Source: Norana najaformis (Eukaryota; Annelida; Clitellata; Crassiclitellata; Hormogastridae). Taken from it: a DNA stretch of 64,000 nucleotides. Shown here one piece after another: positions 1 to 64,000 of this stretch. Position 1 is the first letter of the stretch, and every line of letters begins with the position of its first letter. Position numbers and translations under genes: made by a program. The notes under the pieces are model-generated. The model was not told where the DNA came from. It ran no database searches and saw nothing but the letters and a program-made list of their open reading frames with translations. The stretch is from contig OZ029914.1 of the NCBI GenBank assembly GCA_964023275.1, positions 17,072,049-17,136,048 of the forward strand, given 5' to 3'.

Positions 1-362
1 TCGTATCTCACTTGTGCCAACCTCAGTCATTACTGCAGTTTATCGGGCCAAGGAAGTTCGGTAAAAAATCGTAGATAAATCGAATTATTCAAGGGCCGCT
101 CTGTGTTGCAAGCATTATTTTTAAGATGCTCGTTTAATGTTTTCTACCGTCGTGGTTATCAAATGCTTCAATAATTTGCTGTTTAAAAACTCTTTTGCTT
201 CGGCAATGTCAGGCTGACTTTCAAAGACATCTTCTGAAGCTAGATCCTGATTGTGCGGCGATAGTTTTGTACTGTTATCATTTCCGTAAGCCTAAGTGAA
301 AATGCTTTCAGCATAAGAAGAGATAAGCCGTTTATCATTTTACGGGGTAATCTGTCAGGCGG

Positions 363-500
363 TTCAGTGGAAAATTTTGCCTATTACTACCTTCGACAGG
401 TTGATAGGTTAAGTGGAAAATGTTGCCTATTACTATGTGCGATAGGTTGATAGGTTAAGTGGAAAATTTTGCCTATTACTGGGTTTGATAGGTTGAGAGG
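363..500. repeat. 46-bp tandem repeat, three copies
   Basis: Three consecutive 46-bp units sharing the core AGTGGAAAAT..TTGCCTATTACT and ending in a GATAGG-like motif. They differ at a few positions, mainly just after the TATTACT block. No coding potential is seen. The 362 bases before the array show no feature I can support. Confidence 0.85.
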
Positions 501-619
501 TCAAAATCGGGATCCAGGCGAGTCCTTATTCTACTGTATGCCAATTTTAATCAAGAAATTATGTCAGCGTTGTGCATATTTTGTAACAATATACCAGTAA
601 AAGCTGATGAAACTCTGCT

Positions 620-1051
620 GATAGGCCTACTTCTCCGCCCTTCGGTCACTTCATCCTTAAAATTTGGAAATCGCTGCACAGCCATAGCTGCTCCACCCCT
701 CTGGAATAAACTCCCACCGGAATTACGATAATTATTTGATCATCATACGAATATCATTTCACATCTTTGCGCAGGTCTTCCACTCAAAACTGAAAACACT
801 CCTCTTCCGCATATCCAATGCTGATTCCTCTTCTTCCTCTTACATATATGTCCTGCGTATCCTATATCAAACAGCACCCATCGTAGCAGTCTGACTGCCT
901 GTCTGCCTGAGTCTTGGGTCTTGATCTGAAACTGAAACCTTCTCGCCTGTTGATTTTATTTTGACTAAGCGCCTATGAATAAGTTTGTTCCCGCGACTTA
1001 GCTTTCGTTGGGCGCTGTAGAAATCTCGGGTTTACGATTACAATTACTGCC
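620..1051 (+). mobile_element. LINE 3' fragment, GATTAC-tailed family (copy 1)
   Basis: Broken coding sequence resembling the C-terminal end of CR1/L2-like reverse transcriptases, with the LWNKLPPELR-type block near 698–730 followed by a K-x-LKTLLF-like block. It then runs into a 3' region containing TTCGTTGGGCGCTGTAGAAATC and a degenerate GATTAC tail. The same 3' end recurs at least six more times in this window on both strands. Truncated and not functional. Confidence 0.7.
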
Positions 1052-1249
1052 ACATGAATGGTATAGTCTCGTATCTTGCTCGACTATGTCTTCGAGGTGA
1101 GATTTCGTCGCTCATACTTCACACCAGATACATCGAACGTCAGTAATCCTCGGAATATACGCCTCTTCTTCCAGGAGTTCATTCGATTCTTCCAATATTT
1201 ACATTTCGGCTTCGAAGATTTGGCCGTATAATCTCAACCCGCTCCTCTT

Positions 1250-1474
1250 CTGCCCTAGCACTTCTCCTCCGCCCGTCACCTCATCCTTAAAATTTGGTAA
1301 TCGCTCCGTAGCCATAGCTGCCCCGCCACTCTGGAATAAACTCCCCCCGGACTTGCGACAGTTATCTGACCCATCATACAAACTTCTTTTTCACAGATCC
1401 TATCCTGACTCCCCTTCTTCCTCTTCTCTGTCTCTCTCTCTCTTTGTCTGTCTGTCTGTCTGTCTGTCTCTGTC

Positions 1475-1567
<93 letters not shown>

Positions 1568-1683
1568 TCCAATCCCGAACATCACCCACCGTAGCTGCAA
1601 CGCTATCTCTCTGCCTGACTTTTGGATCTTGACCTGGAACCGAACCCTTTGCCTATCGATTTTGTTTTGACTGAGCGCCTGTG
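1250..1683 (+). mobile_element. LINE 3' fragment, GATTAC-tailed family (copy 2), split by a microsatellite
   Basis: Second copy of the element at 620–1051, with the same TCATCCTTAAAATTTGG start and LWNKLPP-type block. A CT-rich microsatellite has expanded inside it, and it breaks off shortly after the GATTTTGTTTTGACTGAGCGC block. Short open frames through the CT repeat are low-complexity artefacts. Confidence 0.7.
1421..1567. repeat. CT/TCTG compound microsatellite
   Basis: About 145 bases of TCTC, TCTG and TTTCTC repeats, embedded in LINE copy 2. On the minus strand it reads as Arg/Glu repeats, which are not genes. Confidence 0.95.
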
Positions 1684-2390
1684 AAATTTCTCCATACAAA
1701 ATCTGCGTCATGGAGACCAGCTTAATCATCGGAGATATATCAGACCGCGTCGCAAGAGCCAAGTTGATTGGTCAGATCAGATGGGACGGTGCTAGTATCA
1801 ATTTTTTCAGTCACGGGGTACAAATATTTATATCGGTCAGACTTTTTCTCGAGGGAAACAAATAGTTTGATATTTGAATTCTGTGCACACCAACTTTTTG
1901 GGTTTTGGCTACTGTTATTCTTTGGTTTTCAGTAATTTTCGGCTTTCTGAATATCGTGATATCGGTTCCGTATTGGTGAACCCGGCCCAGCACTCATGTT
2001 GGCCTACTTAGCTACATTAGTTAAAGCGTACATCAAGGATCCTCTGTGCATGAGGATGCGCGATTTGCAAACCGATCGTGGATTATTTCAGAACCTTATA
2101 TGATGTGACACCCATTCCAACGGACAGTGGTGGTGAAGGATTTCACCAATCAATTCACTGAAAATTGAGCAGGGGGATCCATAAGATCGCTGTAGAAAAA
2201 CATGTACATTTACATCTAATCCATATTTAAATATATGAGCTACATAAATGACTCAAGTCGCTCGAAACGTAATTTTTGTATGACCCCTAATCACTAAGCT
2301 TTTCCGGCTAATTCAGCTGTTAGGTGGATAAAAGACTCAATCGCACTAGATATAATAAGAACGTGAATTAAAAAGTTCCGTTTTCTATAC

Positions 2391-2612
2391 AATCGTAATC
2401 GTAATCCCAAGATTTCTACAGCGCCCAACGAAAGCCGCGCCGCGGGGACCAGCTTATTCACAGTCGCTCAGTCAAAACAAAATCGATAGGCAAAAGGGTT
2501 CGGTTCCGGGTCAAGATCCAAGAGTCAGGCAGAGAGAGACAGCGTGGCAGCTGCGGTGGGTGATGTTTGGGGCTGGAGGCCAGAGGCAGATAAGAGGAAG
2601 AAGGGGCCTATA
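2391..2612 (-). mobile_element. LINE 3' end, GATTAC-tailed family (copy 3)
   Basis: Reverse-oriented copy that begins on the plus strand with AATCGTAATCGTAATCCC (the tail read backwards), then CTACAGCGCCCAACGAAAGC, CAAAACAAAATCGATAGGC and a GTCAAGATCCAAGAGTCAGGC block. Bases 1684–2390 hold nothing else I can support. Confidence 0.75.
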
Positions 2613-2949
2613 TAATTACAATATGACCTACTAGTTGAGTTCAAATTCTAAACAAAGAGGTAAACGAATTTCATTTAATCTTTGTAGTTCTCTTCCCTCT
2701 ACGATATAGAAATATTTGCGTGTTCCTTAGTCTCGAATTTTCTTTGCAGTAACCTCTGTTTTGCCGGAAACTGGAATGGGTTAATTAGTTTATTGAGTAC
2801 TTAAGTTGAACCTTCCCTTATTTCCGTGCTTCATTCCGCCAACAGCTGAAAACCTTCTTGTTAGATGGTGAATTTGTGTTATTTAGTCAGGAGCATTAGA
2901 GTATAATTGGAGTAAATTCAGAGTGTATTTAATACAAACATTTAATACA

Positions 2950-3170
2950 AACCCCTTCTTCTTTTTATCTCTCTCCTCTCCAACCCCAAACACCACCACC
3001 CGTAGCTGCCACGCTCTCTCCGTCTGACTTTTGGATCTTGACCTGGAACCGAAGCCTTTTGCCTATCGATTTTGTTTTGACTGAGCGCATGTGAATAAGC
3101 TGGTCCCCGGGGCGCGGCTTTCGTTGGGCGCTGTAGAAATCTCTGGATTATGATTACGATTACGAATACA
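2950..3170 (+). mobile_element. LINE 3' end, GATTAC-tailed family (copy 4)
   Basis: Forward copy with GACTTTTGGATCTTGACCTGG, GATTTTGTTTTGACTGAGCGC and GGGCGCTGTAGAAATCTC, ending in a GATTACGATTACG tail. It lies head-to-head with copy 3 about 340 bases away. Confidence 0.75.
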
Positions 3171-4168
3171 GACGAAGACGAATGCAATGCTCCAATCCAA
3201 ATCAGAGCTATTGGTGTTGCAGCTGAACCGCAAACCTTACCCGACCGGTTGCGATTTGTTTTCTATGCTGTGGGCTAGGCGGATCCTTAGGGTTTAGACA
3301 ACGGATGATCTTGTGCTGTTCATAAGAGTTCCGATTTTACCAGTAAAACCTATTCCTTGGTTTGTCGGTGACAGCTGAAGAAGTATCTAAAGTATTGTGA
3401 TACTTTGCTGGATTGGCGAGTTCTCCTTCGCACGATGGCAACCCTCCAGATTCCGGTATGTCGACTGGTCGATATGGCTATTGCCAGCCATTGTAGATAT
3501 TTTACTGTACATACTGTTTTGTTAATCAACCATTTATGAATATGGGCGCAATAATATCTTATATATCGCAATGGCATCTTCTTGCTGAAGCGAAAGTGTG
3601 ACAACAGCAATCACACATTCTGAAAAACTTTCTTTACCGGCTACATAGTGCGATAACGAGTTGTCAGTTTTGCATGTGCCTCCGTGTCCCAATAGTTGTC
3701 TGAATGTTCAGTCCCTGATCACTCTGTAGTCGTTGGGTTTAAGGAGGCACTCACATCAAAGATGTTGGCCTCTGAGGTTCTGCATGGTTTAACAGTGTAC
3801 TTTATGTTGATTTCATGTGATGGGCCCATGATTCGAACCTGGGTCGTAGAATTGAAAATCTAACTCGCTAGCTTCCTCGGCCATCATATTGCCTCTACTT
3901 TCTGTGGCAATTTGTAACTTGTAAGTGCTCATTCATATAGCACCTTTTCAAGGAGGTGCTCCTGACCTGACAGTACAAGACCACAATCAAATAGAATGGT
4001 ATTCAACCACTGGTGAAATAGAGGCAGAGCAAGGACAGGAAGCGCATGTCACAGGTTGTATGTGCAGGCTAGAATATTATAGAGATTTTCTAGTTAGTAT
4101 CATAATTACCCACGATTTAGCAGAAAAGCTGTTAAATGTATTATGTTGGTATTTAGCCTGAAAGGCAG

Positions 4169-4552
4169 ATGGCTAATTTTGCATTTCCATTAAGTGGCTT
4201 TTATACTGATTTTGTGCTAAAGGTCAGGCTACAGAAACTGCAGAAAATAAAATCGTCAACACTCAACACGTCTGAGCGCCGTAGGGTCCACTGCGGCACT
4301 GTCTACTTTCCAGAAGGAACCACGGCCAATCAGGTCTGCGAGTACATTTCCCGGAAGCAGCAGAATGCCACTTCAAGCTTTGGACTGTGGCTGCTGCAGA
4401 TAGCGAAAGGCGAGATTCATGACGGGATGCTGGAACAGTCAGACGACGGCTCTTACGCACAAGTCAAGGATTCAAAATACCAACTGAGTGACGCAGAAAA
4501 GTACGTTGCTCTTCACTACACTGGACCAGACGTTTATCTTGTTCAGCCGTGA
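4169..4552 (+). CDS. Likely 3'-terminal coding exon, unidentified (ubiquitin/RA-like fold suspected)
   Basis: Open frame ending in TGA at 4550–4552, 127 residues if read from the ATG at 4169. The true exon probably starts at an internal acceptor such as CTAAAG before 4218, because the earlier residues look intronic. The encoded C-terminus has alternating hydrophobic spacing and blocks VYFPEGTTANQVCEYI, GLWLLQIA and VALHYTGPDVYLVQP. These resemble the strands and helix of ubiquitin-like Ras-associating or FERM-F1 domains, but I cannot name the family. GC content and codon use differ from the AT-rich surroundings, which supports a real exon. A preceding exon could lie around 3945–4052 (frame containing PDLTVQDHNQIEWYSTTG), but its splice sites are weak. 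Upstream exons were not found. Confidence 0.5.
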   Translation: MANFAFPLSGFYTDFVLKVRLQKLQKIKSSTLNTSERRRVHCGTVYFPEGTTANQVCEYISRKQQNATSSFGLWLLQIAKGEIHDGMLEQSDDGSYAQVKDSKYQLSDAEKYVALHYTGPDVYLVQP

Positions 4553-4871
4553 TTTGTCAACTGGCACCGAAGACTATTCCAGATGCTTGACAGTACTTTG
4601 ATCTCTGTTGCTCAGATTTCAGATTTTCTTCCAGTATGGCTTCAGGTCATGTAGCTTAAATGTACTTAGTAAATGAATTCTAATCTGTCGTTTGACATGT
4701 GCTATGATACTTTATTGTTTTGCTGCAAAAGCTGTGACAGATGTTGCTGTGAATAGCTTCTTGTGATATTTTTCAAGTTTTAGTTTTGTGTGAGCGTCAC
4801 TGATGAAACTGTATTTGGAATGGAAAACTGGACGAAAGTTTACTTATAAATGAAGGATAATGGAATGTGCA

Positions 4872-4945
4872 GTAGTCTGGTGGTAGCGTGATGGACTGTC
4901 AGCATAGAGGTCAGGGGTTCAAACCCTGTCAGGGCAGACATATGT
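4872..4945 (+). repeat. tRNA-like SINE head
   Basis: Contains an A-box-like TGGTAGCGTGATGG and a B-box-like GGGTTCAAACCC with roughly tRNA spacing. It does not fold as a clean tRNA cloverleaf by eye and is followed by repeat sequence, so a SINE promoter is more likely than a tRNA gene. Confidence 0.55.
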
Positions 4946-5059
4946 TTCAAAATTCCCACACCACTGGTGCCATCTACCAAGCTTGGCTATAGAACGAGTA
5001 CACTGACCACGCAGTATCTGTTGGAAGATGAGTGGCTGGGCTTAAGAATAAAACTTCTC

Positions 5060-5162
5060 CAATGGATTATAATGTTGATTATGATTTCACTCAAAGCGAT
5101 CATTGATTGCTGCCTTGGGCATTATGAAAATGGCGCTACAGAAGTCATTAGATTAGATTAGA
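5060..5162 (+). mobile_element. LINE/SINE 3' tail, TTAGA-tailed family
   Basis: The stretch ATTGATTGCTGCCTTGGGCATTATG, GGCGCTACAGAAGT and ATTAGATTAGATTAGAT matches a 3' end repeated near 7570, 15590, 23280, 33230, 34085 and 62440. The unit upstream starts with the tRNA-like head at 4872, so the two may form one composite SINE. Confidence 0.65.
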
Positions 5163-5894
5163 TATCCCTCTATGTTGAGCTAAGAAAAATGAAGTTGGTA
5201 ACACTTCACGCTGAGGGCCGTCTCTGGAGGAAATGATCGCCTAAGGAAATGATCGTCTGTTTATTAGCAGCTAGATTATCAGCACATGATTTATCCAGAA
5301 AATGAATACAAGGCCAGCCATTGTACTATTTACTGACCTTCGGTTTGCTGGAGGCCTGGAGTGACTTAAGCTGTTGGGTTCATTGTGATGCAAATTAAAG
5401 CTTTGGGTGAACTCTGTCCTGTGCATTTATCCAGTGTATGATTGTATCTGAGAATGCTCGAAGTAGTTCTACAGTAAACATTCAGATTTGGTTTTGCACT
5501 TTGCTTACCTGTAAGTTGGTATAGGTAAACAATAAAAAATTAGTGAAAGGAATGGGAGTAGATGGTATTCTCAGTAGGTGTATTTTACAATTTATTATTA
5601 TGCATGTATTTATTACTTATTGTTGGTGATAAACTTCTTGTGTCTAACCTTTCAAACATGGAAACACTTCGGATTTGCTTTCATGAAATCCTTTTACTGC
5701 TGATATGTGTAAGAAGCAGGCATGGATTAGCAGAAAGCTGCCATGATGTGAACTCAGGTTTTGTGATTAAGCACGTGCACCCGTCTAGTGGAAAGCAAAG
5801 TAATCTTGTTTACTTATTCTTTGTGAAACTGTCTGCCAAAGTTCAGCCGAATTGATTCATGAACTTTAGCATATCTTGTCAGTTTCACGTGATT

Positions 5895-6052
5895 TGCTTG
5901 TGTGTCTCTCTGCGTGGATTTTGGATCTTGACCTGGAATCAAACCCTTTTGCCTATCGATTTTGTTTTGACTGAGCTCCTGTGAATAAGCTGGTTCGTGT
6001 GATGTGACTTTCATTAGGCACTGTAGAAATCTCGGGATTACGATTACGATGT
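5895..6052 (+). mobile_element. LINE 3' end, GATTAC-tailed family (copy 5)
   Basis: Diverged forward copy with TTTTGGATCTTGACCTGG, GATTTTGTTTTGACTGAGC and GGGATTACGATTACGATG. The stretch 6053–7400 shows no gene or repeat I can support. Confidence 0.7.
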
Positions 6053-7399
6053 TAAAGCAGGCTGCTGTATGGTTTGAATAGCCGTGGATAGACATAAATT
6101 ATCTAGTAACGTCAAGGTTTGAGCTTCTGGCCACATCACTGATGTCTGCTTTTGGCAGACATTACATTACCTCTCCTTTCATATAAGCAGTGATCATGAA
6201 TTGATATATTTTGTAATGCAGTCATTTGATATAATAGGTTCTTGGCTATTTTTCTCATACCATGACATCAATATTCCAGCTGATTTCTTTGAACTTTTTG
6301 TATGCAGTGTTTTAGAAGCAGTGTTTTAGAAGCAGTGTAAAAATTTGTGTGCAGTAGTAATACTGCTGAACGTGCATGAAACTTGTCATTAAAATGCACT
6401 GTGCAACATTTCTAGACTTGTTACAATGCAATGATGAAAATTATATTGACATTTATTACTAATGTAACCATAATTTTATAGTGAAACATAAGACAGTTTC
6501 AATTGCCTCTTTCCACAGTATCGACCTTTCTCCTTCCTCTTTATTCAAAAACACGAAATTTGCATTTCATTATGAAAAGAAACACAACCTTAATTTTGAA
6601 TGCTTGTCAAAAACGTCAAAGCCTTCACAATCTCGTTAGATTTAGATGCTTTAGATGGCTAGAATAAGAGCAGTGTACACAACTTTAGCCCTGGAACAAA
6701 ACTAGATTGCAAAACAGGACAGTTGAGCATCAAGACTGTCACTGGCAAGTGGATAGCTGCCCTAGTTCAGGGGTAATTTGAAGCATTATTTGCCAGAGTG
6801 TAACTTTTGTGCATGGTGATTTAGACTAAATACTTGTACTGAAATTCCTTCACAGTATTTTTATGTGTGCTAACAATTCAGGAACCAACTAAAAATCGCT
6901 GCCTGCTGGATAGCTATTTGGGCAATTTTGTATGGCCACGTAAAGGTAAAAGTTTTCAGTGCACAGTAATTTTAGTCATTCCACGTAGTACAGCCTAGTT
7001 AGGGGAATTATTTCGCGTATTTACGTGGCCACTGAGTAATAAAATATTCCATGTTTGGAACAGTGTAAATGCATTTACGTTGCCTTTCCGTGATTTTGCT
7101 GTGGTGTAAGAAATGTTTTCATCATGCTCTTCAGTGTAGTAGTTTTCTGTGAAAGATGTAAAGACTGAACGCAGGTTTGCAAAACTGACGAATACAGATT
7201 AACTATTAAAAGCTTGTTACCTAGGTCCAATTCAAGTGGCCTGCTGAGGGACCAACTGACTGTGAAGTGGGACCCAGAAGATTTACATGATACACCATGA
7301 GGATCGGCCTACTTGAAATGTAAAGTTATGCCAAAGTTGCCAGCAGCACATATTAGCACATTTTAGTGTGTTTAGTTATGCTAACTTAGTTATGTTAGG

Positions 7400-7575
7400 C
7401 TGTCTCTGTGTCATCTGGGTTCCCCTTGGCTTTTTGATGGGTTCCCCTTGGCTTTCGACTGGACTCACCACAGAGTTTGGCTTTGACAATGATTTTCCTT
7501 AACAGGGACCATCGACTGATGCCTTGAGCGCTATTATAGTGGCGCTATGGAAGTTCTTAGATTAGATTAGATTAA
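7400..7575 (+). mobile_element. TTAGA-tailed retroelement 3' end
   Basis: CATCGACTGATGCCTTGAGCG, GTGGCGCTATGGAAGTTC and TTAGATTAGATTAGATT place this in the same family as 5060–5162. It contains a short internal duplication of GGGTTCCCCTTGGCTTT. Bases 7576–8060 are AT-rich with no supported feature. Confidence 0.65.
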
Positions 7576-8067
7576 CTTGTGGTCTGTAATTCTTATAATA
7601 ATAATAGTTGCAATGTTATTGGACAAGTGGTATACCTGTAAGAGCTTATGCTTTAGGCTTTCATTTCAAAGCTTCCCCAATGCTTTTAGTGATAGTTTTC
7701 TCAGGATATTTCAAACGAGAGCTGCTTATATTTGCACATGTTTATTATGAGCATTTTATCAACATTTGCTTTACTAGGAATGTCCATTCCTATTTTATAC
7801 TTTTATTCCGGTTTTGTTCTTTTTTGGACAAGATTCATCCAATGGAAGACAGCGTATGAACTCAGTGTAACGCACTGTTTGTTTGTTCAGTTTTTAAAGT
7901 TTTACAAGATAATAGTCTTATTTTCCAATTTGTTCAGTTGCTTTCAGTTTTAGTGTTCTTCAGTGCTTTCTGCCTCTAGACTTTTTATATGCTCTTGAGA
8001 AGAACTACTTATTAAATGGTAAAGCGAAGATTCTCTGGATTAAATCTTTGTGTATATCGTAGTCTGA

Positions 8068-8310
8068 GGTGCGCGATAACCTAATGGTTAGCTCGTCGGA
8101 CTGTCAACGCAGAGGTGGAGGACAGAAAGGACTAAGACCCCAGCGACTCGGACATAAAATTTCCAGCTTATTCACGAGCGCTGCTTACCGTACACTGTCA
8201 GTGGGAAGACCAGACGGCGAGGGAAAGTAGGGGCCTACTGGCCACCCCCTCCAAAAAGTATGCCCGCAAAATGACTTATTTTGGACCCCTCCCGTTGTTA
8301 GCTCCAATAA
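8068..8310 (+). repeat. tRNA-derived SINE-like unit
   Basis: Starts with GCGCGATAACCTAATGGTTAGCTCG, an A-box-like tRNA head, followed by ACTGTCAACGCAGAGGT, which is similar to the head at 4872. The body has higher GC than its surroundings. No B-box of good quality is seen. Confidence 0.4.
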
Positions 8311-9330
8311 ACAAGACAAGTTTAGACATATATGCCAATGTAATGTCTAAATACAAATACTCTTCCAATTAAAATACACACACTTGACTCTCATTGAAGA
8401 ATGAGCATTCAGCAGCGTCGAGGCCATACGGTCGCTATATAATACCATGTGAACCTACAGTTACATTTCTGATCCGAAACGAAATTACATGGGTATAGGA
8501 CAAATAACCCTAATTATTCTATCTTAGTGAATAGTCCACACAGTTGTATGTGTTACATAAGTATGTATGTTGTCAGAACATTGATACAGGCCCTCGAGCT
8601 CAAGAGCGTTGCCACACTGCTATCTAAGTGATCTTAACAGCTAGGTATGATAGGTAAATACAGAATTTGTTTTGAGATAGCTGCAGATTGCATTTATTAA
8701 TTGCAACAGATGCCAATAATTCGGCGCTTCTTCCTATCTCCAAGCAGTAGGCGGAGAGACTAAAACAGACTATACAAGCTTTCGTACGATTAGGCCCAGC
8801 AATATCCATTTATACAGGTCCTAACCTACCTTACACGAATAGGGCCTACTATGCCTACATTATCATATGCGACACGACGTGTATTGATTTGTATTATAAA
8901 TTGTGTAGGCCTATAAATTATGCATTCAGGAAAGCTGCTGTAGAAGGCTCCGTTGCTAACTACGTATGCAGGCTGTCAATTTTAGGCCTATTGGCCTGAA
9001 GGAAAATAAGATCAAGTTACAAAGATACATAAAAAATTAAAAATTAAAATAAATTTTCTTTATTTAAAAATTACTCTTAATTTGCATCATTTTGAACCGA
9101 GAATGGCACATTTCCACAATTAGCGAAAACACCGGGTTATAATTAGGCTTAACTATGCCTAAATCTTCTCCTGATGGCAGCAGAAACACGTTTCTTTTTA
9201 GTTTTCCATCCATAATTAAATTGAACTCTATACAAAATAAAGCGAACTAAGGCGTTAGCGTAAAACACACTTCATGCGATGAACACGTTCATAATTCATA
9301 AAATAACATGGCTGAGCTTTACGTGTCGTT

Positions 9331-9390
9331 GGCTATAAGCAAAGTAAAAGTAGGCTATAAGCAAAGTAAAAGTAGGCTATAAGCAAAGTA
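9331..9390. repeat. 22-bp tandem repeat, nearly three copies
   Basis: GGCTATAAGCAAAGTAAAAG plus two bases, repeated with no visible mismatch. It lies in the roughly 1.4-kb AT-rich stretch between the SINE-like unit and the PTB-like gene, where nothing else is supported. Confidence 0.9.
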
Positions 9391-9726
9391 CATATCAATG
9401 CTTTTCGTTGCATAAAATGGAATAGCCTTCAAAAGAAAACTGTAGAGTTCTTTACGATGAATACATACGTTGACATTCTGGTCTGTGAACGCTATCCTCT
9501 TATTTTCCATATATTCAGGACCACCGAAGTTTTTCTCAGTTTCATCACGATTCTTCCTGAACTTCTGCTTGCACTTACTCTGCTACTGGCGTGTTGCTCA
9601 AATTCTGAATAGGATATTCGTTACAATATTGTAAAACTGCATATATATGCACAATATTTCGTAAATTCATTGTAAAATTATACTGCTAGATCAACCGAAA
9701 TTCGGAGTATTGATTTCTAGTGTCAT

Positions 9727-10944
9727 CTAGAGCGAGGTATTTTCATCTTCTTCAACTGCCGAGGAGCTTCCGACAATGTCTGGATTGAGACATTTCCTCG
9801 CCTCGATCCCAACCATACTTCCTCTTGTGCGGTTAAACGTGTCATAGTCTTTAGGTGGCAGGAGTATAGGACCGTGACCCAGCTTGCTCTTCAGCTCTGC
9901 AGCAATACACGTCGCCACACGAGGTCTTGGCACGATACTATTTCCGTTCATACTCCACTCCATGGATGAGCGATAATCAGAGTCAGTGCTAGTGCTGATC
10001 GTTGGCGAGAAGTCACATGGTAAACCACCTGTCGGATCGTAATTACTGTCGATGTAATCGGGTGATAGGCTGCCTCGACGTTGAAGTCCGTGGTCGAGAT
10101 AATCCAGTGGTCGAATGCGTGGTAACTGGTAGCTGATGTTACTGGGAGTCCGGGTTGGAACTTGTGAGAGGCGAGTGGGTTCAATGCTTTGGTTGAAAGG
10201 TTCATCGCATGTGTCTGGTAGAAGCAACGTTCGCGGCAGTCTACACGGTCCTTTGGACAGATCGCTCAGGTGCGGATCCTGTTCAGCGTAGAAGAGCAGA
10301 CTGTTCCTCCCATCTCCAGGAGACTGGAGCTGGTTGGCGTTTGCACTTGGAAACGGAGTGCGTCTCAAACCTTGTCTCACTTCGGCACCTTCACCCTGAT
10401 AATTGTCCTCCCTCGATGGCTGGTCAGGTGGAGGGACCGGTGGCAGCCATCCACCATCAACCAACTCTTTCTCCCTTCTGATCAGAAGTTCTCGGTGTTC
10501 ATGGGTGTCGGTGTACTGATGCAGATGGCGGACGAAGAGGTTGGCGGACTTGACTGAATCGAACAGATATCCGTGTACTGTTAGAGGCCATCCATTTGGA
10601 GTTGAGTTGTAGCCGTAGTAGATGCAGCCGACCATACCCTCGAGGTCCTTGCCAGATCCCTGCGCAACGAACAGCACGTCCTTCATCGAAACGCCGTTAA
10701 GACGGACCTTCTTCTTTCCTCCGTTGCTGCGAATCGTCTGCGTAATCTTCAAGTCCTTCTTATTCACAGTGATGCTGAATCGAGACAGTTCACTGGCTAC
10801 ATTCTTTTGGTCTCCGTAGATGAGGTCGCGCAGCGCTTGGTCCGTAATTTTGACCCCAGACAACCAGGAACCGTTAAGGCAGCCAAGGAAACCAACCTTA
10901 TACTTTGCTTTGCCGAATTTCTCCTGTTTCAAGTTGCGCGACAT
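9727..10944 (-). CDS. PTB/PID-like domain adaptor with C-terminal PDZ-ligand motif, intronless
   Basis: A 405-residue uninterrupted frame. Residues about 14–145 fit a phosphotyrosine-binding (PTB/PID) fold: an opening strand (KYKVGFLGCLNGS), a following helix (ITDQALRDLIYG), a basic strand pair (ITVNKKDLKITQ) and a C-terminal amphipathic helix ending in LFVRHLHQYT. PTB domains bind NPxY-type peptides or lipids at the inner membrane face. The remaining 250 residues are Pro/Ser/Arg-rich and probably disordered, with possible SH3-type PPVPPPDQP. The last four residues, NTSL, fit a class I PDZ ligand (S/T-x-hydrophobic). The start was chosen as the first ATG of the frame. A CAATCAAG just upstream could be an acceptor, so a 5' UTR intron is possible. 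I do not recognise an orthologue name. The domain call rests on pattern, not alignment. Confidence 0.75.
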   Translation of the reverse strand: MSRNLKQEKFGKAKYKVGFLGCLNGSWLSGVKITDQALRDLIYGDQKNVASELSRFSITVNKKDLKITQTIRSNGGKKKVRLNGVSMKDVLFVAQGSGKDLEGMVGCIYYGYNSTPNGWPLTVHGYLFDSVKSANLFVRHLHQYTDTHEHRELLIRREKELVDGGWLPPVPPPDQPSREDNYQGEGAEVRQGLRRTPFPSANANQLQSPGDGRNSLLFYAEQDPHLSDLSKGPCRLPRTLLLPDTCDEPFNQSIEPTRLSQVPTRTPSNISYQLPRIRPLDYLDHGLQRRGSLSPDYIDSNYDPTGGLPCDFSPTISTSTDSDYRSSMEWSMNGNSIVPRPRVATCIAAELKSKLGHGPILLPPKDYDTFNRTRGSMVGIEARKCLNPDIVGSSSAVEEDENTSL

Positions 10945-12994
10945 TCTTGATTGAATGGAAACGCAGATCTGTCGAATGAGTCTAACAGTCAGTTAAAATT
11001 TCAGACGACCGAATCAATAGCATCCACGACTAATGTATCGGCCTGTCCTTAACGAGTCAGACGTTTTACACCGTATCTCACGTTCTGTAGTAATTCCGCA
11101 ATTCCAACATCTCTAAATATATGGGCCCTAAGCCTAATGTATTAGGTAAGCTGCTCAACACAGATATCCTCGCAGGTGCAGTGAAAGGAAACGCAGGTTC
11201 ATTTAAGTTCCTATTTCAGTTGGAATACATCGAACGTAGTATAGTCGAAATGCACGAGAAATCATGACAGAGGATGACTTATGCTAGCCAACCGTAGCAG
11301 GCATTTACTGCATCGATATACGTATTGTTCGCTTGACCGCAACGACAAACAAATATTGCCTTATACTTAGTTGACTATTAGCAACTGCAAATATTTATTC
11401 AGGTTATAAGGCAGAAGTTTGGCCTACTGTGTCACGCTTCACTGACTATTCTCGATTACTGTCCCTCTTTAGTAAGACCAGATGCAGGAAATCCCTTTAA
11501 ACACTAGGCTATCTTCGCCATACTTCTGCTTATGCATACATCTGCGTACTGATGAACAGGTACGTAGACAGGAGTCTACCTGTATATTGCACAGGTGAGC
11601 TACGGCGTTGACAGACGAATCACCTGACCTAGGATCAATGATCAGCGCTGATGGTAATCAATAGACCGAATCGTACGCGATGTCCCATTTCTAGCTACGA
11701 ATAACTGGAGTAGCTCGAAATAATGTTTATATAATACTATGCCTTTTCAGATTTGCATAATGGACCTTTGCAGCCTATATATCCATTTAGTTTTCTCCAG
11801 GCGCATACTATTTGTTGATCTTGCCACTAGGCCTATGATTCTAAGGTCCTCGTAATTTGACAGTAGCCGTGATAATAACATTAAAGATAATCCATGTGAG
11901 GCATAAATTAATATTTAATAGTCATTATTGTTATTTACATTATGTTAACACGGCTAAGCTTCCCAGAGTTTGCCCTTGGGTGACCATTGGCGAGTAAGTA
12001 AGAATAGTGTGCAGCTGACTGCGATGCATGAATAATGCGCAACTACAGAAGGCATATAATCGTTGGCGTCGTCTACATAAACTTCGAAAGATTACCTCCG
12101 TCGTCTTACGGGGACTGATGACTTTGGCAATATAGAATATAATGATTGAGGGAGCGCAGTTGCTTTCTAAAGTAGGTTCTCTATTTCAGAACGTGGTAAG
12201 TAGCTGCCTTTCCAGGTGTAATTCCTAGTCTCCAGAAATTTTTCAGATCCGAAGGGATTATATGTGCCTTTGAAAAAAATTAAATAATTAATAATCGAAA
12301 ACTGTTTATTGTGCAATTGAACATACTAAAATGGTTTAAGCTCATGTAGTGTATGAGCAACATAATATTTGCACAACGTTTAGCACAGGTTTTAGTTGAT
12401 TTCAACAGTAGGCTTGCTTGCTTACATCATCAGAACAAAGTGAAAATGGCTAGTCAACAAAGTTTCATTATCAATCAACATAAAGTTTTTTGCATATTGC
12501 CTATATTACCGTATACACACACTAAATTTATGTAGTAAGATCGGATATAAACGTTACAGATAGCCTTTATAGTTACACTTGACATACTGACAGGTCTAAT
12601 GCTAGTGAACTCTGAAACTGTTTCCGAGGACCACCCCAAACTATCAAAACTAATCAATATGACCTGTTTACATGTATGGGGTGTTATTGAGAAAAATGTG
12701 TTACAGATCGACAATACGAACTTTTTACATGTTATAATGTTAGATATCTTAGGTGACATGGTCTATAAATAGAATTTGGTGAAAATCAATAATGAACTTT
12801 CTAAGCTGCAGAATAAATATAGTTATATCAGCATAGACAGAAAATTGGTCCCATCATATACGACCTAATAGACAGATTTAGCATCACACCATATATTATA
12901 CAATAATGCTTAAACCCATGAGACGGGTCCCATTTACAACCGCAGCTAAGTTTATAGTTTCACCAGCTCAAGGCATTTGAATGCATAAGACAAA
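10945..12994. other. Intergenic region, no supported feature
   Basis: About 2 kb between the divergently arranged PTB-like gene (−) and receptor 1 (+). It must hold the promoters of both. I see no convincing core promoter motif, repeat or coding exon. Confidence 0.6.
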
Positions 12995-15900
12995 ATGCTG
13001 TTGATGGCTTCTATCGTCCTTCTTGTAGTATGCGGTAAGTCGGAATTAAGTGTTATTACTATCCATGAACACTTAGCGTTTTCAATTTAATGCATCTCAA
13101 TATATCCGTTGAAGCTCTAAATTGTATCTATGCAGTTATATTAATGCCAGTATTATATTTGACCCTTAAAACATTATTTCAAAAACCTACGATACTTTGT
13201 CTAAATTGGATGCCTAAATTCTCACTTAAATTGCATGCTAACTCAAATGTGTTATTCAGAATTGTGATTCTTTTGGTCTAAGTATTGTGATCAAATAAAG
13301 TTTCCGGTATCAGTTTCTGTAACATGACCCGTATCCTGTGATTCAATGCAAAGAACTCCGCCACTGCCGTATTCGAGTGGTGCCAGTCCCAACCCTGGAT
13401 AAGGGAGGAAGGCGACGTCAACGGCCTTTGATGCCATAAGGTGTTAAACACTGGAACTATTACTTCTACTCAATGCAAAGAGAGGCCCACTAAGTTAGCA
13501 AATATTATGTCAAGTGCCCATTAATATGAAACGTTGATACTGTTCTGTAATACCAAGACTATGTTTTTCAGAAGGCGAGTGCAAAGTTGTTGCGCCAGAT
13601 AACCAGGTCGCAATCGTTGGAAGACAAATAACTCTGCACTGTTCCGCAGATTCCAAAGAATCGGAAATTATCTGGAAATTAAGAAAACACGGCGAAATTG
13701 TAGAATACTTAATATCTAAAGGAGCTCACGTTTCATCAAGTTTTCATGAATTTTCTGTTAATCATACAAGTACTGGGGAGTGTAGCTTGATGAATAAAAA
13801 TCCTCAGTTCAAAGATGCGGGAACGTATAAGTGTATACAGGTTGTCGGAAGCCAACATCCAATATTCCGTACTTACACTTCACTCATTACAGTCCTTGGT
13901 GAGTTTTGTCACCTCATTCTGTATTCTAGATATCTGATTACATAAGGAAAGGTGAATTCATATCTTAGTTAGCAAATAGTTTAAACAAATACACCGGTAC
14001 TTAGCAGTACATCTTGTGCCAATATCTCTCCACGCTGTCCCGATAACCCTCCGCGTTGGTGGCAAGTGTCGTATAAAGAATGCGCAGTATTGTCCTCAGA
14101 CACTACTACTGAAAGTCGAGAGTCATTAAGTGTTCGACCTGCGAAGACCAGCTCTTATGTCGCAGGTATTTTTCTAGAACGAACTGCTCCGACTGTGTCT
14201 TTGGAACCAATGGCCTTCTCTTGAACGACTGACCTTCTTGAACTAACGATTTCTCAAGTGATCACTTCTTGGGCTTTAATCGCTTTCTAGACGACATCAT
14301 GACCTCGTGACCCTGGCAATCCCTCTGACCCACGACCTTCTACCCACCATCGACCATGTTACATCTAGACTAGGCGCCAGCAAGTATAGGCCTATATAAA
14401 TACATATATTAGACTAACCATTCGCTGATCCAAACATATTGTACATTATAGAACAGATAAGTGTTCTATCTAAAAGGGCAATCCGTGAAAACATATTATT
14501 TTTCTATAGCTTCAGATCCAGAGTGCGATATCATCCCGAACAGCTCAAACTACAGTGTGCAGGAAAACAATACCCTCAGTTTATGGTGCCAAGTCAACTA
14601 CACAGGTGCCTTAATACCTGTCGTTCAATGGTCTAGAAGTGACGGAGCTCCAGTCTATGCTAGTGAAACCTTGATCAGTACTGAATCTTACAACTGCTCT
14701 CAGACTATCATCACGCATCAGTTTTCATCGGCTGAAAACGGTGTTACCTTCATTTGCAAAATTTCTATCCAGGTATCGTCTCAGAATCTAGCAGGAACAA
14801 ATGTCATCAGCGCCCAAAATACGCCCAACTACACGCATCGTCGGTTCTTCCCCATCAACGTCCTATGCAAGTATTCTCGAGATTTGATCGAAATGCGTTG
14901 TATAGATCCTGTTACATTATTTGTGTCTCCTGTATGTTTGTATGCTTGTATGTATGTTTGTATTATATGGCCCCTTACATAGCGCCTTTAAAGTACCTTA
15001 CACTATTACCTTACAGTACTACATACGATGTAAGTATAGGATAGTGAGGTAATTTAACAATTGCCTATAGATCACATACAACCTACAAATAGTTCAAAAT
15101 AGCATAACCAGAGCCATAGCAAAGATCCATAAATATCAACAATTTACAACAATATTTTATTCATTAGTATGTCCATCCAAGAAAGAACTTAAAATCTGTC
15201 ATATAATTCAAAAAGTATAACATATGAATCAAACGACTTACCTCTGCTTCTTGCTAACCCATCATACCAACCTCATCAATATAAGATTGGCCTCTAATGC
15301 CTTCTTGGTAGCTGGTGCAAAGGTTTGGAATTCAATGTCCATTTCCTTGTGGTCTGCTTGTTCTTTAATGTCCTTCTGGTCTAAGCTTAAGACTTGCCTG
15401 TATCAACTTGCCTATCGACTGTAGCCTGACTTCTGGTTTCCCACACATATTGGATTTTGACGAGGCTTCTCCAACGGATTGTGAAATTTCACTGCAGTTT
15501 CACCTGAAGCAACCATCGATTGATGACATGTACATTATGATAACAGCGGCATAGAACTCAATCGATTAGACAGATTAGATTAGAATACTACTGACTTTAA
15601 TTACGACTACACCAAAAGCAATATAGTTAAGTAACATATAGGCCTATATTATGATTAATCTCGATAGCACAACGCGGCTGTTACATCCAGCTAACGAGCA
15701 TGTAGAAAATACAAAATAGAAAATTTTAATGCAGAGTATGTTAAGAGAAAATATAAACTAAGCCCTACTGTTAATAAGTCTATTTTCAGTATAGCTGTTT
15801 AGTATTCAATGCAAAGCAAATGGTATACTGATAGATATATCTTCTTAATTTATAATCGTTGAAAGAGAAGACATACGTTTATAAAATAATTACTTAGATG

Positions 15901-18900
15901 GAGCGAGGAACCTAAGCATATTACCCCAGAAGGACAATTATAAGCCAGGAGATCGCATGGAATGTTGGGCGGATGGAAATCCCACCCCCACATACGAATG
16001 GACGGAATTGGAAACAGATAACAGCACGCAGGGACCAACACTCACGTTGGACGAAACTCTTCGCCAGAGCTACAAGTTCCTCTACCAATGTACAGCGTCC
16101 AATATAGTGGCTGGGCAGAGGAGGAGCATTTCAAAAAAAGTAATCGTAAATGTCGTAGTGGAAAATCAATCAGGTATGACTGATTTCCAAATACAATTTT
16201 CACATATGATTTTATTTAGATTCACGTAAACTTCTGTGCTACATTGTATGTATATCAGCACGTACATATTATGTATGTATGTATTTAATTATGTATGCAA
16301 GTATTTATGTATGTACATACGTATGTATTCATGTGTATATGTATTTATTAATTTATATGGCGCCCCTCTATCAGAAACTTATGATTAAAGGTATTTTAAG
16401 GTGTTCCACAAAAATGTTCTTATAATGAAATGCGTTTAATTTTATCTGAAGTTAGGTATTCGTACAGACGTTTAATTTATTGTATTAATAAATAAGTCAT
16501 AGGTCGTACAGTTAGTGTTAACGGTCAATTAATTAAGAATAGAACCCCCTTGTAAAACAAAAACCTCTTAACCGATTGACTTCAAATATGAAACGATTTC
16601 GGATTACCGGTGTTGCAACCAACACCATCAAGATAAAACACCAGCTGTTACTTTATACATCTTTCATTACTCTTACTGGGCAAGAGCCAACGCAACTTGG
16701 CGATTTTCACGCAAATGATTCATTCGACGAGGATTTGTTGTGATATGGTCATTTTGCACCTAATTTATAAAAGATCAACAATATATTCTGTGATGAAAAT
16801 TTATTCTTAGGGCACTAAATATAAAATGCAGAACGTTCTTTTTTGTTAAATTTTTAACGAATTTTCAAGCGCTTTTTCGTTTACAACGCAAAGCGCAGGG
16901 GCAAACAGACATGACCTGATTGCTGTTCCGAACTCAACTTCAAAATGGAGAGCCAAATTAAGGAGAAAATTGGTCTCTTAAGGCGAAGTATTTTAAATTT
17001 TAAAATTCTCAAAATATATTTGATATAATATAGTTTTTCATATTCTAAATTCAACTGCTTCAAGACTTGACTGAATTGCAAGCAATAAAGTACAGATGAC
17101 ACATGTAAAACAGCGAATGTAAAGCACCGGTGCTTTCCAAACCATACTGCTGATACAGATGATCATAAGCAAGGTGTGATAAGAGTTGACGCTTCTAACA
17201 CGTGTCATATGCCTTCCTATTGCCGTTAACAATCGTTCTTAAACTGTAAAGTGTTTACATTAGTCTACTAACCGACAATATTAATTATAAAGGAGGAATT
17301 GGCTCGTAAGGACAGCCTGCAATTGTTTTATTTTTATTTTTATCCGCTTTATCAAATCGATTCGACTTGATTTTGAGTTCAAACAGGGTCATTCTTGGCC
17401 ATGATGGTGCCAACTGTTCTGCTAACTGGCCTTTCAGTCATCGGCGCAATTATCGCCACATCAGCTATGGGGTACTGCACTTACAAACTGTTCCATAAAA
17501 GTAGGAAAACATTTATTATCTGACTAAGAACTATACACCTCTCCAACAACACAAAACACAGCACAAGGCATACACATTATGAGTAATACGACAAAAATAA
17601 CGACAACGACAAGATATTGATAACGATAAAAACATGATAATGATAACGATAATGTTTGTGACATTATGGTGATAATGACAATTTCAAAAACTCACAATAA
17701 TAGACGTGATGATGATACAAAGCTGATGATGTTGCTCCTGCTGATGCTGATAGGGATGATGATGCCGATAATGCTGATGACGATGATATTGATTATATTA
17801 ATAATAATAATAGTTGTAATAGTAATATTAGTAATAATTATAATAATTTAGGCCAATACTTAAATAAATGACGCAGACAGGACACGTTATATATTCTGAA
17901 ACCTGCATATAATTGATCACTGTCAGCCAATTTAAAACTGTGGCTTTCAGAGCCGTTTAAAGCGATAGAAGAAGCAATCGTAAACCTGCATCACGTAGTA
18001 CTTTGCGTAGGTTTTGCCTTAAAGGAAAAGCCATAAAACCTTGTTTGCTTTGCTGTATACGCATCTAGTTGATAACTGAGCTACAAATGTGATGAGAACG
18101 AAGTCGTGTGGATGTAGCTCGAATTGTGAAACCAGTAAACCTAGCCATTTGCAAGTGCTTCCATATTTATGACCACACCGTTGAAAACAGCCAACACTCA
18201 AAATCAAAATAAAATGGCTGCGGCAACGTTTCTCACTCATTATGACCGACCATATTCTTTCTGATTTTTAAGAAAATATAATCTAATTAAATTTCGTGTG
18301 TCATAATCTGACACTCGGTCTAACGATTACACCTGAGTATGGTCACCGTTGTTAATGCATGATTGCGGTCGGTATTCGCTGCGAAATAAAGGCCTTTTAG
18401 CAAGGGCCATCACTGGACGGTGAATCAAATGTGTTCCACATCGCCTACCGTCGTTCCTCGTCCTCGATGTAACGCGCTTCAGAAACTCCGAACATTGTCA
18501 TCTGTTAACTCTAGCTAGAAATTGATTGGACTCTACGTTTGTGCGGATGTCTGCCAATTGTGACTCTTCTAGTTTTCTTAATAAAACAGAGAGAGTTTTC
18601 AGTAACAGCAGTGTAAGCTCACTGGTAAAGCGTGACATGTCGAGCCCATATAATTGATTTATTTTACCTTCTCTATATTAAAAACGAGTTAAACCTGATT
18701 GACTCAAAATGTGGTAGGCTCCACCGTGCTTATGACAGCAATTTCTCAAATTTGGCCAAGCGATTGTGGTGTTAGAGGTATACAAACAGGGTCAGTTAAA
18801 ACTATAAACTTAAGCCTAGATGGGGTTTATTCTTTTAAATTTAGCTGCTTAATGAAGAAACTGAAAAGACAATGTCGTGGTTTCATAAGTATGTTTAGAT

Positions 18901-20198
18901 AATTTATAAGTATTATAAAAGTTTATTTCGAGCAGTGCTTGCGTTATCGTGGCCGAAGCCGCCATTGTGACGCTATAAAGTTCACCCATAGCTGTGTCTA
19001 GGCTACAGTGTAGCAGCTTGCAATAATTTAAATGGCCGTAATTAACCCGTGCTGTAAATATCATTATAGCCTATGGTGTGCTTCAACTCAACAAGACACT
19101 TAGAGTCATAATACTGTAACGCTGTTGAACAAATACATAGCTCAGATTAATTGTTGCATAGTATAAACTGTAGGCCTAACCGCTGAACATTTTAGAATAA
19201 TTTTATTGTTATGAATGTTTGTTAGCCTAACCGATGGTTATGGCAGAATGGTGCTTTATAACATTTGACTTTTTAAATATATATCTTAAATATTGGAAGC
19301 TAAGCAAACTGAGGATGAAAAAATGTCATGAACAAAAAGTCTCGAAACAAAATGTCCAGTGAAGAAATGTGTACGTCTTAAGTCTTAGGCCTAACTTGGA
19401 AAAAATTATATATAACTTGGAAAACCAAGGTCCATTTTTGGCAGCCCATTCAATAATTAGACTTTTTACTTTTAATATTATGACAAATTTCTACACAGTG
19501 CATGCTTTATATAAGTTGTTAATTCTTTGGTTGATATTTCCGTTTCCTCTCTGAACTTACCTCCGCAGTATAAATTTCATTTTATATTTGAAGTTGATAA
19601 GAATTCAATGCCTTAATGTTTCTCTTTTAGTCCCGTAGAGGTATCTTACTTCATAGTGTGATGATCTTTAAAACAGTAATGGAGGAGAATCTACAGCTTG
19701 AATAAGCAAAACATAGACAATATATATTCCATGATAAATACGAGTAAGATAGATGTTATTTATCAAACCGTAAATTTTCTTTAGAATCAGGAGGCTAATA
19801 TACTGTAGCTTCACAGCAGTTTCCTCTGGCAGAAAGTTTGGAAATATTTAGTATAATACAACAGCGTGTTTATTTTGACAGATAAGCAGAGAGTGAAAGA
19901 GGAAGGGAGTTCCAAATCAGCAAACGGTTATGACGAAATCGAAGACAATGCTACAGAAATCTCCCGTAATGACAATCCCCCACAACTCTCCAGAGCATAT
20001 ATAGAAATCATCGAAGACGATGCAACAACCGAAATAGTCGATCAGAGTTCCTATTATAATTTGTCTGGTGTTCGTTCTCTGCCTGTGCCGCCTGTTTACA
20101 TGGCATTAGAAAACAGTGAATCGCTTGTTGTAAACAACTCTAATGAAATAGATGGGATGATGGACTACGACAATGTTCCTCCAACTTCGGCAACATAA
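12995..20198 (+). CDS. Receptor 1: three-Ig-domain transmembrane receptor with tyrosine-motif tail
   Basis: Six exons join into 476 residues: 12995–13034 (signal peptide), 13572–13898 (V-type Ig), 14510–14866 (Ig), 15898–16173 (C2-type Ig), 17387–17500 (TM) and 19882–20198 (tail, TAA). All five junctions are phase 1, the rule for shuffled Ig exons. Ig1 shows LHCS, IIWKL and DAGTYKC. Ig2 shows LWCQ, VQWS and FICK. Ig3 shows MECWADGNPTPTYEW and YQCTA. A signal peptide of about 13 residues (MLLMASIVLLVVC) and one hydrophobic TM (about residues 338–362, VPTVLLTGLSVIGAIIA) give type I topology. The 105-residue tail carries five YxxΦ motifs. The intron after exon 3 uses a GC–AG pair. A TTAGA-tailed retroelement lies in intron 3. 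AATAAA occurs near 20288. Ligand and named family are unknown, but the layout resembles invertebrate immune or allorecognition receptors. Confidence 0.85.
13042..13571. other. Intron 1 of receptor 1
   Basis: Bounded by GTAAGT at 13035 and TTTTTCAG ending at 13571. A slightly GC-richer stretch around 13340–13450 may be an old retroelement fragment but is unassigned. Confidence 0.6.
15225..15592 (+). mobile_element. LINE 3' fragment, TTAGA-tailed family, in receptor 1 intron 3
   Basis: Short frame with GAKVWNSMS and SKLKTCLYQLA blocks typical of the extreme C-terminus of CR1/L2-like reverse transcriptase. It is followed by CATCGATTGATGACATG and a GATTAGACAGATTAGATTAGA tail, and is truncated at the 5' end. 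Confidence 0.7.
16246..16345. repeat. ATGT-type microsatellite in receptor 1 intron 4
   Basis: Imperfect GTAT/ATGT repeats over about 100 bases. Confidence 0.85.
17575..17850. repeat. GAT/AAT-rich low-complexity tract in receptor 1 intron 5
   Basis: Degenerate GATAAC, GATGAT and AATAAT units. The short Met/Ile-rich open frame here is an artefact. The rest of the intron to 19881 shows no supported feature. Confidence 0.8.
19882..20198 (+). CDS. Cytoplasmic-tail exon of receptor 1, five YxxΦ motifs
   Basis: Encodes residues 372–476. Tyrosine motifs are Y388 (YDEI), Y411 (YIEI), Y429 (YYNL), Y444 (YMAL) and Y467 (YDNV). Y429 sits in S-S-Y-Y-N-L, which satisfies the ITIM pattern S-x-Y-x-x-L. 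YYNL and YMAL are separated by 11 residues, within the broad ITAM spacing of 6–12. YDNV also fits the Grb2-type Y-x-N pattern, and SLPVPPV just before Y444 is SH3-ligand-like. Acidic residues follow several of the tyrosines. Whether the tail activates or inhibits cannot be told from sequence. Confidence 0.85.
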
Positions 20199-22539
20199 GA
20201 TATGCAATATTCCAATGCGAGAATGAAAATGAGAAAACGCTATACTTCAAAAATTAAAAATGAATTGATAAAATCACATAATGTTAAAATAAACTTGACA
20301 TTTTTATTTTTTATTAAATTGAGATGTTCCTGGCAGTGAACTAAATTGCAGATTTTATTTCGCAATAAGGTATTGGCTATTTCACTACAAAACTCTGTTG
20401 CGCCAGGCGAATTTTGTCCTAATGGTTTGCTCTTAGTCTTCACACAATAACGACCTCAAGGAAAACTCGAACCTACAAATTCTGTGCTACAAGATGAGAA
20501 TTTAACCAGTGAGCCACTATGTTCCACAAAGTTTATAGTACCATTACATATCTGACGATATTAACTTAAACAGGCAGCCTATTTACCGAACTGAACTCAA
20601 CTGTCCTTAATTACTATGGTTGCTGGAACTCGCGTTTCCAACGAGATACTGCCATCATTATTGAATTGGTTTGCTCAGTGGCAGTTCTACAAGGGAGGTC
20701 ATGTAGCCACGCCTCGACCCAAGGTGAACTTAAGCCACGGCTCCAAAGGTGCTTCCACAAAAATATAGCTCACTTTTTAACGCTAGAATGGGGTTGATTA
20801 TGAGTGCGACATAGATATGAAAAAGGTTATTGAAAATAATGAAAGCCAACAATTATTATCAAACTATTCCAACGACTGAAAAGGTTCTCAGAAATCGTTA
20901 GGACATGAAAGATGAAAATATATTTTGGTTCCCAACTGTCCAAATGACGAGAACTTAAGCAAAACTGACTAAAATGTTTGTGAAAAATTTTTGCAGCATG
21001 AACTGACAAAAGTTGTGATGACCAATTTTTCGACGTGTTGCTACGTACATTGTAAACTTCTAGATGTATCCGAAAGTAGTTGAGACCTCTTCGGATACCT
21101 TACCACACTGCCCTCAATTTGTAAAACTATGCGCCGCCAACGTTTTATTGCACCTATCACGTCGTACAATTTAATTTATTGGCTTATAAAAGTTATGTAG
21201 CATGTCGTAAAGGACAGTAAAATTTGCTGTTATGTTTTGATCTATCTCGGACTTTATCGTTTTAAAGTGCTTGCCAAATTGACATGAATGTTGAAAATCG
21301 CCATGTCGTATGAACTTTGCACAAGTGGCTGTTTCTGTTGCCTCTGCAAACATTAGGCTTTGTGGATAGTGAACAGAATCAATGCTTTAAACAACTTCTT
21401 AGTAAGCGAACTATATTTAATTGCAGAAAGTTTATCACGCGTACGTATTTTGTATTGTCATCTGTCTTCATTTTAGTAATGTTGGGTCTGCAAGGCTTAT
21501 GTTGTAGCTATGGGCTCCACGTTGTTTGGTTGACATTGCAATTAAAGTTTCAACATGTTTTTCAATATGGATTACATTAGGTATATACGGTTTTCTTGAA
21601 CCAAGCCAGCCTTCTTGGCATGTGCCAGACTTTCATGCTATTGCAATCTAACTGTTGGCCAATAGGCAAAAGGCTCGTTCACCCAGATCCCAAATTTTAC
21701 AACCACGCTATGTTACCCCAGTCTTCGATGACTTAAGCTCGATTCGAACTTGTTTAACATCGCAGGTTAGAAACTCCAAAATCGCTTAGATATTGTTCTA
21801 TGACAGCTCTACAAAGGTGCTATGAGTGACCACCACGCTTTGGACATGCTGAGTCGCTTCCGTTTGACGAACTTGACAAGTTCTGATAGATGTCTCTGTT
21901 ACCTAGCAATAAGATTTAGTATGTTGGCTTCGTACCAAAACTCAGGAATAGACCCGTGCCTGTTCAAGGGCATAAAAAGAAAATATGAAAATAGGGCCTA
22001 CTCCCTGTTTGCATACTTGCAGGGATTCGCAGACTCTTCTTTACCCCCACCTAACTTCCTTGACACCATTTCTACATCTCTAATGTTTATGTTCTGGGTC
22101 CGACCATTATACTGTATAAATAATCAATTTTCCCATTGCATGAGGGAAACTTCCCACCTGCGTTGAGTCAGGCCATAATTCATCCTTTGTTAAAGAAACC
22201 TCTCGACGATGGCGACCTGTTTAATTGCAGAGCCATTACAACTTTGAACTTTGTAGGCCCTATATAAAATTTAACTTTGTTTGGATAGTTTTGCATCGTA
22301 TGCAAACTCATTAAATTTTTTCTTCCATCTCACTAATCATAACCCCCTTTAGTCTGCATACTATAAGTTTCTTTCAGCAGAATCTGCCATCCTTCCTGTT
22401 CATAGTGACATCATGTGTTTTATGGATCGGTGTCAATACTGTAGTGGCTCAAGAGTCAGAAGTTTTTCCTAGATAAGAACGCAAGGTTCAAACTTCACAA
22501 ATTGTGAGAATTTGAGATAAAATGATGTACTTGGTAGTA

Positions 22540-22760
22540 CTACTGTACTATACAACACTACACTACCTACATTACACATTACACTATACTATACTATGCT
22601 ATATAATGCTATGCTTTACTATGCTATGCTATGCGATGCCATACTATAGCATATTATACTATGGTAATGAATACTGTGCTATACAATACTATACTACATG
22701 TATACTATGCTATGCTATACTATACTATACCAAACTATTACACAATATAATACTATACTC
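22540..22760. repeat. ACTAT pentanucleotide array upstream of receptor 2
   Basis: Imperfect (ACTAT)n/(GCTAT)n satellite. Matching arrays lie at 33345–33550 and 34100–34225 upstream of receptor 3. Confidence 0.9.
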
Positions 22761-22789
22761 CCTTCTGTTTGTTGTTACAAAAACAAATT

Positions 22790-23285
22790 TGTCAAAGTTG
22801 AAGAGAGTCCAGAACTAACTGGCTAGAGCTGTTATAAATTCTTTTAGATGTGATCATATTACCACAGTTTGCAAATCATTGCATTGGCTTTGGGTTGAGC
22901 AGAGAATTAAAGTTGACATAGGTTTAATTGCCTTTAAGACATTAATGCCAATTGCAGTACCTTAAAACTATGCTGCACAATGTCTTCTGATTGTCTTTCT
23001 CTTGCCATTTCTTGAGTGAACACTGCACTTGGCAAGAGGGCTTGTTCGGTGGCTGGACCACGGGTTCTGGAATGCATCTCTGCAATCTCTTCTCTCTGTT
23101 CTATCTTGCCGTTCGTTCTCGACTAATGAGATGTTTTTGTTTGAACGTGCTTGTCGTTCTTAAGTTGTTTTTCAATCTCATGGAACTGAAGGGATTGCGA
23201 TTCTGTTTGGAGTGCCATCCATTGATGCCTAGTCCATTATTATAATGGTGTTATAGAAGTTCTAAGAATAGATTAGATTACTAAA
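22790..23285 (+). mobile_element. LINE 3' fragment, TTAGA-tailed family
   Basis: Broken reverse-transcriptase C-terminus with the LHWL-x5-RI-like block near 22880, followed by CCATTGATGCCTAGTCC and a TAGATTAGATTA tail. The homologous copy upstream of receptor 3 is at 33590–34085, so the insertion predates the tandem duplication. Confidence 0.75.
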
Positions 23286-23471
23286 CTATACTGTGCTTTA
23301 CTATGCTATATTATACAATGTTATAATGTATTGCTGATGGTTTACAATTAAAATCTGCTAACTCACAATAAACAATGGCACGTAATACTGCATTGCATGT
23401 ACTCTGCTAAAATCTTATCTTTTACCTAAACCAACTATATAAAATTTATTTATAGCTACAGAATATAACCA

Positions 23472-26400
23472 ATGGCAAGTGTTGCAGACACAGTTCAAGT
23501 GCTACTCATGCTGATACAAGTTCAATATGGTTAGTGTTTTAGAATCAGAGCCAGTGTTTGCCATATCATCATCACCAGGTCACAAAAATTAAATTCTTTA
23601 TTTCTGGAAGATATTCGATTAATGGATTAATACTCTACTTCTTCTGTCAATGAACAGTTCTTTAAACAATTCGATAGTTTTCTTTTACGGAATCACTTTC
23701 GCAGTACAAACAGCTACTGCTTAATATGCACTAGTCTTATAAGTCACTAATTCCAGCGTAACAAAACTTGCTATATGTGTTGTTAGTTTTAATTACCGTG
23801 ATTGAACAGTTTAAAAATTGCTGCAACATTGTAATCATTTTCGATCTTAGCAAAATCTGAAATTCGTGTGCCGCCTCGTGACACTGAAGCCGTGGTTGGT
23901 CAGCAGACGTTCCTGAACTGTTCAACGTCAATCCACAACAAAGGAATTCTGTGGTATCATTATCCTGTTGGAGCTCATGAGTCGAATTACATCTACCTTA
24001 TGGGACAGCTTCAACCACCTTACAAAAACAGATTCCAAATGCAAAGACACACTGGAACAGGAGAATTCAATTTGGTGATTCGACCGGTGGAAAGGGGTGA
24101 CGCAGGAAGATATATATGCCAAGACGAAGGAGAACAAGGGCAACACAAGGTCGCGGAATTAATAGTTTTAGGTTAGCTGCATCTGTTCTTGCAATAGACT
24201 GATATTAAGAAACAAGCGACATCTGTGGCGTAGCAAGGGCCGATTTAGAAAACAGTATGTCGTTTGCTCGTTCCATCCTAGGAGTTAAGAATGAGTGAAC
24301 AAACATTGTTTTCAAAAGCTCTTTCCAAAAACTATTTTCTAATCTCTAATACATTATTCTGGGTATTATCTTTTGAAACAACAAGCACTCTTTTTTAATT
24401 TTTATTTTTAATACTAACTCATAATTTATAAAAGCAGAATTTATTTGCATTTATAATAATGAATAGTTTTATTTTGAAAGACGGTGCCAATCGGTGGTGA
24501 AAGATTCACCAAGGCACAAAAAGAGTTGAAAGTAAATACTTTACAAATTCCATGAAGTTTCAAAACTCTTTATATGGATGTATACATTTCTAGTTGACAA
24601 TTGTTTATTTTGCTGTGTTTAGATGCCAATCCAATCTGTATAACAAACATGAAAGAAGACGGAGTCATTGGAAACAACAGCTGCGGTGTTAGGCCAGAAG
24701 AACTTCAGTTGTCGTGTAGCATAAAATACCATGGAAATATTCGACCCATCGTTGAATGGAGGAAGATAGGAGAAGATGACACGATAAGTGAAGGCATCCA
24801 CCAAGAAAGCTCCGCGAGCCACTTAAATTCATTTCTCACGATACCAGGCGACCACATCCAAGACGGTTCTTCCTTCTCCTGCCAGACAATGAGATCTTCC
24901 ACTGAGCAACACAGATGCGTTTCTGATATTGTTAAAATAATATGTAAGTTGGAAATCTAATCTAATGACTTCAAAAGTGCCGAAGTCATAAATGCACAAT
25001 GCATTAATCGATACCGTAGTCAAAATTCGTTATCTTTTTAAGACGCTACGTCACAATCCGATGCGTTAAAGAAAACAGAACTCAGGCTAATTTGAGTAAG
25101 CAAGTTTAAACAGACGAATCTTAAGTGTAGACGTGAATGACAATAAAGAACCAACAGAACACACAGAACTGGGCAGTGAATTTCAAAGCTTTGGACAAGA
25201 CAACGAGAACACCTGAGAGTTCACACTCTCCTTGGGTGATGTAAAGGACTTAAAAGCATCCGCTGATTAATGCAATATTAAATAGCATGAGGGGTTAGTA
25301 AGAAAAAGAATCAGGTCTTCCTTTTAAAGTTTAAATAACATAGATTAACAAATATACGTCTTTGCTTTACGAATTCTTTTTCTTTTCATTTTCAGATGTG
25401 TTTAACACCTTTACGATTACAATGGCAGTCGTGGGTGAAAAGACTACATGTTTGGCGAATAGTAGTCAGCCATGTCTTTATAAATGGATGTGGTCTCAGG
25501 GTGTTAAAGAAGAAATCGCTTCAAGTGATGCCACGATAATGTTTGCAAAGCCAGGTTCATATATTTGTGAAGCTGAGTGCAAGATAAGGAAGAGGACGTG
25601 TTCAGTTGTAGCCAGACTGGCTCAAGTGTCTTCTGTAGCTCAGACTTCTGGTAAGTTCATGTCTTAGTACCGCTGCCAATAAGTTTCAATACCGGAATAA
25701 TCGGTTTTACGTTCTGGCTATTCTTACTAGCTTTCAAAATTTTGACTACAGACGCATACCAGGAACGTGCAGTCGATCATCTGAGTACCACACGATGATA
25801 GTCACTTCAATGACGGGTTTCGGCCAGATATTGGATCTATCCTCGTGTCCAAAATCGTTCTTCTGAGTATAGGTAGTCCTTTAACCCGCAAATGAAGTTC
25901 TAAATTTTCCAAATCAAATTGCCCTCATACATTCTGCTTCCATACTCCTGCATAAAATCAATTACTCTACCGGACTTGATTATGCGAGCAATAATACAAG
26001 CATCATACGTATGATATTAATATTTTAAGCCTGGGGTGTAGTGTATTACTGGTCAGAGAAACTTGAACGGCAGTTAAACAGTTTACAAATTTCGAAATTT
26101 GTAAGTCCTATGACAAACACTACGAGATTGGTAGTCAATCGAACATAAGATAGAACTGTCTTGCAATCGATCTGTCGACGTAAATTGGCCTTTGGGATTG
26201 ATTGTTTGGAAGGATGATAGCGGAGTGCTAGCGTCTTCGCCAGCGTTTTAGGTTCAAGGATTGTGATCAATCAAAGCATAAGAATGAGATAAATAGCAAC
26301 AATGGCCCAATTATGGATACATCAAGGTGAATTTTGTAGACGGAAGAAAGTCAGTTACGTGTGTCACAGTAGTACATTGTGTTACGTGGTAGAGAAGTTC

Positions 26401-29400
26401 GAAAACCCGTCACTTCTGGCCCTTGAGAAGGTTAGACGGTTAGAAATAGGTGAAAACGTATAATTGTTGTTATTGACCAAGGCCAAGAAATTGGTGTTGG
26501 AATGACAAGGCCAATATCTAGTGTTTGATAAAGTGGAAGAGTGTTAGTATAGTGCTGAGAGGCCAGACGGAGAAAAAAGACCTAGATAAGAAGCGGGGGT
26601 ATATAGGTAACAATATCCAGAGCTGAGGAGTAGATAGTTGTTTCGGTGATAACTGTTGTTAAGTGTGGAATGAGGATAAGAAAGGGTATGTGCTAGATCT
26701 TTAAAATAATGTAACACACATAGATGTGAGTTTTAACTCAGATCTTGATGAAGGGCTGAAGCAAGAGTTGATAATGCTGTTGGAAGAGTATAAGAAAACA
26801 TTTTCGAATGTCCCAGAAAAACCGGTTCGGTGGAACATGAGATAAAAGTGATTAAGGAGGAACCGCTGTGGTCAAAGGCATATCTGAAGTAGTCTTACAG
26901 TGTACAACGAGACATCAATACAGAGGACGAGATCATGCTAAAATGCCATCATAAAAGAATCAGAGTGTGCTGCGCCTTAGGTAGTGATCAAGAAATCCAA
27001 TGGTTTGGACGTTGTTTTTTAAACTAGAAGGTGATGTGCTTAATTAGCCAATTGGAAGCCATCTGTACAACAAATATGAGTTTTGCAAAGTATATTCGCC
27101 AATTACAATGTCGAATAAATCATAGAACCCATCCAACCTTTGTTCGTGAATGGCCTTTTTTGATTTCAATGATACATTTGGAGTTTTACACAGATAATAA
27201 GCATAATAAGTAATAATCTATGACTGGTTGTCTGAACTTGTAGAATTACTGCCTTCTACTGCATCCTATATCCGGCCGATCCTAATTGTGGTAACATCAG
27301 TACTGACCGCTTTTGTGACAGGTTTCGTGATGTATGTTGTAATAAATCGGCGATTTAATCCAAGTCATTTCGCAGGTGAGTTTACCTATAATGACTAATT
27401 TATAAAATAATGTTACAAAATACACTATGAACTTTTATCCTGATTTAATACAAAGGACACATGGATAAGCAGCAAAAATTAATGCCAAAGCATTTCTTAA
27501 CTTGGTGATGCATGTTTACTTGACGGAACAGAATAGACTAGTTCACTGGTAATAATAGCATGTTGCATAAGAATCAAACATTTCTTTCTTTCTTAAGGGT
27601 CCATTGAAGAAAAACAGCAACTGCTTCCTCGTTTAGGTAAGTTTAACCAACAATTTTCATTAATATCACTGCCATCATCATTATCGGCATATTTGTGTTA
27701 TTCAACACCTATCCTTTACACAAAAGTAAGCGCTATTCTCGTCATCATCACCTCACCCTATCCTTTACTACTATGTAAGCAGTGAATGTAAGTTTAATTA
27801 CAGGCTACCACGGTATTGCAGCTTAGTGTTAACGGCCACCTGGATTAAGCACAGAGAACAATTTATACCCTCAGTAAATCCGTATCAGAAAATTCCAATG
27901 ATTTTAAGTTTAATACATCTGATTAAATTGTCAAGATCTCGGCCTATAAAAGTACGTACCTATGTATGTATGCATGAATGCATATATGTAAGAATGTGTG
28001 CATGCATCGTGATTATAATCGATATTTCTACAGCGCCCAACGAACCAGTTTATTCACAGGCGTTCAGACAAAACAAAATCAGTAGGCAAGAAAGGTTCGG
28101 TTCCAGGTCAAGATCCAGGCAGGCAGGCAGTCAGACGGCTACGGTGGCTGGTGTTCGGAATTGAATCTGCAGGGTGGATAAGGGAAAGAAGAGGAATCAG
28201 AATAGGATCTGCAGAATAGGAATGCTTTCAGTTTTGAGTGGAAGACCTGCACAGAGATTGCAAGGGATGAAATGATGCATGCATAATTGCATATATGCAT
28301 GCATGCATGTATGTTTGTATGTATGTATGTATGTACTGTATGTATGCATGCATGTATGTATGTATGCATGTATGTATGTACTGTATGTATGCATGTATGT
28401 ATGTATGTATGTATATTTGTATACATAGTATTCCCATAGCACCAGTTTATGAAAATAACCATCCATAAAAATTTTTCAAGGAAAATTTGAGGACCTATAC
28501 CATGCTGGGTGGACATTTACAATATAATTTTAAAGATAGCATAATATTTAAATACCAACCCATGTTTATCGGGTAAACAACAAATATTAATATATGAAAC
28601 TTCGAAGTTAATGGGAATAAACAATAAACTACACAAGACAGAAACAAAATTTACGCGATTTTACTTTACAAACCTTAAGGCTGAGGCTGAGGCTGATGAC
28701 CAGAATGAGCGATTTTGAATGAATATGATTTTAATTATTTTTTTGTCATTGATTTCATTGCCGTACCGTTAGCATTCATTCTTAGAGCGACAACTGCTAG
28801 GCACCATAAAGAAATAGCTGACTGACAATCATATTACAGGACAATAATGGTGAAAAAAGGAAATTAAATTTTTACGATTGGCTGTGAAGTGATTGAATTT
28901 GATTAGTATATATATATATATATAGGTTTAAATTTAAACCTATAAATAGATATTGCATATTGATCAACCGATTTGATGCACATTGCCAAAGGAAAACCCA
29001 TGTCACATTGAAAATATAATGGAGATATTTGCAGCAGATACACGAGAATAGTTTATAAAATAGGTTTTTGTTCATTGAAATTTACTCGGTGTTGTTTTTA
29101 TTCACAGAAATCTACGGATTAACCATGTTAGAAGATGAATTGTACATTTCTCGAATTCACAGCGCAGACATAGAAGTTTATGACGCCATAAAGTTTACGT
29201 TTAAAACACAATGGAGAGTTCTGGATTTGCTAAATCCAATAGATCTAGTTTGTTTTGGCAACCATCTTTGTTTGTTAGATTTTAAAGATTTAGGACAAGA
29301 TTGCGAAATCTTCATGGTAACTGCTTCTGGTGAATTAGTGAATAAGTGGTCAACGGGAAACAATTGGGGCAGTTTGTCCGTCACAAATGATCCACATGTC

Positions 29401-29952
29401 ATTTTAATAGTCTACCCGACTAGCAAGTTGATGGAATATTCCTCAGATGGACAATTATTGCGCCAAATTGATCTAACAGGTGCAGGTATACTAACTCCAG
29501 GGCATGCCATAAAACTGACCAACGGCGAATATGTAGTCTGTAACGGCAGATTTGGCCTTCCATATCACCAAGTATGTATTGTGAAACTCAATGATGAAGA
29601 TAATGAAAGTGTAATTGATATTAGTAAAGAAAATGTAGCAAAAACCTTTGGTCGAGAAAGAGGCTCGTCGTCTATGGAACTGGATGGGCCAGTACGTTTA
29701 GACGTTGGCGCTAATTGTTCCATTTATGTAGCGGACCACAACAACGGCCGCGTTTTGGTGTTAGATTCTGATCTGAATCTAGTAAAGGAACTTGTTTCAG
29801 CTAAGAAGCATAACCTTGGTCGTCCGCGCAGACTGTGTCTCGACGAGGCCAAAGACAGACTACTTGTGAGTGACACTTTTCGAGTCTTAGTCTGTCAGTT
29901 AAGCGAGAATCACATCCAATGGTTTGATATTAACCCAGAAGAAAAAAATTAA
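23472..29952 (+). CDS. Receptor 2: three-Ig transmembrane receptor with intracellular NHL propeller
   Basis: Seven exons give 656 residues: 23472–23529 (signal peptide), 23851–24171 (Ig1), 24623–24943 (Ig2), 25396–25650 (Ig3), 27244–27375 (TM), 27598–27636 (linker) and 29108–29952 (NHL, stop TAA). Every junction is phase 1. The signal peptide contains VQVLLMLIQVQ. Ig1 is V-type with FLNCS, ILWY and DAGRYICQ. Ig2 has LQLSC, VEWRK and SFSCQ. Ig3 has TTCLA, YKWMW and GSYICEAEC plus an extra Cys pair. The TM is about residues 329–351, followed by INRR, a stop-transfer cluster, so the NHL part is cytoplasmic. The 13-residue linker holds EKQQLL, an acidic dileucine endocytosis motif. AATAAA occurs near 30395. 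Introns contain a TTAGA-tailed element, a Ty3/gypsy relic and a GATTAC-tailed LINE. The joining is inferred from splice sites and phase; no transcript is available here. Confidence 0.85.
24955..25040 (-). mobile_element. TTAGA-tailed element inserted beside the Ig2 donor of receptor 2
   Basis: AATCTAATCTAATGACTTC and GCACAATGCATTAATCGA are the family tail read backwards. It lies about a dozen bases after the exon end. The homologous intron of receptor 3 lacks it, so it arrived after the duplication or was lost there. The left and right element limits are approximate. Confidence 0.6.
26720..27025 (+). mobile_element. Degenerate Ty3/gypsy pol fragment in receptor 2 intron 4
   Basis: A broken frame reads as the region preceding and entering a Ty3/gypsy reverse transcriptase: LLEEYKKTFSNVPEK, then VEHEIKVIKEEPL, then a VVIKKSNG-like block at 26980–27010. 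It contains stops and frameshifts and no LTR was found. The sequence from 26276 probably belongs to the same relic. Non-functional. Confidence 0.65.
28011..28275 (-). mobile_element. LINE 3' end, GATTAC-tailed family (copy 6), receptor 2 intron 6
   Basis: GATTATAATCGATATTTC, CTACAGCGCCCAACGAAC, CAAAACAAAATCAGTAGGC and GGAAGACCTGCACAGAG show a reversed copy reaching further 5' into the coding end than the other short copies. Confidence 0.7.
28295..28420. repeat. ATGT/ATGC microsatellite
   Basis: Imperfect tetranucleotide array directly beside the LINE copy. Tyr/His/Thr-rich open frames on the minus strand here are artefacts. Confidence 0.92.
28905..28944. repeat. (TA)n run joined to a perfect 24-bp palindrome
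   Basis: A TATATA tract is followed at 28921–28944 by TATAGGTTTAAA and its exact reverse complement. Confidence 0.85.
29108..29952 (+). CDS. NHL-type beta-propeller exon of receptor 2
   Basis: One exon encodes residues 376–656. Repeats of the NHL type are visible: VRLDVGANCSIYVADHNNGR followed by VLVLDSDLNLVKEL is a near-consensus NHL blade, and PRRLCLDEAKDRLLVSD, AIKLTNGEYVVCNGR and VILIVYPTSKLMEYSSDG are others, with perhaps five or six blades in all. NHL propellers are known from TRIM-NHL proteins, where they bind RNA or protein. Here the domain follows a TM segment instead of a RING/B-box module. The acceptor is TTTATTCACAG. Confidence 0.85.
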
Positions 29953-30470
29953 CATCGGTTTTACACCAGTTGAGTAAAACTGAGAAATGTGGACCAGGTT
30001 ATATTTCTTTTGCAAATTATGAAACAAATTTAAGTACAGCAGACTTCGGTTGTCGTGTATATTTTAAATATGTCCCTTACGATTCGAACTGCTATATTGA
30101 AACTCTGGATCATTATAGAACGAGATATGTATCAATTAGGTCTATGTTATATGGTAATCTCAAATATGTTATATGGTAATTTCGCGTAATTACTTTTAAT
30201 GCCTATTTACATGATTTTATGGCAACTTCATTCTAAATTTTATTTAGCATGAGACCCCATTTAAACTAATCTCGTCTAAAATATTTGCGTTAGTTCTTTC
30301 TTGCTATCAACAACCCTGAATTATGACTTGATTATTATGGACTAATATGTATGCTGTCAGTTGTGATGTGTTTGCCTATTGAACTGTTTCAGCAATAAAC
30401 ATTTTGATCATCACAGTTTTTGCAGTGCACTTCTATGCTTTATTTCATTCATATAATGCTGTATTGCATA

Positions 30471-30612
30471 AACTTCGTCGGCCGCATAGATTGTATCTCG
30501 ACGAGGCCAGAGATAGAGACTTCTTGTGAGCTACTACTTTGGAGTCGTTGTCTGCCAGTTAATTAAACGAGAATCGCAGGCAATTGTTTGATATTAACCC
30601 AGCAAATTAGGT
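30471..30612 (+). pseudogene. NHL 3'-end remnant downstream of receptor 2
   Basis: CGGCCGCATAGATTGTATC, CTCGACGAGGCCAGAGATAG and TTTGATATTAACCCAGC match the last 45 or so codons of the NHL exons (PRRLCLDE..., ...FDINPE), with frameshifts. The following 150 bases match the 3' UTR of receptor 3. It is debris of another NHL exon. The stretch between the receptor 2 stop and this remnant has no counterpart at the end of receptor 3. Confidence 0.8.
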
Positions 30613-32899
30613 TCACTTTCACGTAGTTCACATAAACTGAGAATAAGGACCGCAAAATGCACGAGTATATGATTAACTACTGGCCAAAGAGACACTTTTA
30701 AATTGTAAACATAGATTATTTGGCTTATTTTATTATATTTAAATCTTGACAAGTCATGGAAATCTTATGTAAGTCTATTGTATATTAGATTAATGTAATG
30801 CTACTCATCGGCCTACGCATATACATATAAAATTATGAAACCAGTTTCGTTGTACAAATTATAACATAATTTGGCATGCATCAAACTCTTACAATAAACA
30901 TTTACAATAAACATTTGCAATTACAATAAACATTGCATTAAACTGTGGTCCTTTATGAGATAAATTGTCGTATTAAGACTTTTGGAATACTAAACCTCGC
31001 ATGTGAACCGCTGCGGCCCAGTCCAGAAGCTTTGCCTATGTTGGTTCCACTTGCTGGAATGGTAACCATCGAGAATTGCCACTTGAGCTCCTTTTTCTCC
31101 CCCTCTCAGTGTTCCGCAGGCGCCTGAAGACTCTATTTTTTCACAGTGATTTTACTTTTTCGGGTCGGAAACACCTCTACAAGATTTGTATCAACTGTAT
31201 TATAGAAGCCATTAAATTCGCAGGGAAGTTCTGCTTCTGATACGTTCTGTCTATAATTGGTAGTATCTATTGTACTCGTATATAGATTACTAGTGTCTGG
31301 CAAATTTGTAATGAACTGTATTTTGGAAATGATACCTCGTTAAACAAATACCGTCTTAAATGTTTGCTGTTATGCTTCCTTTATCATCTGCAACCTATCG
31401 TATTGTATGGTATTTCATATTTGTGCTATGTTCTAAACCTTTCACGCCTAAGGTTTGCAACTACATTCGGCAAATTAAACGCAGAATGAAAGCTAGATTT
31501 CAAGTATGCGTCCCAGAGTTACGCTGTGTAAATGCATATCAAGTCTAAAGTCTTAACCTGGTGACTCTTTGCGTTCAGTTTTTCGTCGAATTTTCTCAGA
31601 TTTGAAATAAATTTACAATAATTATTATTGATGTTTACATATTCGAATTACAAATAACATCTTAAGTTTATATGATCGTTAATTACTTTATTAGAATCAT
31701 ATGAGCTAGGCATTTAGCCTAAATCTATGCATAGATGTAGCCCATAACAGTAGTAATTTTCTGATTAATTTTGACTTACAAAATGCTTATACAGTTTCGA
31801 ATATATGCAAGTTTATATTATTAGTTTAAATGTTATACGCACTTAAGGTATTATTTTGTTTTAAAAATCAGTTTTATAGCTATTAAATTCGAACTTTTTA
31901 TTATGTTACAACACTGATTACTGTAAAAAGCACACCTTTCAGAAAGGAAGATAGGGAAGGCCACGCAGCTAAGCCCCGGCCCAAGCTGAACGGAGCCCAT
32001 AGCCTCCGAAGTGATTTTGCAAAAACACAGGTCACATTTTAACGCTGAAATATGGTTCAATGAGAGTGTGACAAAGATACGAAGAAGATCCTTGAAATAA
32101 CGAAAGCCAACAATTAATGTCAAACTATGCCGATGGCTTGAAAAGCCCTCGGAAATGGCTGGCACATGAAAGTAGACTTAGGTCGACAAATGTCCAAATG
32201 ATTAGCAATTACAGCAAACTGACTAAAAGTTTGTCGATACTTTTTGCGGCATGAGCCGACATAAAAGTTGTAATGACCAAAAAATGGGTTGTCAATTTTT
32301 CGTCGCGTTATTAAGTACGGCCTGTAAACTCACAGATAGAGCCGAAAGTAGTTGGGGCCTCTTCGAAATGCCCTACCGCACTGTTCAGCTTTGTGAAAGA
32401 AAGCGCCGCCAGCGGTTTTATGATATTTACCACGTCCTGCTGTTTAATTTTACTCTTATAAAAGTTATATAGTTGTTGCATTGGAGAGTAAAATTTACTG
32501 CTACGTTTTGATCTAACTCGAACTTTGTGTTTTTCAAGTGTTTGCCAGATTTACAGGGATACTGATAGCTGCCACTTCAAATGAACTTTGCACAAGTGGC
32601 TGTTTCTCTTGCCTCTGTAAAACCTAGGCTTTATTTGATAATGAACAGAATCAATGTTTTAAGCAACTTTGAGTAAGCGAACTACATTTATTTTCATAAA
32701 GGTAATTACGCGTACGTATTTTTGAATTGTCACTTCTTAATTTTAGTGAATTTTGGGTCTCTTAGGCCTATATTGTAGCTATCGGTTTCACTTCATTAGA
32801 TTTATATTCGGCAGTTAAGTTTCAACATGTTTTTCAATATGGATTTGGCATACATGTATACGGTTTCATCGAATCAAGCTAGCCGACGTGGCGTATACT

Positions 32900-33230
32900 A
32901 AATCTAATCTAATCTAATCTCATAATCTAATTTAAAGACTTCAATGTTATAATGTCCAATGCATCAGCCGCTTCGAGTGAAAATCGCAATCAAAATCATA
33001 AGCCGCTGAAATGGCCAAATGGAATTCCGATAGGTCAGAGAAACCAGAAGTCAGGTTATGATGTGCACACTGCCAAAGACTGCAAGGGCTCCGAAGGAAA
33101 CGGGTCTGCCTCTAGTCGCTTTCTGACGATGCGGTAAAGAAGGTCTTTAAATAAAATTAAAGTTTGAAATTGACCAATAATTTGATGCCATGGGCATTAT
33201 GATAACAATGATTATGATTAGATTAGAATG
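32900..33230. mobile_element. Two TTAGA-tailed fragments, tails facing outwards
   Basis: Starts with a reversed tail (AATCTAATCTAATCTAATCTC) and ends with a forward tail (GATTATGATTAGATTAGA). CATCAGCCGCTTCGAGTG and TTTGATGCCATGGGCATTATG are the corresponding inner blocks. Confidence 0.55.
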
Positions 33231-33344
33231 TCAATACCATAGTGGCTCAAGAGTCAGGATTTTGCCTAATAGCGTCATTTGCCTCTAGGAGTACAAAGAT
33301 TTAAATTAACAGAAAATTGGGCTTTTGAGATAAAATGACGTACA

Positions 33345-33550
33345 ACACTATTCTATGTTATAATATACTATAATATAATACTATGCTACACTATCGTATA
33401 GTATACTATACTACTGTATATCATACTACATTGCACTAAACTGAACTATACTACACTACACTATCCTATATCATACCATACTACACTACGCTATGCTACA
33501 CTACGCCCTACTATACTATTCCATACTATACCATGCTATACTATACAATA
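33345..33550. repeat. ACTAT pentanucleotide array upstream of receptor 3 (first)
   Basis: Imperfect ACTAT/ACTAC repeats homologous in position to 22540–22760. Confidence 0.9.
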
Positions 33551-33589
33551 CTCTCTTCTGTTGAGGTGTCACAAAGCAGATTTGTCAAA

Positions 33590-34085
33590 ATTGCAAAGGG
33601 TTCAGAACTCACTGGCTACGGCTATTACAGATACTTTTAAATATGACCTAATCACCCGAGTCCTCAAATCATTGCGTTGACTCCCTGTTGAGCAGAGAGG
33701 TAATTTCAAAACTGGTTAATTGCCTGCAAGACAATGCATTCAGGTCAACTGCAGTACCTTCAAATTATGTTTACTTCTCAGACCTATCGTCGCTTTACTA
33801 CGTCTTTTGCCACACTTTGAGTGAACACTGCACTTGGCAGCAGTTTTTTCTCTTGAGGACTCACGTTTCTAAAATGCACTTCCATAATCCATTCGCTGTG
33901 CTGTAACTTTCCATTCTCAATTTAATAGGACGTTTTTGTCTTAATGTGGTTATCGTTTCTCGGCAGTTTTTCTGTCTTATATGACTGACCCTTGAAAATG
34001 ACAGGATTGCAACAATGTTTTGGAGTGCCATATCAAGTCTATTGCCTAGTGTATTATTATATTGACGCTACTGAAGTTCAAAGAT
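33590..34085 (+). mobile_element. LINE 3' fragment, TTAGA-tailed family, duplicate of 22790–23285
   Basis: Same broken reverse-transcriptase C-terminus and 3' end as the copy upstream of receptor 2, with an eroded tail. Confidence 0.7.
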
Positions 34086-34099
34086 TATATTACTTTACG

Positions 34100-34225
34100 A
34101 TAACTATACTATGCTACACTATTCTAAACTATACTATACTACACTATACTATACTATACTATACTATACTATACTATGCTATACTATACTATATTATACT
34201 ATACTATACTATACTATTCTATAAT
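34100..34225. repeat. ACTAT pentanucleotide array upstream of receptor 3 (second)
   Basis: Near-pure (ACTAT)n, more homogeneous than the other arrays, ending about 150 bases before the receptor 3 start codon. Confidence 0.92.
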
Positions 34226-34373
34226 GTATTGTTGATGGTTTATAGAACAATCTGCTAAATTACAATAAATAATGGCACGTTATGCTGCATTGCATGCACA
34301 CTACTAAAATCCTATCATTAGCCTGAACTAACTAAATGAAATTTATTTATAGCTACAGAATAATAAAACCAGC

Positions 34374-37300
34374 ATGGCAAGCGTTAAAGAAACAGTTCAA
34401 GTACTACTCATGATGATACAAGTTCAGTATGGTCAGTGTTTTAGAATCATAGCCTTTCTTTGCTCCATCATCGCCAACTGACTAATTAAATTCTTTGTCT
34501 GTTAAAGATATTCAATAAATAGAGTAATATTGTACTTCTTCTTTCAATGCACAGCTTCGATAATCTACCTCATACGTACTTCTTTTTGGAATCTCTTTCG
34601 CAGTACAAACCATTACGATTTAATATGCACTTACAAGATAAGGCTTCCATCATAACAACACTTGCTGTGTATGTGGTTACTTTTAATTATTTTGTTTAAA
34701 TTAAATTGTTACAATACTGTAATCATTTTCGATCTTAGCAAAATCCGAAATTCGTGTGCCGCCTCTTGACACCGAAGTCGTGGTTGGTCAGCAGACGTTC
34801 CTAAACTGTTCAACGTCAATCCACAACAAAGGAATTCTGTGGTATTATTATCCTGTTGGAGCTCATGAGTCGAATTACATCTACCTTATGGGACAGCTTC
34901 AAACACCATACAAAAATAGATTTCAACTGCAAATGAATAGTGAAACAGGAGAATTCAATTTGGTGATTCGACCGGTGGAAACGGGTGACGCAGGAAGATA
35001 TATATGTCAAGAAGAAGGAGAACAGGGGCAATACAAGATCGCGGAACTAATAGTTTTAGGTTAGCTGCATCTGTTCTTGCAATAGACTGATATTTAGAAA
35101 CAGGCGACATCTGTGGCGTAACAAGGGCCGATTTACTCGTCCATCTTATAAGTTAAGAAAAAGTGAACAAACATTGTTTTCAAAAATTCTTTCCAGAAAC
35201 TATTTTCTAATCTCTAGTACATTACTCTGGGTATTATCTTTTGAAACAACAAGCACTCTTTTTAATTTTAATTTTTAATACTAATTCATAATTTATAAAA
35301 GCAAAATTTATTTGTATTTATAATAATGAATAGTTTTATTTTGAAAGACGGTGCCAATCGGTGGTGAAAGATTGACCAAGGCACAAAAAGAATTGAAAGT
35401 AAATACTTTACAAATTCCATGAAGTTTCAAAACTCTTTATATGGATGTATAAATTTCTAGTTGACAATTGTTTATTTTGCTGTGTTTAGATGCCAATCCA
35501 ATCTGTATATCAAACATGAAAGAAGACGGAGTCATTGGAAACAACAGCTGCGGTGTTAGGCCAGAAGAACTTCAGTTGTCGTGTATCATAAAATACCATG
35601 GAAATATTTCACCCATCGTTGAATGGAGGAAGATAGGAGAAGTTGACACGATAAGTGAAGGAATCCACCAAGAAAGCTCTGCGAGCCACTTAAAATCATT
35701 TCTCACGATACCAGGCGACCACATCCAAGACGGTTCCTCCTTCTCCTGCCAGACAATGAGATCTTCCACTGAGCAATACAACTGTACATCCAACGCTATT
35801 AAAAATATATGTAAGTTTGAGAAATTTCGATTTTTTCAAAATTAAAATAGCATCGATCAGCAATTAGATCCTGTTTCGAATAGCTAGTCCTTCCTTGCAG
35901 GACAAAAGAGTAAATGCGGCTTGCATTAAGAATTCTTATTATTCATTTTCAGATGTGTGTAATTCCTTTACGCATACACAAGCAGTCGTCGGTGAAAATA
36001 CTACATGTTTGGCGAATAGCAGTCAGCCATGTGTTTATAAATGGAAGTTGTCTGAGGGTGATAAAGAAGAAATCGCTTCAAGTGATGCCAGGATAATGTT
36101 TGCAAAGCCAGGTTCATATATTTGTGAAGCTGAGTGCAAGATAAGGAAGAGGACGTGTTCAGTTGTAGCCAGACTGGTTCAAGTGTCTTCTGTAGCTCAG
36201 ACTTCTGGTAAGTTCATGTCTTAGTACCGCTGCCAATAAGTTTCAATACCGGAATAATCAGTTTTGCGTTCTGGCTGTTCTTACTGGCTTTATAAAATGC
36301 TGAGTACAGAAGCATCTCAAACAAAATATAGTCGATCATGTGACTGCCACACTATAAAAGTTATGACAAGGATGGTTTTCGGCCAGCGAACCTTTACAGT
36401 TTTTTGTACCCAGATATTGGATCTCTCCTCAGGTTCATAATCGTTCTCCTGAGGATTTGAAACCACGGATGAAGCCTTATATTTGCCAATTCAAATTGTT
36501 CTCATATATTTTGTCCATCCTTTGATGTAATATCTATTACTTTATTGGATTTGATTGAAGCAGAAGGAAACGTCTCAGTGGAAGTTCCTTTCCAAGTTAG
36601 CTTATTCGCAGAACCATAAGCATGATTTTTTAGTAAATCTGAAAATCGCTTCCTGTTTCTGTCTGCTCTGCAGTTCTTCGATGTTATTCAAGTGTGTGCT
36701 GCAACCTCTTCTTTTTCTGACTTCTTGCACGGTCTTTCTTACACTTTTAGAGACCACGCTGATTTTGATTGCTTTTTTCAAAAACTTGTATTTTAGCGTA
36801 GCCTTACTTCTCATTTTACAATTAAGCCTTATAAAATACGAATGTTTGATTAGTTGTGTAGTTAATTTAGATGTTACTCAATGATAATTGTAAATGCCAG
36901 CATCTGAGGATGCTAGCGTCGTAGAAAATATCAGTATTTAGGTTTTGCTGTTCAGCGAATTGTTCAGCAAAAGATATTTACAAGGATAGTCTAATATTTT
37001 GAACTACTGATATGTGGATCATATCTCTGGAATGCTTTGTCTAATGGGCTAGCTTCTCTACCCACTGTATCCAATTTCGAAACACAGTTGGAGTTGCTGA
37101 CGACTTTACTCTGTTTGACTAACTATTCAAATTAACTGCACCTTTATAAGCTGAAATCGTTGAGGCCACGGCGCCTCTTGTCTAGGTCATAACACAACTG
37201 TTACAGTCTATATCGCTATTGGCAGCGAATCTAGATAACTGAACGAACTTCAAACCAACTCATTAACTCACTGACTAAGTCACTAACTTATTTAACCACT

Positions 37301-40300
37301 GTATCAATGGCATTATAGCACTACATAAGAATGCCATTGTTTACCCTCTTCCATAATCTATATGACTGAGAGTGAGTAAGGGAACACAGAATGGGGCTAT
37401 AACAGTTTACGCTGTCTTCTACATTAGCACTGAATGGGCCCAGCTCAAGACTGAGATTTGGACAATGGTCCAAGACCTTTTTTACCACCTTTATCTCAGG
37501 TGTTGTCAACTTTCTAAGCTCCCGCTTGCGTGGCAAGATTGGTGGTGAAGTTGGTATTTTCATAAATAACAGTAAACAATTTTATATAAGCGCCACTTCT
37601 TCGTAGGCCTTCAGAGCAGATATTCTGGTTTTACAGAAATAATCAACATTATAAAATATGATTGTTTGTGTGACTTTGTGTAAATGATTGTTGCCTTCTG
37701 CAGCATACTATGAATTGGTGAAGACAGTTGTAGCAACATCCATGATTACTTTTGGCGTAACAATTTTCGTGATGGTTGTTCTGCTAACTCGGCGTTTAAA
37801 CAAAAAATATGTCAAAGGTAAGACAATTACTTGTAATAATTTAAAGAATAAGAAGAACCTTGAATGTGACTTGTTCCGCGACTGGTTATCATTGCAATGT
37901 CTATCGCATGTATTGTGAAACATGCGAAAATCTACGCGGATTGCCTACTTCTTGCGCAGCACAGTTGAGGACTGACTTGAGCTTACATGTATGTAGTCAA
38001 AACTGTGACAAGTACCTGATTGTAGACTAACAGTTTTTATAGCTTATTCTGCAATCCGCGTACAGTCCGACGCACGAACTTTCCGTTGCACTGCGTCTAA
38101 ATTCAATAGGTGGCTACTACTCTGGATTTGTTGGATTAACTTTGGAATGTTCGACCTTCAGGTCAAAAGTCAAATAACTAAGTATTGTCCGAAATTTTCG
38201 AGTCAGAACTCTTGATTTTAACTCCTAGCAACACCAATCGCTTACGCACAATTACATTTTAAGAGTGAAATTGTCAATTTTTAAATATGTTCTTAAACAG
38301 CAGCTGTGATTAATGTCAGCCTCTGGTAATCTCTAGTCGTGTAAACAAAGGTTATCATCTAAGTCAAATATTCTTTAAGAATTTCAATATACTGTCTCTA
38401 ACAGCATTGGCGGTCGGGGGCTTCGGTCAGACAAACACTTGAAGAAGTTGACATGCTTCACACGATTGTCCAGTTGGTAAACGCTGAACGCTTTGCGCCC
38501 CTTTAGCTGAAGGTGCTTCAGGCTCTTGAACTTGGCATCCTGCATTTCGCAGATTTCTTCGCTCTTCTGCGCAAGGTGACCTAGTTGTCCCGCCTGTTCT
38601 GTTCTTCTGTTCTCAGCCTTCCTCGTTCCGAGATTCGGCCGCATCATGCACAATGTTCCTCCAGTGTCCTCTGTCTTCCACCAGCCTGAGCATCTCCTCC
38701 ATTGTTAGCCCAGTCCATGCCCTGATGTTGCCCAACCAGTTTATTCTCGGTCTTCCTCTTTTCCGTCCTCCCGGTATTGTGCCCTGTATTATCTCCTTCT
38801 CGATGCATGTTCCCTCCTTCCTCATGATGTGGCCAAAATAGATCAATTTCCTTTTCCTTACTGTCTTCAAAAGATTCCTCTCTACTCCAGCCGCTTCCAG
38901 TACCCATTCATTTGACCGCATTTCCATCCACGATATTTGCATGATCATTCTTAGACATTTCATCTCGAATGCTTCTATCCTCCTCTCTTCCTCCTTCCTC
39001 AAAGTCCAACTCTCACATCCGTACAGTGCCACCGGCCATACTAATGTCATCAAGAGCCTCATCTTTGTTACCAGTGATATGCCATGGCTTTTCCATATTT
39101 TTTTAAGATTTGTAGCCATTGCATATCCCTTTGCAAGTCGTACCCTTATCTCTGCTCCACAATCGTTGTCCCGCCAACCCGAGCTTAATCGGTCCAGCAT
39201 AGAAGCTTTGCAGTGGATGGTTCAGCTATCTGGAATAAGTTGTCTTGTTTATAAAACATTGAACTATGGCCAACCACAATACTGAAAATCAGTTCTCATT
39301 CCCCACACTTACTATTATTCAACTAGATCAGCTGACTGTCTTTCTCTGGTCATGCCTAAGACTAGAACAGTTCTTCTTGAACGAGATTTTCCGGTTGTTA
39401 GGCTTAGATTTTGGAACTCCCTTCTTGTGTCTGTTCGTTCTGCTCAGTCGCTTCTGTCATTTAGTTTTTAATTTGAGACTCACCTTTTAAAATTGCTTAT
39501 CCACCGTAGGCTGGCTCTCTTTGTTATTGAACTGATCTTCTGAATATTAATCAGGTTCAGGCTTGGCTGTGGTGTGCCGTCAGTTTGATGCATTGTGCAT
39601 TATACACCAGTGCCATATAACTTATCAATTAAAAACAACAATTGCACCGTCAGGTCAGCGTTTCAGCCCGCGAGCGCCCACGTGATGAAAGTACGCAAGC
39701 CGACGTCAGAGTTTGCAAGCTCGGTAAAACCTAGTTAATGGCTATTGTAGCACGTTGCGTCCAAATGAAATATTTGTTTTTTAGTGCCAAGTGAAGAACA
39801 TCGACAACAGCTTCCTCGTTTAGGTAAGTTTAACTCACTATTTCATTATTGGCACTGCCATCATCAGTATCTTTATCGCTGACGTGATCGTCATCTTCCA
39901 CATCTGTTATGCAACAGTCACGATAGACGCGTATTGTAAACGAAGGTTTGATGTAACACTGGACAACAAATTTTTACAAAAGTCATGTTACTGAAATGAA
40001 ATTAGTCAGTTCTTATCAATTTGTATGTGCTGAACACGAATATGACAGTGAAAATGCCGAATTGGCTCTAGTTTTTTTGTAATCTGAAATGAAGTAATTT
40101 TATATCGCACAATGCATGCCAATAGTGATACACTTACAGTTAATATTTGTAAAAACCAGGTCATAGACTAGTTCTTAGATTTTTTGCCTGTCTCTTGTAC
40201 AGCTGTTCGGGAGCATCTCTGCGGAGTGTCCAGCAGTAGTCAGCCAACATTGTAGTGGACCATTTTCTCTGGTACCTTTGCTCCATTGTTGCGATATCTT

Positions 40301-43300
40301 GATGAAAACGTTCGCCATGTTCGTCACTAACCATACCACAGTTGTCAGGGAAGAAATCCAGATGGGAATGAAGGAAATGCATCTTCAGAGACATATTGCA
40401 GCGAAATTTCTGGTACTGCTTGAGCATGTCTTCTACTAGTTCCTTGTAGTTTTCTGCCCTAACATTCCCCAGAAAGTCTGTAGACACTAGACGAAAAGCA
40501 TTCCATGCTTGTTTCGCATCACCCTCCAGCAAGTTGTTGAAGCGGTCATCTTTGAAGAGTTCTCTAATCTGAGGACCCACAAAAACTCCCTCTTTAATCT
40601 TTGCTTCGCTGAGTCGAGGGAATTTTTCATGCAGGTATCGGAAAGCTGGCGAAGTGCGGTCCATGGCTTTCACGAAGTTCTTCACCAAACCTAGTTTGAT
40701 GTGAAGGGGTGGTAGTAGGATTTTGTGAGCCTCGACCAGAGCTGGGTGCTGGATATTCTTCTGTCCAACTGCCATGTTTTGTCTGGGAGTCCATTCCTTC
40801 CGCACGTAGTGCAACTCTCTTGCTCGGCTATCCCACTCACACAAGAAACACATATATTTTGTATATCCTTGCTGCAGTCCCATTAAAATGGCAACTACCT
40901 TCAAATCACCACACAGGTGCCATTTGTACCTGTTATAGTCAATGGAATGCAGTAGCTGTTTTAGGTTATCGTATGTCTCTTTCATGTGGACAGCATGCGC
41001 TAATGGAATAGATGGAAGACGGTTTCCATTGTGCAAAAGCACAGCCTTAAGACTCAGTGTTGAAGAGTCTACAAAGAGTCTCCATTCTTGTGGGTCATGA
41101 GTGATCTGTAAGGCATTCATGAGGTCGTCAATATTGGAACAGAATACCAGATTACCTTCCTTCATAAAGAAAGGTTCCAACTGCTGATGGCGCTTTCTAT
41201 ATGAAGTAATTGTGACATCTTCTTCTAGAAGATTCCATTGTTGGAGTCTTGATCCTAGCAATTCTGCCTTGTTTTTGGATAAGTCCAAATCACGAACAAG
41301 GTCATTTAGTTCTTCCTGTGTTATTCTGTGTGGGGTTGATGATGCACCACAGTGAAAATCGGGATCACTGCACGCTGACGGACGAGGAGAAGAACATGTC
41401 GGCTCACCCTTGTCCTCATCAGATGAATCAAGGAAAATATATTCTGCTGGAGGTTCTGGAATAGGAAGTCCATCACCATGTGGAACTGGTCTCAATGCTG
41501 ACGGAATGTTTGGGTAGACTATTGTCGACTTCTTTTGCTTCGTTATTCCACCGGAAAGAGGAGGAACCAAGCAGAAGTAACAGTCATCTACGTGGTTGCT
41601 TTGCTCTCTCCACACCATGGGAACTGCAAACGGCATTGATGGTCTTTTGCCATTCAACCACTGTGAAAGCTGTGTTGTACATGTAGCACAGCATATATGC
41701 GGGGCCCATGGCTTGTCTTGGTCACCAACCTTGCATTCGAAGTAAGCATGATATGCCTTCTTGACTTGATAAGTGATACTTTTCTTCTGGTTGGCAAATG
41801 TCACTTCCCCACAAATGTAACAAAAGTTGTCCACAGTATTTACGCACTTCCGAGGCATTACTGTTCTGTATTGTATCTAAATGGATAAAGTAATAATAGT
41901 TTTATAAAACAGTAACTTAAACTGTCTCGCACAAAGTCTGTAATATTGTAAATGCTCAACCGTTCCGACTCGCTTTATATAGTACACTGCTGACGTCATC
42001 TTACGTCAGCAGCCGACTGGCTGTAGTTTTACATTGCATCAGAAAATGACGTAATCAACTGTGCATGATGTGTCCATGATGGGATTATGCAATGAGGTGG
42101 AATATTACATCATTCTAGACTTATTTAGGATATTGTCGCAGTCCTACTGCATAAATTTACATGGTGAAACATAAAAAATGAACTATATGAAATATTTTCA
42201 AAACGAGAGCCAATAAAAAATTTTTATGGTTATATTCGTGTTCAGCACACCAAGATGCTACACATTAGGGCCTTTTCCAGTCAGTAACGATTTCTATGTT
42301 GTATATTATAATATAACGAACAGTTTTGAGGCGCTTAAAAGAAACACCTATCAAATGCATCTAGCAATCACTTTACTGTTGCGCCAAAAGAAATTGTTAG
42401 GTTGGCTTTTAGAAAATGTGAATAAATTGGTTTCTTCAGACTTCAAAATTATTTCGAATGACAGATAATAGTAAATTAATCATTAGTAACAATATTCTAA
42501 TTATAATTCTAGTTAAGGTGAAAAACGCTAATGCAGATATTTGCGGCAAAGATGTGCAAAGTTAAGTCCATGATAAACTGTTGAACAGAGTTTCATTTGG
42601 TGTTTTTTCGTTCGCAGAAATCTATGGATTCGCTGTTTTACGCGATGAGTTCTTCATTTCTCGACTTCACAAATCAGACATAGAAGTTTATGACACCATA
42701 AAATTCGCGTATAAAAAAGAAATGAGGTTTCAGAATTTAATAAACCCAACAATTATCGTTAGCTGTGGAAACAATCTTTGCTTATTTGATTTTAAAGATT
42801 TTGGTCAAGATTGTGAAATCTTCAGAGTAACTACTTCTGGTTTATTACTGAATAAATGGTCAACGGGAAACAATTGGGGCACTCTGTCCTCCACAAGTGA
42901 TTCCCGTGTCATTTTAATAGTTTACCCGACTAGCGAGTTGATTGAATATTCCTCAGATGGGGAGTTATTGCGCCAAATTGTACTAACAGGTGCAGGTATA
43001 CTAAATCCATGGCATTCCATAAAACTAGCCAGTGGTGAGTATGTACTCTGTCACGGTAGATATGGCCTTCCATATCACAAAGTATGTATTGTGAGACTCA
43101 ACGATGAAGATGATGAAGGTATAATCAATATTAATAGCAAAAATGTAGTAAAATCCTTTGGTGGAGAAAGAGGCTCGTCGTCTGTGGAAATGGATGTTCC
43201 AATCCATTTAGCAGTTAGCGCTAATGGTTCCATTTATGTAGCGGACCACCATAACGGCCGCATTTTGGTGTTAAATTCTGATCTGACTCTAGTAAAGGAA

Positions 43301-43456
43301 CTAGTCTCAGCTGAGCAGCATGGCCTTCGTCGTCCGCGCAGACTATGTCTCGATGAGGTCAAAGGCAGTCTGCTTGTAGGCGACTACTTTCGAGTCTTAG
43401 TCTGTCAGTTAAACAAGGATCACAGGCAGTGGTTTGATATTAACCCAGAAAAGTAG
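34374..43456 (+). CDS. Receptor 3: three-Ig transmembrane receptor with intracellular NHL propeller
   Basis: Tandem paralogue of receptor 2, also seven exons, 648 residues: 34374–34431 (signal peptide), 34739–35059 (Ig1), 35490–35810 (Ig2), 35953–36207 (Ig3), 37704–37817 (TM), 39785–39823 (linker) and 42618–43456 (NHL, stop TAG). All junctions are phase 1 and exon lengths equal those of receptor 2 except the TM and NHL exons. Ig exons are close to receptor 2 (about 87–89% of residues by eye), while TM and NHL differ much more. The TM acceptor is a canonical CTTCTGCAG. The linker reads EHRQQL, so the dileucine of receptor 2 is not conserved. Introns hold an RTE-like LINE fragment, another LINE fragment and a complete TIR transposon. 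AATAAA occurs near 43515. Confidence 0.85.
38613..39200 (-). mobile_element. RTE-like LINE ORF2 C-terminal fragment in receptor 3 intron 5
   Basis: A 195-residue frame with LVWPVALYGCESWTLRK, a RIEAFEMKCLRM block, LIYFGHIMRK and GGRKRGRPR, the signature of the region after the reverse-transcriptase domain in RTE/craniofacial-development-protein-2-like elements. The 5' end is truncated, so no endonuclease or catalytic RT motif is present. Confidence 0.85.
39260..39545 (+). mobile_element. LINE 3' fragment in receptor 3 intron 5
   Basis: A broken frame with LRFWNSLL and LSFSFNLRLTF-like blocks fits the C-terminal end of a CR1/L2-type reverse transcriptase. It abuts the RTE-like fragment in the opposite orientation. 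Confidence 0.5.
40026..42249 (-). mobile_element. Complete TIR DNA transposon in receptor 3 intron 6
   Basis: 2,224 bp bounded by imperfect inverted repeats. The left end TGTGCTGAACACGAATATG (40026) matches the complement of the right end (…CGTGTTCAGCACA to 42249) with one mismatch in 21, and an inner TTGGCTCT lies exactly 36 bases in from both ends. It carries one intact 565-codon ORF antisense to the host gene. No clear target-site duplication was found. The homologous intron of receptor 2 lacks it, so it inserted after the duplication. Confidence 0.85.
40161..41858 (-). CDS. Transposon-encoded protein, 565 aa, probable transposase
   Basis: An uninterrupted frame inside the TIR element. 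The N-terminus has a Cys/His zinc-binding pattern: CVNTVDNFCYIC, then HAYFECKVGDQD, then WAPHICCATC, with a further DDCYFC near residue 93. A central acidic linker follows (DSSDEDKGEP), then a region with FVDSSTLSLKAVLLHNGNR and LCGDLKVVAILMGLQ, where acidic residues D and E on strands could form an RNase-H-like core, and an HGERFHQD block near the C-terminus. I recall very similar multi-copy proteins annotated as uncharacterised in cnidarian and arthropod genomes, but I cannot assign a superfamily name. An intact frame suggests recent activity or domestication; the TIRs favour activity. Confidence 0.8.
   Translation of the reverse strand: MPRKCVNTVDNFCYICGEVTFANQKKSITYQVKKAYHAYFECKVGDQDKPWAPHICCATCTTQLSQWLNGKRPSMPFAVPMVWREQSNHVDDCYFCLVPPLSGGITKQKKSTIVYPNIPSALRPVPHGDGLPIPEPPAEYIFLDSSDEDKGEPTCSSPRPSACSDPDFHCGASSTPHRITQEELNDLVRDLDLSKNKAELLGSRLQQWNLLEEDVTITSYRKRHQQLEPFFMKEGNLVFCSNIDDLMNALQITHDPQEWRLFVDSSTLSLKAVLLHNGNRLPSIPLAHAVHMKETYDNLKQLLHSIDYNRYKWHLCGDLKVVAILMGLQQGYTKYMCFLCEWDSRARELHYVRKEWTPRQNMAVGQKNIQHPALVEAHKILLPPLHIKLGLVKNFVKAMDRTSPAFRYLHEKFPRLSEAKIKEGVFVGPQIRELFKDDRFNNLLEGDAKQAWNAFRLVSTDFLGNVRAENYKELVEDMLKQYQKFRCNMSLKMHFLHSHLDFFPDNCGMVSDEHGERFHQDIATMEQRYQRKWSTTMLADYCWTLRRDAPEQLYKRQAKNLRTSL
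42618..43456 (+). CDS. NHL-type beta-propeller exon of receptor 3
   Basis: Encodes residues 370–648. Blades match receptor 2, with IYVADHHNGRILVLNSD and PRRLCLDEVKGSLLVGD, and the whole exon is uninterrupted. By eye about 70–75% of residues agree with receptor 2, and the hydrophobic and glycine framework is kept, which argues for selection on a functional fold. The acceptor is TTCGTTCGCAG. Confidence 0.85.
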
Positions 43457-45888
43457 CTTCACTTTCACATTGTTCACATGAATTGAGATTAAGAACCTAG
43501 GAAATGCGTATAAATAAATATTTAACTAATGGCCAAGAAAACACGAATTATAAACATAAATTTTTGGCTTATTTTATTACATTTTAATCTTGACAAATTA
43601 TGGAAAGTCAATGTAGGTCTACTGTATATTAGATTAATATAATGCTAATCATTGGCCAGCGTATATAAATATGGGGTTATTAGGCAAGTTTTTTTGTATA
43701 AATTATAACAATTTGGCATGCATCAGACTCAATTGGCATTTGCATTGATCCTTGAACCTGTACAATTCAAATGATTGTACTGAGATTTAGAATACTCTAC
43801 ATATATATTTAAATCTGTATCATTTGTAGTATAGAAGCCGTTAAAAATCGAAAGGAAGTTGTGCATAAAATGCTATCTGTCTTTAATTGCTAGTAACTAT
43901 TGTTATCGTATAAGAACACTAATGTCTGGCAAATTTGTATTGGTGTATTTTTGGAATGGAAACCTCGTTAAACTACTCTCTTCTGAAATGTTTAATGTCA
44001 TGCTCCCCTTGCCATCTGCAATCCATCGTATTGTATTGTCTTTCTTATAGAGCTGTGATTTTAATCTTTTCACGCCTAAGCTTCATATATAAATTTGGGT
44101 AAATTAAACGCACCATAAAAGCTAGATTTCATGCATCTAGAGTTACGCTGTGCAAGTAACCTATCAAGCCTGAGATCTTAATCTGGTGACTGCTTGATTT
44201 AACATTTGTTTCGAAGTTTCTTACATTTGTCAAAAATCATGCTTTACAATCACTGATCTTTTATATGTTCGAATTACAAATGAATCCTAAGTTTTATATT
44301 GTTGTTTATTGCTTTAATAGCATCTTATAATCTAAATAAATATTTCGGCCATTGCGCGGATGTAGCCAGTAGTTTTGAAAATGATTTTGATATGGAAAAT
44401 GATTATGCAGTTTCGCATGTTTACGAGTTTTTGTTATTATTTTACCGTTATTCGTATTTCTTGTATTAGTTTTGTTTGAAAATCAGTTTTATAATTTTTA
44501 ATTTCGAGCTTTTAATCATGTACTAATATTGTTCGCTGCTGGTAAAAAGTACAGTGTTCAAAAAGTAATGATGGGATTAGTTATGATTAAACCATTCAAA
44601 ACAAGAAAAAATATTCACGATATGCTTGCCGAATACTATTTAGTGCTACCTGAATTTCAAAGTAACAAAGTCGGCCTGTGATCATTTATTTAAAGGATGC
44701 CGTTTATCTTTATTGACTACAGTCAGTACCCACACAGTTGATGTGCAAGTTTATCTGCGCGTTTTTAAGCAAGAAAGACTATAATTATATTTCTGGTTAG
44801 GCCTATATTGACCCATAAACTATGTCCTTGACTGTACCTTGGTCTATCCTATGTCACAGGCTGTCATCATAGTACAGTCCAGTCGAACCAGTCGACCACA
44901 GACTAAGTTAAGGTCATTGTTGCACGTTGCATCATAAAAACGTTTGATTATTTCTTAAGAGTGCATTGAATAAACAGGACAACTACTTCATCGTTTCGGT
45001 AAGTAACACCCACCATTTTCATCAATGCTAGTGCCATCGTTGTTGACCTAAATATCATCATACGTGCACTGTAATGTAATGGACAGCTTTTAGGCCACAA
45101 AGAAACAGATAACTAGTGCACCATGCAATCACCAAACTGCTGGGGCAATATGAATTTTTAAAGGTGGATTTCTAATGAAAGGTGGAATCTAATGAATTGA
45201 TATTTCAGACTTTAAAACTATCGAATGACATCTAATAGTGAATTAATCAGTAGTGCAAAATGCTAATGGCGAGTCCATGCAAAAATATTTAACAACTTAT
45301 TTAAAAATGACAAATTAGAAAGATTAATGTATTTATTGATAGCTTGCTTTTACATAACATTCGAAATGAATCATTCTCTTCAAAATTTCGTTTTTGACCA
45401 ATTAATGGTCATTTAGAAAAAAATGGCAATACCAAAACTCAAAACTCAAAAAGTACAGCAATTAAGTACAATAGTAGTGTTATATAAACTGCATGCATAG
45501 ATATACGAATAACAGACACATATGACTTCTGCCTCTGCATTTGCTTTTGTAGCTTTTACACAGAACTAGTTAACTTAAACATCATAATCAACTTTGATCT
45601 TATCTAATTATTTACAAAATCAGGTTCATAAAGTTGCAACACGAATATTATTTTTACAAACATTATGTTCATTAGTTTATAAACATGAGATAGTTTCTAC
45701 AAATATTGAAATTAACATTAAAAATTAACACAACAGATTGTATGCTGAAAGAATAGGCACCAAATTAATACCCGCAACTATGCGACTTAACAAATCCACA
45801 ATGATGCGATACAATAGGTTTCAGCGATTTCTTGAGTAAATTTTGAACTTTTCGTTTATTGTTCTGTAGCTTCAGGTGGGGAGAAGCC
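43457..45888. other. 3' flank of receptor 3 and spacer to dynactin gene
   Basis: 43.46–44.57 kb is the receptor 3 3' UTR and flank, matching 30.6–31.94 kb. 44.87–45.27 kb is a fragment of a further unit (intron, linker exon, intron). 45.3–45.88 kb is AT-rich with no supported feature. Confidence 0.6.
44960..44998 (+). pseudogene. Vestigial linker exon of a further receptor unit
   Basis: A 39-base exon with the same length as the linker exons of receptors 2 and 3, flanked by TTTCTTAAG and GTAAGT. In the expected phase it reads an in-frame TAA after about four codons. Flanking intron sequence matches 39.72–39.90 kb and 42.40–42.49 kb. No NHL exon follows. Confidence 0.75.
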
Positions 45889-48800
45889 TTACTTTGTAAA
45901 ATATTGGTGTACTTCGGCGAGCTGTTTCAGATTCACCTGAAGTGGAATTGCACAACCTTCGCCGGGTTTGCACGGTATTGAAACCACACCAAGGCACTGA
46001 AGGTTCTCCTGTGATTGCTCATGAAGCAACTACAAAACGCAGAACAATGCCTAGAGCACGAACGATTAAACACATTGATAGGTTAATAATTGTTAGGAAT
46101 GACACTACTTTATGCAGCATAAGCCTAATAACGAAAATCCAAGAGATCACATTCTTATACGAGTTATGCGGCTTAAAACGAACAGTCAATTTCACATCAC
46201 ATACCGGGTTTCAAAAGCACAAAGCAAAGATTAAAGACGGCAGTTGAACATTCAGGAACTAACTGTTCTTGCAACATAAGGCACATTGACCGACTAGGCT
46301 AATACACTGTACAGTTCCGCGATCAATGTAGGTACTAAATATAGATCTCAATGATCTTGTATTGCATCAATTGTGCACTTGATATCTCACTTTATATAAA
46401 GTGTAAGCGTTTCCGTGTACTAAGTAAAGGATTAATTACGTACTACTGTCGTGGGAATCTAAAAATAGTTCACATTTCTATGCATGATTAATGCATGACT
46501 GCTGGGCAACTATTGAAATCGGTCGTTAACTATTTCATCTGCATAATTAATGAATTTTTACATAAAATGTACTTGCAAAATTTCAATAAGGTATACGTGT
46601 ATTTTACCTTAGCAAACGCAGGTGTAGGAAAACAGCCGAAGTCAGATCGAACTTGTGCACCAGGTCTGTTGGCAGCTAAAAACTTGGTCACCTCACCTTG
46701 CAGCTAAAAAAAAGAGGGAGCTTCAGATTAGCACCATGGCTAAGACCAGCGCGCATTCCAGGCGAGGTCTCTTGTGCATTCCTCGCAAAGGGCCAAAATC
46801 GAGGGTACAGTCGAGAGGGAGAGATCATTCAAGTAGCGTGGCGATATTTAACAGCCAACATCGTAATACTGTGGTACATGCACTAATAGCATCCAACTTT
46901 AGACCTTTAAACGACAATTTCTCGTCGAGTTTACCGATATTTCACTGAAATCTTCAAGGTAAAGTTCAAAAGAATACACTCCATCGTCTCATTGCCTCCT
47001 ATTATCTAAACTTAGACCATTTAATATAAAAAGTACAGTTGCAAATACATTGGAGAGGAATGCAATATTGTCCATTACTTATGATATAGACTATTGTATC
47101 TCAACCTACAGTCACATGCCCACTTGGATCAACGAACAGCCAACTAAAAAAGAAGCTCATCAACTAGTAGATAGCTAGATAGCCATAACTCAAGTAGAGA
47201 TACCGTTACAAGTATATTTAAATAAATCAAGACCTTTACCTCATCAACACGGCCCTTAAGAAACACTAGCCGTGATGTTCTTTCTGCCAATTGAGAAACT
47301 GCGTTGTCTTTCCTCCGATTAGGCATTCCTACCGAACAATGTCGCATTTATCAGCAATAAAAAATCTCATTTCCACTGAGCTCCACACCTGGCTTGTTAA
47401 AATTGTAAAGCTAACCTTCAATCACATACACTATTTAAATGGCATTAAACAAACAAGAAAGAAGACGATTACACGTAAATTATAAGATAACTTTGACGAG
47501 TGACTGCTGTGTAAACAGGTTAAACAATATGCAGCTAAACTTCAACAAACATTTTAAGCCGGCACTCTAAATGTCATTATAAAAATTACTATCAGAGAAG
47601 TTGCTTTTAAGTTCTAAAAGTATGTTAGGTAAAATTAATATTATACAACGTAGCCTCATAAAAGGTAGGATTGCAACATCAACAGGCAGGCAAGCATATC
47701 TGTACCAGTAGTCGAGTTTTCCTTTGTCACGTCAACAAGGTTTGGAGATGCAGCAAGCGTCAGTAGTTCCTAAAAATAATCACTGATGCATTTACACTGA
47801 AGATATATTTTGCATTAAAAACCTCATATTTATACCAGTATCGACTATGTTAGGGCTAGGTTGCTAGAGAATCAGTTTAAGCTGAAGTTATGATAGAAGC
47901 TAGGACAATTCTCAGTCCTCAATTCTCTTCACTGTGATTTCTCTACATGGGTCTACCTCTAGGGTCTTTGCGACAGCCAATCAGTGATGGCTTTACCCGT
48001 TCCTTGAGCATACTGTTTACAGATGAAGCAAAAATTCTAGCATTTGTAAGTGTCGGGAACACTTTAAAGATGTATTTATTTGACGTTGTAAAGTGTTCAG
48101 TAACATACACAGTATTCTTCCGTTAACGGGTTGCACGTACAGCAAACTGCATAAACACAAGTTATTGTAACCGCTTGCATTGCACGCATCTTATCAACAA
48201 CAGTCCACACAGACGTGGTCTAAGGTTCAGTGAGGTGCTGGCTGAATAACAAGTACAATAGCAGCTAAAGCCGTACAAAGAAGAGGACAGAACATTACCT
48301 TATACACTATTTGTGTCTGTAGTGATTATATTTAATATCATAGGATGTTTCGGAATTCGGACCGATGCGCTAGTAGTAAGTGGCTATGTACTTTTGCATC
48401 TGACCGATAATCACGTACAGAGAGCTTAGGAGATGGTCCTAGGAGGCGTTGTACAAATGTTCCGCTACAGTTACATTTATCATACATGCGTACAGTCTAT
48501 AAACAAACCTTGAGCAAGGTGTCACAGTCGCTGCGCAGTTTTCTGTACAGATGTTCGTTTTTATCATCCATCTCCTCTCGCTTCGGTAAGTTTAGCGACG
48601 GCAGCTCTTCCAACTGTTTCTGTAATTAAAAATAGCAGACAATGAGGTTATTCCTTAATTTTATAATCAGATATAGATAATTCTGGTAACACTTTCTAAA
48701 ACGTTTTTAACCATTTTTTAATTTATAAAATTACTCAGAGAAAACTGTTCATATTCCAAACTTATAACTCCGGAGGAGACCAAATTGGCATAGGAAGCGA

Positions 48801-51800
48801 ATAAACTTTAATAAGTTGAAATTATGGTCTCTTTGCCTACTATAACAGTATAAAGTTACCGTCATCTTTGCCGATTTCAGTCGTCTGTTTTCCGCCAGAG
48901 TAAATTTCAAAGCCTCGCGAAGAGATTCATTCTAATCAACAGTTACACGCCAAAACAGGTAATAGTATTTTACTATCAATCAAGTAAGTGTTTTTGCTGA
49001 AAATATTTAGCTCCGTCAACGTCAGTAATAAATGTTACGACTGTATAATGGCTTTAAATAGTTCTTTAAAGTGATTTTCTCTGTTATATCAATGTTTAAT
49101 AATCTGTGTTGTTTCGTTTCAAATCCGTTTCGCTTCTGAAATTTTAGGTAAGTCTTAATGAAATTCTGCATCGTTTATTGTATCAACTAGCAATCGAACT
49201 TAACGTAACTCTAAATAAATTATTTAAGATTGAAACACCTTTCAATAAAAACATCATTCAATAGCAATTGATCTTTAAGCTGAGATAAAAAGCAAGAAAA
49301 GTTGATTCCTAGCATTGACGTGACGTGCTTGAATGCTAAAACCTGCACCTAAGATGTTTGTTCCTGCAATGGATTTTGTGGTGAAATTTTTATCTTTTAA
49401 CGTCGCTGTTACTCTCGTTCGTCAAATCTATGAACCATCCGTGTTTTCATGCACTGTAATTATCACGGGTCTTAATATTATAAAAGCCATTGATTTAAAG
49501 CAAGGAAGAAGTTGTCATAGTGCATTCTTCCATGTAGGATAGTGAGACAAATTAAAGAAAATGTTCAAACCTGTTCCTTCAAAGTCACTAATTCTTTTTC
49601 AACGTCTGCTTCTAAAGAAACATGGATGAAAACGGACCAAAAGACTTATAATCGCTTCTTCTTTTTAAACACAAGCAACTAATGCAGACAATAAACAGTA
49701 AAGCACTAACAAGAAACAAGTCATCCTATGTGATTCTCTCATCTCGTTTATTCATCCCAATTCAAGAACGACACATGTTACAATCATTTACAATTGACAG
49801 GGATGCAAAAGGCACACCCAGAAGGAATAGAACTTCCGTTTACTTAGGGTCATCTGTTACTCAGTAGCATGAGATGGCTATTAACATAGCTATAAAACAA
49901 CTTATCCTTTATATTAACACAAAATCAGTAACTGTCTAAGAATAAAATAAAACAGACACATAGCCTAATGTTTGTAAGAAAATTTTCGAAATTAGTGTAC
50001 CATACTGCATACATTAATTTTTCAAAGCATGTAAAACCATTTTAAGCAGAAAGAGGCATTGTGACATACGTGGCCAGAATCAGAATTAATACAGTGATAT
50101 GCAAAAAGCAATGTGTAGAATCGTGACGAGTTATTTTACCTTCTCCACTGATCATCGACTTCATATTCAAGGCTTTAATGTTTTGCTTGAGTTTTGCATT
50201 ATCAGCCTCCAGTACGTAAATGTCCTGCTGCAAAGCATCCAACGCCTCTTCGTGGTCTCTGAAAACACAGACCACCAGATTTCGCTGTGTACCGACGAGT
50301 CAGAATTTTACATCTGCGTCACGCGGTTCGAATCGTGACAATTTATTCCTGACCCATGTTACCTGAAAAGCTGTTACCGGCTCTTTGAATTGTAATATAG
50401 ACCTTGCATTGTAGCAAAATAAGATCAAACTAAGAAATATTGCCCGCTTTTTAATGCATGTGGTCGATATGAAAACCACAATAAACTGAGGACAGTAGTG
50501 AACTATAAATCCTTAAGTCAGCCTCGTTTGAAATGTTATAACCGCTTTTAATCTAAACAGCACCAAATTCATAGAGAACACTTCCAAAGACATTCTACCC
50601 TGTCAGATCGATTACCTTGTGGGTCTCTCCACTTTACCTTTATTGTATGAGATATTATTCAAGCCTCAAAACTTAACTCTAAACCGTCTGATCCCAAGTC
50701 CTTTATTTCACCATTCCGCGAATATCCACAACAACATAAGAAGAGTCCCACCAAGTATCATTCCAACACTTTTGGCTCATACTCTCCAGATTTCAAGTTG
50801 AAATAGACCCAACATCCTGACTCTTGCAGGTTTGATTCGATTAAATGTCAGGTAAATGAGCTGGTCGTCTTGACGCAGCAATTGTATGACGCCGAGTTAT
50901 TTATGTAATTTACATCACATTATATGATTTTATTTTAGTGGATTACACACTGCATTTTCTTCTGTATCAACATATTAGCATCGTCCAGATTCTTTTGCAA
51001 CTTCTTCAGAACGTCGCCATGTTCCTTGTCTGTCGTCTGAAGTTTCTTTTCTGAGATCCTCAGGCGTTGATGAGATTCGCTCAGCTCTTCAACCTTATAG
51101 CAAATAAAACAGCGACACTCATCTGAATCTAGGAATTATGTTATTTATTCCTCTTTAATTTAATTCCTCTTTAATTTAACCTTTTGTTGGGTTCACGACT
51201 AAATGAGCAAGAATTATATAATGCCGATTCATCAAAAGATAAATTTCAACATAATAGCAGCATTTTAATCATCTTACATAGAACTGCACTTTTTTGGTGC
51301 GGTAAGCTACTTACATAGAAGGATTGTTTATGCGCTTCCATAGAAATTCCTGAGAATCGATGGATTACTAGGCTGAGGCTTACATATGCCACAGCAATCC
51401 AACAAGAAGACACAGTTTAATATCCATTGGGAGGTAAGAATGTGTCTTCTTGTCGGATTAGAGGGTCGAGTGGGCACCTGGAGGTTTGATGTTCCACGGT
51501 CGTTCCCACGACCACATAATGGGCTCTGGGGTATTTAAGTTCGCTGTACGTGCCAACATAGGATCAGCACCAACAAACAGCCATACACGTTTAACTGTAA
51601 ATGTAATTGTAATCGCAAGTGTAAATAGCGCCACCTCAAGAGAAACTTCTCTGAGGCATTCATGACATGAAAACACAAAACAAATGTGCATAATTATGCC
51701 TACAAAATGCGGATTTAGATCAGTATGCTGTCTCTAAACTAGACTGCTTAAATGAAGTTATTAAGTTTCCATGGTTGATTTCAGTCGCCATTCCCCATTA

Positions 51801-54075
51801 AAAGATTTTGCTGTACCACCCTACTGAAGAAGACCATAGAGATCAACGAGGCAGAAGAACTACTGCAGACCTTCAGTTTATGCAGCCTATTCAGTTCTTC
51901 AAGTTCTTTTTCTTTCGACTCTAGGGTCGTTCGTAAGTAATCGTACTCGGCTCTTATTGAATTGGCCCTTGCAAACACCGGAGCTAACGTCTGCTAGATA
52001 AAATAAAGTTTACAGTTCTACAAAGTCTGAGAGTACTCAAACTTGTAAGATATCTGAATTACTTCTTTAAACTTCAAAGCTAACTTAACATAAAAGGAAC
52101 TTAACGAAGCAAATACAAATGAGAAAGACTGATAAGAAATGATCCAAATGTTATAGTTAGATACTTTGACTGAACTAAGAATTGCATTTATGTATTAAGC
52201 GAATCAAGATGTAAGCTTATTAAATCAGTCAGTTTTGAATTTCCTTTTGTGCAGGTTAATTTTTTTTTAAATTTGATATTTTACTTTTTAAATTTTTCTT
52301 TTAAACTTGAAGTTCTATTCTGTTCCTTTACTTGATAAGTGTAATAAGGTTTTTATCTGCAAGTCTTTTTATTGTTTATTGTCTGACGTTGAACCTGATT
52401 GACAGGAGTTCCAGCGAAATCGTATTCGCCATTCTCCATCGCGGATGCTATTTGCTTTATTGATTCTCCGGTGTGTAAATAACACTGCCTGTCAAAAACA
52501 GCATACAGGTGTTACTTAGTACTAATGCAACACTGCACTTCAAATGGGCCACTTATTCTTACGACCGCTTTACACGGTCGATGCTGGTCACCATAAGAAT
52601 AAGTGACCCATGCAGTGATGTATTAAAGATACATCTTAAGTCTGCTCTTCAACTTGTCCGCGTAGATAGTCTTCTTAGACTACTTTTAGGCTCCATAATC
52701 TTCATGCTTTCGCTAACCAGTCGTCTTCCAACAATTCAGGTTCAGGCGTTCTTACTCGTGTCTTTTTTTGCAACTTTTCACCCCAAAGAAAGCATTTGAG
52801 CAAGCTGACTTTATTTTTCTTTAGAATAAAATTGAAAATGTACATTTCTTGAGATAACGCCATCATTAAGTACTATGATAAAATACACAACATGCGTACA
52901 TCTGTATTGTGTGATTATTCTCGACATACTCATTTCGTAATAACAAGCATTATGTCTTTCAGAGTACTTGATCTTACTAATTTACAACTAGCTAAGCCCA
53001 TGAAAACACGAACAGCAAATTTGCACAAATGTACATCAAATATGTGAGATGAACAACCGAAGTTCTTATTAATCGAACATTCTCACCGAAGCCGTTGTAG
53101 AGCTGGGACAGCTGAAGTTCCAAATATTTTTTCTACAGATGTGATTGCCAACTGCTCCATCTTTGCCACTGGAAGACCTTGCTTTCCTGTCGCAAGTTTC
53201 GCATGCAAGACAAATGCTTGACAAGATTGTCAACTACTAAAAACACTGTTGCTGTCATAGTGTCGTTTTCGTGGTATTGTCCTCACAACTGCTATCATCA
53301 TCGTTATAGTTATAGTCATTCAGTCGGTTTGTCAAAAATAAATTACAGCACTATTAATATAAGAAACTCATAGTGTCCCTGATTAGTAATAACAAATATT
53401 TACTTTTCGTCGTTTCTCATAATACTACTTGTCCACTCATTGTTCCCACATTATTAGTAAGAGATAAAAACCTGCTACACAGAAGAAGGATTCTTATATG
53501 ATGTAAACATTATATTGATTAGTAATATATAAAGTACCTTTCGTCATTGTCATCTACATCAATGTAGGCTTAATCCTAAACTGATGTGTCGATATGCTGT
53601 TAGAATCTTTGTATAAACCTTACACGGTGGTCGATACGATTAGTACTCTAGATCTGCAATCAAAAGATTGCGGGTTAGCGCCTGCCGAGCGGATTCCGTA
53701 TAACGACCCTGGACGAGTTGTTTGAGCACAAATGCCTCTGTCACCAAACAGTATAACTTTGTACTGGCGAAGCTGAGGAGTATATTGCAAGTCCTGTGAT
53801 GCACTGGACCCGTGTCCAGGATTCTGGGATTCGTCCTTTACCGGCTAAAGGACCGAAGAGTCTCCTTACGTTTCGCTAAGGACATGGAAGTTTACTTTAC
53901 TTACTTGCTATACACTACAAACCGACTTGCTGGAAATAAAATATATAGAGTAATAGTTTTATGTCCTACCAGCAGAAATGGTGGTCATTTGTCGCGTAAC
54001 AGAAGCAGACATTAGCCTCAAAGTTCTGACAGCTTTATCAAGTCCAGCGACGATTTCGTCCAGTTGGATTTCAAC
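45889..54075 (-). CDS. DCTN1: DCTN1 exon block 3: coiled-coil 2 and C-terminus
   Basis: Exons 53970–54075, 53087–53186, 52395–52488, 51871–51990, 50951–51093, 50140–50258, 49571–49611 (41-base microexon), 48860–48931, 48509–48619, 47706–47769, 47241–47326, 46608–46703 and 45889–46029. Diagnostic pieces are [57 protein letters not shown] and a C-terminal [15 protein letters not shown]2 binds cargo adaptors and anchors p150 to the shoulder. The loop after SGEG is shorter than in vertebrates. Confidence 0.9.
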
Positions 54076-57000
54076 CTCGAAAATTATTTATGATTCATTT
54101 ATCATTCATTTCAAAAGTTTAGACTTTGACCAGTGGTTAGCACTAGCTAAAACGTAGTTATTACAAGACATGTGCTTTCGAATTGTCGGTTTTTACGTTT
54201 CTTTCATATCGTAATCGTAATCGTAAACTCAAGATATCTACAGCGCCCAACGAAAGCTAAGTCGCGGGAACCACCTTATTCGCAGACTCTCAGTCAAAAC
54301 AAAATCGATAGGGGAGAAGGGTTCAGTTCCAGGTCAAGATTCAAGAGTCAGGCAGACAGTCAGACGGCTACGGGGGGTGGTGCTTGGAACTGAACGCGTG
54401 AACACACTACATGCAGCCCACTATTCTTTGACGAAATATTAAAGAAGTCTTCTTCTTTAATGTAAAAACTACAATGATTTTTTGGTATTTGTAGTTGGAA
54501 AACGCAAGTAAGTAAGCATAGGTGGTGTTAACTAGCAACTAGCCCACTGTACATGTATGGTTCCAGTGTCTGGGGAGTACAGGTATCCTAATTGTAACGG
54601 CCTATGACAAGGTACCAGCTGTAATTTAATAGACAGAAATTTACCGTATCATTAAAAGTGAGCGGAGTAAATCGCAAGTCTGCAGATTCCTCTCTGGGTA
54701 TTCGTCTCCTTATCTGAAAAATTAAGCAGCTTTTGAACGTACACGTAAGCACAAGCTATGCTATTCATCAATGAAGCTTTCAATGTGTTGCGTGATAAGT
54801 GACCACTCTAATAGAATATATCTTTATGGTTACTACAAATTTCTATGTTTTCGGACTGGATCGGAGGGACAGTTCTCTTAATGTTGGCACTCTGGTTTGA
54901 TGTTTCTTAGACTTTGTTTTTAATAAATAGCACCACAATACATGATGCACATTTAGTCTAATAATTTAGGGTTTAAATGCACGCTGAAATCCTAGAGTAG
55001 TGTATTTAATGCCAAATTTGAATGTCCAGTATGACTGAATGCAATCATTGAACATAACAGGTCAATAAAAAGTATCACAGCTTCTGTAAGGAAGTGAAAG
55101 CAACGATTTGACACCCATTTGGCCTGAAATAGAGGTAGTGAAGGGTCAGAGTGGAGATGCACCTGGTTAAGATAAGGTATGTTGTTGATATTTTTGTGGA
55201 GAAAATATCAACATTTTACAGCGCATCTTGTTCAGAAACATATTTCTTTTGATGGATGAATTAACAAAATTCTTATCCCGTGCACAAACCGTTCCTCACC
55301 TTCCTTGCAGAAACCTGGATGTCATTGTTCATCGTTGCCAATTCGTCTAGCAATATGAAAATATCGCTCGATTTTTGATCCTGCTGCAAAGTACGTCCAA
55401 AGTAATCCGCTCAATGACAGAATAAGATAACAATGCACGATCATACCTACTTAAATCTGACAATGAATAACAAAGAAAGACTAGAAATTTATTGCCTTGT
55501 AATTAAACACAGGCAATAAAAATATTTTGGCCTAAGCGATCTCTCCAATATCTCACATGCCGAGACCGAGAAAACTGTCACGTCAGAGACAGAAACCAAC
55601 GACTGAGACGATAAGTGAGATCTGAGCCGAATCGAGACATAGACTGGGATTGAAGCCGAAACTGAAACCAAGAGAGAGAATAAGACTAAACCAAAACTGA
55701 GACAAAAATTAGACTGGAACGGAGACCAAAAACACAATGAGATCTAAACAATGACTTACACAGCGTCCATGACGACGACCAAGACATGAACATTTTTAGC
55801 TTCAATACCTTGATACATTACACTTACAAAGCTTTTCGTTCCCTTGATCAAGGCTGATAGGCAATTGTGCCGTAAAAAATGCACAGTGTCCATATGCAGA
55901 GTTCGTTTGAAGAGAGACCTGAACCTTTGTTTTCAAGGCGAGCGCTAAACCATTATTATTAATTATTATTAAACAGACATTTATAACGCGCGCAATTAAC
56001 AACAGCCTCAAAGGCACGTGCAGCGACCCTAAAAAAGTCCTACCGAGTAATATCGCGCAATATCATGGTTTATAGATCAATAAGAATGCACAGAAATCGA
56101 GGCAGACCTATTAGACATGTAAGTTTTAAGCTTCTTTTTAAAACTTGTTATTGGAAGAGTGTTATCTTTGATGGTAGTCGGTAAGGCATTCCACACTGTG
56201 GGGCAAGAGTAACAAAATCCACGAGAGCCAAATGCTGTGTAAATCTTTGGAACTATGAGATTTCGAATGATTGCAGAACGTAAGCAAGATCGACCAGGAA
56301 CTGTCGCAACCGGAATGCAGAATCTGGATAGGTAGGATGGAGCCAGTCAATGCTGGCATTTGTAGGCAATCATAGCTAGTTTATAGTCAACTCTTTGTGG
56401 AAAAGACAGCCAATGTAATTGCTGCCTCATCAGGTCTGACACATTGGCTGAACTTGGCAGACGGAGTACGAGTCGCGCGGCAGTACGCAAGACAGACGTA
56501 TAGCTTACCTGAAGGGATGACATCAGAGGGCAGAGATCAACAGTCATGCAGTCGCTGATGGCTAAAAGAGTCCGGCTCCAACTGGCCATTACATTTGTGC
56601 AGTTTGGTTTACTGCTGTCAGTCAGGTAGACACAGTAGATATGGCGGAAGAAGGAAATTGCCTTCTCCAAGCTCTCCATCGAAGTACTCTCATCCAGCTG
56701 GAAAAAAACATACTCTAAAAGAGAACAGATTCTAAATTCTAAGTTCATATGTAAGCACACCTTGCCTGTTACATAAAGTACTTATTTCGTTTTTAGTGTT
56801 TATATAGCGTCGCATTAAGTTTTATTGCTGAAGATCTAAATGATTCATGTAGAAAAGTATAATTGTAGTATGTATGTATCACAAATAATATACACAGGGC
56901 TTTTCAAGAACAAGGTCCAAGTATTCTTATTGAGATGTGTTAAATGCCTGAAAATTAATGATTATAGAAAATGATCTTAGGTAAGAAAGTATTAAGCTGC

Positions 57001-60000
57001 TTGTAATTGCATGTACTGTTGGGCCACTATACTACTTGATGAGTGTGGTGACACGGCGGCCGACTGGTTGAGCACTCGTTGCCTTACGCAGAGCTTGAAG
57101 GTTCCAGATTCTCCTAAGATCGTCATTGTCTAAAGACGTATAGAGAATGTTCTTGGTATATAATTACTTAGGGCCATCCACTGGTGTCTAGTCATTATTT
57201 AGTATCAATATAACAATTAAATAATAGAATACACAGCTTTAAACTATGCAGTTACATATTGGGTGAGCGAAGAAGAGCTACTGTGTGTCACGGTGATCTA
57301 GCGATTGCGGATTCATCTCGGCTGAGCACCTCAGATTCAGATTTACTGACGTTGCGCGCGTATGGGTGAAATAAATAAATACACGAAGTCGTGCGATGCA
57401 CTGGCCTTGGCTTCGAGTCTAGGACTTTGCTATTCCCATTTCCCAATAGGGCCTACCTGATCTCTCCTGATTAAGTCGATCACAGCGTCAACGTGTTTTT
57501 CATGGACAGCCATTTCTGGCAGCAAAGTTCCGACTTTCACGAGCGTATTCACGTCGCAAACATTAAGAGCGCTACAACAATCGAACTGGCAGAATAAATC
57601 GAAATGTGAAAGCTACTTATAGCCTAGTTTATTTTATGCATCGACTTAGTTTTAACAAAAATCACCTAGCTTTTCAAAGTACGACTCAGCTTTTCTAGTT
57701 ACCCAGAACAGCATCAGTTTACGATTCTACACATCCAGGTTTTATCAAAGAAAAGGTCATCGGACCCTTATTACATCGTTTTGGCTGAAGCACAAAAGGG
57801 CAACAGCAAGTACAGGTCAACGGAGACCTTTTCCAGCTCCGGGACGCAAATCATCTACAAAACTTGTATAGTTTAAAATAAAACTATTATTCATTGCAAA
57901 ATCTGACAAATGCACTCTGATAAAGACGAGTTTTCTGTGACGAAACAAAGGCTATAGCTACCGCAGACTGTGGAGCTTACAAGCACTGAAAGAAACTCCT
58001 GTTGTCAACAGTGAAAAATACCTGCAAGCTATATAAATAATATGTATGTATGAATTTAATTTTTGCCCCTAGCTACAGTAGATGTGATCCCTCAGGATTT
58101 AAGAAATGTTCCGGAGAAAATTAGTAATCATCTGGAACGGCTACATCTCGTCATGTTCAGGCAATGCCACGACATTGAAGCGTTGAACAAATAGCTCAAG
58201 GAAAGTGGTTGTCATTAGTACCAACATACTTTTCATACTGATTGAGGATACCGTGAAGAACGCTGAGGGTGTAAATGAAACCACTGGCGAAACGATAAAC
58301 ATCCGTCTGATGTGTCTTCATTACATCTTCTCGCTGTAGCACATTGGGCAAATCGACCTAACAGAACCAACAAAGGCACGATCAAGTGCATCGTTTTCTA
58401 CTAGTCAAAACCTCAGAAATCATAAATTTAATTGCCGACGTCCCACAGAATATAGAATAGAATATTTCTTTGTCATTACACTTAATGACATTCAAATTCA
58501 TTGCTTTTGTTTGCAAGTCATTTCCAAAAGATGGATTAGTTACCTTATGCTAGAGCGACTATCTGATGCAGATATGGGCATTTAGCCTCTATTGCCCAAT
58601 GGTACAATTTGCTACTAGCTTAAGAATTGGAGTAAATAGTGGAGTTCGTATCCGTTCTCAGGATTTCGTTATTCGCTGTAATATGTGCTGGCCTAGAGCC
58701 ATGAATGAAGACACATGCCCCAAAATACAAAGACGAATAACCCCAAGAACAAATAATATACTGCAGATCAATGTCTGAGAGTATAACGACAATTATATCA
58801 TTGACGAATTCCTCACTGTTGGTGTTTGTAACAATATCTGTCCTGCATCCGTATTATAACCGTCAGTGGGAATGTACATGGTTATCTATAGCGACCGTAT
58901 GGCCTCGACCCTGCACATTTTTCAGTGAATTTACGGGTGAGGTTCCTCACCACCGTTGCCCGTTTGATTGGGAGCCAGGCCATTTAAGGTCACAGTGTAC
59001 GGACCGTGCTAGACCGAGTTTCAAATCCCTGAAGTAAGTGTAATGTAGGGTTGCGCTAGTGATATAGTTTAGTGTAGTGAGGTGAACTGTCAAAAGATTT
59101 CATACCCTCTCACGAATTTGGGTTGTCAGAAGATCGCATTTGGCAATCATGCGTCGGATGAAGAGTAGAACCAGAATGACATCGTGGTCTCCTGCAGTCA
59201 TGTAAGCATGAACGCACACACATGATTCGATAGCTAGTCCATCATAAATATTGCTTGCCGTTTACAATATTATTGGCAGCGATGTAAGGAACCTAAACGA
59301 ACGCCTACAGTATATTACAATATCAATGCTTTACCCGATTATCGTAATGCTTTCATCGTGTTTGTGTTTTGGTTGAGAGATTCTTTCTGCAACGCGATAT
59401 CAACATCGATAGCGCATTGAAACTTGACCACTCGGTCACTGTTAGGGATTGCACTTCATTTATTTTGGCCTTATATTTGCTTATAAATGGATAAAGACTG
59501 CAGATAAACGAATCACTGCTATAGTCATTGGGTTTACCCTTAGGTAGTAAAATAATTGAAGTAGTCGGTTTGTTAGACGTGTATGGTAATTGCTGAATTT
59601 AATAAATGAGATGGGTTGCGGGTTCCGTTCCGTGTAACGACCCTGGGCAAGTTGCTTGCGCACACCGTGCCTCTGTCACCAGGCAGAATTTGGTACCGCG
59701 TAAGCTGGGAAGTAAACGGCAAGTCCTGCGATGCGCTGGTCCCGTGTCCAGGACCTTGGGATTCATCCATTGCCGGCTGAAGGGCCTTTAGAAAAGGAAA
59801 TGAGCGCCTCCCTTACGTCTTACTTGTATGATAAGGGATACTTTACTTACTTTTTAGATGGTGAAGTCTAACTGTGAGTGCGTTTTAAATCTCGGGGTGT
59901 CAGGTAAAGCTGGTAAATATTCATATGTATTAACCGCAAGTAGATTCTTCAGTAGACACTTCAAAATTGAAAATGCCAAAATCACAACAGTGTCGAATTA

Positions 60001-63000
60001 ATACTTAGGAGAGTGCTACGTCTTTTTTGCCTGTGACAGGTTTTAAAGGAAACAAGTTGCGGAATGAGGAAGGTAGCAGACAAGTTCACACTCCCAACAT
60101 CAGGACTGGGCGAGCGATAGCTACCATTGGCTTTGATATTTATCATATCGAATAAGCTGCCTAGCAATCTGAAATACGAGATTCTTGCTCTTGCTTTGAC
60201 AATTCTCCGTAAGCACTTTTAAACCATTGTCTCCAATCAAGGTTTTGTGCCCTCAGGTTGGCAGCTGTTCTGAGGAGTTTCTCTTGAAATGGTGCTATAT
60301 AAAGTTGCGATTACACTTACAATTAAGTGTCCTGATACAAATGTACATAAATATACATGCATCCTTATATACATAGTATAATTGGCGCTTTCTTGTCAGC
60401 CTCACAGACACTTGCGTAATAGCAGCCATTTCAGACAGCATGTGAACAAAAGCAGAATATAAACTGACCGCCATTTCTAAGGAAGCTGTCAGGCATAAAA
60501 GCGCAGAGGTAGGAGACATGCTGATGTGTCTGTTCAACGTCAATTCTTCTCAGTTCCAGATCAATTGCCTACCGAAAACAAACCGCAATATAATACTGTA
60601 TCAATACTAGACACGTCAGCCTATTTAGCGCATGAAACTTGAAACCATTAAGCCAATGCCAATTAGAATTAGCTTTCATCACTGATCTTAATATGGCCTC
60701 AGGACACGCAAAAGATTTCTGTCTTATATTGAAGATCATTTCAGTGATACATTAACAGAGTTTAGTAAGTTATTTTTAAGATAAAATCACACAGAATAGA
60801 GAATGAAGACATTTGCGCTTCGGTTTAAATATATTTGTAGATAAATGAGCCAGCAAAGGAAGAAAGAGAATGAAATTTGTTAGGGTTTTCGTCCACTCAC
60901 TTTAGCTGTAGCTTTCACCACAGCAAACTTCGCCTTCTGATCGAACTCTATCACCGGAGCAGAAACGGCCGCCACCTCTTTTCCCTTGTCTTGCAAGGCT
61001 CGTATATTATCCTTCCATGCACAGAAGCAGCACAAGGTATACAAGGTTATAATATACTTAAAGCTAACCTGAACTACACCAATTCCTGGTCGGGCCTGAA
61101 TGTCGGATTGGTTAGTCTTCACCTTAAATACCCGTCAATAAACTAACTCCTGAGTTTTTCAGATGGATACATTTTGGTCTTAACCTGAAATATGCTCAAC
61201 CCTAGGAACATATCACTGAGGATGTATGCTGAAAAAGGCGCGTAATCTATACTCAGTAAATACACAGTTACTTGGCGTTATCTCAGTTAGCTAGCAAGAT
61301 GGATGAATGCAATAAACAAGTGACTGCCTGAAAAATTGCTTATACTATCTCTCTTCAGTCCACAAGAGGACTATACTACGATACCTGTAGACTATGCATG
61401 TCTTTAAAAAATTACAAATCTCTACTAATAGAGTAAATATGACATATTCTAATCAGTAGCGTAACTATGGGTCCGTAAGACCCGCAACTGCTGGAACCCC
61501 GGGCTCGAATCTGGAAAACAGAGCCCGCTCAGAGCCTGATAAAGAAGGAAGAGGGTCCATTTGAGTAATCTGCTGGAAGGCACGAATTTTACGTTACCCA
61601 AGTGATCTAATTCAACATAAAAGCAACTATGGACTAGGCGCCTAACGGTTTACCTGACAATGTCTTTTTATCAAATATTTATCACCCCAAATCGTTGCTG
61701 TTCATTAAATATTGGTACTACAATTCCCATAAAGCAAATACGTTCCAAGTGACAAGATAGGCCTGTATCAAATCGATAGCCAAGTTTATTTATTTCGAAA
61801 ATAAAGCAACTGGATTGTGGCACTTGAAACAATTTATATCTAACTTTCAGCTGAGCAACAAGTTGACGGTATTTGCGGTTAGTCGTTTCGTAGTCAACGA
61901 GAGTTGCCTTAGCAACGTCCAAGCGGCGCAAGGCATCCAACCGACGAGAATCAGTCATGTCTATCTGTTCTCGCATTTCCAGTTCAGTTTCTCTTGTTCT
62001 CTCGTTTATCTCGTCATTCATCTCACAAAGAGCTTCCTGTAACAAAAACAACGAATAATTTCTAATGAACGTCATTCGCTGTGAACACCCTTCTAAAGTA
62101 ATTATAAGGTGCTTGTGCGTCACATGAGCGCAACGAAAATAGCTTTGTTAGAATGCTTAAGCAAGAGGTTCTTTTCTCGCTTCCTTCTGTCTGGCTATAA
62201 AAAAACAGCGAAACTAGGCAAACAATATATAGTCTCTACTTCAGTTAGTGCAAAATAATATAATTAAATTAATTGGCTTTATCTGTTTCAACTTGCTTAC
62301 CCACCGTAGCCTGACTACTGGTAGGCATATCCCTAAACTATCGGAATTCGGTCCAGCTTCTGTTTATGATTTTTTACTACGAATTCACTTGAAGCAAACG
62401 ACGATTGATGCCTTGTGTATCATGCCTATCTGAGAATTCTTTTTGGGCATTGTTTATATGCATGTGTCTGTGCGATTGTGCGTTTCTATGAGCGTGCTAA
62501 GTGAACATGTGCCATGAGTATGTTTAGTTTTAGAGAATACAGATGCCAATAAGCTCACGAGGTCCGCTTTCTCATCCTCCAATTTCTGGATGAGTTCTTC
62601 CTGTTGCAGAGTCTTGTAGGTTAGCTGATCCACCATTTCTTCCGCCCCCTGAGCCGCATCCACCTGAGATGAAAAATTAAAATTAAATTAAACTTGGGAA
62701 TTGTAGCTGTAATCGTAAATTTGTACAGCGTCTCTTTAAGATAAACTAATCAGAGGTGTTCACTATGCTAGCCTAAATGATGTTAAAGTTTATTAAGAAC
62801 AAAAGTTCATAAGTAAGCAAGCAATGTTCAAATAACTAGTGACGTCAAAATAATGGCGGGCTCCCGCACAGCCGCATCTCCATCCAGTGTTTACAGATGT
62901 CATCATGTTCGAGTTTTGTCATGTACTTATACAATTATATTGCCCTTCACGTTATTGACGTTATTTCTCTGGTAATTAGATTACAAAAACAGGCTAATGT

Positions 63001-63895
63001 TTGAAAGCATCGTAAACTTATGTAACCAAAAACACAGGAAGATACCAACTGTCTGGTAATAATCACAATTACAATGACCTTCGAGCAGATAATAATCTAG
63101 ACTCTTTTCAGTAGATTAAACTTTCTGGCCCAGGCGATAATCAACTGAGCGTTGACACAGAGAACAACATGCGAGCTCTAACCAAACTTGTGTCAACTGT
63201 TGGCAGAGAATGCTTTCCAGAGTATGCTTTATATATTAGATGTCAATGTTTGTAATATCTGCGTTTCACCTGTTCCTTGAGTTCCAGTACCTCTCACGTG
63301 TTTCTTGAGTTTCAGTACGTCTCACCTGTTCCTTGAGTTCCAGTACTTCCTCCTGCAACTGTGCAACATCTCTCTGCAATTTCTCTTTGTCTTTTCCCAG
63401 AGACATAGCATTAGCTTTAGCGGTATCCAACTCCTTCAGGATCTTCTGATGCTCCTGCTTCTCGTCGTTGTAATGGTCTCTAATTCTTCACAAAAACATA
63501 TTTGAAACCTATTTCAGAGGTAAGCATTTAACACTGAAACATATAGGGCAAAATATGTAGATATTTTGATAATCATTCAGAACAGCAATATAAATACATA
63601 ATTCAAACTAATAGGCAACAGGAGGAAAAGGCATAACCTTTGGAAAATTCAACGCAATGTTCTCTTTCAACTGTGCAGAGGTGAGATAGAGGCATGGCAA
63701 AAGTGTCCGATTTTAACACAAAATAAATAAAAGGAGGAGAACATGAATAGAAATTTTAAAAATTGCCGAAGAACATAATCTTAAAGAAGATCAAAATGTT
63801 AATTCATAACAAACAAATCAGTGCTTACTTGACGATTGCCTCTCTTAATCGTTCGTTTTGCTGCTCCAGATGTTTTACGTTGTAGTTGCTGATAC
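45889..63895 (-). CDS. DCTN1: Dynactin subunit 1 (p150Glued), 3' part of the gene, 25 exons
   Basis: Twenty-five exons with matching phases give 898 residues ending in TAA at 45889–45891. The order and sequence follow animal p150Glued from late coiled-coil 1 to the C-terminus. DCTN1 is the largest dynactin shoulder subunit; it links cytoplasmic dynein and microtubules to the Arp1 filament for retrograde transport. The animal protein is about 1,250–1,300 residues, so the missing N-terminal third (CAP-Gly, basic region, most of CC1) lies beyond 64000. Exons and domains are given in the three block entries. Introns carry SINEs, LINE tails and a LINE fragment directly after the exon at 56509. Several donors are weak but phase-consistent (GTTCAA at 52394, GTCTGC at 51870, GTTTGA at 49570). 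No frameshift or internal stop was seen. Confidence 0.93.
53618..53905 (+). mobile_element. SINE-like element in DCTN1 intron (copy 1)
   Basis: Shares AACGACCCTGG, TGCCTCTGTCACCA, GCAAGTCCTG, CCCGTGTCCAGGA and a TTTACTTAC tail with 59608–59850. The start contains a tRNA-like AGATTGCGGGTTAGCGCC, plausibly a decayed B-box. Confidence 0.75.
54207..54405 (-). mobile_element. LINE 3' end, GATTAC-tailed family (copy 7)
   Basis: ATCGTAATCGTAATCGTAAAC, CTACAGCGCCCAACGAAAGC and CAAAACAAAATCGATAGG mark a reversed copy in a DCTN1 intron. Confidence 0.75.
54645..61011 (-). CDS. DCTN1: DCTN1 exon block 2: dynactin inter-coil domain
   Basis: Exons 60901–61011, 60469–60568, 59106–59191, 58230–58357, 57457–57571, 56509–56697, 55300–55383 and 54645–54713. 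Diagnostic pieces are [75 protein letters not shown] and IRRRIP. They match the conserved dynactin-family domain between the two long coiled coils. The acceptor before 61011 has a poor pyrimidine tract but is fixed by phase and homology. Confidence 0.92.
55930..56505 (-). mobile_element. CR1/L2-like LINE fragment in DCTN1 intron
   Basis: On the minus strand the frame downstream of the exon ending at 56509 reads [41 protein letters not shown], a textbook C-terminal reverse-transcriptase block. The insertion lies within a few bases of the splice donor, in the same orientation as the host gene. The left limit is approximate. Confidence 0.8.
57030..57400 (+). repeat. Possible tRNA-like SINE units in DCTN1 intron
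   Basis: GACTGGTTGAGCACTCG followed by GAAGGTTCCAGATTCTCC near 57060–57115, and a second region from 57285, resemble decayed tRNA-derived promoters. No internal match between the two is strong. Confidence 0.3.
58888..58922 (-). repeat. Short dispersed repeat, inverted match to 8399–8435
   Basis: ATAGCGACCGTATGGCCTCG and its flanks match the reverse complement of the stretch at about 8405–8435, with ACATGGT beside both. The element type is unknown. Confidence 0.7.
59608..59850 (+). mobile_element. SINE-like element in DCTN1 intron (copy 2)
   Basis: Same family and orientation as 53618–53905, with GGGTTGCGGGTTCCGTTCCG (B-box-like GGTTCC), CCCGTGTCCAGGACC, ATTGCCGGCTGAAGG and a TTTACTTAC end. 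Confidence 0.75.
61845..63895 (-). CDS. DCTN1: DCTN1 exon block 1: end of coiled-coil 1
   Basis: Exons 63829–63895, 63326–63485, 62559–62663 and 61845–62036, in transcript order. They encode [16 protein letters not shown], then [13 protein letters not shown], then [14 protein letters not shown], then [20 protein letters not shown] and YRQLVAQLK. These align residue for residue with the CC1B segment that contacts dynein intermediate chain. Heptad-like charge patterns run throughout. Confidence 0.92.
62270..62440 (+). mobile_element. TTAGA-family retroelement 3' fragment in DCTN1 intron
   Basis: TTGCTTACCCACCGTAGCCTG, TTCACTTGAAGCAAACGACG and ATTGATGCCTTGTGTATCATG match the body of the family copy at 15225–15592. 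The tail is eroded. Confidence 0.6.
63267..63350 (-). repeat. DCTN1: 28-bp tandem triplication spanning a DCTN1 exon/intron boundary
   Basis: Three 28-base units of the form CACCTGTTCCTTGAGTTCCA followed by GTA and a CTC-rich end. The outermost unit on the exon side is the real 3' end of the exon 63326–63485 with its GTGAGA donor. The two intronic copies repeat exon end and donor. Confidence 0.85.
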
Positions 63896-64000
63896 CTAGC
63901 GGATCTAATTGTCAACAGTCTCACAATTACTACATGCAATGTACAGTAAGACAAGATAAGTAAACTTTGGTTAGACAAGAACTCATGTAACACTGGTCAA

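Follow-up and report, generated by a model that had tools for sequence, protein, structure and literature searches.

In the annelid Norana najaformis, two neighbouring genes, A and B, are predicted to encode type I membrane receptors in which a signal peptide, immunoglobulin (Ig)-type domains, a single transmembrane (TM) helix with a basic stop-transfer stretch and a cytoplasmic NHL propeller follow one another. Judged from sequence, this Ig-TM-NHL architecture is almost certainly real. It recurs in gene D, locus E and the database protein P0001, and is read as that of a recognition-receptor family that captured the propeller exon of a TRIM-NHL gene. The complete proposal, a large tandem Ig-receptor family with an exon-shuffled TRIM-type NHL tail acting by a docking mechanism, is somewhat favoured.

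Exon layout of genes A and B

Both genes lie in the window, the whole stretch of 64,000 nt analysed (contig OZ029914.1), and share the exon order putative signal peptide, Ig1, Ig2, Ig3, TM, linker and NHL in a single frame. All exon junctions are in phase 1, with AG acceptors and GT donors at the splice sites, and the joined frames of 656 aa (A) and 648 aa (B) contain no internal stops. The seven exons and the phase-1 frame listed for each gene in the earlier note were all recovered, save for the length of the last exon, which is 845 nt (A) or 839 nt (B) instead of 840 nt.

23472..23529, + strand: gene A exon 1, putative signal peptide (58 nt, phase 1 at its end, GT donor)
23851..24171, + strand: gene A exon 2, Ig1 (V-set, E 2.4e-9)
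24623..24943, + strand: gene A exon 3, Ig2 (Ig_3, E 7e-4, under the Pfam cut-off)
25396..25650, + strand: gene A exon 4, Ig3-like (no Pfam match)
27244..27375, + strand: gene A exon 5, TM helix, then NRRF
27598..27636, + strand: gene A exon 6, 39-nt linker
29108..29952, + strand: gene A exon 7, NHL propeller and stop (Pfam, frame, predicted fold)
34374..34431, + strand: gene B exon 1, putative signal peptide
34739..35059, + strand: gene B exon 2, Ig1 (V-set, Pfam)
35490..35810, + strand: gene B exon 3, Ig2 (under the Pfam cut-off)
35953..36207, + strand: gene B exon 4, Ig3-like (no Pfam match)
37704..37817, + strand: gene B exon 5, TM helix, then LTRRLNKK
39785..39823, + strand: gene B exon 6, 39-nt linker (matches that of gene A at 30 of 39 nt)
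42618..43456, + strand: gene B exon 7, NHL propeller and stop (Pfam)

The linker of B was placed at the best ungapped 39-nt offset between the TM and NHL exons (runner-up, 20). No in-frame ATG occurs between the upstream stop and the acceptor of the NHL exon in A or B, and the first Met within this exon is residue 6 in A and residue 35 in B. Therefore, no start common to both genes exists at the head of the propeller. Behind gene A lie a degenerate second NHL exon end and its 3′ flank, with stops (30467..30888, + strand). A nearby ORF of the peptidoglycan-recognition type points to innate immune genes of a kind not known from sponges and cnidarians.

Ectodomain and transmembrane helix

The first exon of A and B is short and hydrophobic, a character that is clearer in D, P0001 and the upstream relative C (by reading and hydropathy scan). 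Ig1 is the sole solid Pfam Ig domain of both genes (V-set, E 2e-9, above cut-off). Ig2 falls under the cut-off (E 7e-4 in A and 3e-3 in B). No Pfam family matches Ig3 in A, B or D, but its cysteines align with those of Ig3 in gene D and in P0001. The best hydropathy windows reach 2.23 in A, 2.42 in B, 2.18 in P0001 and 2.12 in C, and in A, B and P0001 basic residues stand no more than a few positions from the helix on its C-terminal side; gene A has a further, weaker hydrophobic window (1.73) at residue 229. Extracellular Ig domains and a helix with basic residues on its C-terminal side, as in type I Ig receptors, are thus found in both. Of the adhesion or recognition event proposed earlier for the outside of the cell, the Ig ectodomain does not tell adhesion apart from immune or self/non-self recognition.

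Strong divergence of the propeller between the two copies had also been proposed. With 69% identity between A and B, the propeller is indeed less conserved than the Ig exons (86-89%), yet divergence peaks in the TM exon, where identity drops to 38% over 39 aligned codons. The shared layout exceeds what chance would give: dN/dS between the two NHL exons is 0.59 (bootstrap range 0.42-0.89), and the same order of parts is met again at other loci and in P0001.

The NHL propeller

The last exon is predicted to fold as a propeller (AlphaFold2 pLDDT 92, pTM 0.90), and its top 16 fold matches in the PDB are all TRIM-NHL domains, so that structure prediction agrees with its first assignment as an NHL propeller. 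One NHL repeat per propeller exceeds the Pfam cut-off (23.6 and 30.7 bits versus 20); A and B are not among the 36 matches listed by a Pfam NHL search. The C-terminal NHL propeller characteristic of TRIM-NHL proteins is therefore present by both Pfam and fold. No RING or B-box occurs in the joined exons of A or B, and four TRIM-exon queries against the window gave nothing better than E 0.42, without any RING exon found; at 1e-5, eight of 18 other loci match the same four queries, and four of the eight are the loci that supplied them. The TEN_NHL family of Pfam matches weakly, under cut-off (E 0.003 for A, 0.015 for B), and no YD-repeat family is matched in the NHL exon. In both genes this exon stands after the TM exon, which predicts a location inside the cell.

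Relatives with the same order of parts

Gene D, 6 Mb from A and B on the same chromosome, is complete (623 aa, six exons, all joins in phase 1) and is 37% identical to A over 634 columns (E 4e-132). Its TM exon was located by scanning the interval from Ig3 to NHL for hydropathy and splice sites, which gave one place with two alternative donors; a similar scan offered two candidates for the signal exon, of which the better was taken. Ig1 of gene D lies above the Pfam cut-off for Ig_3, I-set and ig; its Ig2 has no Pfam match. Locus E carries Ig2, Ig3, TM and NHL in order, the TM being the sole candidate of the scan and aligning with that of D (E 0.002). Between D and E, dN/dS is 0.34 for Ig2, 0.44 for Ig3 and 0.70 for NHL, with bootstrap ranges that reach 1.16 for Ig3 and 1.04 for NHL.

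The database protein P0001, 1021 aa long and encoded on a contig of 3,451 nt, unites a predicted signal peptide, three Ig domains, a TM helix and two NHL propellers, and is 28% identical to A over 94% of A (E 9e-76). Its 1021 codons leave <400 nt of the contig, too little for introns of this kind, which suggests that P0001 is a spliced transcript, although its source label does not name RNA. In the NHL tree its propellers do not group with those of A and B; therefore, NHL capture may have happened more than once. A profile search listed P0002 only, a protein with three Ig domains and no NHL.

A further relative, gene C, lies upstream in the window and ends in another kind of tail.

12995..20198, + strand: gene C, upstream relative (BLASTP E 4e-11 to the A ectodomain)
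12995-13034, + strand: gene C putative signal peptide
13572-13898, 14510-14866 (GC donor) and 15898-16173, + strand: gene C Ig exons
17387-17500, + strand: gene C TM
19882-20198, + strand: gene C tail (five YxxI/L/V motifs, NHL absent)

By motif presence alone, the five tyrosine motifs are putative ITAM/ITIM-type elements.

A large family on one chromosome

The tandem pair first described stands as such, but is not isolated. All 138 NHL exon matches scored, thus at least 138, lie on chromosome C2, and 130 of them are free of stops; of 150 Ig2 exon matches, all scored, at least 146 lie on C2 and 148 have no stop. At least three of the NHL exons (L012, L013 and L016) belong to TRIM-NHL genes, not to receptors, and have the same phase-1 NHL boundary (junctions read by eye, RING and B-box by Pfam). 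The 7-10 Mb region has the highest density of the NHL matches listed (60 of 138) but not one of the 146 Ig2 matches listed. L053, the one NHL locus of this region that was read, lacks candidates for Ig, TM or RING over the 9.5 kb upstream of it. At 28 NHL loci, no Ig or TRIM match occurs in the upstream flanks of ∼1.4 kb, a distance beyond which Ig3 of gene A would fall, and the 14 flanks scanned for TM candidates contain none. The notion that all NHL matches are receptors is contradicted by L053 and the TRIM loci.

Proximity of Ig2 and NHL exons was scored for D-type Ig2 matches. Those with ≥60% identity number 56; three on C8 and C1 were dropped, leaving 53 including that of D itself. The short matches C2:11242366, 11464294 and 12326625 were also dropped, the last of which sits between a counted Ig2 and its NHL exon, and the shortened 12535115 was kept. 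Within 15 kb, an NHL exon lies 3′ of 17 of the 53 and 5′ of eight (the shifted mean is 10.4, and 17 is reached in 25 of 1000 shifts). The counts at 25 kb are 23/53 (3′) and 18/53 (5′), with a shifted mean of 16.3 and 42/1000 shifts. Shorter distances give 10/53 (3′) and 1/53 (5′) at 10 kb (141/1000 shifts), and 5/53 and 1/53 at 8 kb (shifted mean 5.6; 676/1000 shifts). With the A-based NHL list alone there is no enrichment (13/53 versus a shifted mean of 10.4, maximum 18 in 500 shifts), and among the matches listed 17 of 146 Ig2 exons have an NHL exon within 15 kb 3′. By itself, this proximity, weakly above chance, is weak evidence.

Origin and possible mode of action

The fold matches to TRIM-NHL domains and the same exon boundary in the TRIM-NHL genes of this genome allow a likely source of the propeller to be named. 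An origin by exon shuffling is probable: the terminal NHL exon of a TRIM-NHL gene would have come to lie after the TM exon of an Ig receptor gene, both exons being phase 1, and other relatives would use tails of different kinds, gene C with its tyrosine motifs among them.

A and B would thus belong to a large, tandemly duplicated Ig receptor family concentrated on one chromosome, with the signal peptide and three Ig-type exons facing outward and, after the helix and its basic stretch, a TRIM-type NHL propeller in the cytoplasm. Clustering of the ectodomains by an outside ligand or a matching receptor would turn the propellers into a multivalent membrane docking platform for partners of the TRIM-NHL propellers of this animal. 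Docked proteins might be gathered or sequestered, perhaps beside TRIM E3 ligases, and the setting is likely to be microbe or self/non-self recognition. Signalling is deduced here from architecture, and the docking mechanism is put forward tentatively. A bolder version is doubtful: a chromosome-scale complex of Ig receptors, dozens of them Ig-TM-NHL, and cytosolic TRIM-NHL-type proteins, built on one exchangeable propeller with the same partner set, in which Ig engagement would recruit or withdraw substrates of the co-expanded TRIM-NHL family.

Alternatively, the propeller could serve trafficking or adhesion anchoring, as an adaptor to the cytoskeleton or to endocytosis, and not immune-type signalling. 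Propellers are general protein-docking platforms, and an acidic dileucine-like motif is present in the linkers of A and P0001. However, the motif is absent from the B linker and from the modelled sequence of D, and a conserved dileucine sorting motif was dropped as unsupported after its loss in B; moreover, the size and tandem spread of the family recall recognition receptors. A trafficking or anchoring role is accordingly rather unlikely.

Binding of RNA, in which an engaged receptor would release or capture mRNAs, is improbable. The fold is that of the NHL domains of Brat, Lin41 and TRIM71, some of them solved with RNA, but sequence identity to these domains is only 14-18% and the net charge is −13 in A and −4 in B (pI 5.0 and 6.2), values that describe the whole propeller and not the RNA-binding face. 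Of the RNA- or protein-binding propeller first envisaged inside the cell, the predicted cytoplasmic location holds, and the RNA-binding tail finds no support in these charges.

Finally, an NHL gene separate from and unrelated to the preceding Ig-TM gene, with an accidental match of phase, would be in keeping with the TRIM-NHL and other NHL genes on the same chromosome, an Ig2-NHL proximity that exceeds chance only weakly, the 129 of 146 Ig2 exons among the matches listed that have no listed NHL exon within 15 kb 3′ and a possible start at residue 6 in A, but it is rejected as highly improbable, since B lacks that start, neither NHL exon has an in-frame upstream ATG, the linker exon and both its splice sites are kept between A and B, the order is repeated in D and E, P0001 holds all parts in one protein and no RING exon was found in the window. 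The view that the fusion is genuine and not an annotation accident is upheld by the lack of a common NHL start, the conserved linker and the repeated order in D, E and P0001.

Comparison with known systems

TRIM-NHL proteins (TRIM2, TRIM3, TRIM71/Lin41 and Thin/TRIM32) have the NHL propeller in common with A and B, as the top 16 fold matches attest, and those of this genome also share the phase-1 boundary of the NHL exon. In place of RING and B-box, A and B have a putative signal peptide, an Ig ectodomain and a TM helix. Elsewhere, TRIM-type NHL domains choose the substrates of ubiquitin ligases or RNAs. Teneurins likewise carry an NHL propeller in a membrane protein, consistent with the weak TEN_NHL match under cut-off, but theirs is extracellular, whereas that of A and B lies C-terminal of the helix, is predicted to be cytoplasmic and matches no YD-repeat family in its exon. 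The Alr allorecognition receptors of Hydractinia form a large tandem family of Ig-type type I proteins; they are not known to have an NHL tail, which is present here. Cytoplasmic modules known on Ig receptors include kinase, TIR and ITAM/ITIM.

Two further systems resemble A and B in layout. Oyster CgIgIT2 has five Ig domains, a TM helix and an ITAM (PMC11999971); its Ig-TM layout resembles that of A and B, the tail of neighbour C with five YxxI/L/V motifs recalls it, and in A, B, D and E an NHL propeller takes the place of the tyrosine tail. TLR-like receptors of sponges combine extracellular Ig with intracellular TIR (PMC8242945), hence Ig outside and a protein-interaction module inside, the module of A and B being NHL and not TIR. 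Among the titles and abstract openings listed, no report of an Ig-TM-NHL receptor was found, in line with the earlier note, whose author knew of no named family with this order.

If the proposed architecture is true, recognition at the cell surface would be linked directly to a TRIM-type NHL domain. With many copies, and TRIM-NHL genes having the same exon boundary, the family would show how receptor tails arise via phase-1 exon shuffling.

Exon structure and propeller fold

The window corresponds to bases 17,072,049–17,136,048 of contig C2, in an assembly of 608 Mb and 17 contigs. It holds two tandem genes, each with signal peptide, Ig1, Ig2, Ig3, transmembrane (TM), linker and NHL exons.

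23472–29952, gene A
34374–43456, gene B
39785–39823, linker exon of gene B, 39 nt, matching A's linker at 30/39 positions

The seven-exon layout claimed for both genes in the earlier note agrees with the sequence in splice sites and phases. Each gene has six introns, all starting with GT and ending with AG, every join is in phase 1, and the joined proteins (656 aa for A, 648 aa for B) are free of internal stops. For the linker of B, the runner-up among ungapped 39-nt placements between the TM and NHL exons matches A's linker at 20 positions. Two minus-strand ORFs lie in introns of B. The first, of 571 aa (40161–41876, intron 6), has no Pfam match and is probably a mobile element, since ORFs resembling it by eye occur near gene D, a related locus elsewhere on C2 (L020:9062–9901 and L014:9473–9700). 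The second (38613–39221, intron 5) matches DUF6451 below the cut-off, and we take it to resemble the end of a LINE-type reverse transcriptase.

In both genes, Pfam assigns exon 2 to the V-set Ig domains, gives a sub-threshold Ig match in exon 3 and finds no match in exon 4; in the last exon, one NHL repeat exceeds the curated cut-off. In a sequence search of the PDB, the top match was Drosophila Thin, in its NHL region (E 2e-7). AlphaFold2 modelled A's NHL exon with 24 strands when two relatives were added (pLDDT 68, pTM 0.71) and with 25 strands from 17 sequences (pLDDT 92.1, pTM 0.90), and NHL domains of TRIM2, TRIM3, TRIM71, Lin41 and Thin occupied places 1–16 in both Foldseek searches. The last exon thus encodes an NHL propeller, as had been claimed, and strand count and fold matches suggest six blades in A. 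Basic residues follow the main hydrophobic segment within a few positions in A, B and P0001, a database protein, which predicts a cytoplasmic location for the propeller.

Reality of the fusion

Four lines of evidence indicate that the fusion is real. First, the two copies do not have a start codon in common where the propeller begins: the stretch from the preceding stop to the acceptor has no in-frame ATG for either NHL exon, and the first Met within the exon is residue 6 in A and residue 35 in B. Second, a full-length search retrieved a single protein, P0001 (28% identity across 94% of A). Its 1021 aa are encoded on a contig of 3,451 nt and comprise three Ig domains, a TM segment and two NHL domains; Ig2, Ig3 and the second NHL were assigned by alignment. 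This entry is most easily read as a spliced transcript, since <400 nt lie beyond its coding length and the window genes have introns between all parts. Third, an NHL exon at 11.147 Mb of C2, found by the NHL family search, is preceded by signal, three Ig and TM exons. This is gene D, modelled as 623 aa in phase 1 throughout (E 4e-132 and 37% identity in a 634-column alignment with A), with the TM exon at the sole place from the scan (two alternative donors) and the better of two candidate signal exons. Fourth, locus E, in the same cluster and picked by Ig2–NHL distance, has Ig2, Ig3, TM and NHL exons in order; its TM exon is the scan's only candidate, and the stretch covered takes in Ig2 to NHL.

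Family size and Ig2–NHL proximity

A's NHL exon has matches at at least 138 places (138/138 scored candidates; 705 in a first look), all those listed being on C2; apart from A and B they show 39–47% identity, and 130/138 are stop-free. D's NHL exon likewise gives at least 138 matches, all listed on C2 and two being halves of one exon; the union of both lists comprises at least 156 places. A's Ig2 exon matches at least 150 places (150/150 scored; 387 in a first look), those listed lying on C2 (146), C8 (two), C1 (one) and C17 (one). These Ig2 and NHL counts are minimum numbers for the genome as a whole; other contigs may hold further copies. D's Ig2 has 53 matches on C2 at ≥60% identity, a count that includes D's own copy and leaves out three short matches. 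Ig2 and NHL exons are concentrated on one chromosome (C2, 0.24–18.3 Mb); for most Ig2 copies at 0.7–3.2 Mb no NHL exon is listed alongside, and these copies may carry different tails.

Among the matches listed between 10.9 and 12.95 Mb are 43 D-type Ig2 (matches to gene D's Ig2) and 29 NHL exons, and 22 of these Ig2 are followed on the 3′ side, ahead of the next Ig2, by an NHL exon at a distance of up to 25 kb. For D-type Ig2 across C2, an NHL exon lies within 15 kb 3′ in 17/53 and 5′ in 8 (shifted mean 10.4; 25/1000 shifts reach 17), and within 25 kb 3′ in 23/53 and 5′ in 18 (shifted mean 16.3; 42/1000 shifts reach 23). Within 10 kb 3′ the count is 10/53, reached by 141/1000 shifts, and within 8 kb (5/53) there is no excess over shifted positions. 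Among the listed matches to A's Ig2, 17/146 are followed by an NHL match at up to 15 kb on the 3′ side, against 9 on the 5′ side and 0 on the opposite strand; the shifted mean for the 3′ side is 8.4 and the maximum 14 in 500 shifts. Nearness therefore exceeds shifted positions weakly and does not by itself prove pairing; the claim rests on the modelled A, B, D and E.

Other architectures and origin

Not every NHL exon belongs to a receptor. At three loci (L012, L013 and L016) a RING–B-box exon is joined, by eye in phase 1, to an NHL exon, and L009–L011 resemble these three in layout, judging by their ORFs. The 7–10 Mb block of C2 contains 60/138 listed NHL matches and 0/146 listed Ig2. At L053 in this block, no Ig, TM or RING candidate occurs within 9.5 kb upstream of the NHL exon. 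A 215-aa ORF rich in coiled-coil-like sequence (L053:6679–7323) lies ~2 kb upstream of it, and the locus may represent an additional architecture that combines a coiled coil with NHL. Given the common phase-1 acceptor, exon shuffling is the simplest origin, and we infer that TRIM-NHL was the donor and the Ig receptor the recipient. Among 18 propellers placed in a tree, the P0001 pair separates from those of A and B (support 97/96), so the Ig–TM–NHL architecture either is ancient or arose at least twice.

A and B are tandem duplicates, with alignable pieces across 11–12 kb, from exons and some introns as well as from the flanks on both sides. Their dS is 0.07–0.17 in the Ig exons versus 0.29 in the NHL exon. 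Intron 2 (24172–24622 in A, 35060–35489 in B) is 94% identical, intron 1 74% and introns 3–6 46–55%; this uneven divergence suggests later gene conversion over the ectodomain (Ig1–Ig2). Conservation is lowest in the TM exon. The NHL exon, with a dN/dS of 0.59 (bootstrap 0.42–0.89), is under constraint. Two further features accompany the pair.

30467–30888, stop-containing remnant following gene A, from the end of a second NHL exon
12995–20198, gene C, directly upstream of the pair, with signal peptide, three Ig-type exons, TM and tail

The remnant, together with the two tandem propellers of P0001, makes a double-propeller ancestor possible. Gene C, which has a GC donor in one intron, resembles A in its ectodomain (E 4e-11) and carries five YxxI/L/V motifs in its tail (YDEI, YIEI, YYNL, YMAL and YDNV), so two kinds of tail stand on related ectodomains within ~30 kb. 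About 7.5 kb before the window, a minus-strand Amidase_2 ORF (L021:2129–2497, E 2e-14) looks like a peptidoglycan recognition protein, which would place a gene of innate immunity next to the receptor genes.

Functional meaning

Searches of the PMC library aimed at this architecture listed no Ig–TM–NHL receptor in titles and abstract beginnings; this library leaves out preprints and most subscription papers. For sponge TLR-like receptors, a figure legend in PMC8242945 names IG and NHL among receptor-model domains, and an Ig–NHL model there is possible. RNA binding by the propellers is possible but not favoured, given net charges of −13 in A and −4 in B. While the architecture itself is observed, a docking role is proposed: by analogy with the established roles of NHL propellers in TRIM proteins, and considering family size and tandem spread, the NHL propellers of these receptors would serve as docking modules.
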